From assembly GCA_016935075.1 (NCBI GenBank), contig JAFGRP010000091.1, forward strand, positions 1 to 37,353: a stretch of 37,353 nt of DNA, in the 5' to 3' direction. Source of the DNA: Deltaproteobacteria bacterium. Its GTDB lineage: Bacteria; Desulfobacterota; Syntrophia; Syntrophales; UBA5619. The notes beneath the pieces are model-generated. The model made no database searches. It saw only the letters and a program-made list of their open reading frames with translations, and was not told the origin of the DNA. Each line of letters begins with the position of its first letter. The stretch's first letter is position 1. Below, piece by piece: positions 1 through 37,353 of this stretch. A program made the position numbers and the translations under genes.

Positions 1-2456
1 CGGACCGGGTTCCAGTGGATGTCGTAGTTGATCAACGTGTCGCAGTCCTGGAGGTTTTGCCCCTCGGAGATGCAGTCCGTGGCGATGAGAAAGTCGATCT
101 CGCCCTCCTGCGGCAAGGAGCGGATCTTCCGTCGGTTCTTGGAGAGGGGCGAAAAATTCGTGAGGATGTGATTGTATTCGTTTTTCCCGAAGGTGGTCCG
201 GTTCTCGACCGCGCCGCCGGTAACCAGGGCAATGTGGACGCCCAATTCGCTCCGCGCCCACTCCCGGAGCGCTTCGTAGAGGTAGAGCGCCGTGTCGGCA
301 AAGGCGGTGAAGACCAGGGCCTTCCGGTTGGACCGACCGTCCCGCGTCGCGGCCGGGTGCAGGGCCTTTTCCCGGAGGAGATCCCGCAAGGCTGCCAGCT
401 TGGCGTCCCGTGCCATCGTGACGGCGGCGGCCTCCTGGAGGAGGCTCGCAATCTGTTTCCGGTCCTTTTCCAGATCAGTCAGCCAAGCGTCCACGTCGAG
501 GTCAACCAGGCTGAAGGTGGCCTTCTGGCCGACCTCCCATGCCTCCTCCGTCTCGGGATCGTCGTCTTCGACGGCGAGATCGTCCAGATCGACCGCTTCG
601 GTCAGGGCCTGGTGGGCTTGGAAGGCGCGGAGTTTTTCTTCCAGGACTTCGATTTTGCTAACAGTTCTTTCCATCGACACGGCGAAGGAATGGACGCAGC
701 TCTCCAGGCGCTTGAGGAAATTGACCTTCATCATCCCGATGAGGAACCGTTCCCGGCCCGCCTGGGTGAAGTTCCGGATCTTGAATTCATATTTTTCCCG
801 GTGCTCCGGCCGGACGTACTTCGACGGGTTGAACAGTGAGAGCTCGTATTTCTGGATCTCCTCGTTCAGGCGGTCGTAAGAGATGAAGGCGTTTTCCGCG
901 TCGATCCGCGGGTAGATGGCCTGCGGCTTCTCCCGGCGTGGGAATTCGCCGATTTCTTTCAAATCGTAGTATTGCCGGATGTGTTTCCGGGAACGGGCAA
1001 TGGTCAGTTCGTCCAGCAGCTTGAAGAAGGCTGAATCCAGCCGCTCCATGAGATCGCGGATATCCCTCTCCTGCCGGCCGGACCAAATTGTGAAGACCGA
1101 CTGGGCCGCTTTGAGCGTATCGCCGATGCTCCGAATCCGGATGGATTCCCGAAAGGCGTCGTCTCGCTCCTCGGTTACGAAGTAGATCTGGTTGCGAAGA
1201 TCGCGGAGATTGTTGTTGACCGGCGTCGCGGAGAGCATCAGGACCTTCGTCTTGACCCCTTTTTTGATGATCTCCTCCATGAGTCGCTCATACCGACTGA
1301 CCCGGACGACCCGCCCCTCCTCGTCCCGCTTCCCCTTCGTGTTGTTCCGGAAATTGTGGGATTCGTCGATGACGACGAGATCGAAGTTCCCCCAGTTGAT
1401 TTGACCGAGATCGATATCGCCGGAACAACCGCCGTCCCGGCTCAGATCGGTGTGGCACAGGACCGTGTAGCTGAAACGGTCCTCCAGGAACAGATTGAGT
1501 TCGCTGTTGTTCTGGGCTTGGTAGATCGTCCAGTTTTCGCGGAGCTTCTTCGGGCACAGCACTAAGACGCGGTGGTTCTTGAGTTCGTAGTACTTCACGA
1601 CAGCCAAGGCTTCGAACGTCTTTCCAAGGCCCACGCTATCGGCGATGATGCAGCCGCCGTGACACTCGATCTTGTTGATCGCCCCCTTCACCCCGTCCCG
1701 CTGGAAGGCGTAGAGGGCGGTCCAGATTTGGGTATCGAAGAGATGGAGCTTCCGGTCAAGGAGCCCACCCGTCTCCTGGTCGAGGAGAAACTTCTCGAAG
1801 ATGTGGTAGAGGGTCTTGAAATAGATGAAATCCGGGGCGTTTTCCCGGTAGAGCTGGGCCAGGTAGCCGAGAACGTCCTCCTTGACATCGGCTACGAGTT
1901 CTTCGTCGTTCCAGAGCTCGTCGAACCAGTTCCTCAAGTCCAGGCGATCGCGGTCGTCTGTGACCTCCAGGTTCAGCTCGATGTTGGAGGTGACACCGTA
2001 ACCGAGACCGCCGACGGTGAAGTTGGAGCTTCCCACAAGCGCTTTTTCGATGCCATTGTGGTTGATGTGGTAGAGCTTGCCGTGGAGGAGGTTGCTCCGC
2101 CGGATGGAACGGATGCCGACCTTCTCCCGGATCCAGTCCGCGCACTGCCGGGCGACGGCCTTCTGGCGCAGGCAGTTCTTCAGTTGGAGCCTTTCATCCT
2201 CAATCCGGTAGGCCTTCGTCTCCGTTCGGTCCGGGTCCAGATTTTTTACGAAACGGGGTTCGCCGAAGAGGAAGCGGAGACCGGCGATCTCTTCAAGCGG
2301 TTCTCTGAGCCGGGCATAGGCATAAATGGTGAAATAGGCGGAGACGATGGAGAGATCGGCACCCTTCCGGATGTGCTCTCGGAGGAAGTCGCCGACGTAG
2401 CCTCTCGTCCGGTTGTCCCGGATCGAAGACATCGGCAATGCCTGTGCATCTGACAT
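1..2456 (-). CDS. PLD-domain SF2/SNF2-type helicase, C-terminus cut by window edge
   Basis: Open minus frame from ATG at 2456 to the left edge; not in the ORF track because it has no stop in the window. Translation begins [50 protein letters not shown]. PLD-like [27 protein letters not shown] near 2.05 kb, Walker A [16 protein letters not shown] near 1.63 kb, DESH box [12 protein letters not shown] near 1.38 kb, motif V/VI region [31 protein letters not shown] near 0.05 kb. RBS GGAG upstream of the ATG. Confidence 0.9.
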   Translation of the reverse strand, partial: [818 protein letters not shown]

Positions 2457-2607
2457 CGGACATCTCCAAAGACGATACGGTGTATGAACGAACAGCACGA
2501 TATTTCAGTGTATTCATACGCCTTAATCGCGGAGAGATCAAGAAATATTACGTTATAAAGGCCTGGACCGGGACCGCCGCAGCGGGAAAAACCCGGTCGT
2601 TCATAGG

Positions 2608-5586
2608 CTATTTCAGACGAAAGTCCACACGGCTGTTTTTGACCTTTTCTTTGGACGGCGGCAGCAGGAACTTCGTCTCGATGAGGAAGACCCGGTCCGG
2701 GGTCACCTCCCCGGACGCCAGGAGCGAGTCCCGGACATTCAGGGCGCGCTGCGAGGCCAGAAGGCGCAGATCGTCGTCCTTCACTTCAATGTGGGTCAGC
2801 ATCAGTTTTTCCATTTCCGGAACCTGCAGAATCTTGGCCCGGCCGGCGGCATCCCTGGGTTTCGGAAACGGTTCCGCGTCATAGGCCATCTTCAGGACCC
2901 TTTCATATTCATCGGCTCCGATGACGACCTTCTCCAGCGGGACGGCCTCCTTTCCCTGCCGGATCTCATCCTTGAGCTTCTGCGCCTTCAGCTTGTTCCG
3001 GAAGTTTTTGTCCTTGAGGGTTTCGCGGTCTTTTTCGACATCCACATACCCTTCGACGTCCAGTTTCAGGGCGGGCCGCTCTTTCAGGGCCTTTGCAAGG
3101 GACTGAATCTTCTTGAGATCCGCCTCCGGCGGGAAAGCGCTTCCGTAATCGAATTCGACAAAGCTCATCTCCTCTCCGCCCCCGAAAAGGGTCCCCAACA
3201 GCGCGAAAGGGGCGGAGGCGGCCTTGGTGAGCAGATTGACAAGGACCTGAAGGACGATGCGCCAGATGCTGAATTGCGGATCGTCCAGATTCCCGGAAAC
3301 GGGGATGTCCAGCTTGATCTGGTCGTTCCGGTCCTTGAGCAGCGAAATGGCCAGAGAGACGGGGAGTTTCGTCGCCTGGGGGCTCTCCACCTTTTCCCCC
3401 AGGTTGAACTGGTCGATGAAGATGTTGTTTATAGAATCCAGTTTCTTGCGGTCGATGAGATACTTCAGGTCAAAGGAAAGCTTTCCCTTCTGGATCGTAT
3501 AGCCGATGTACCTCCCGGAGTAGGGGGTCATGGGGCTCAGATCCATGTCCTTGAAGGCCGCCTTGACGTCCACGAAGAGATCCTTTGCCAGCGGGTTGAT
3601 CTTGCCGGTGATCTCCAGCGGGGCATAGCCTTCGAGCTTGCCCCGGATCTCCACATCCGCCCGGGTGGTCTCCATCGAGGAGAGGCCGGAGATGCGGCCG
3701 CCGAGCTCCACAAACCGGCCGGCGAAGTTGGGCTGGATGTACTTGTCCGTGAAGTCGATCTCGCCCCCCTGGAGGGTGACGGTGTCCAGCTTGATCTCGG
3801 GGGAAGCCTTCGTTGCATCCGCGGTCGATGGGGCCTTCTCTTTCACCTCGGCCGCAGCCGGCCCGGACGGGACCGGCGCGGCCTGTTTGGCGACCATCAG
3901 GTTCTGGAGATTCAGGGTTCCATCCTCCCGGACCAGGACCCGCGCAAAGAGACGGGTGAGGGCGATCTCCCGGATGTGGACGGACAGCGGATTGATCCCC
4001 GCGTCGATGCCGTTGACGTAAAAGGCCTCCCACTTGAGCAGATCGCCGGCCTGCGCCGCGTCGATGGACGCGAAGCGGGAGACGAGAACCTTTCCGGAAT
4101 AACGGGTCTTGAGGCTGCCCGTCGCCGAATCGGCCAGGAGGTTCCCCGCGGCGGAAATCTTCCCGTCCGTTACCTTGATGTTGACGACATCGCTCAGGTA
4201 AGGCTGAAAAGTGGGGATATCCAGATCCTTCAGGTTCAGCGCCAGTTTCGTCGAGAGGGGTTCGACCGTCATCGGACCGGCGAGCGAAACTTTACCCTTT
4301 TTGGGCAGAGACAGGGTCAGGGACATCTTTCCCTCTTTGCCCGCCGCCGTGGAGATCCCGCTTGCCTGCAGGCGGATGTCGCCCAAGACCGCGTTGAAGG
4401 GATCGCGGGGACCGGCATCGGCAAAAGTGACCTTTCCCTTTTCCACCAGGAGATCATCGACATCCAACACGGTCTTTTCCCCGTCCTCTTTCTTGGACCC
4501 ATCGTTGGGACCGGATGCCTCCCCGCTCCTGGTCCCTTCCTTCAGACCGGTTTCTCCAACGTTTTTAGACTTCTCCTCCCGGGCGGGGAGCAGGGTCAAA
4601 AGGTTGATCTCGCCCTTTTCGTTTTTTCTGACGTTGATTTCCGGGGCATCGAGGGCAAGCCGGGCGAGGTGGATCTCTCCCGCCAGCGGCCTGACCGAGG
4701 CCATATCGACGCTGAGCGATGGCAGCCTCAGAAGCGGCTTGCCGTTCAGGTCATCCAGGGCGACATTCTTCAGTGTCACATTGCCCGCGAGCGACAGAAA
4801 AGGCGCCTGATCCTTCTGTTGGCGATAGGAAAGTTTGGCCTTGACGTCCAGGCCGGCGGACAGAAGTTTCCCGTTGAACTTCACGGGGAAATAGGCCAGG
4901 TAATAGGGGATGTTCAGATCCCGGATGTCGATAGCCAGATCGGTTTCGCGCGACGTCGTGAAGGGTTTCGACTGCCCCTCCAGCGCATAGAGGGCGCCGT
5001 CGATCCGGGCGGCAAAAGAGGGCTTTACGAACGTGCTCACGTTGTAGTCAATGTTGGATATGAATGGAATCCCGACATTGATCTCCGCCGCCGCATGCCG
5101 GGTCTCCTTCGGTCCGTCGATGAAATCGATCTTCCCGTCGATCAGGCGGATGTTGTTGAAGGAAAAAAGAAACGGTCTGTCCTCCTTTTTGCCTTCCGCC
5201 GGTTTTTCCCCCGGCACGAGGTCGGCAAAATTGTACGCCCCCTCCCGGTCCCGCGATACATGGATGTAAGGTTTGACCAGCTTGATTTCATTGATGATCA
5301 GTGCCCGTTTCGGCAGCGACATCGCTTCCAGGTTGACCAGCAGTTCCTGGAAGGAGACGAAATCCCCGGCGCCCGTTCGTTCCTTCACGACGAACCCCTT
5401 GACCGACAGGGCCAGCGTAAAGGGATTGAAACCGACAGCCTCCAGCGCGACGCTGCGTCGGAGCTTCTCGGATAGGTTCTTGACCAGGAGGGATTTCAAT
5501 ACGGGCGGAACGACAAAGAAGCCGGTCAGCGCAAAAACCGCGACCAGCAGAACCGAAGCAATCATGATTTTTTTCAAGCGGCTCAT
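2608..5586 (-). CDS. DUF748/AsmA-like envelope protein
   Basis: 992 aa ORF with N-terminal TM segment, repeated AsmA-like patterns (SVKGFVVKE, LDVDDLLVEKGKVTFAD, GGEIDFTDKYIQPNFAGRFVELGGRISGLSS) and an OmpA-like C-terminal part. RBS AAGGAGGTGCAATT-ATG. Confidence 0.85.
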   Translation of the reverse strand: MSRLKKIMIASVLLVAVFALTGFFVVPPVLKSLLVKNLSEKLRRSVALEAVGFNPFTLALSVKGFVVKERTGAGDFVSFQELLVNLEAMSLPKRALIINEIKLVKPYIHVSRDREGAYNFADLVPGEKPAEGKKEDRPFLFSFNNIRLIDGKIDFIDGPKETRHAAAEINVGIPFISNIDYNVSTFVKPSFAARIDGALYALEGQSKPFTTSRETDLAIDIRDLNIPYYLAYFPVKFNGKLLSAGLDVKAKLSYRQQKDQAPFLSLAGNVTLKNVALDDLNGKPLLRLPSLSVDMASVRPLAGEIHLARLALDAPEINVRKNEKGEINLLTLLPAREEKSKNVGETGLKEGTRSGEASGPNDGSKKEDGEKTVLDVDDLLVEKGKVTFADAGPRDPFNAVLGDIRLQASGISTAAGKEGKMSLTLSLPKKGKVSLAGPMTVEPLSTKLALNLKDLDIPTFQPYLSDVVNIKVTDGKISAAGNLLADSATGSLKTRYSGKVLVSRFASIDAAQAGDLLKWEAFYVNGIDAGINPLSVHIREIALTRLFARVLVREDGTLNLQNLMVAKQAAPVPSGPAAAEVKEKAPSTADATKASPEIKLDTVTLQGGEIDFTDKYIQPNFAGRFVELGGRISGLSSMETTRADVEIRGKLEGYAPLEITGKINPLAKDLFVDVKAAFKDMDLSPMTPYSGRYIGYTIQKGKLSFDLKYLIDRKKLDSINNIFIDQFNLGEKVESPQATKLPVSLAISLLKDRNDQIKLDIPVSGNLDDPQFSIWRIVLQVLVNLLTKAASAPFALLGTLFGGGEEMSFVEFDYGSAFPPEADLKKIQSLAKALKERPALKLDVEGYVDVEKDRETLKDKNFRNKLKAQKLKDEIRQGKEAVPLEKVVIGADEYERVLKMAYDAEPFPKPRDAAGRAKILQVPEMEKLMLTHIEVKDDDLRLLASQRALNVRDSLLASGEVTPDRVFLIETKFLLPPSKEKVKNSRVDFRLK

Positions 5587-5671
5587 AATTGCACCTCCTT
5601 GTCAGACCTTGCCTGATCCGTCACTGCTTATGATTAATGCTCCAAAGAGACATTTTGGCCGAATCCCTCCG

Positions 5672-5968
5672 TCAGTAATGGTACCTCGCCTGCAGGAAAT
5701 CGATGCGGTCGCCGCCGACCAGATAGACGATGCGGTGCTCCTGGGTCAGGCGGCGGGACCAGACGCCGGGGGCAAGGTATTTCAGAGGTTCCGGCTTGCC
5801 GATCCCGGCAAAGGGGTCGCGCAGAACCGCTTCCACAATGACCAAGGCGCGCAGGGCAACCCTTCGTTCCGCGGCCACCCAATGGCGCAGATCCTCGATG
5901 AATTCCGGCTGGAAGACCGCCTCCCGCCGGGGTTGCTTGTTTGATCCGTCTTTATCCTTTTTCTCCAA
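5672..5968 (-). CDS. YoeB/Txe-family toxin
   Basis: 98 aa; PLKYLAPGVWSRRLTQEHRIVYLVGGDRIDFLQARYHY has the YoeB C-terminal pattern ending in HY. Probable TTG start overlapping the antitoxin 3' end. Confidence 0.85.
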   Translation of the reverse strand: MEKKDKDGSNKQPRREAVFQPEFIEDLRHWVAAERRVALRALVIVEAVLRDPFAGIGKPEPLKYLAPGVWSRRLTQEHRIVYLVGGDRIDFLQARYHY

Positions 5969-6239
5969 GACCGATCCCCTTTTTCAGCGCTTCGAGGGTC
6001 TGCGGTTTTTTAGTCCGCGACTGGGCGCGGGCCAGGGCCAGAAGCAGGCGCCTGGCATTTCTCGGCGAGCGGAGCAGGTGGGCCGTCTCCGAGAGGCTTG
6101 CCAGTTCGTCGGCGGCCACGACCGCGACGTCTTCGCCGTTCCGCCGCCGGATGATGACGATCTCCCGGTTCTCCGTCACCTCTTTGAACAAACTGGACAG
6201 GTTGGCGCGGGCCTGGGTGTAAGTTGTCTGAATGGGCAT
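5952..6239 (-). CDS. YefM/Phd-family antitoxin
   Basis: 95 aa; MPIQTTYTQARANLSSLFKEVTENREIVIIRRRNGEDVAVVAADELASLSETAHLL is a typical Phd/YefM N-domain. Overlaps the toxin by 17 nt. RBS AAGGAG. Confidence 0.9.
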   Translation of the reverse strand: MPIQTTYTQARANLSSLFKEVTENREIVIIRRRNGEDVAVVAADELASLSETAHLLRSPRNARRLLLALARAQSRTKKPQTLEALKKGIGLGEKG

Positions 6240-6260
6240 ATTGTTTCATATCTCCTTTTT

Positions 6261-6301
6261 CTGTACCGGAATACAGTACAGGTTGCGTCCGGGACTGTCA
6301 A
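6261..6301 (-). promoter_or_regulatory. Predicted TA promoter/operator with TGTAC...GTACA inverted repeat
   Basis: CTGTAC(6261-6266)...GTACAG(6276-6281). Minus-strand -35 TTGACA (plus 6296-6301), 17-nt spacer, -10-like TACTGT (plus 6273-6278) overlapping the repeat. Confidence 0.6.
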
Positions 6302-6306
6302 GTTCT

Positions 6307-7434
6307 TTATTGAACCGATTTTGATTGAAAAGATTTTCCCCGCCATTTTTCCATACCGTAATGGACGGCAAGGCCGGCCAAGAAGCCGACGGCCATGTTG
6401 GCCAGAAGGGAAACGGCGACGGTTATGACAAGCGGGATCAGGTCCCGGCCCGGGCGGACATCCCGGGCGAACTTCGTCAGCTCGATCCCGACGAGAAACA
6501 TCATCGCCCCGATGATCGCCATGGGAAATGCGGAAAAGAGGACGGCGATCGCAGCCGCAAGGAAGAGGCCGAGCGCGATCTCGATCGCCCCTTCGATCAG
6601 GTTCGTCCCGCCGGTGCGCGCCCCGAAGTAATACTGGCCGGCGAGCCCGCCGGAGCCGTGGCACATCGGCATCCCGCCGAAAAAGGGGGTGAGCAGGTTC
6701 ATGATCCCCTGGTTCCAGGAGAGTCTGCCCACGTCCACCGGCCGGTCGGGGAAATAGGTCCCGATCAGCGCGGAGGTGGCGATCGTCGCGTTCGTGATCG
6801 TCAGCGGGATCTGGGCGAAACCGGCCAGCATGAGCGAGTCCCAGACCTCTTTCGGGCTGAAACCGGTGAGAGGGGGCAGGGTGAAGCGGATCAGTTCCAC
6901 CGAAGGGAGCTTTCCCTGAAAGGCAACGATGGCTATCCCGAGGAGCATCAGGACGACGGCCGCCGGGGCGTAGCGGCTCTCCCGAAGGGTAAGGACGATG
7001 GCAATCGCAACGACGCCGAGGACCCAGCCGGTCGAGATCATCTTGAGCGCCTCGACGGCAAGCAGGATCCCGAGCGTCGCCTGGATCCCGCGGACGACGG
7101 AACGGGGGGTGATCTTCGCGAGGCGGCCGATGACCCCCGTTGCCGCGAAGAGGACCCAGACGACCCCCATCGCAAAGCCCGAGGCGTAGATCAGCGAAGG
7201 CGTCCAATGCTGTGCGATCGCGACGACGGCCAGGACCTTCATCGGCTCGATCGGCATCGGGAGCTTGTAGACCAGGCCGGTCGCGATGTTCGCAAGGCCC
7301 ATCATCACGAGAAATCCCGCCGGGTCGAGGCCGCAGACGGCGATGTAGCCGATCGCCAGCGGGAAGAGGGTCCCGAAGTCCCCCATCGATCCGGCCAGCT
7401 CCCGCAGATTGAATTCAAACGATTTGATCTTCAT
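6307..7434 (-). CDS. MOT1-family molybdate (sulfate) transporter
   Basis: 375 aa polytopic protein with MOT1/SulP-like signatures PMPIEPMKVLAVVAIA and GGMPMCHGSGGLAGQYYFGARTGG. Confidence 0.85.
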   Translation of the reverse strand: MKIKSFEFNLRELAGSMGDFGTLFPLAIGYIAVCGLDPAGFLVMMGLANIATGLVYKLPMPIEPMKVLAVVAIAQHWTPSLIYASGFAMGVVWVLFAATGVIGRLAKITPRSVVRGIQATLGILLAVEALKMISTGWVLGVVAIAIVLTLRESRYAPAAVVLMLLGIAIVAFQGKLPSVELIRFTLPPLTGFSPKEVWDSLMLAGFAQIPLTITNATIATSALIGTYFPDRPVDVGRLSWNQGIMNLLTPFFGGMPMCHGSGGLAGQYYFGARTGGTNLIEGAIEIALGLFLAAAIAVLFSAFPMAIIGAMMFLVGIELTKFARDVRPGRDLIPLVITVAVSLLANMAVGFLAGLAVHYGMEKWRGKSFQSKSVQ

Positions 7435-7900
7435 TCCCGTCTCAGAGGATTCGCCGGCGTCCGGGAGCTATGTGCGCTGGTTCAAATCCGCTTTCCCAGC
7501 GAAGCGCGTTGTTGTCATAAATCGCCGGATTTCACATCCCTGCCGTCCTGATCGGCCGGTGCACCGTGCGGGTACATGCAAAATCCGGATCAAGAACGGG
7601 CGCTATGCGTCAAGCGCCTGTCATTTTCAGAATGATGATCAACGCGGTCGGAGCATAGAAAAAAAAAAGGATCCTGTCAAGGCAACCGGCATTCCCCCTG
7701 CCGGAGGATTTTTCTGCGCCGCCCTGACGCCCAAAGCGGCGCCGGCCGGTTGAAAGAGGAATCATCATGCGAGCACGGCACGGAAGTCGAAAGAACTGGA
7801 TTTTCCGCTGAAATCCTGATAAGGGGTCATTTCCGCTTCCGTACCCGCCCGGGTCGGGGCGGTGAAAAAACGATCACGGAAAAGCGAAAAGGAGAAAACG

Positions 7901-8254
7901 ATGGCATCCCAGAGCAGGGAAACGAGACTGAAACAAAAGGCCGTCCTTGAGGCAAAATTAAAGAAGCGCCAGTCCCTTCTCGCCGAAAAAGGACTGGACG
8001 AGAAGAAGATCGCGCGGGACGTTCTCGTCAAGGCATTGAAGGCGGAACTCAAAAAGACGGCGGTCCAATTGAGGGCCATCGACGCCCATCAGAAACGGAC
8101 GGAGGATCTCGCCGCGATGAAGGCGGAACGCCTGGCAAAGCCCAGGGAAGAAGCCCCCAAGGCGAAGAAGGCCGCGCCGGAGCCGCCCCCGGAGGCAAAG
8201 GCCAAAAAGAAAAAGAAGAAAGAAGAAAAAACGGAAGAGGCCCCGAAGGAGTAG
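7901..8254 (+). CDS. Small Lys/Ala/Glu-rich protein of unknown function
   Basis: RBS AAAAGGAGAAAACG-ATG; MASQSRETRLKQKAVLEAKLKKRQSLLAEKG...EAKAKKKKKKEEKTEEAPKE. Only credible plus-strand gene; start trimmed from ORF 7862. Confidence 0.65.
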   Translation: MASQSRETRLKQKAVLEAKLKKRQSLLAEKGLDEKKIARDVLVKALKAELKKTAVQLRAIDAHQKRTEDLAAMKAERLAKPREEAPKAKKAAPEPPPEAKAKKKKKKEEKTEEAPKE

Positions 8255-8320
8255 CGCATCCGTATCCCTTCGATATCAGACGCTTCTGATGTTCCGGAGA
8301 CACGTTTCGATCCCTCGGGT

Positions 8321-8412
8321 CTGGGGACGCCTTGCGGCAAGGTGTCCCCAGATACCGATCCTTATTCCGGGGGACACGATGCGGTCCCTGCGGGCTTCCG
8401 CATCATGTCCCC
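8321..8412. repeat. Two tandem GGGGAC(A)-type hairpins (REP-like or bidirectional terminator region)
   Basis: CTGGGGACGCCTTG-CGG-CAAGGTGTCCCCAG (8321-8351) and GGGGACACGATGCGG-N13-CCGCATCATGTCCCC (8370-8412), between convergent genes. Confidence 0.7.
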
Positions 8413-8418
8413 GATTCT

Positions 8419-9633
8419 TTAGACGGTCCCCGATGTCTTCATGGCCTGGATTTGATCCCCGGCATATCCCAAATCCTTCAGTATCTCTTCCGTGTGCTCT
8501 CCGAGCCTGGGCGCCGGCATCGTGATCTCCGCCCTGGTTTTCGACAGTTTGATCGGGTTGTTCAGCACCTTGATCGGGCCGTAGTCCGGATGGTCCCAAT
8601 CCACGAAGAATTCGTTGGCGACGGCCTGCTGATCCCGGGTGACCTCGAGCGGCGACGTCACGGGGGACCAGACGATCCTGGTCCGGCCGAGGACCTCGAT
8701 CCATTCGTCGTACGTTCGGCTGCGGAACACCCCGTCGATCATGCTTACGAGTTCCGCGGCATTCCTGAACCGCGCATCGTACGTGGCGAACCGGGGATCG
8801 TTTTCCAGCTCCGGATGGGCAATCGCCGCGCAGAACCCGGGCCAGTAATGCTGGGCATTGGTCATCCCCAGCATGATCCAGCGATGATCCTTCGTCTCGT
8901 AGACGTTCCGAACCGGATTCCCCATGGATTTGCGCTGGGGTCTTAAGGCGTCCTCGCCGCTGATCAGGCAACCGGCAACATCGAATCCCAGAGTCCATAC
9001 GGCGCTATTGTATAGCGATATCTCCAGTTCCTGGGCCAGTCCGGTCTTCTCCCGGACATAAAGGGCGGTCATGATGCCGGCCAGGAGGCTCATGGCCGTA
9101 ATGCTGTCGCCATAGCCGGGCCGTGAAATGTTGGGCGCCACACCCGCATCATGCATCAGATCCATGACGCCGCTGCGCGCCCAGAAGGCGACGGTGTCGT
9201 AACCGCCGGTGTTTTTTTCAGGGCCGCGCCGGCCATAGCCCGTGACATTGGCAAAGATAATCCGGGGATTGATCTTCGACAGGATTGGATAGGTCAGGCA
9301 AAACTTCTCCATCTCGTAGGGCCGCAGGTTGTTCAGAAAAACGTCGGCGGTCGCCGCAAGCTTGTGCAGGATCTCCTGTCCTTCCGCAGACCCCAGATTC
9401 AGCGTGAGACTTTTTTTGTTTCGATCGGTATGCTCCCAGTAATAATTGACTGAATGGGGCTTGGCAAATCCGGACATCCCCTGTTTCAGGGCCTGGCGCC
9501 AGTTATCTCCCTTGCCGGGCGGTTCAACGTGAATGATCTCGGCGCCCCAGCTCCCCATCAGCATCCCGACGATGGGCATGGCAACGGCGCCCCCCACCTC
9601 AATCACCCTGATTCCCTGCAGTTCCCTGGCCAT
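8419..9633 (-). CDS. Class III (CaiB/BaiF, formyl-CoA transferase family) CoA-transferase
   Basis: MARELQGIRVIEVGGAVAMPIVGMLMGSWGAEIIHVEPPGKGDNWR...; conserved GGYD with the expected catalytic Asp; RBS GGGAGG before ATG at 9633. Confidence 0.9.
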   Translation of the reverse strand: MARELQGIRVIEVGGAVAMPIVGMLMGSWGAEIIHVEPPGKGDNWRQALKQGMSGFAKPHSVNYYWEHTDRNKKSLTLNLGSAEGQEILHKLAATADVFLNNLRPYEMEKFCLTYPILSKINPRIIFANVTGYGRRGPEKNTGGYDTVAFWARSGVMDLMHDAGVAPNISRPGYGDSITAMSLLAGIMTALYVREKTGLAQELEISLYNSAVWTLGFDVAGCLISGEDALRPQRKSMGNPVRNVYETKDHRWIMLGMTNAQHYWPGFCAAIAHPELENDPRFATYDARFRNAAELVSMIDGVFRSRTYDEWIEVLGRTRIVWSPVTSPLEVTRDQQAVANEFFVDWDHPDYGPIKVLNNPIKLSKTRAEITMPAPRLGEHTEEILKDLGYAGDQIQAMKTSGTV

Positions 9634-9690
9634 GCACGGCACCTCCCTTTTATTGAATTTACTGGCGCGATCCCATTTCCGTTCCTTGCC

Positions 9691-10971
9691 CTATGCCCTG
9701 TTTACCGGTGACGCCGTTCCCCACTCTATGAGACGGATCCCTTCGAAATCCTGCTCGATCCGGATCAGTTCATTCAACTTGGCCAATCTTTCGCCTCCCT
9801 TGACGCCCGTCTTGATCATGAGGGCGTTCCAGGCCACAGACAGATGGGCAATGGAATCATCCGGCGTCTCCCCCGAACGGTGAGAGAGAATGATCTTCAT
9901 CCCGTGGGACCGGGCGAGGGAAACCGTCCGTTTTGCCCCCGTGATCGTGCCGACCTGGTTGGGTTTGATGATCATGGCTCCGGCCGAACCCTTCCCGATA
10001 CCCGTTTTCGTCCGCTCATGATTGCTGGCATAAACATCGTCTGCACAGATCAGACATCGGTCGCCGAAATTCCGGTTCAGCAGCGAAAATGAATCGTAGT
10101 CGTTGCTGTTGAAACCGTCTTCAACATAAACCAGATTGAAGCGTACGATCAGTTCCCCCAGAAAATCCAACTGCTGCCGTGCGGTCCTGGAGGCCCCTTC
10201 CCGGTCATACCGGTAAACCCCGCCCGCCGGGTCCCAGAAACGGTCTGCCGCCAGATCCAGCCCCATTCCGATCGCGACGCCTTCTTCGTCCGAAATCCTG
10301 TCCGCCGCCTCTTTGATGATCTGCAGCGCCTCGACATCGTTGAGATTGGCGGCCCAGGCGTTTTCATCGTCCGTTCCGCCCGCAAATCCGGGATCCTTTT
10401 TCTCCAGCAATTTGCCGACCCGATCGTGGATGCGCAAATTGATTTCAATGGCCTGCCGGACCGTCTTTGCGCCGATGGGAACAATCAGATGTTCCTGCAT
10501 GTCCGGGGCGGGACCGAGACTGTGCGCGCCTCCCCCGATAATGTTTCCCAGGGGGTACGGGAGCGTCCATCCTTCGTCCCGACGAAACCATTTGAACAGG
10601 GGAATCTTCAGGGAATCCGCCGCCGCCGCTCCAACCGCGGTCGACAGGACGGCCGCCGTATTGCCGCCGATTTTTTCGAAATTCGGCGTACCGTCAATCC
10701 GTTGCAGCAGGTCGTCGATTTTTTCCTGTTCTGCCGCATCCATGCCGATGAGCGAGGGAATCACCGTTTTTTCAAGGATGGCCATGGATTCGCGCAATCC
10801 GCCGCGCGCATAGGCCGGCGCTTCAAATTCCCCCCGGCTCCCCGGGGCGCCGAACGGCGCGGCCGCCCGTCCGAAGCCCTTTTCGGTGATCACGTCCACT
10901 TCCAGGGTTTCAATCCCCCGGCTGTCATAAACCGTTCGATATCGAACATGGGCAATCGTGGTTTCGGGCAT
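9691..10971 (-). CDS. Divergent enolase-family protein
   Basis: Starts at internal ATG 10971 (MPETTIAHVRYRTVYDSRGIETLEVDV). Enolase motifs: DSRG, NIIGGGAHS...MQEHLIVPIGA, YVEDGF, ICADDVYASN, MIIKPNQVGTITGA, ILSHRSGETPDDSIAHLSV, KLNELIRIE. Confidence 0.85.
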   Translation of the reverse strand: MPETTIAHVRYRTVYDSRGIETLEVDVITEKGFGRAAAPFGAPGSRGEFEAPAYARGGLRESMAILEKTVIPSLIGMDAAEQEKIDDLLQRIDGTPNFEKIGGNTAAVLSTAVGAAAADSLKIPLFKWFRRDEGWTLPYPLGNIIGGGAHSLGPAPDMQEHLIVPIGAKTVRQAIEINLRIHDRVGKLLEKKDPGFAGGTDDENAWAANLNDVEALQIIKEAADRISDEEGVAIGMGLDLAADRFWDPAGGVYRYDREGASRTARQQLDFLGELIVRFNLVYVEDGFNSNDYDSFSLLNRNFGDRCLICADDVYASNHERTKTGIGKGSAGAMIIKPNQVGTITGAKRTVSLARSHGMKIILSHRSGETPDDSIAHLSVAWNALMIKTGVKGGERLAKLNELIRIEQDFEGIRLIEWGTASPVNRA

Positions 10972-11041
10972 GGATGTTTTGCCTCCGGCAGCGGTTACGT
11001 TCAATCTTTCAATTCCGTGGCCTGCATCCTGAAATGCAATT

Positions 11042-12706
11042 TCATGCAGATGACGCCTCTTGGATCGAAACGCCGGTTTTCCCGGCCTTGCGCTGGAAAA
11101 CGATATTTTTCCGCCATGCATCGCTCATCTCCGGATAATCTTCCCGGTTATGGGCGCCGCGGCTTTCCGTCCGGAGGAGCGCCGCCTGCAGGATCAGCCG
11201 TCCCACGGTATGGATGTTCCGCGTCTCGAAGAGTTTTGCCATCTCACCGAAGGAGCGGTTTTCCACAATACAGAGACGGTCGATCTTATGCTTCCCGATT
11301 TCGTCCATGACTTTGAGGGCCTTGCGCAGCCCATCCCCGTTGCGGACGACGCCGGCATAGCGGCTCATCAATTCCGTGATTTCCTTTTTCACCTCGCGGT
11401 AATCGATCCCCTTGTCCCGGTTCCAATGAACGGCGATCCCCTGCGCGGTTTTCCCGGCGATTTCCGGCGAAACGGCAGGCAGGTCCATGGAGAGGGCCCG
11501 GCTCGACGCCTGCGCTCCCGCGATCGCGCCGAACACCTGCGTTTCCGCAAGGGCGTTTCCAGGCAGGCGGTTGGCGCCCATCGTCCCCGTCTGCGCCTCG
11601 CCCGCGGCATACAGCCCTTCGACCCCGGTTTCGCTGTGCTCATTGATCACGATGCCCCCCATGAAATAGTGGGCCCCCGGCGCCCATTCGTAGGACTGCC
11701 ACGTGGGATCGAAATTCAGGGAGGCGCAGGATCGCATGAAAGCCTTGAATTTCATAAGCTTCTCTGCGGGGACTCCGGAGAAGTCTCCATAAACGCCGCC
11801 GTGGGGGGATGCCCTTCCCTCCAGGATCTCTTTCTGGGTGCAGCGGGCGACCTCGGCACGGGATACCTGTTCCGCCTTGTCGGGGTGGTATCTCTTCATG
11901 TAGCGCTCGCACAGGCCGTTGTAGAACCGTCCGCCGATGGTCACCCCGCCGTCGCCTGGGGGGGCCGTACCCCGCATCGCCTCCGGCCGGATCATGCAGG
12001 CCCGGGTCTGGACAAATTCCATGTCGGACAGTTGCGTCCCCGCCTCATAGGCCAGCACACATCCGTCGCCCGTGATGCCGGGAAGATTAGTCGTCAGAGA
12101 AAACAAGTTTCCCGCCCCGCCTGTCGCGATCACAACGGATTTGGCCTGAACGATCAACAGGGTTTCCCGGTCGATTTCCAGCGCCGCCGCTCCGCAGACG
12201 GCGCCTTCCCGCCGCAGCAGATCGACCACCATGACGTGTTCGAGGACCTCGATGCCCAGCCGGGCGGCTTCCCGGACCAGCCCCTTGAAAAATCCGCCGT
12301 TGTAGCGGTCGCCGGCCAAGACGGCGCGGGGAACGGCGTTGCCCGGGAAGAGGAAAAGATCAAACCTCCCATCAACCTTGTCGAATTCGGTGCCGTAGCG
12401 CTCGACCTCCATCGCCCGCTCCGGGCTCAAGTCGGCGAGCAACCGAACCAGTCTGGGATTGCCGAGGTAGTGACCGCCCTTGAGGGTGTCTTGATAATGG
12501 GAGTCCCTGCTGTCCTTCTGATCGACGGCCGCGGAGATCGCGCCCATTGCGATGGCCGTACTGCAGCCGGCAGGGTAATCCCCTTTGGATACGACGAGGA
12601 CCTTTGCGCCCAGGTTGCGTGCCTCGATGGCGGCCCGAATTCCCGCGCCGCCCGCACCGATGACGAGAACATCCGTCACAATCGTCCGCTGTTTCAGTGT
12701 CTCCAT
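11042..12706 (-). CDS. FAD-dependent fumarate reductase/succinate dehydrogenase-type flavoprotein subunit
   Basis: METLKQRTIVTDVLVIGAGGAGIRAAIEARNLGAKVLVVSKG (Rossmann FAD motif), VVIATGGAGNLF, GLYAAGEAQTGTMGANRLPGNALAETQVFGAIAG, TESRGAHNREDYPE. RBS GGACAGGAGAAAAT-ATG at 12706. Confidence 0.9.
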   Translation of the reverse strand: METLKQRTIVTDVLVIGAGGAGIRAAIEARNLGAKVLVVSKGDYPAGCSTAIAMGAISAAVDQKDSRDSHYQDTLKGGHYLGNPRLVRLLADLSPERAMEVERYGTEFDKVDGRFDLFLFPGNAVPRAVLAGDRYNGGFFKGLVREAARLGIEVLEHVMVVDLLRREGAVCGAAALEIDRETLLIVQAKSVVIATGGAGNLFSLTTNLPGITGDGCVLAYEAGTQLSDMEFVQTRACMIRPEAMRGTAPPGDGGVTIGGRFYNGLCERYMKRYHPDKAEQVSRAEVARCTQKEILEGRASPHGGVYGDFSGVPAEKLMKFKAFMRSCASLNFDPTWQSYEWAPGAHYFMGGIVINEHSETGVEGLYAAGEAQTGTMGANRLPGNALAETQVFGAIAGAQASSRALSMDLPAVSPEIAGKTAQGIAVHWNRDKGIDYREVKKEITELMSRYAGVVRNGDGLRKALKVMDEIGKHKIDRLCIVENRSFGEMAKLFETRNIHTVGRLILQAALLRTESRGAHNREDYPEMSDAWRKNIVFQRKAGKTGVSIQEASSA

Positions 12707-12798
12707 ATTTTCTCCTGTCCTGCGGGAGGAGCCGGTCCGCCCGATTGTTTTACGAAGATTCATCTGCAATGGCCGCAAGCGTTCGATCCGGTCTGCGA

Positions 12799-13959
12799 TC
12801 ATTTCAGCGTGGACTTGGGGATACAGGCATAGCCTCGAATCAGGCACCGTGCCGTTCGGTCGACGGTCGCCCGCTTCAGCACAAAGCCGCCCTTTTCACG
12901 AACCACCTTCCCCTCGGGAGCGATGACGCCGGCCGGATGGCCGATGCGCAGCTCCCCGCGCGCGACGATCTCCTTCCGTGCAAACCGGTTGGCAATCGTG
13001 CCGGGGATCATCGCGGCCGCCACGGTGCATACGGTGCCCGTTACGGGATAGGCCAGATGCATCTTCTGCATGAACAGAAGACGTACGACAAGATCCACCG
13101 ACTTTTCGGAAATCTTCCTGCCCGTTGTCCAGTCCTTATAGTCCATCGGGGGGGCGCAGATGGCGAAAAAGGGGCTGTAGGGAACATCATGGGTTGCCTT
13201 TCGCCAATCCTTGCAGAGGCCCATGACTTGGGCGGCGACGCTGCGGATCTTTTCAATTTTGAGAAGCAGCTTTTTGTCGGCGTCGATCTGTTGGGGTGTC
13301 TCGCCGCCTTTGAGGCCCAGGGCCTCCGCCCGGATGAAAACCGCGGGGATCGCGGCGTCCACAAGCGACACCTCGAATTTGCCCTCACCTTCCACGGTGA
13401 GTATATCCGTCACCCTGCCGGTGGGCAGGAGTTTGCCGGTGAGGCCTCCGGCGCTGTCTGCCCAGTCCAGGACGATCTTGGCGCCGGTTCCCGGCACGCC
13501 GTCGATTCTATGCTTGCCCTCTACGGCCGCATGCTTCCCCCTCACGGGAACTTCCGCGACGATCACCTTGCCCGTGTTGACCTGGTGGATCCGGACTTTG
13601 GTCATCGGCTCCACCGCTTCCACCAGCCCCTCGTCGATGGCAAAGGGGCCGACGGCGGCAGAGACATTGCCGCAGTTGGATTTCCAGTCGATCATCGGTT
13701 CGACCATGCTGACCTGGCCGAAAAGATAGTCCACGTCGCAATCCGGACGGGTGGGAGGGCCGATGACCGCCGCCTTGCTCGTCAGGAGTTCCGCCCCGCC
13801 CAATCCGTCAATCTCCCTCGGGTCGGGGGCGCCGAAAACGCGCCGGATCACCTTGTCCCTCATGGCCCTGTCCTGGGGCAGATCGTTCCGATGAAAAAAT
13901 ATCCCCTTGCTTGTTCCGCCCCGCATGATCGTGCAACGAATGAGTTCCTGATTTTCCAT
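12799..13959 (-). CDS. PrpF-family isomerase (methylaconitate / 3-methylitaconate / oxalomesaconate isomerase family)
   Basis: IRCTIMRGGTSKGIFFHRNDLP N-terminal signature; IDWKSNCGNVSAAVGPFAI; HPAGVI near the C-terminus. Confidence 0.88.
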   Translation of the reverse strand: MENQELIRCTIMRGGTSKGIFFHRNDLPQDRAMRDKVIRRVFGAPDPREIDGLGGAELLTSKAAVIGPPTRPDCDVDYLFGQVSMVEPMIDWKSNCGNVSAAVGPFAIDEGLVEAVEPMTKVRIHQVNTGKVIVAEVPVRGKHAAVEGKHRIDGVPGTGAKIVLDWADSAGGLTGKLLPTGRVTDILTVEGEGKFEVSLVDAAIPAVFIRAEALGLKGGETPQQIDADKKLLLKIEKIRSVAAQVMGLCKDWRKATHDVPYSPFFAICAPPMDYKDWTTGRKISEKSVDLVVRLLFMQKMHLAYPVTGTVCTVAAAMIPGTIANRFARKEIVARGELRIGHPAGVIAPEGKVVREKGGFVLKRATVDRTARCLIRGYACIPKSTLK

Positions 13960-13994
13960 ACGATACTCCTCCTTTTAAAGCCATACTATCTTTT

Positions 13995-14927
13995 TTATTC
14001 CGTAGACACGGCTCTTTGCTTTGCCTTTTGAACAATCCCTTCGGCCTTCGCAACCGTCTCAACGCCCATCCTGTACATCGCAACATCGATCATCTTGCCG
14101 TCCAGGGTCGCTGCCCCTTTCCCTTCCGCTTCCGCTTTCTTATAGGCGGCAATGATCCGAAGGCTAAAAACAACATCTTCCTCCGATGGTGCGAACACCT
14201 CGTTCAACGTCTCAATGTGCCGGGGATGCGTCGCCATCTTCCCTTTGAAGCCCATCAGCCTCACCCGGTTGGCCTCGCACCGCAACCCTCCACTATCGGT
14301 AATCAAACCGAAAAATGGCGTATCGATGGCCAGCATCCCCGCTGCTGCCGCCGTCACCGAAATCACCGAACGCGGATGCGCAAGGAACGGGGCATACTCG
14401 TCGGGCGTCAATTTCGTCACCGCAAAGCCGGCGCCCATCTCCCGCATATAGTCGGCCGCACCGAACGAAAGACCGACAACACGGGGACTCGCCGTCGCAA
14501 TCTCCCCGGCATTCACAATACCCTTGGGTGACTCCAGCAACGGCAATATAATGATCTCTTTCTTGAGTTTTTTCTTCTTCTCCGCCTCCGCAAGAAGCAT
14601 CGTTACCGTCTCGATGTCCCGCTTTGATTCCGCCTTAGGGAGCATGATCCCGTCCAATTCCTCCCGAACGATAACCCCAATGTCCTGCGCCGTAAGACCC
14701 GGCGTCTGGAGGGAATTTACGCGGACCAGCATGTCAACGCCGTGCGACTTGAAGACCGCCGCCATATCTCGCGCAAATATCCTTCCCGTCTCCTTCTCAG
14801 CGATCGGACAGGCGTCCTCCAGATCGATAATGACAGCGTCCTGTTGCTCCGTGGCCGCCTTGTTCATCATCTTCCAATTGTTGGCGGGTACAAACAATAA
14901 CGACCGCCAGATTTTATGATCTGCCAT
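13995..14927 (-). CDS. HpcH/HpaI aldolase/CitE-family acyl-CoA lyase
   Basis: RSLLFVPANNWKMMNKAATEQQDAVIIDLEDACPIAEK; LVRVNSLQTPG; DGIMLPKAES; ILPLLESPKGIVNAGEIA; LSFGAADYMREMG. Confidence 0.9.
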   Translation of the reverse strand: MADHKIWRSLLFVPANNWKMMNKAATEQQDAVIIDLEDACPIAEKETGRIFARDMAAVFKSHGVDMLVRVNSLQTPGLTAQDIGVIVREELDGIMLPKAESKRDIETVTMLLAEAEKKKKLKKEIIILPLLESPKGIVNAGEIATASPRVVGLSFGAADYMREMGAGFAVTKLTPDEYAPFLAHPRSVISVTAAAAGMLAIDTPFFGLITDSGGLRCEANRVRLMGFKGKMATHPRHIETLNEVFAPSEEDVVFSLRIIAAYKKAEAEGKGAATLDGKMIDVAMYRMGVETVAKAEGIVQKAKQRAVSTE

Positions 14928-14947
14928 GATTTCACTGCTCCTGCAAC

Positions 14948-15844
14948 TTATGAATTCAAGAATATGCCTTTCAACGTAGGACCGATATCCGACGGATTAT
15001 CGACCACATATCCGCCTGCTCCCCGCAGCGCCGATACTTTCTCCTCGGCTGTACCTCTGCCGCCCTCGATGATCGCGCTGGCGTGTGAAAACCGGATACC
15101 CGAAGGAAGTCCGCGTCCCGCTATATATGCCACCAGAGGTTTCGTATAACGACCCTCCTTCATCAGGTCCGCCGCTTCCTCTTCCATTACGCCGCCAATC
15201 TCCCCATAGTATACGACAGCGTCCGTTTCCGTGTCCGCCTGGAACAGCGGCAATAGCTCAGGGAAGGTCGTCCCCAGCACCGACTCGGATCCCAGATTCA
15301 CCGCGGTGCTGATCCCGAAACCGGCTTTGCAGACCTCGAATGACAAGGTGCTCGTCTGACCCCCGCTGCGGGAAATCACTCCGATCCGTCCGGGCAGGAA
15401 GGCGATCTTCGCCATCTCCGGAGAACCGAAAAGTCCCAAAGATCCCTTACCCGGACATACCACACCCCCGGACCCCGGACCGATCAGGCGAATCCCCGCT
15501 TTCCTGCATGCAGCGATACAAATCAAAGCGTCATGCAGCGGTACGCGCTCGACCTCCATCAGGATATTTGTGAAGGGCGACCCAACTGCTTCCATCAACG
15601 CCGTCTTCGCCCCCGGACCCGGAACAAGAATCAGGGCAGTATCGATGGGGCCGTGGGCGTCCCATGCCTCCCGCACCGTATTGTATACGGGAATGTCCCA
15701 CACCTTCTGCCCGGCCTTCCCGGGCGTCACGCCGGCAACAACATTCGTCCCGTTGTCCAACATATTGCGCGCAACAAACTGACCAAAACGACCCGTAATC
15801 CCCTGGATCATTACCTTGGTTCCCTCATTCAGGATGATCGACAC
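14948..15844 (-). CDS. Succinyl-CoA synthetase alpha (SucD)-like ADP-forming CoA ligase subunit
   Basis: MIQGITGRFGQFVARNMLDNGTNVVAGVTPGKAGQKVWDIPVYNTV; IGVISRSGGQTSTLSFEV; phosphohistidine-type segment RFSHASAIIEGGRGTAEEKV. Confidence 0.92.
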   Translation of the reverse strand: MSIILNEGTKVMIQGITGRFGQFVARNMLDNGTNVVAGVTPGKAGQKVWDIPVYNTVREAWDAHGPIDTALILVPGPGAKTALMEAVGSPFTNILMEVERVPLHDALICIAACRKAGIRLIGPGSGGVVCPGKGSLGLFGSPEMAKIAFLPGRIGVISRSGGQTSTLSFEVCKAGFGISTAVNLGSESVLGTTFPELLPLFQADTETDAVVYYGEIGGVMEEEAADLMKEGRYTKPLVAYIAGRGLPSGIRFSHASAIIEGGRGTAEEKVSALRGAGGYVVDNPSDIGPTLKGIFLNS

Positions 15845-15850
15845 CTGTAA

Positions 15851-16186
15851 TCACCCCCTTCCATCAAAGTTCATCCTCTTCCGATACTCATCCAGTCCCG
15901 GAAAAGGGATCATGATCTCTATTGCAGAATTGCCCGTCATATTGCAGGCATATTCCCAAGACAAAGACTCGTTGGACACCTTCTTCACATCCTCAGCCGG
16001 TAACGCCAAAACGGGGCGGTTCCCCTCGATTCGCAAAATGTTCCGATCGTACATCCGGTCCGCCTTCACGCAGGCAAATCCGCACGACGGTTCCGCCATC
16101 CCTGACCGCGCTGGCTCGCAACGGGCGTAATCTATTTTTACCTTTGTACACTTTGTCTCAAACTCGAGTGTCTTAGTTGCCGCCAT
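15851..16186 (-). CDS. Small ferredoxin-like protein with a degenerate second cluster motif
   Basis: 111 aa between sucC-like and sucD-like genes, start overlapping the sucC-like stop (TAATG). VKIDYARCEPARSGMAEPSCGFACVKAD...ILRIEGNRPVLALPAEDVKKVSNESLSWEYACNMTGNSAIEI resembles a 2[4Fe-4S] ferredoxin layout. Confidence 0.7.
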   Translation of the reverse strand: MAATKTLEFETKCTKVKIDYARCEPARSGMAEPSCGFACVKADRMYDRNILRIEGNRPVLALPAEDVKKVSNESLSWEYACNMTGNSAIEIMIPFPGLDEYRKRMNFDGRG

Positions 16187-17451
16187 TATGCCGCCTCCTT
16201 CCGTTCCTTCAAATACTCATCTATCAGTTTCTGGGCCCGCTCAGCGATATAGTCCGATCGATAAATGTAATCCCGACCGTAGATCTCTAATCGAATATTC
16301 AAGCCCTTAAGTCCGTCTTGAAGAATTTTTATCGTCTCTTTCTCCCTGTTTCCGGCAATCAAAATCACTACAGGAAAACCGGAACGCTCTTTCAACTCCT
16401 CGTGCAGCACCTTCACCAATGCAAACGCATGGTACCATTGCTCTTGATTCGCCAGGCATGCCCCCGTCATCACATAGGCGGTAATCGGCTGTGCGAAAAT
16501 AGCCTTAACGACCTTGTAAACTTTGCTGGCAGGAGGATCGCCACTGGTATCGGCATAATTGGCAATCTTCAAACCCCTGTTGATCAGCGCCGCAGCCCCC
16601 AACATCGAACCGCCGCCGCCGATCCCATGGAAACCAACGTACACCTCTCCTTCCTGATACTCTGTCACCATCTGCGCAAAGTATCCCGTGCCCCGGTAGT
16701 CCGTCTCCTCGATGTGAATCCAGGCCAGTTTCTCGAGCTCGGTCGGCTCTCGTTCCATATCCCGCGGAACATCAATCCCAAACTCCGGGTGACGAAAAAT
16801 CGAGCTGTCGTCCAAGGTAATGTGGCAATCCGCCGCATAGACCTTGCCGTCCTTCGTCCATATCAAAGGGTTCATCTCGACGGCTCGCGCATCGTTATCA
16901 AGAAATACCCGGTAGAGTCCAAAAATCGCTGCGGCTATCCCTTCCAAACGCTCCTTCCGGATCCTCATCTGCACCAACAGGTCACGTATCTTTTCGATCT
17001 CCAATCCGCCGATCATATCGATCACAAGCTTTCCTACACGTTCCGGGTTTCGAGCCGCCACCTCCTCCACACCGGTACCGCCTTCCGTGCTGAATACAAG
17101 CACCGGCGCCTTGATGCTCACCGACGAGTTCACGACGATACCAGCGTAGTACTCTTGAGCAATTTCCAGCTGCTCCTCCACCAGCACCTTAGTCACAGGA
17201 AGGCCTTTGATCTTCGTGCTCAATACCCGCTCAGCCTTCATTCTGGTATCTTCCGGCGTCTTCGCAAACTGAATGCCGCCTACTTTGAAACGACCCGTCG
17301 CCCAAACCTGCGCCTTTATCACCACGGGTCCTCCGATCTTCTTCGCGATCGCCCCGGCTTCTTCTGCCGTCGTCGCTATTTCGCCGCGAGGGATCATCAC
17401 CCCGGCCTTCGATAGCAATGCCTTCCCCTGGTATTCGTATATGCGCGCCAT
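16186..17451 (-). CDS. Succinyl-CoA synthetase beta (SucC)-like ADP-forming CoA ligase subunit
   Basis: MARIYEYQGKALLSKAGVMIPRGEIATTAEEAGAIAKKIGGPVVIKAQVWATGRFKVGGIQFAKTPED; AVEMNPLIWTKDGKVYAADCHITLDD; FHGIGGGGSMLGAAALINRGLKIANYADTSGDP. Confidence 0.92.
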   Translation of the reverse strand: MARIYEYQGKALLSKAGVMIPRGEIATTAEEAGAIAKKIGGPVVIKAQVWATGRFKVGGIQFAKTPEDTRMKAERVLSTKIKGLPVTKVLVEEQLEIAQEYYAGIVVNSSVSIKAPVLVFSTEGGTGVEEVAARNPERVGKLVIDMIGGLEIEKIRDLLVQMRIRKERLEGIAAAIFGLYRVFLDNDARAVEMNPLIWTKDGKVYAADCHITLDDSSIFRHPEFGIDVPRDMEREPTELEKLAWIHIEETDYRGTGYFAQMVTEYQEGEVYVGFHGIGGGGSMLGAAALINRGLKIANYADTSGDPPASKVYKVVKAIFAQPITAYVMTGACLANQEQWYHAFALVKVLHEELKERSGFPVVILIAGNREKETIKILQDGLKGLNIRLEIYGRDYIYRSDYIAERAQKLIDEYLKERKEAA

Positions 17452-17670
17452 CCATATACCCCCTACGTGATCCGTTTATTGGCGTAATAATCTCCCTGAA
17501 ATGATCCATTTTGCGGCAGAATAAGTGCCGTCCAACATTATCCGGTTGACCGCACATCTGTCCAAAACGGGTTTTGTATATTGAAAAGGGTGCATACAAT
17601 CAGGCAGGAATTGTTCTGCCGAAAGAAAAAAACCTGAAAGGAGGCATCCTGGTAAAAAGATTTCGCATTT

Positions 17671-18768
17671 TCAGACAACAATGCCTTTGTATGATGCGTA
17701 AGCTTTGATCATCTCTTTACGATCAAAGATTGTTGCAATAAGAGCCGTTCGGATCCACATGCCATTGCGCATCTGACGCCAGTAGACTGCCCGCGGGTCG
17801 TCATCCACATCCGTAGAAATTTCGCTCCTTCGGGGCAATGGATGGAGGATTACAGCACTCTTTTTCAGACGTTTTAGATCATTGCCGGTAAAGGAATATT
17901 TGCTGATGTCGCGTTCATTTCTTTTTCCGGCCTTTTGGGTATCCCATTCATCTTGGATCCGTGTCATATAAATGGCGTCAGCCTCTGGAATTAAAGACTT
18001 GAAATCATCGATTCGTTGATACATTATTTTTTTTTGGTCCAGCATGGCCAAGATGTCTTCCGAAATCTGCAGATCTTTTGGAGCCGCAAAAATCTGCTTT
18101 ACATCTCGATAAGCCGTCAGTAACCAAGCGAGTGAACGAACCGTGCGGCCACGAAGCAAGTCGCCGGCAAAAAGGATTCTTTTCCCGTCAATACCGCCAT
18201 TGCCTTCAAAACTCCTTTGCAGCGTATAAATATCCAAGAGAGCCTGAGTTGGGTGCTGGTCTTTCCCCGAACCGGCATTGATAATGGGTATGGGGCGTTC
18301 CGAGTTGGATAAAACCCAGGCCATTCTTTCTGCAAGACCTCCCACCTCGCTGCGCATGATGATCAGATCGAAATAGGAGCTAAAGGTCCGAACGGAATCT
18401 TCCTTGGATTCTCCCTTGAATTCGCTTGAAGTGGCCGTGTCACGTACTTCCCCGATGGATATACCCAGAATCTGACAGGCTGCGCAAAAGGACAGAAAAG
18501 TACGGCTGCTGGGCTGCGAGAAGTACAGCATGGCCCGCTTATGGGACAACAGATCCTTTAAAAATTTTATGCCCTCTTCCGTTTTGGCGATACGGCGTAT
18601 GATGGTGGCCAGCATTCCCAACTCATCCATCCGAGATCGATCAAATTGCTGGGCAATCATGATATGATAGAGCCTGCCGGCCTCATTGAAATAGTGCGCT
18701 TTTTCCGTCAGGGACAGAGACTCATATTTCTTCCAGGAAATTCTCATTAATGTCGGTTCGTCTTTCAT
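17671..18768 (-). CDS. Aspartate carbamoyltransferase-like transcarbamylase
   Basis: FSQPSSRTFLSF (variant of STRTR), SSEFKGESKEDSV 80s-loop-like segment, NAGSGKDQHPTQALLDIYTL, GDLLRGRTVRSL, ADAIYMTRIQDEW, VILHPLPRRSEISTDVDDDPRAVYWRQMRNGMWIRTALI. Confidence 0.88.
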   Translation of the reverse strand: MKDEPTLMRISWKKYESLSLTEKAHYFNEAGRLYHIMIAQQFDRSRMDELGMLATIIRRIAKTEEGIKFLKDLLSHKRAMLYFSQPSSRTFLSFCAACQILGISIGEVRDTATSSEFKGESKEDSVRTFSSYFDLIIMRSEVGGLAERMAWVLSNSERPIPIINAGSGKDQHPTQALLDIYTLQRSFEGNGGIDGKRILFAGDLLRGRTVRSLAWLLTAYRDVKQIFAAPKDLQISEDILAMLDQKKIMYQRIDDFKSLIPEADAIYMTRIQDEWDTQKAGKRNERDISKYSFTGNDLKRLKKSAVILHPLPRRSEISTDVDDDPRAVYWRQMRNGMWIRTALIATIFDRKEMIKAYASYKGIVV

Positions 18769-18781
18769 TTTTTACCCCCTC

Positions 18782-19771
18782 TTAAGTGAGTGTGGCAACC
18801 ATAACCGCCTTGATGGTATGCATCCGATTCTCTGCTTGATCAAAAACACGGGAAAAAGACGATTCGAAAACCTCGTCTGTAACTTCCATCGCCCCTATCT
18901 CACGCGTAACATCAGTAAGGTTATCATGAAACGCCGGCAGACAGTGAAGAAATATCACTTGGTCGGTATCGGTGCGACCCGTTAAACGCATAAGATCCAT
19001 TGTGACTTGATAAGGTTGCAAAAGCTTCCGTCGGTTTTCGAATTTCACTTCTTCTCCCATTGATACCCATACATCGGTATATATTACGTTGGCTCCTTGG
19101 ACTGCTTCCCGAGGTTCATGTAAGATCCGCACCGATCCGCCCGTTTCAGCTGCAAACCCCTCAGCTTCCTCAAGAAGATCCCGGTCCGGTAAGAGTTCGG
19201 GCGGTGTGCAATTGACGAAATGCATCCCCATTTTTACACAGCCTATCGTTAACGAGTTCGCCACATTGTTGCGTCCGTCGCCCATATACACGACGGTCAA
19301 TCCCTTCAACAGGCCAAAATGTTCCTTGATGGTCAAAAGATCTGCAAAAGTCTGGGTCGGGTGGGCCATATCAGTGAGGGCATTCCAAACTGGAATGCCT
19401 GAATAGTAGGCAAGCTGTTCTGCCGTATCGTGCCGATAACCCCGAAAGGCAATACCGTCAAACATACGCCCCAGAACGCGTGCCGAATCCGGCAACGATT
19501 CTTTCTTGACAAAATGAATATCGCTCAAGTTCAAATAATCCGTGTGAGCTCCTTCATCGGCAGCAGCAACAGTGAAAGCACAGCGTGTGCGCGTCGATGA
19601 TTTTTCGAAAATCATCACAATGTTTTTTCGTTTAAGAAGGTTGCCGCGCAGGCCCCGTTTCTTTTTATTCTTAAGCTGTTCAGCGATATGGATTAAATAT
19701 TCAATTTCCTCCGGGGTCAATTGCTTGACAGTAAGAATACTTTTACCTTTCAACGTTGAATTTTTTTTCAT
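18782..19771 (-). CDS. argF/arcB-like: Ornithine carbamoyltransferase
   Basis: EKSSTRTRCAFTVAAADEGAHTDYL, DMAHPTQTFADLLTIKEHFG, YTDVWVSMGEE, FLHCLPAFHDN, EVTDEVFESSFSRVFDQAENRMHTIKAVMVATLT. Confidence 0.93.
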   Translation of the reverse strand: MKKNSTLKGKSILTVKQLTPEEIEYLIHIAEQLKNKKKRGLRGNLLKRKNIVMIFEKSSTRTRCAFTVAAADEGAHTDYLNLSDIHFVKKESLPDSARVLGRMFDGIAFRGYRHDTAEQLAYYSGIPVWNALTDMAHPTQTFADLLTIKEHFGLLKGLTVVYMGDGRNNVANSLTIGCVKMGMHFVNCTPPELLPDRDLLEEAEGFAAETGGSVRILHEPREAVQGANVIYTDVWVSMGEEVKFENRRKLLQPYQVTMDLMRLTGRTDTDQVIFLHCLPAFHDNLTDVTREIGAMEVTDEVFESSFSRVFDQAENRMHTIKAVMVATLT

Positions 19772-19793
19772 GAATTAAATCCTCTTCGTACAA

Positions 19794-19931
19794 TTAAGAT
19801 ATATTGTAATCAGGTCGCATTATATCCTGAAAGATGGCAAACATCGCAATGGTCTTCATGTGTCTCTCTGCCTCCTCCACCACCTGCCAGTCCTACAACT
19901 TCCGCGGATCCAAACCCGTAATCCTGAACAT
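19794..19931 (-). pseudogene. Small ORF interrupted by an in-frame amber TAG (possible gene remnant or readthrough ORF)
   Basis: RBS-like TTTTAGGAGAAAGGTGTTT-ATG at 19931; reads MFRITGLDPRKL-TAG-DWQVVEEAERHMKTIAMFAIFQDIMRPDYNIS-TAA. TAG at 19893-19895. Not in the ORF track. Confidence 0.4.
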
Positions 19932-19964
19932 AAACACCTTTCTCCTAAAAAATGGTCCCGACCG

Positions 19965-20762
19965 CTACAATTCCAATTTCTTGGCCCTGAAGGCCCTCAG
20001 GTAGTTCATGCAGTAGCTGTCCCTGCCCGCCATGGCCTCCGCGACGATGATGTTCGCCATCATACGCCGGTCCAGGGGATTGATGATGGCCCCGTTGAGC
20101 CCGCGGGAAATTGCCATGGCCATGAAAATCTGGTTGACGAATTGCCGCCCCGGCAAGCCGTAGGAGATATTGGACAAGCCGCACAACACATTCACCCCGG
20201 GAAAGGCGTCCCTGACCAGCTCAATGGCCTTCAGAAAGGCTGTGCCGAAGGTTTGGTTCACCGAAATGGGCTGGACCAGAGGATCCACGTAAATGTTGCC
20301 CATCGGAACGTTGCGGTTGACCAGCTTGTTGATCAACCGGTCCGCAATGTTCAGGCGATCTTCAGCCGTCTCCGGCATGCCCCTGTCGCCCATGCACAAA
20401 GCCACAACCTTGTAATCCGTGCCCGCAATCAGGGGGATCATCTTCTCGTACCGCTTCGTCTCCAGCGAAATGGAATTGATCATGGGCGTCCCGCGGTGAA
20501 TAGCCAGAGCCGCCTCGATGGCCTTCGGATTCGGACTGTCAATGGAACAGGGTCCATCGACCACCGCCTGAACGACTTGGACGAGCCACATGAGGTACTC
20601 CGCTTCCTTTTCCACAAAAATGCCGGCGTTCATATCCAGAAAGTGCGCCCCGGCTTCGTGCTCTTGCATCGCAATCGCCTGAATCGCCTCTGCATCCTGC
20701 TTCTCGATGGCCTCCCTGATCGCTTTGCGGCTCGCATTGATCAGTTCTCCCACTACCAGCAT
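19965..20762 (-). CDS. AcsE/MtgA/MtrH-type methyltetrahydrofolate:corrinoid methyltransferase
   Basis: MLVVGELINASRKAIREAIEKQDAEAIQAIAMQEHEAGAHFLDMNAGIFVEKE...CSIDSPNPKAIEAAL...PMINSISLE...YVDPLVQPIS...VLCGLSNISYGLPGRQFVNQIFMAMAISRGLNGAIINPLD: pterin-binding MeTr pattern. Start trimmed from ORF 20885. Confidence 0.9.
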   Translation of the reverse strand: MLVVGELINASRKAIREAIEKQDAEAIQAIAMQEHEAGAHFLDMNAGIFVEKEAEYLMWLVQVVQAVVDGPCSIDSPNPKAIEAALAIHRGTPMINSISLETKRYEKMIPLIAGTDYKVVALCMGDRGMPETAEDRLNIADRLINKLVNRNVPMGNIYVDPLVQPISVNQTFGTAFLKAIELVRDAFPGVNVLCGLSNISYGLPGRQFVNQIFMAMAISRGLNGAIINPLDRRMMANIIVAEAMAGRDSYCMNYLRAFRAKKLEL

Positions 20763-20823
20763 CGCCGTTCCTCCTTCCAATACATCATTATCATATAGAA
20801 GACATTCACTCCTCTCCCATGCC

Positions 20824-21840
20824 CTACCGCTTTCCGAAAGAAGAGACCGAGCGGATCCAGGTGCCTGTTTTCCCAGCAAGGGCATCCATAATGCAGGTCG
20901 GCAGGGTAATCACAGTCGGATTGCCCGTGGCCTCCGTGAATTCGACAGCCGCTTCAATTTTAGGTCCCATGCTGCCCGGCGCGAAATGGCCTTCTGCCAG
21001 GAACTGTTTCGCCTCGGGGACTGTCATCATGTCCAAGAGTTTTTCGTCGGGTTTCTTGAAGTTCAGGGCCACCTTTTCAATGGCTGTTGTAATGATCAGC
21101 ATGTCCGCCTTCAGGAGCCGGGCGAGAAGACTTGTGGCAAGGTCCTTGTCAATGACGGCGTCCACGGCTTTCAAGATCCCGTTTTCTTCAATGACGGGAA
21201 CGCCTCCACCGCCGCAGGTGATCAGAGGGAAACCCCACTCGGCAAGCATAGCGATAACCGGCTCCTCGATGAGCTTCCGGGGTCGGGGAGAAGGAACGAC
21301 GCGCCGGTACCCCCGGCCGGCGTCTTCTTTGACGGTCCATCCCTCCTTGTCGATTTTATCCCGAACCTGATCCGCCGTGAAGAACTGCCCTATGGGCTTT
21401 GTCGGATTCGCAAAGGCCGGATCATCCTTGTCGACCAGGATCTGGGAGATCACCGTGGCGGGCGTCAGGGAAAAGCCCCGCTCCCGGAGAGCGTTGGACA
21501 AGAACTGTTGGAGCATGAAGCCCATGCCGCCCTGCGTATCGGCGCTGCAAATATACAGAGGAAGGGGGTATAGAACGTTGATTGCCGCTTCTACCCTGCG
21601 CAGCAGGTTGCCGACCTGGGGACCATTGCCGTGGGTAATCACAACACGATATCCAGATGCGATAAGGTCAGCAATGTAATTCATGCTTTCCTGGGCATTT
21701 TCAAACTGCTCCGGGATATTCCCTTCTTGATTTTCCCTGGAGATGGCATTACCTCCAAGGGCAACGACAACCAGAGGCGGTGGCTTTCCCCCTAAAGGTA
21801 CTTCCATATCACCCATTCGACCATTCATTATCCCGTCCAT
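20824..21840 (-). CDS. arcC: Carbamate kinase
   Basis: VVVALGGNAISRENQEGN, YRVVITHGNGPQVGNLL, PLPLYICSADTQGGMGFMLQQ, GYRRVVPSPRPRKLIE, VITCGGGGVPVIEENG, AVIDKDLATSLLARLLKADMLIITTAIEKVALNF. Exact start uncertain (21840 chosen by RBS). Confidence 0.93.
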   Translation of the reverse strand: MDGIMNGRMGDMEVPLGGKPPPLVVVALGGNAISRENQEGNIPEQFENAQESMNYIADLIASGYRVVITHGNGPQVGNLLRRVEAAINVLYPLPLYICSADTQGGMGFMLQQFLSNALRERGFSLTPATVISQILVDKDDPAFANPTKPIGQFFTADQVRDKIDKEGWTVKEDAGRGYRRVVPSPRPRKLIEEPVIAMLAEWGFPLITCGGGGVPVIEENGILKAVDAVIDKDLATSLLARLLKADMLIITTAIEKVALNFKKPDEKLLDMMTVPEAKQFLAEGHFAPGSMGPKIEAAVEFTEATGNPTVITLPTCIMDALAGKTGTWIRSVSSFGKR

Positions 21841-21990
21841 TCTTTCCATTCCTTTTTTGCCCTGCCTATGCTCCAACCAAATCACCCGCTATTGCTGTTA
21901 CACTACTGTGCGCCGCTAAGAGACACCAAACGCAACAAGGAACGTTTCGGCCTAATCGTTGACCGTGCGATAAGAAAGGGAACACTGACG

Positions 21991-22026
21991 TCGTGTGGCG
22001 AGCCCCATCTGGGGCCTGCCACACGA
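21991..22026 (-). terminator. Strong intercistronic hairpin (processing/attenuation candidate)
   Basis: TCGTGTGGC-ga-GCCCC-atct-GGGGC-ct-GCCACACGA between corrinoid-protein and carbamate kinase genes; no U-tract downstream on the minus strand. Confidence 0.5.
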
Positions 22027-22079
22027 CCACTGTTGTCATTTTTTCAAAATCAAGCAGTGAACTCGGAGCGGTCGGTTAA

Positions 22080-22784
22080 TCAGTCATTGGTCTGACTTCC
22101 GATAATGATCGGGCTATCCAGTGGCGGTTTCTTGCCGCAAGCAACCAGTTGTCGGCACAGCTCGACAGCCTCTGTAGCCAGCCTTGCATATCCGTCGGAC
22201 TTAATCTTCCCCGCCCACTCAGGCGTCACGGGTCCGCCACCGACGACCACGTAGTAGTTCTGCCTTAATCCCATGTCGTTCAGATAGGCAACCAAGTCTT
22301 TCTGATAGGGAAGACTCGTCGTCAGCAAACTGGACAACCCTATGATGGTCGCTTTCACCTCTTCGGCCTTTTTCACGAAGTTAAGGGGAGGTACATCCAC
22401 ACCCAAATCATAAACCTCGAAACCGGACGCGCCCAGGACAGCCCCTACCAAGTTCTTGCCAATGTCATGCACATCGCCAGTCATCGTTCCGAGAACGACT
22501 TTCCCCAGACTGGCACTCGCGCTTTGCTTCTTGGTCATGTGAGGCGCCAATTGTTCGAGGCAGGCTTTCCCGACGTCGGCGGCCAACATCAGTTCCGGCA
22601 GATACACCTCAAAGTCCTGGAACAACTGACCGATGCGCGCCATTCCCCCTGCGACGCCAACCTGCATGATTTCCACCGGGTCCACGCCTGCATTGAGCAG
22701 GGAATCAACAGCGGTTTTGGCCTTCTCTGCACTTCCCTCCACAACAGCTTCAGTCAATTTTGAGAGCAATTCTTGATTGGACAT
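22080..22784 (-). CDS. Methyltransferase corrinoid protein (MtmC/MtbC/MttC family)
   Basis: B12-binding motifs GTMTGDVHDIGKNLVGAVLGASGFEVYDLGVDVPP, SSLLTTSL, VVGGGPVTPEWAGKIKSDGYA; N-terminal helical cap domain. Confidence 0.95.
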   Translation of the reverse strand: MSNQELLSKLTEAVVEGSAEKAKTAVDSLLNAGVDPVEIMQVGVAGGMARIGQLFQDFEVYLPELMLAADVGKACLEQLAPHMTKKQSASASLGKVVLGTMTGDVHDIGKNLVGAVLGASGFEVYDLGVDVPPLNFVKKAEEVKATIIGLSSLLTTSLPYQKDLVAYLNDMGLRQNYYVVVGGGPVTPEWAGKIKSDGYARLATEAVELCRQLVACGKKPPLDSPIIIGSQTND

Positions 22785-22816
22785 ATATCCTCCTGATACG
22801 GAAATGATGTTTTTGG

Positions 22817-24205
22817 TTAGAACCGATGTACGGGAATACCCAGCTCAATGGCCTCGGCCTTCACTTCACGATAAATTGCATGCCACTCCTCTTTGGGCGT
22901 CAGCGTTTTGATGTCGTAGCACTCCTGGAAAGGATAGCCCTTGGGCGGGTTAGGCAATCTTTCTTCATACTTTGGAATAACCTTTTTGGCGATCTCGTTC
23001 GCCTCTGCGCGAGTCATTCCGGCGCAGGCCTTGATGACCTCAGCCGACCACTTGCATTCCAGCGGGCTGAGGTGGTTTTGATACTTGCCGGCCGCTGAAC
23101 GCGGTCCCAGCCCGATGCTCACTCCAGAAACGGACAGGGTCATCGCTGTGACCATCGATTCGTACAGCAACATCTTCGTGCCCGGCCCGGCGGTGACATT
23201 CAGGGATGTGTTTTTGAGCACCGGTGAATTGCGGCTCAACGCCTGCAGGAACGTGCTGAGGACCCACTGGGCGTGTCTACCGGTGTTGCCCATATAACGC
23301 AGGTCATACGGAGAGCAACCGCCGTATGTAGCCTGATGGACAAAATAATGAAGCAGGGAGTAGGCAATGGCAACCAGAACGACACCTTCCGGACCACCTG
23401 CGTACCCGCCAATCATAGGCAGTCCGCTCGAGTAGACCGGGGCCCCGCAGTTGACCGCATGCACCACTTTGTGCAGGCAGTGGTAACTGGTTTTCAATTC
23501 GGAGGGTCCCAGTACGATAACAATATCCTTTTTTGAGGATAACCCACCAGGAACACCAAATCCGCCAAGTTGGCCGAAAGCAGTAACACTACTGATTACA
23601 CCCGTCACCGGCATGCCCGGACGGCCCGCACGCCATAGCGCTTCGTTCGTCAGCCGGGCGTTTAGGTAGCCGACCAATGTTTCATATGGGGTTTGCGATC
23701 GAACCTCATGACCGAAGACGGTTTCAAGGGAACCTCCCTGTAGGACGTCGATCTCGCGGTTCTCCACGATTCCTTGCATAACAACCACCCACAGGTCTTC
23801 GGAAACGGTGATGCCCAGCGGGGATTTAAACAACGGCTTCCGCGGATCCTCCGGTTTTCGCGGGTACATGATCACGCGGTCGCGCCCCTCACCCAGCACC
23901 AGTTCCGGGGGTATTTTATGCAGGATATCCCAGAGCTCCTGGGCGCTCATCAGGATACGACGCTCGGTATCAATGCAGAGCATGCCCAACTCGAGCGCCA
24001 AATCGAAGCCGGCCTTGAAGAAACGATCGGCCAGGGCATCATCTGTATTGACGGGCTCCTGCGGGTTGCAGGTACGCAGCAGATTATGCGCTTTGAGCTG
24101 TTTAGCAATAGCGCTGGGAATAACCTTGGAATCCCAGTCCTTTACGGCACAGACTGGCCCATTGTGCGCCCGGTCCAATACTTCCAACACGCTTGTTACT
24201 GACAT
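22817..24205 (-). CDS. MtmB-family (monomethylamine methyltransferase) homolog lacking pyrrolysine
   Basis: Co-linear with remembered MtmB: FFKAGFDLALELGMLCIDTERRI, LVLGEGRDRV, SPLGITVSEDLWV, RAGRPGMPVTG, LPMIGGYAGGPEGVVLV, PFQECYDIKTLTPKEEW. No in-frame TAG. Start placed at ATG 24205 by RBS spacing. Confidence 0.85.
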   Translation of the reverse strand: MSVTSVLEVLDRAHNGPVCAVKDWDSKVIPSAIAKQLKAHNLLRTCNPQEPVNTDDALADRFFKAGFDLALELGMLCIDTERRILMSAQELWDILHKIPPELVLGEGRDRVIMYPRKPEDPRKPLFKSPLGITVSEDLWVVVMQGIVENREIDVLQGGSLETVFGHEVRSQTPYETLVGYLNARLTNEALWRAGRPGMPVTGVISSVTAFGQLGGFGVPGGLSSKKDIVIVLGPSELKTSYHCLHKVVHAVNCGAPVYSSGLPMIGGYAGGPEGVVLVAIAYSLLHYFVHQATYGGCSPYDLRYMGNTGRHAQWVLSTFLQALSRNSPVLKNTSLNVTAGPGTKMLLYESMVTAMTLSVSGVSIGLGPRSAAGKYQNHLSPLECKWSAEVIKACAGMTRAEANEIAKKVIPKYEERLPNPPKGYPFQECYDIKTLTPKEEWHAIYREVKAEAIELGIPVHRF

Positions 24206-24310
24206 AAACATTACTCCTTTCTTAATGGTGTTTTATTTTCCTCACCTTTTTTCCGTTAAACTGTTTATAAAACCGTCTTTTCGTATGCCCTTGGTTTGCA
24301 GTAAGAAATT

Positions 24311-25816
24311 CTACGCATCCTCTGCAGGAATACGACGTAAACGACTGATTTTGGGAGAGAGCGCCAGCAGGAAGACGACCAGGGCGATCATTAAATTGAT
24401 CAGGCATATCGGTCTTGTCAGAAAGATCATTCCGCTGCCTCCCGACATCAGCAGAGATTGACGCAGCGAATTATCGATGAGGGGTCCAAGAACCATGGCA
24501 AGGGCCAGCGGTGCGCCGTCATACTTGAATTTTTTTAAAAGATAACCAAAGATACCGAAAATGAACATCAGCTCTGTTTCACCGATGTTGTTGTTGAGGC
24601 TGTAGGATCCGATGATGCAAAAAACAAGAATGAGCGGAAACAGGATCGGGTAAGGAATTTTGAGGATTTTAACCCAAAGGCCGATCAGCGGAAGGTTAAG
24701 CACAAGAAGCATCACGTTTCCGATGTACATGCTGGAAACCGTACCCCAGAAGATATCGGGATGCTTCGCAATCAACTGCGGTCCGGGCGCCACACCATAA
24801 ATCATCAGCGCCCCAAGCATGATGGCCATAACCACATTTGAAGGAATGCCAAGGGTCAGAAGGGGAATAAAGGCCCCTGCCACAGCGGAATTGTTGGACG
24901 CCTCGGGCCCGGCAACCCCCTCGATCGCTCCCTTTCCGAACTCCTCGGGATGTTTGGAGATCCTCTTTTCAATCCCGTAACTTACGAATGAAGCGATGAT
25001 CGCACCCCCTCCAGGCAGAATCCCGAGGAAAAACCCTGTGACGGAACCTCGAACGATCGGCCAGGCCGATCTTTTCCATTCCATGATATTGGGCAGAAGT
25101 CCTTTGATTTTGGTCTTAAAAACCTCCTGATCCGTCAAACTTTTTTCGATATTCAAGAAAACCTCTGAAACCCCGAAAAGACCCATAACCACCGGGACAA
25201 GTCCCACCCCATCAATCAGGAAATCGATCCCCAAGGTATATCTGGGCTGTGCGGTGATCAGATCCATCCCGACGTTTCCGATAACGATACCGAGGCTTGC
25301 CATGATGAGCGATTTCAACATGGAGCCACTCGATAGAAACGTCAGGATAATGAGGCCCAGAATCATCAACGTAAAGTATTCCGGCGGACCAAACCGGAGT
25401 GCAATAGAAGCCAGGGGAGGGGCCACGAAGGCGAGGCCGACCACGCCCAGGGTCCCCGCAATAAAGGACGCGAAGGCAGAAATCCCCAGGGCGGCGCCCG
25501 CTCTGCCGTTCCTCGCCATCTGGTATCCGTCGAGACAGGTAACGACCGAGGCCACCTCTCCGGGGATATTGACCAGGATGGACGTCGTTGACCCTCCATA
25601 CATGACGCCGTAATATATCCCGGCAAGCATGATGATCGACGCGACAGGCGGCACATGAAAGGTTGCCGGCAGAAGAAGGGAAATTGCAGCCACGGGCCCA
25701 ATCCCCGGGAGAACCCCCACAAGGGTTCCAATGAGAACACCCAGAAAACAGAAGAGGAGATTCATCGGCTCAACGGCAATACCCAAACCATATATGATGT
25801 GCTGCAATATATCCAT
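24311..25816 (-). CDS. Tripartite tricarboxylate transporter large membrane subunit (TctA family)
   Basis: LIGTLVGVLPGIGPVAAISLLLPATFHVPPVASIIMLAGIYYGVMYGGSTTSILVNIPGEVASVVTCLDGYQMARNGRAG is the hallmark TctA segment. Confidence 0.95.
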   Translation of the reverse strand: MDILQHIIYGLGIAVEPMNLLFCFLGVLIGTLVGVLPGIGPVAAISLLLPATFHVPPVASIIMLAGIYYGVMYGGSTTSILVNIPGEVASVVTCLDGYQMARNGRAGAALGISAFASFIAGTLGVVGLAFVAPPLASIALRFGPPEYFTLMILGLIILTFLSSGSMLKSLIMASLGIVIGNVGMDLITAQPRYTLGIDFLIDGVGLVPVVMGLFGVSEVFLNIEKSLTDQEVFKTKIKGLLPNIMEWKRSAWPIVRGSVTGFFLGILPGGGAIIASFVSYGIEKRISKHPEEFGKGAIEGVAGPEASNNSAVAGAFIPLLTLGIPSNVVMAIMLGALMIYGVAPGPQLIAKHPDIFWGTVSSMYIGNVMLLVLNLPLIGLWVKILKIPYPILFPLILVFCIIGSYSLNNNIGETELMFIFGIFGYLLKKFKYDGAPLALAMVLGPLIDNSLRQSLLMSGGSGMIFLTRPICLINLMIALVVFLLALSPKISRLRRIPAEDA

Positions 25817-25830
25817 AAATGGCTGACCCC

Positions 25831-26295
25831 TTAAATAATGCCTTCAAAGATGCCTTTGGGAAGCTGGGTTCTGAGCAATAATGCAAAAATCATATAAGAA
25901 ACGATCGTAACAACGACAGACATCACAAGAATGATTCTCAGGTTATAAGAAGATTTCAGTCGAAAGAGAACAAAAAGGAGGATAAACGTACTGAGGACAA
26001 AACCAACAGGTTTAAATGCCAGAATATAGACAAGGAGGAGGAGGATCGTGAAAGCAACGTGTTTTATATCAAAACCTACCCACAGATCCCGAAGTCCGCT
26101 CACGTTGTCATGATCTTTCCCCGATGAAATAAACAGGACTGCAGAAAGCAGGGATATGATAATGCCGGGGAAGAAAGTGATGAAACCCGCCCCGGGCTGA
26201 CTCAGAGACCCGATCCCGTATTTCAGTGAACTCAGGGTGATCGCAATCCCGACGATAAACCAGAAAAGGCTCGAATATTGGTCGATGGTTTTCAT
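25831..26295 (-). CDS. Tripartite tricarboxylate transporter small membrane subunit (TctB family)
   Basis: 154 aa, 4-TM pattern, GIGSLSQPGAGFITFFPGIII, adjacent to TctA. Confidence 0.88.
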   Translation of the reverse strand: MKTIDQYSSLFWFIVGIAITLSSLKYGIGSLSQPGAGFITFFPGIIISLLSAVLFISSGKDHDNVSGLRDLWVGFDIKHVAFTILLLLVYILAFKPVGFVLSTFILLFVLFRLKSSYNLRIILVMSVVVTIVSYMIFALLLRTQLPKGIFEGII

Positions 26296-26329
26296 GTGAA
26301 TACCGACATACTCCCCCGATGATAAAACT

Positions 26330-26369
26330 CTTCGAGTAGTCCCGAGGTTTGCCTCAGGACTACTCGAAG
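26330..26369 (-). terminator. Long perfect-arm hairpin between tctC and tctB
   Basis: CTTCGAGTAGTCC-c-GAGG-tttg-CCTC-a-GGACTACTCGAAG, followed on the minus strand by AGTTTTATC. Confidence 0.65.
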
Positions 26370-26400
26370 ATAACTTACTCCTGACCCGACCGATCTTTTC

Positions 26401-27378
26401 TCACTTCTTGAAGATCCCAATGCCAAGATTCATAAAAACCTTTTTGTTTGCCGCATAATCTTCTTTGATGAGCCTGATCACCTCATCGCTGTTCTTGATG
26501 AACAGGGGATATCCCATTTTCTTCAGAAGCGCCTTGAATTCATCTGTTTCAGCAGCCTGGCTTAATGCCCGGCCGAGCACGTTCAAAACGTCCTTGGGGG
26601 TGCCGGCAGGGGCATAGAGAACCGTAATCGCCCTCACCGCAAAATCGTACCCCTTCTCTATAAGCGTGGGAACGTTCGGATATTCGGGATTCCGCACCTC
26701 ATCCTCGACGACGAGGAGTCGCATCTGGCCCGAATCCACATACGGTTTCCATTGCTGGGTCTGGGAAACCACCTCCACATGCCCGCCCAAAACGGAGGTG
26801 ACGGTTTCCGCAACGTTCGTGAATGGAACGTGTATCCATTTGATATTCTCCTGCATGGCGATGAATTCCATGGCCACGTGTCCTCCGGTGCCGACGCCTG
26901 TTGTGCTGTACCGGATCTTGCCCGGATTTTTCTTGGCATAGGCAACCAGGTCCTCGAAAGTCTTCCAGGGGGAATCGCTCTTCACAGCGATGCCAAAGTT
27001 TGAGCGGGTATAGGCCATAACAGGAACCAGATCCTTAAACGGGTCCTCTGCATTGTAGGGAACGGCCCGAAGCAGAGGGATGCGGCTCAAGGCGGCGGTA
27101 CTGCTGTTGGCAATGGTATAGCCATCCGGCTTTTCATTCTTCAGTTTTCCGAGAACCAATGTCCCTCCCGCTCCGGGAAAGTTTGTACAAACAATCGGCT
27201 GATTCAATATCTTGGCGGCAAGATTCGCCTGAGCCCTCTGGTGTATATCGGTCCCGCCTCCAGCCCCCCATCCTATCCAGAGGTTGATGGGCCTGGAGGG
27301 AAAAGTCTGACCCATCGCACTGCCCCCAACAAACATCAGAAGAACCGCCATCATAACGACCCAATATCTCCTCTTCAT
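26401..27378 (-). CDS. Tripartite tricarboxylate transporter substrate-binding protein (TctC/Bug family)
   Basis: Signal peptide MKRRYWVVMMAVLLMFVGGSAMGQ; TFPSRPINLWIGWGAGGGTDIHQRAQA, IVCTNFPGAGGTLVLGKLKNEKPDGYTI. Confidence 0.93.
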   Translation of the reverse strand: MKRRYWVVMMAVLLMFVGGSAMGQTFPSRPINLWIGWGAGGGTDIHQRAQANLAAKILNQPIVCTNFPGAGGTLVLGKLKNEKPDGYTIANSSTAALSRIPLLRAVPYNAEDPFKDLVPVMAYTRSNFGIAVKSDSPWKTFEDLVAYAKKNPGKIRYSTTGVGTGGHVAMEFIAMQENIKWIHVPFTNVAETVTSVLGGHVEVVSQTQQWKPYVDSGQMRLLVVEDEVRNPEYPNVPTLIEKGYDFAVRAITVLYAPAGTPKDVLNVLGRALSQAAETDEFKALLKKMGYPLFIKNSDEVIRLIKEDYAANKKVFMNLGIGIFKK

Positions 27379-27472
27379 AACCAATCTCCTTTCTCGGCTA
27401 TCTCTGCTTATGAAACAGCCTTTCAAGATGTTGCCCCATTGTTTACCCTCCCCATAAAAGGCTTCCGATGCA

Positions 27473-29605
27473 TCACGACTTGACGGTGATCAATGCATCG
27501 AGAGCACTTCCACCCCTGCCTTCCTCGAACACCACGAAAGGATTAATATCGACCTCGGAAAGGATATCCCGGTGCTCCACGGCAAATGTTGAAAGGTTCA
27601 AAAGGTTCCGAACGATTGCCCCCACATCCGCTTTTTTGGCTCCCCTGATGCCTTCAAAAAGCTTTGCCGCCTTGATATTCATAACCATTGAAAGGGCCTC
27701 TCTCTCCACAATCGGAGGGATCCTTAACGAGAAATCCCCCAGCAACTCCACGAAAATCCCGCCCAATCCGAACATGAGCACCGGTCCTATCTGAGGATCA
27801 TTCTTCACTCCCAGAATCGTTTCAATGCCCTTGGGCGCCATCTTCTGAACCAGGATGCCCTGAATCTCCGCATTCGGTTTAAAGATGGTCGCATTCTCCA
27901 ATATCTCGTCGTAAGCCCGCATCACCTCCTCTTTCGAACCGATGTTTATGCGAATGGCCTGAGCTTCTGTTTTATGCGGAATATCGGGAGATACGACCTT
28001 AAGAACAACGGGGTAGCCCAGCTTCTCCGATGCTTCAATCGACTTGTCCCGAGAACCGGCCAGTATTTCTTCGATACAGTCCACGCCGCAGGAAGACAGG
28101 ATCTTTTTTGAATCATATTCTGAAAGAACACCGTCCTTCGCATTCCATTCCTTCCCGGAATAGGCCTTGCTCGACACACGCTCAGCCGTCCCCGTGTTCC
28201 TGTTCCTGAGAAATTCAGAGTACCGGGTTGCGTGACCCAGAGCCAAAACGCTTTTTTGCAGTCCCTGGAGCACGGGGATATCCGTATCCCGGAACATTTG
28301 GCAAATTTTCGGATGGAAGGTATTCGATGTATAGGTCATGATCACAAAAGATTTGTCCGATCCCTTCTGCCACACCTCCTTTGCGCAGTTCGCCATTCCC
28401 TCATACAACCGGTTATCATACTCGGTCGTCCCGCAGGAAGAATTCAGGCCGACGGCCACCAGGTCGACATTGGAATCGCGGGAGAGATGTTCGATGCCCC
28501 CCTTGAAAATGCCCAAATCTCCGGCCGCGGATCCCGTGCAATCCAGTGGATTGGATGGCGTTCCGAAGGATGGGAGGATCTGTCGAAGATTTCGCACTGT
28601 TTCCGGGCTGAGATCGGCCAGTTGAAGCCTGTTTTCCTCGGCGAGATCCGAAATCAGACCGCTGGCTCCGCCCGAAATGGTCACCACACCCACCCGGCTG
28701 CCGACATTCCTCTTTATCTTTTCGAGGGCAATCGTCGTCTCGATCAGTTCGTCCAGGTCCCTGACACGGATAACCCCCTTTTGCCTGAACAAGGCTTCGA
28801 AAATCTCATCCGGGCCGGCCAGGGATCCGGTGTGAGCCAGCGCCGCCTTTTGGGCCTTCTGGGATCTGCCCACCTTGACCACCACAATGGGTTTTTCTTT
28901 TTCCCGGGCATGTTCGGCTGCGCGGATGAATGACTCGACATCCCTTAATCCTTCAACAAAGGTCGCGATCACCCGCGTATGTTCATCGTCGATCATGTAT
29001 TCAATGTAATCGCTCCCGGAAACAACCGTTTCGTTGCCGCTCGAAATGAGAAAACTCAATCCGACGCTCCGGTGGGAGAACGGATCGGTGATCGAATGCG
29101 TGATGGCCCCGCTCTGCATGACCAGACCGATGCGTCCGGGGATCAGCGGTTCATAAAGCGGTCCGGAAAAGGCGGCAACCCGCCCATGAAAATTGACGAA
29201 ACCGTAACAGTTCGGCCCGCAGACCGCCATGTTAGCTTCCCCGGCGATGCTTCGAATATCGTTTTCGAGAGCTTTCCCGGGCTCTCCTGTTTCACCGAAT
29301 CCGCTGGAGGGAATCACGGCCGCCCTTGCCCCCGTATCCGCCGCCTCCTTCAAAACCTTGAGGACATGGGGTCTGGCCAGCGCGATCATCACCATATCGA
29401 CGGTCTCGCCGATCGCCGTCACGCTGGGGTAACATCTCATCCTCTTGATTTCCTCGTATTTCGGGTTGACGGGATAGATCTTGCCGGCAAAGTTGAGCTT
29501 CGTCAGATTGTCGATAACCCGGCCACCCAGGCTTCTGCCCTGGGAAACGCCGACCACCGCGATCGATTTCGGAGCAAGCAGCGGTTTTAAATCCTTCTTC
29601 TCCAT
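27473..29605 (-). CDS. ADP-forming acyl/acetyl-CoA synthetase (fused alpha-beta)
   Basis: LLAPKSIAVVGVSQGRSLGGRVIDNLTKLNFAGKIYPVNPKYEEI; AHTGSLAGPDEIFEALFRQKGVIRV; C-terminal ATP-grasp YPVVLKVVSPDIPHKTEAQAIRINIGSKEEV...EVDINPFVVFEEG. Confidence 0.93.
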   Translation of the reverse strand: MEKKDLKPLLAPKSIAVVGVSQGRSLGGRVIDNLTKLNFAGKIYPVNPKYEEIKRMRCYPSVTAIGETVDMVMIALARPHVLKVLKEAADTGARAAVIPSSGFGETGEPGKALENDIRSIAGEANMAVCGPNCYGFVNFHGRVAAFSGPLYEPLIPGRIGLVMQSGAITHSITDPFSHRSVGLSFLISSGNETVVSGSDYIEYMIDDEHTRVIATFVEGLRDVESFIRAAEHAREKEKPIVVVKVGRSQKAQKAALAHTGSLAGPDEIFEALFRQKGVIRVRDLDELIETTIALEKIKRNVGSRVGVVTISGGASGLISDLAEENRLQLADLSPETVRNLRQILPSFGTPSNPLDCTGSAAGDLGIFKGGIEHLSRDSNVDLVAVGLNSSCGTTEYDNRLYEGMANCAKEVWQKGSDKSFVIMTYTSNTFHPKICQMFRDTDIPVLQGLQKSVLALGHATRYSEFLRNRNTGTAERVSSKAYSGKEWNAKDGVLSEYDSKKILSSCGVDCIEEILAGSRDKSIEASEKLGYPVVLKVVSPDIPHKTEAQAIRINIGSKEEVMRAYDEILENATIFKPNAEIQGILVQKMAPKGIETILGVKNDPQIGPVLMFGLGGIFVELLGDFSLRIPPIVEREALSMVMNIKAAKLFEGIRGAKKADVGAIVRNLLNLSTFAVEHRDILSEVDINPFVVFEEGRGGSALDALITVKS

Positions 29606-29626
29606 GACTTCCCCCCACATCCGGTA

Positions 29627-30436
29627 TTAGATATCGAAAGGCTTGTCCCGGGCTTCGAGAAACGCTTTCATTCCCTGCGTTCGGATGATTTCATAAAGCG
29701 CAAGCTTTTCCGGAAGATTGGCATTCAACATGAAGGTATCCGTGTCCCGATGCGCGTCCAGGGCGCTTTTGAATCCCATGATCTCATACGTTCTCTTGAT
29801 GCTCCGCTTCGTCACTTTCTGTGTCAGAGGATGGATCAGAGAGCATTTCTTTGCCGTTCTCCATGTTTCATGTTCGAGTTGATCGGCAGGCACGACTTTG
29901 CTGACCATCCCGAGACGCTCGGCTTCGACCGCATCGATGGTTTCTCCCGTATAGTACATTTCGTGAAGCCGTTTCGCATTGTTCACAACCCACGGCAGAA
30001 TGAGCAGGGGTGAGAGGCTCATATGCCTCATTTCGGGTTCCCCAAAACGCGCTTTTTCCGAGGCAATGGTGATGTCGCATATCATCGCGATGTTGGAGCC
30101 GGCTGCAATGGCATGGCCATTCACGGATGCAATCACCGGTTTGCTCAGGTCCCAAATTCTGAGGAACGTCAAGTAGTTTTTTTTCAGAATGCCGTACCAA
30201 ACCTCGGCTCCTGGCGGTTTCTCTCCGGGAGTGCCCATGTCGATCCCGGCGGAAAAAGCCTTCCCCGCACCGGTCAGTATTGCGACCCTGATATCGTTGT
30301 CCTGTTCGATTTCATCAAAGAGATGGTTCAGTCCATCGATCATCGTAGGGGTAAGGGTGTTGAGCTTTTCCGGACGGTTGAATGTAATTTTCGCGATCCT
30401 ATCCTTCTTTCCGAACAATAATTCATTGCTTTGCAT
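29627..30436 (-). CDS. Crotonase-fold protein (enoyl-CoA hydratase/isomerase family)
   Basis: KITFNRPEKLNTLTPTMIDGLNHLFDEIEQDNDIRVAILTGAGKAFSAGID; SVNGHAIAAGSNIAMICDITIASEKARFGEPE. ATG 30436 with GGAGG RBS preferred over the GTG at 30451. Confidence 0.9.
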   Translation of the reverse strand: MQSNELLFGKKDRIAKITFNRPEKLNTLTPTMIDGLNHLFDEIEQDNDIRVAILTGAGKAFSAGIDMGTPGEKPPGAEVWYGILKKNYLTFLRIWDLSKPVIASVNGHAIAAGSNIAMICDITIASEKARFGEPEMRHMSLSPLLILPWVVNNAKRLHEMYYTGETIDAVEAERLGMVSKVVPADQLEHETWRTAKKCSLIHPLTQKVTKRSIKRTYEIMGFKSALDAHRDTDTFMLNANLPEKLALYEIIRTQGMKAFLEARDKPFDI

Positions 30437-30469
30437 CTTAAAAACCTCCACTTCGTATTATATTGTCTC

Positions 30470-30488
30470 TCCGGGAATTATTCCCGGA
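30470..30488. other. Near-perfect palindrome upstream of the crotonase gene
   Basis: TCCGGGAAT-t-ATTCCCGGA, with TATAAT on the minus strand just downstream (plus 30457-30462). Confidence 0.55.
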
Positions 30489-30533
30489 AACCCCTTTCAA
30501 CGAAAAACAAGCTTTCATGAGGGATACGCGACA

Positions 30534-31517
30534 TTATCTCATCACCAAAGCCAGGACCGCCTTCTGCGCATGCAGCCGGTTCTCCCCCTGGTCGTATACG
30601 ACGGACATGGGCCCGTCGATCACCTCGTTGGCCACCTCTTGTCCGCGGTCAGCGGGAAGCGGGTGCATATAATTGGCAACCTTGTTCGCGATCTCGAAGT
30701 GCTTCGGTTTGATGCGCCAGTCTTCCCGGAACTGGGCGCGGTAGGCATTGTCATCCTTTTTGCTCATCTTCAGACTGCCCCAGCTTTTGGCATAGATGAC
30801 ATCCGCGCCGTTGCACGCCTTGTATATATCTTTGACCACAGACAACTTGCCTCCGGATTGTTTGTAAGCTTTTCGGGCAAATGACATATATGCCTCGTCA
30901 AGTTCATAGCCTTCGGGATGCGCGATGGTAAGATCCATGCCGAGAAGGCTCGCAGCCGCCAGCATGGACTGGGCCACGCCGGGGGATTTCACCCTCTCTG
31001 CATAAGCCCATGACATCACTATCTTCTTTCTCCGCCAATCGGCGCCCAGCTTTTCGATGATCGTCATCAGGTCCGCCATCGTCTGGCATGGATGCTCCTT
31101 GTCATCCAGACCGTTAATGATGGGAATGGTCGCATTGGCCGCCAGTGTAGCCACGATATCTCTCGCCATGCCATATTTCTCCAGGTCATAGACCCGGATC
31201 ATCAGTGCATCGAGATAACGACTCATGATCCTTGCCGTATCCTCCCACGTCTCTTTATGGGCAATCTGTGTCGTTTCCTCGGTATAGTATTGGGCGTGTC
31301 CTCCCAGCTGCGTCATCCCCGTTTCAAAGGATATCCGCGTTCGCGTGGAAGGCTTCGTAAACAACATCCCGAGACTCTTGCCCTCCAATACCTCGTGGCG
31401 CTGGCCTCGGGCGAGCATCCGCTTGAAATCGAAACCCGTCTCCAAGATCGTTTCCAGCTCTTCGCCCGTAAAATCCATCATGGATACAAAGTGTCTTCCC
31501 TTCATGTTCGTCTTCAT
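30534..31517 (-). CDS. YgeW/N-acetylornithine-type transcarbamylase (substrate unknown)
   Basis: KPSTRTRISFETGMTQLGGHAQYY, DDKEHPCQTMADLMTI, KKIVMSWAYAERVKSPGVAQSMLAAASLLGMDLTIAHPEGYEL, ADVIYAKSWGSL, YMHPLPADRGQEVANEVIDGPMSVVYDQGENRLHAQKAVLALVM. Confidence 0.88.
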   Translation of the reverse strand: MKTNMKGRHFVSMMDFTGEELETILETGFDFKRMLARGQRHEVLEGKSLGMLFTKPSTRTRISFETGMTQLGGHAQYYTEETTQIAHKETWEDTARIMSRYLDALMIRVYDLEKYGMARDIVATLAANATIPIINGLDDKEHPCQTMADLMTIIEKLGADWRRKKIVMSWAYAERVKSPGVAQSMLAAASLLGMDLTIAHPEGYELDEAYMSFARKAYKQSGGKLSVVKDIYKACNGADVIYAKSWGSLKMSKKDDNAYRAQFREDWRIKPKHFEIANKVANYMHPLPADRGQEVANEVIDGPMSVVYDQGENRLHAQKAVLALVMR

Positions 31518-31577
31518 ATGATTCACCCTCAAAATAATTTTTTGTTTCGGCCCATTTGATGATTCTTACGGACCACT

Positions 31578-32963
31578 TCAATGCTGCACAGGTGTGACCA
31601 ATGCACCCATACCGGGATCCCCACGAATATCCCCGTTCTCGAACACGACTCGTCCCCGGCACAGGGTGATTCGGATATGGTGACGGATCGTCCATCCCTC
31701 GTAGACCTTGCAGGACTGCCGCGCTTTCGTCCACATGGAATCCAGAATGACCGGACGGGGAGCGCCCGGTTCGACGACCACCAGATCGGCGTCGGACCCC
31801 TCCCGGAGCGCTCCCTTGCGGGGATAAATCCCGAGAAGCCGGGCCGGATTTTCGCTGAAATGCCTCACGACCTGCTCATATTCGAGTTCGCCCGACAACG
31901 CCTTCTCCAGCATAAGCGGGAGGCTCAGTTCGAGAGCAGGAATTCCATCCGGTGCAAGCCAAATGTTTTCCAGACCTCTTTCTTTCTCCTCCAATCGGTA
32001 GGGTGCATGATCGCTGCTGAGGATATCAATCCAGCCGTTATGGAATCGCTGAAAGAGTCCCTCGCGCAAGGCTTCGGAACGGATCGGCGGCTTGACCCGC
32101 GCAAAAGGGCCGTGGGAACGAACGACATCCTGAGAAAGCAGCAGATATTGGGGGCAGGTCTCAGCATAGATCTTGGACCCTTCAGCCTTCGCCTCCCTTA
32201 TCCTATCCACCGCTTCAGGGGTGCTTACATGACAGATCAGCACCCGCGATTCTGTGCGCTTCTGTGCCCGTATGACACGCTCGACCGCAATGAGTTCCGT
32301 CCGGGGAGGGCGGGACATGGCAAATGCATCGAGGCCCTTCACACTTGAAGCCTGTACGGCGCGCGTCTCACCGGCGATGGTCTCCGGATCCTCGGCGTGA
32401 ACGGCAACGAACAGGCCTTCTTTACCCGCTGCACGCAACACCTGCTCCAGCGATATTTCATCGGGGGCGCACAGACCGTAGAACTCCCGTTCGCGGCCTT
32501 CAGGGGGGGGCATGAGAAACGTCTTGAATCCTACAACGCCGGAGTCGGCAAGCGCAGGGATCGCATCCAGATTGTCGGCCCCGGCTCCACCATAAAAACA
32601 GAAATCAATCCTCGCATGTTCGGCGGCGTGGCGGACACGTGTGCGAAGAGCATCGGCATCGGACGCAGGGGGGTCACTCACCGGCATTTCCGCAAGGGTG
32701 GTTACTCCGCCCGCGGCGGCCGCCGCCGTAGCCGATTCGAAATCTTCCCGGTGAGCAAAGCTGGGAGCGCGCACGTGCACATGGGAATCCACCATGCCGG
32801 GCATGACCAAACATCCATGGGCATCAATGGTGCGCCTCGATGCCGGAATATCATGCCCGGGACCGATGTAGCTGATGGTCTGACCTTGGACACCGACGGC
32901 CCCAACAAATGAACCTTCGGCTGTCACAATGAGACCACCCACAATATTCACGTCATTGGTCAT
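31578..32963 (-). CDS. Cyclic amidohydrolase (allantoinase/dihydropyrimidinase/dihydroorotase superfamily)
   Basis: LVMPGMVDSHVHVRAPSFAHREDFESATAAAAAGGVTTLAEMPVSDPPA, VGFKTFL (likely carbamylated Lys), VLICHVSTPEAVD, RVKPPIRSEALREGLFQRFHNGWIDILSSDHAPY. Confidence 0.93.
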   Translation of the reverse strand: MTNDVNIVGGLIVTAEGSFVGAVGVQGQTISYIGPGHDIPASRRTIDAHGCLVMPGMVDSHVHVRAPSFAHREDFESATAAAAAGGVTTLAEMPVSDPPASDADALRTRVRHAAEHARIDFCFYGGAGADNLDAIPALADSGVVGFKTFLMPPPEGREREFYGLCAPDEISLEQVLRAAGKEGLFVAVHAEDPETIAGETRAVQASSVKGLDAFAMSRPPRTELIAVERVIRAQKRTESRVLICHVSTPEAVDRIREAKAEGSKIYAETCPQYLLLSQDVVRSHGPFARVKPPIRSEALREGLFQRFHNGWIDILSSDHAPYRLEEKERGLENIWLAPDGIPALELSLPLMLEKALSGELEYEQVVRHFSENPARLLGIYPRKGALREGSDADLVVVEPGAPRPVILDSMWTKARQSCKVYEGWTIRHHIRITLCRGRVVFENGDIRGDPGMGALVTPVQH

Positions 32964-32990
32964 TGAATCCACCGTTCCCCTGCTCCCGGT

Positions 32991-34259
32991 CTATCTCGCC
33001 GAGAGGTACGCATGCATTGAACGGGCGGCCCTTTTCCCCTGGGCAACGGCCTCAACAACCGTCTGCCGGCTGCTGATGCAGTCCCCTCCGGCAAAAAACT
33101 TGCTGCTCCCTATGCGTAGCGTTTCCTTGTCCACGGTTCCTTGACAGGCAACCGCCACGTCGTTGAGCATAGAATTTCTGTCCTTGCCGAGAGACCATAT
33201 CACTGCATTGGCAGGGTAGATGAAATCGGTGCCCGAAACAGCCGAGAAACTCCTTCTGTCCTGTCCGCATTCCCCGGACGGCTCTGTCCTGGCCAGCGTG
33301 ATCGCTTGAAGCTCACCGCTTCCATTCAGGGTAGAGGGCTCCGTTTGCCACAGAAACTCAACCCCTTCCTTCATCGCCTTGATGAACTCCGCCTCGTCAG
33401 CGGGCATTTCGCGACGGGATCGTCGGTAGGAGACGATCGATCGGATCGCTCCGAGACGAAGAGCAGTCCGAGCACAGTCCATGGCCGTGTTGCCTCCCCC
33501 TACGGTAACACAGACCCCCAACAGCTTCCCTATCTGGCCTTCCTTGACCATCTTAAGAAACGTCTCCGCATCATACTGACCTCTCAAATTTTCCCCAGCC
33601 ACCTGAGCCCGGCGGGCTTGTGCCAATCCCATTCCTAAAAACACCGCATCGAATTGAGCAGACAAGACATTCTCTATGAATTCCCGTGATACAGAGACCC
33701 CGTGATGGATCATGATCTCCTCTGTACACAGCTCCCGGAAATCGCGGTCGATCACTTCGTTTGGGACCTTGAAGTTCGGAATCTCACGCGTGACCGTACC
33801 CCCCAGGAACTTCTCCTGCTCGAACATTTCCAATTGATAGCCTAAAAGACGAAGTTCATGGGCACAGCTCAAGCCTGCAGGTCCCGCACCGACAATTGCG
33901 ATTTTCTTGTTCACCTTGTCAGTTAGAACCTCGTATCCGGAGTACTCGGCATTATCGCAGGCAAATTTCTGAAGACGCGCGATGGGAATAGGATCCCCCA
34001 ATTTTCTAAACGTGCAATGTTTCTCGCAGAGTTCCTCGGAGGGACACACATAGGCACATATTCCACCAAGGCAATTGTCCCTCTTGATAACACGCTTCGC
34101 CCCTTTGATGTCGCCCCATCGAAGCATGCGTATGAACTGGGGAACATCAACACGGGATGGACACGCCTCCTTACAAGGGGCTTCGTAGCAGAACAGGCAT
34201 CTGCTTGCCTCTCTCGTCACCCACTGCAACTGCTGGCGATCTTCTTTCATTGCTCTCAT
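32991..34259 (-). CDS. preT: PreT-like NAD(P)-FAD oxidoreductase subunit (GltD/DPD N-terminal type)
   Basis: CLFCYEAPCKEACPSRVDVPQFIRMLRWGDIKGAKRVI, CLGGICAYVCPSEELCEKHCTF, IAIVGAGPAGLSCAHELRLLGYQLEMFEQEKFLGGTV, VTVGGGNTAMDCARTALRLGA. ATGA overlap with the upstream preA-like gene. Confidence 0.9.
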   Translation of the reverse strand: MRAMKEDRQQLQWVTREASRCLFCYEAPCKEACPSRVDVPQFIRMLRWGDIKGAKRVIKRDNCLGGICAYVCPSEELCEKHCTFRKLGDPIPIARLQKFACDNAEYSGYEVLTDKVNKKIAIVGAGPAGLSCAHELRLLGYQLEMFEQEKFLGGTVTREIPNFKVPNEVIDRDFRELCTEEIMIHHGVSVSREFIENVLSAQFDAVFLGMGLAQARRAQVAGENLRGQYDAETFLKMVKEGQIGKLLGVCVTVGGGNTAMDCARTALRLGAIRSIVSYRRSRREMPADEAEFIKAMKEGVEFLWQTEPSTLNGSGELQAITLARTEPSGECGQDRRSFSAVSGTDFIYPANAVIWSLGKDRNSMLNDVAVACQGTVDKETLRIGSSKFFAGGDCISSRQTVVEAVAQGKRAARSMHAYLSAR

Positions 34260-35464
34260 CCCTTACTTTCTTTCCGTTTAAGCTCCATGCAGCCTTCAAC
34301 AGGGCAGATCCCTTTACAAAGGCCGCACCCGTCACATTTTTCTTCATCCACGAATGCGATGCGATCCTTCCCCATGCTGATAGCCTGATAACCGCTGTCC
34401 CTGCATGCAATCACACAAAGTCCGCACCCGACGCACTGGGTCCTATCGACATGGCTGGCCAACCGATAATCCCGGCTGAGTTCCCGATGGGGCATGATAC
34501 TGGGTAGTCCCAGCCCCACGAAATCGGAAATATGGGCGAACTCCATCTTCTCCATGTAGTCCGCAAGCCCATGGGTCAGGTCCTCGATGATGCGGTAGCC
34601 GTACTGCATCACCGCAGAACAGATTTGTACTGTGGACGCACCAACCAAGATATACTGAACAGTGTCCTCCCAGTTCGCAATCCCTCCGATACCCGAAATA
34701 GGAATTTTCACATTCTGGGCGATCTGCGCAACGCACCTCAACCCGACCGGCCTAATCATGGCGCCGGACAGTCCGCTGAATGCACTTTTACCATCCACCC
34801 GGGGATACGGAGTAAAGGTATATACGTCCATCCCGTTGAGACAATTAAGCGTGTTAATGGCCGAGATGGCATCAGCACCTGCTTCCTTTGCAGCCTTTGC
34901 CTTTTGGGGGATGTTCTCGACCATGGCAGGAAGCTTCACCATTATTGGCAGCGTCACGGTCCGGCGAATCCACCCGACCACCTCCTGAATGAGCCCCACA
35001 CTGCTCCCTATGGTTGCTCCACCACCACCTTCCGCCATCCCATGGGAACACGAAAAATTCAGTTCAAATCCATCCACTCCCGCTTGGGCAAATCGCCGCG
35101 CCACCTCTTTCCACTGAGATTCGACCAGCCCTTCTGTATGCAGCAAACTCGCAAGCAGGAGATGCTCCGGGCAGTTCTTTTTGATACGCACGACGTCCTC
35201 AAGCCATTCGTCAATCGGCTTTTGGGCACCGAGTTCAAAATTGGTAAATCCTATGACGCGGCCGTCCTGCTTGATCGCATGGATTCTTGGATTGACATTT
35301 TTATATTTGGTGTAATCGTATGTCAGGGTCTTGATGACCGCCCCCCCCCATCCCTGGTCAAAGGCACGCTCGATCATCTCACCCGTGTTTGTCGGAGGCG
35401 CCGAAGCGAGTATGAAAGGATTGGGACAGCGGAATCCAGCAAAATCGACTTCTATCGATGCCAT
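34256..35464 (-). CDS. preA: PreA-like dihydropyrimidine dehydrogenase catalytic subunit (DHOD-like plus 2[4Fe-4S])
   Basis: VDFAGFRCPNPFILASAPPTNTGEMIERAFDQGWGGAVIKTL, FELNFSCSHGMAEGGGG, SGIGGIANWEDTVQYILVGASTVQICSAVM, CVGCGLCVIACRDSGYQAIS, CDGCGLCKGICPVEGCMEL. Confidence 0.92.
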   Translation of the reverse strand: MASIEVDFAGFRCPNPFILASAPPTNTGEMIERAFDQGWGGAVIKTLTYDYTKYKNVNPRIHAIKQDGRVIGFTNFELGAQKPIDEWLEDVVRIKKNCPEHLLLASLLHTEGLVESQWKEVARRFAQAGVDGFELNFSCSHGMAEGGGGATIGSSVGLIQEVVGWIRRTVTLPIMVKLPAMVENIPQKAKAAKEAGADAISAINTLNCLNGMDVYTFTPYPRVDGKSAFSGLSGAMIRPVGLRCVAQIAQNVKIPISGIGGIANWEDTVQYILVGASTVQICSAVMQYGYRIIEDLTHGLADYMEKMEFAHISDFVGLGLPSIMPHRELSRDYRLASHVDRTQCVGCGLCVIACRDSGYQAISMGKDRIAFVDEEKCDGCGLCKGICPVEGCMELKRKESKG

Positions 35465-35586
35465 CGTTCAGTCTTCTCCCTCATGAATATCTATTGTTTC
35501 AGCTGTTGGCCTTTGCAACACCCTCGCATGCACCCTGCCGTGTTCGGACTTGCTACAGAAACACAGCTTCCTCATCATTACGTTTC

Positions 35587-36978
35587 TCACGTTGCATGAA
35601 CCGTCACCATCGAAACCAGCTCGCCTACATCTCTTGAGGATTCGATGTTATTCACGTAATCAATGACCCGTTCTGTTCGGGCCTCATCTTGGAACACTCT
35701 TCCCACAAGCAACCGGAATTTTTTCTCCACGTCCCCATGGGTCACTGGGTTGCGCTTGTCTCCCCTGGGATTGTCCACAACGGCCGTGTATTTCGCGCCA
35801 TCTTCCATCGTGATGGTCGCTGCACTGGAGTATTGACCTGGATATCGCCGTTCGAACTCCTCGTCCTCCACAACCTCCACACATTTCATTAATTTCCGTG
35901 CCTGAGGATCCCGCAGACTCTCCTCGGTAAATTCATCAATCCCAACCTTGCCCCGAACAAACGCTATGGCTGACTGGTATGGCATACTGAACTGACCGTC
36001 CACCACATTCTGTGGATCCCATTTCCTCGGCTCCGCCAACAGGTGGATCGTATATTTTGACGAACGAATCAGAATTTTCTTTATCTTTCTTGGATCAGGG
36101 TGATACTTTTGCACCAGTTCAAGGCATGCGTCCAGATGTCCGCCCGAATACCTGCAACAGGGATACACCTTGATGCTTGACGTCGTAAACTCCCATCGCG
36201 CCCCGAGTTCCTCCGTAATCCACTTACTGTCATAGTGATCCAGATGAGAATAGGCGTGGAGCACACCATCAACTCCCTCATAGATGTCGGACGGTCCGTT
36301 GAAACCTTTCTGTGCCATTCTTGCTGCAATGATCCCACAAAAGGCAGGATGTCCTGCCTGAAGCCGCTTTGTGAATGAACCCTCCGAATTCCAAGCCATA
36401 AGACCAGACACCATACTTCCAGCAATTCCCTGTGTATAGATGAGCTGTTGACGATTCAGCTTCATCAGCTTGCCTGCCGAAAGACTCGCTCCCATTGTCC
36501 CGCACGTGCTTGTAGGGTGAAAACCCTGATAGTACATGTCTCCCAGGAAAGCAGCTCCGAGCCGGCACACCAATTCGTTACCCAGAGCTATGGCAGTCAC
36601 AAGCTCCTTTCCGTTAATCTTCAGCGCTTCTCCTATTGCCAGGCTAACAGGTATTGTTGCCGGGCTCGGATGTGCATTGGACTCATTGTGGTCATCCACA
36701 AAATCGAACCCGTAACACTGAATGGCATTTGCAAAGGCCGCATTCGGCGCTGCAACCTTTTTACCTAAGCCTACGATGGTCGCCTCCGCTGGTCCACCCA
36801 ACTCCTCCGCCGTTTCCCGCGCGATTCGGCTTGATTCGAGATTCCGAGTTCCCACCATAGATCCCAGCACGTCCAACAGCAGGGTCTTAACATAGGATAT
36901 TGCAGGAGCAGGCAATGTTTTGTAGCTCGTCCCAACAGCAACATCTGCAATCTGTTCGGCCAGTTTCTTTTCACTCAT
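35587..36978 (-). CDS. MmgE/PrpD family protein
   Basis: LLLDVLGSMVGTRNLESSRIARETAEELGGPAEATIVGLGKKVAAPNAAFANAIQCYGFDFVDDHNESNAHPSPATIPVSLAIGEAL; HPTSTCGTMGASLSAGKLM; KVYPCCRYSGGHLDACLEL. RBS GAGGAGAAAAACG-ATG at 36978. Confidence 0.93.
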   Translation of the reverse strand: MSEKKLAEQIADVAVGTSYKTLPAPAISYVKTLLLDVLGSMVGTRNLESSRIARETAEELGGPAEATIVGLGKKVAAPNAAFANAIQCYGFDFVDDHNESNAHPSPATIPVSLAIGEALKINGKELVTAIALGNELVCRLGAAFLGDMYYQGFHPTSTCGTMGASLSAGKLMKLNRQQLIYTQGIAGSMVSGLMAWNSEGSFTKRLQAGHPAFCGIIAARMAQKGFNGPSDIYEGVDGVLHAYSHLDHYDSKWITEELGARWEFTTSSIKVYPCCRYSGGHLDACLELVQKYHPDPRKIKKILIRSSKYTIHLLAEPRKWDPQNVVDGQFSMPYQSAIAFVRGKVGIDEFTEESLRDPQARKLMKCVEVVEDEEFERRYPGQYSSAATITMEDGAKYTAVVDNPRGDKRNPVTHGDVEKKFRLLVGRVFQDEARTERVIDYVNNIESSRDVGELVSMVTVHAT

Positions 36979-37201
36979 CGTTTTTCTCCTCTTCATGTTC
37001 ATAAAGTAATAAAGTTCAATCTATGCTTTCCGTCCGACTGCCCGGACATTGAAGCCAAGTAATACATGTGCAAAGAGTTTTCTCGTTCGTTCAATGAAAT
37101 AAGGTCACCTTCAACGCTGTTACTATGGATATGTCGCCAATCTTCATTCAAGCGGTACGACAGATTTTTCTTAACCTGAATATCGTTCATGACTCCACAT
37201 T

Positions 37202-37353
37202 TCATGTTGTAGCCTTAGTCCATATTTTTATATGGCATTCTTGCAGACGATTCGCTTGGATCTCTTTAATCAACAACGGAAGTATTTTTCGGAAATCGCC
37301 CACAACGGCGAGATCGGCCACCTCGAAAATAGCCGCTTTTTCATCCTTGTTGA
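37202..37353 (-). CDS. etfA: Electron transfer flavoprotein alpha subunit, C-terminal fragment (cut by right edge)
   Basis: Minus frame from the edge: NKDEKAAIFEVADLAVVGDFRKILPLLIKEIQANRLQECHIKIWTKATT-TGA, matching the EtfA C-terminal pattern (N.D..A.IF.VAD..VVGD...ilP.L). Not in the ORF track. Confidence 0.8.
   Translation of the reverse strand, partial: NKDEKAAIFEVADLAVVGDFRKILPLLIKEIQANRLQECHIKIWTKATT

Follow-up and report, generated by a model that had tools for sequence, protein, structure and literature searches.

How does a member of the MtmB family of methyltransferases manage without pyrrolysine (Pyl), and on what substrate might it act when its gene lies in a bacterium beside genes of ureide-degrading type? 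The question is raised by a gene at 22817..24205 on the minus strand of the window, the whole stretch of 37,353 nucleotides that was analysed. Its reading frame runs from 24211 to 22817 if taken from the first ATG (464 aa) and from 24205 to 22817 if taken from the second; the Shine–Dalgarno sequence AAAGGAG is better spaced for the second, and a start at the earlier in-frame ATG at 24211 is possible. The protein scores 282.9 bits against PF05369, for which the gathering score is 25 bits, and matches profile positions 2-449 of 450, that is, over the full length, so it belongs to the family. The only relatives found in the PDB are the MtmB1 structures of Methanosarcina barkeri (1l2q/1nth and 1tv2), recovered by phmmer with an E-value of 4e-64. 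An earlier note on this DNA had read the protein by eye as an MtmB homolog co-linear from end to end, and both searches bear this out. A pseudogene is ruled out, as the frame is intact and full length.

The position that carries Pyl in the methylamine enzyme is occupied by threonine. In the phmmer alignment with MtmB1 the vicinity of this column is free of gaps, with GRPGMGV-X-GPETSLSAQGN standing against GRPGMPV-T-GVISSVTAFGQ, and MAFFT alignments with natural TAG-containing MtmBs again place Thr at the Pyl202 column. The earlier note had identified this residue and its codon, ACG (23603..23605 in plus coordinates, read on the minus strand), and every alignment made agrees with it. The mtmB frame contains no in-frame TAG; a pyrrolysine MtmB has one at position 202. 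Four further positions, E229, E259, Q333 and Y335 in Pyl-enzyme numbering, the residues around Pyl202, are invariant in eight of eight Pyl MtmBs and are I, S, S and N in the window protein. As the latter retains 46% of all Pyl-invariant columns, a change at four selected positions is not surprising taken alone; it is nonetheless the pattern that disappearance of the Pyl/methylamine site would produce, and the replacement of all four accords with the probable change of substrate suggested in the earlier note. An AlphaFold model of the protein, made with a five-sequence alignment, reached a pLDDT of 39 and was set aside, so the pocket is read from the alignment alone.

The implication of the same note that a non-Pyl MtmB is unusual in itself is not supported. 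Such proteins form a large and known group: a tree of 1,061 MtmBs published in 2026 has large non-Pyl parts of unknown function, and one non-Pyl member that has been assayed, MtqB, was assigned to tetramethylammonium and choline, which is stated to be the first function shown (PMC13044021). PF05369 was found here in 13 of the 396 genomes of the window's phylum, in all but one case without TAG, and in 2 of the 156 genomes of its class. Non-Pyl MtmBs occur as well in Thermoproteota and, beside Pyl copies, in many methanogens, and they are present in most of the MtmB-bearing genomes searched. A single TAG-containing MtmB was found in the phylum (L002/L054; G356:C233), and its assembly shows it as two pieces separated by a break.

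Within this company the window protein is rather solitary. Its closest relatives in a protein-level GTDB scan are 33% identical, the best identity to any sampled sequence is 36%, and no ortholog was found in the collections searched (the 396 genomes of the phylum, the 156 of the class, a GTDB-wide scan and plasmids, the last with tblastn, which returned nothing). In a tree of 44 rows it stands on a long branch among the non-Pyl enzymes, without a supported sister, and its grouping with one sequence (L016) is flagged as possible long-branch attraction. It falls outside the Pyl clade in this tree, again on that long branch, and forcing it into the clade gave a p-AU of 0.074 (>0.05). Judged by sequence, it is a deep, isolated lineage and a new variant of a Pyl-free class already known.

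Candidate partners for the enzyme are close at hand. The gene 32 bp downstream, which has its own Shine–Dalgarno sequence, encodes the putative cognate corrinoid protein (22080..22784, minus strand), which is MtmC/MtgC-like and shows PF02310, PF02607 and the cobalamin motif GDVHDIGKN; it scores 204 bits as MtgC and 187 bits as pyl_corrinoid, both below cut-off. Across the MtmB loci sampled, no other neighbour is as constant as a linked corrinoid gene, which most of them carry. About 1.2 kb beyond the corrinoid gene, past a carbamate kinase gene, lies one for a methyltetrahydrofolate:corrinoid methyltransferase (MT-II; 19965..20885, minus strand, with a start probably near 20765), which scores 345 bits against NF005719 (cut-off 259). 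The nearest structures of this MT-II are 4o0q/4o1e/4o1f from D. hafniense, two of which serve as MT-II with methyl-THF and tetrahydrofolate (THF) in a recent study (PMC13222342). Genes for the substrate-activating methyltransferase (MT-I), the corrinoid protein and MT-II are therefore found together at the locus. Elsewhere in the genome there are two RACo-type activases and CdhC/ACS, so both an activase and a THF/acetyl-CoA route are present. Another genome of the same genus (G408) has a different non-Pyl MtmB with a corrinoid protein, a related MT-II (71%) and a methylene-THF reductase, and this speaks for a THF route in the genus. The linked corrinoid and MT-II genes, the G408 counterpart, the activases and CdhC/ACS together give good support to a THF-linked three-component corrinoid methyltransferase system, in which MtmB is very probably the MT-I. 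A non-Pyl homologue of MttB (L104; G000:C29), accompanied by a corrinoid protein of its own as well as a DctM-type transporter and a class-III aminotransferase, may be a second corrinoid demethylation system of the same genome.

The genes around this system, all on the minus strand, offer the clue to its substrate. Beginning from the end of the contig, a gene for an MmgE/PrpD family protein (35587..37002; PF03972/PF19305), the last whole one, is followed by those for a PreA-like dihydropyrimidine dehydrogenase subunit (34256..35464; NF006183 460 bits, cut-off 335; nearest PDB entry mammalian DPD), a PreT-like NAD(P)/FAD/FeS subunit (32991..34259; Fer4_20 and Pyr_redox_2) and a cyclic amidohydrolase of hydantoinase/allantoinase/dihydroorotase type (31578..32972), which is nearest in the PDB to the L-hydantoinase 1gkr (271 bits) and reaches 346 bits with the allantoinase profile, just under the cut-off. 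Next comes an OTC-fold carbamoyltransferase (30534..31532; TIGR00658 305 bits) with an altered substrate loop; as read from the sequence, GSLKMS replaces the SMG loop and HPLP replaces HCLP, so it is probably not an ornithine enzyme. An enoyl-CoA hydratase family protein (29627..30451; PF00378) and an ADP-forming acyl-CoA synthetase (27473..29620) precede a tripartite tricarboxylate-type transporter comprising the substrate-binding protein TctC (26401..27426; PF03401), TctB (25831..26295; PF07331) and TctA (24311..25816; PF01970), after which mtmB begins. A 19-pair hairpin between tctC and tctB (26329-26370, minus strand) could act as an attenuator and reduce expression of whatever follows the binding-protein gene, including mtmB.

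On the far side of mtmB and its corrinoid gene are the carbamate kinase (20824..21885; TIGR00746 369.5 bits, cut-off 358), MT-II, an ornithine carbamoyltransferase in which SMG and HCLP are both present (18782..19771; TIGR00658 405 bits, cut-off 281) and an aspartate carbamoyltransferase-like protein (17671..18768; TIGR00670 231.5 bits, cut-off 237; nearest PDB entry PyrB). The downstream part holds SucCD-like, CitE-like (nearest malyl-CoA lyase), PrpF, FrdA-like and CoA-transferase genes, which points to a dicarboxylate carbon skeleton. No tRNA was found in the 37-kb window. That the contig might have been mis-binned was considered; a DUF748 gene (2608-5586), whose counterpart in a second genome of the family shows 69% identity, supports the bin, without proving it for the operon.

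The series dehydrogenase, cyclic amidohydrolase, carbamoyltransferase is the reaction module by which ureides are processed in pyrimidine and purine pathways; in purine clusters carbamate kinase goes with it (PMC4016543). The reading we prefer is that the MtmB-fold enzyme, independent of Pyl, would bind an N-methylated compound as the substrate-activating MT-I. The methyl group would be taken by cob(I)alamin on the corrinoid protein (22080-22784) and handed by MT-II (19965-20885) to THF, from which it would enter the Wood–Ljungdahl pathway; this direction of transfer, like the pairing of the proteins, we infer. Reduction of the substrate's ring would fall to the PreA/PreT pair and its opening to the hydantoinase, and the carbamoyltransferases and carbamate kinase would recover the carbamoyl group as carbamoyl phosphate and ATP. 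The substrate may then be an N-methylated ureide or cyclic ureide of pyrimidine or hydantoin type, or a compound released from one, an assignment that we favour with less than even confidence. Among the candidates listed in the earlier note, which ranged from N-methyl amino acids to quaternary amines, the N-methylated ureide fits the gene neighbourhood best. The scheme taken whole, a three-component, THF-linked demethylation of a methylated ureide or heterocycle, is put forward just as tentatively.

A comparable neighbourhood exists in a genome of the Thermoproteota (G544; L121, G544:C5:1-20000, with L059), where an MtmB that groups loosely with that of the window has a hydantoinase gene (309 bits), PreA-like and YgeY-like genes, and SsnA-like, creatininase-family and ECF-transporter genes, all no more than 20 kb away. 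The window's hydantoinase and PreA are only about 30% identical to these counterparts, and most of the G544 genes fall short of the NCBIfam equivalog cut-offs, which makes this support no more than suggestive. In the other genomes of the window's class, no counterpart of the hydantoinase was found at E<1e-60, and the link between operon and ureides rests chiefly on one contig as a result; the genome itself is 90.7% complete and 7.9% contaminated. The hairpin between tctC and tctB also counts against the scheme, and the ring-opening and methyltransferase genes could be neighbours without a common pathway.

If they are, the enzyme would act on another N-methyl compound, such as an amino acid, a phosphonate or an imidazole, with the ureide genes as bystanders. 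Non-Pyl MtmBs do lie elsewhere in Hut and aminoethylphosphonate-like clusters, one of them in the same-genus G408, but none of the genes recognised in the 37-kb window is of Hut or phosphonate type, and we regard this alternative as unlikely. A more closely related possibility keeps the ring-opening genes and moves the methyltransferase downstream of them: in a creatinine/N-methylhydantoin pathway the hydantoinase would open N-methylhydantoin, a carbamoyltransferase would free sarcosine, and the MtmB system would demethylate sarcosine, or N-carbamoylsarcosine, the former giving glycine. An L-hydantoinase as the nearest solved structure of the amidohydrolase and an OTC-like enzyme devoid of the ornithine motifs would both suit this route, as would the creatininase-family and hydantoinase genes near the MtmB of G544, and anaerobes that convert N-methylhydantoin to sarcosine are known (PMC4417704). 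It leaves PreA/PreT, TctABC and the aspartate-type carbamoyltransferase unexplained, however, and none of the window's genes was recognised as a creatinine deaminase; both the pathway and the step assigned to MtmB within it appear rather improbable.

The one function that has been assayed for a non-Pyl MtmB, that of MtqB (PMC13044021), raises the case of a demethylase of quaternary amines such as tetramethylammonium or choline, or of betaines. Around the Pyl column the loop is similar to that of three methanogen copies, L094-L096 (GMPxxGxxSSVTxxGQ), which from the published description of the MtqB clade we infer to represent it, and a clade shared with them was not rejected (p-AU 0.20). In the MtqB group a Met, a Cys and aromatic residues are conserved close to the ligand (PMC13044021). 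L094-L096 accordingly show M205, C259, Y333 and F335, whereas the window protein has I, S, S and N there and so seems to lack the sulphur/aromatic pocket that we take to mark the quaternary-amine type. Forcing the window protein together with L077 and L090-L093, the second non-Pyl group of methanogens, was rejected (p-AU 0.0045), and the surroundings show no recognisable betaine or choline genes; we regard a quaternary amine as an improbable substrate. An ordinary monomethylamine methyltransferase that does without Pyl is far less probable than any of these. Methyl transfer from methylamine requires Pyl in the known mechanism, and the four residues taken to surround it have all been replaced, against which can be set the family name and the slight methylamine activity of MtqB (PMC13044021).

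A methylated ureide, the substrate that we prefer for the window enzyme, would be one of several for the family, as other non-Pyl MtmBs keep different company. In three genomes of one family (G375, G299 and G258) MtmB and a corrinoid protein lie amid Hut genes. Family scans of the G375 locus (L040; G375:C85:18001-38000) placed four proteins over the NCBIfam cut-offs, namely urocanase (967 bits), histidine ammonia-lyase (681), imidazolonepropionase (473) and glutamate formimidoyltransferase (412); the loci of the other two (L041 in G299 and L043 in G258) were read by the beginnings of their ORFs. A cyclodeaminase and a TRAP transporter are also among the genes of these clusters. These genes predict that the Hut-linked MtmB is a candidate anaerobic demethylase of N-methylhistidine or hercynine. 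A second MtmB of G375 is again tied to urocanate: at its locus (L055; G375:C229:1-5600) genes for a GntR regulator, urocanase and a corrinoid protein lead directly up to that for MtmB.

Phosphonate-like clusters provide a further setting. Among related non-Pyl MtmBs, one has as neighbours a phnS2-like binding protein, a PbfA-like aminotransferase-fold enzyme and a PhnX-like hydrolase, each scoring below cut-off (L047; G299:C25), another lies with a similar ABC transporter of aminoethylphosphonate type and class-III aminotransferases (L053; G408:C48), and a third near only the hydrolase/regulator part of such a cluster (L046; G279:C57), which hints at N-methyl-aminoethylphosphonate demethylases. 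A different arrangement is seen at L058 (G543:C22), where two MtmB genes stand in tandem and are preceded by genes for an MtaA/MtbA-like methyltransferase, for a BMP-type ABC transporter and for a RACo activase. In the open-access literature no paper was found that ties MtmB to methylhistidine, hydantoin or creatinine, or that links it to Hut or phosphonate genes.

With non-Pyl members in histidine-degradation and phosphonate-like clusters, the family looks like one of varied N-demethylases, and the neighbourhoods yield separate predictions: methylated ureides for the window, N-methylhistidine for the Hut-linked enzymes and N-methyl-aminoethylphosphonate for those in phosphonate-like clusters. 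It is a speculative idea, more doubtful than the scheme for the locus, that a Pyl-free MtmB removes methyl from the amide/imide or ureido nitrogen of a methylated pyrimidine, hydantoin or ureide, in a pathway yielding ATP from carbamoyl phosphate, and that non-Pyl MtmBs more broadly form a diverse set of anaerobic enzymes that N-demethylate methylhistidine, N-methyl-aminoethylphosphonate and methylated ureides. If it is true, the MtmB family would be a broad set of anaerobic N-demethylases in which the pyrrolysine methylamine enzyme is one branch, and this would bear on why pyrrolysine is needed at all.

Among known systems, the MtmB of Methanosarcina (PF05369; 1nth/1l2q) shares its family with the window protein from end to end and likewise has an adjacent corrinoid protein, but it has Pyl202 where Thr is found here and E229/E259/Q333/Y335 where the window has I/S/S/N, and it passes the methyl group to CoM, whereas the type of MT-II would direct that of the window system to THF. 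MtqB of Methanococcoides methylutens Q3c (PMC13044021) is, like the window protein, a non-Pyl MtmB homologue paired with a corrinoid protein. It has Met, Cys and aromatic residues near the ligand, where the window columns, as matched through L094-L096, would be aliphatic or polar, and the window protein differs in being bacterial, apparently THF-linked and set among ureide genes. The general plan of MT-I, corrinoid protein and MT-II leading to THF, free of Pyl, is that of the betaine demethylases MtgB, MtcB, MtpB and MtyB; these non-Pyl enzymes of the MttB superfamily belong to a different family, PF06253, of which the window's genome has one homologue elsewhere (C29). The ureide modules of PMC4016543 resemble the window in having the dehydrogenase, cyclic amidohydrolase, carbamoyltransferase and carbamate kinase families side by side, but, unlike the window, they are without a corrinoid methyltransferase.
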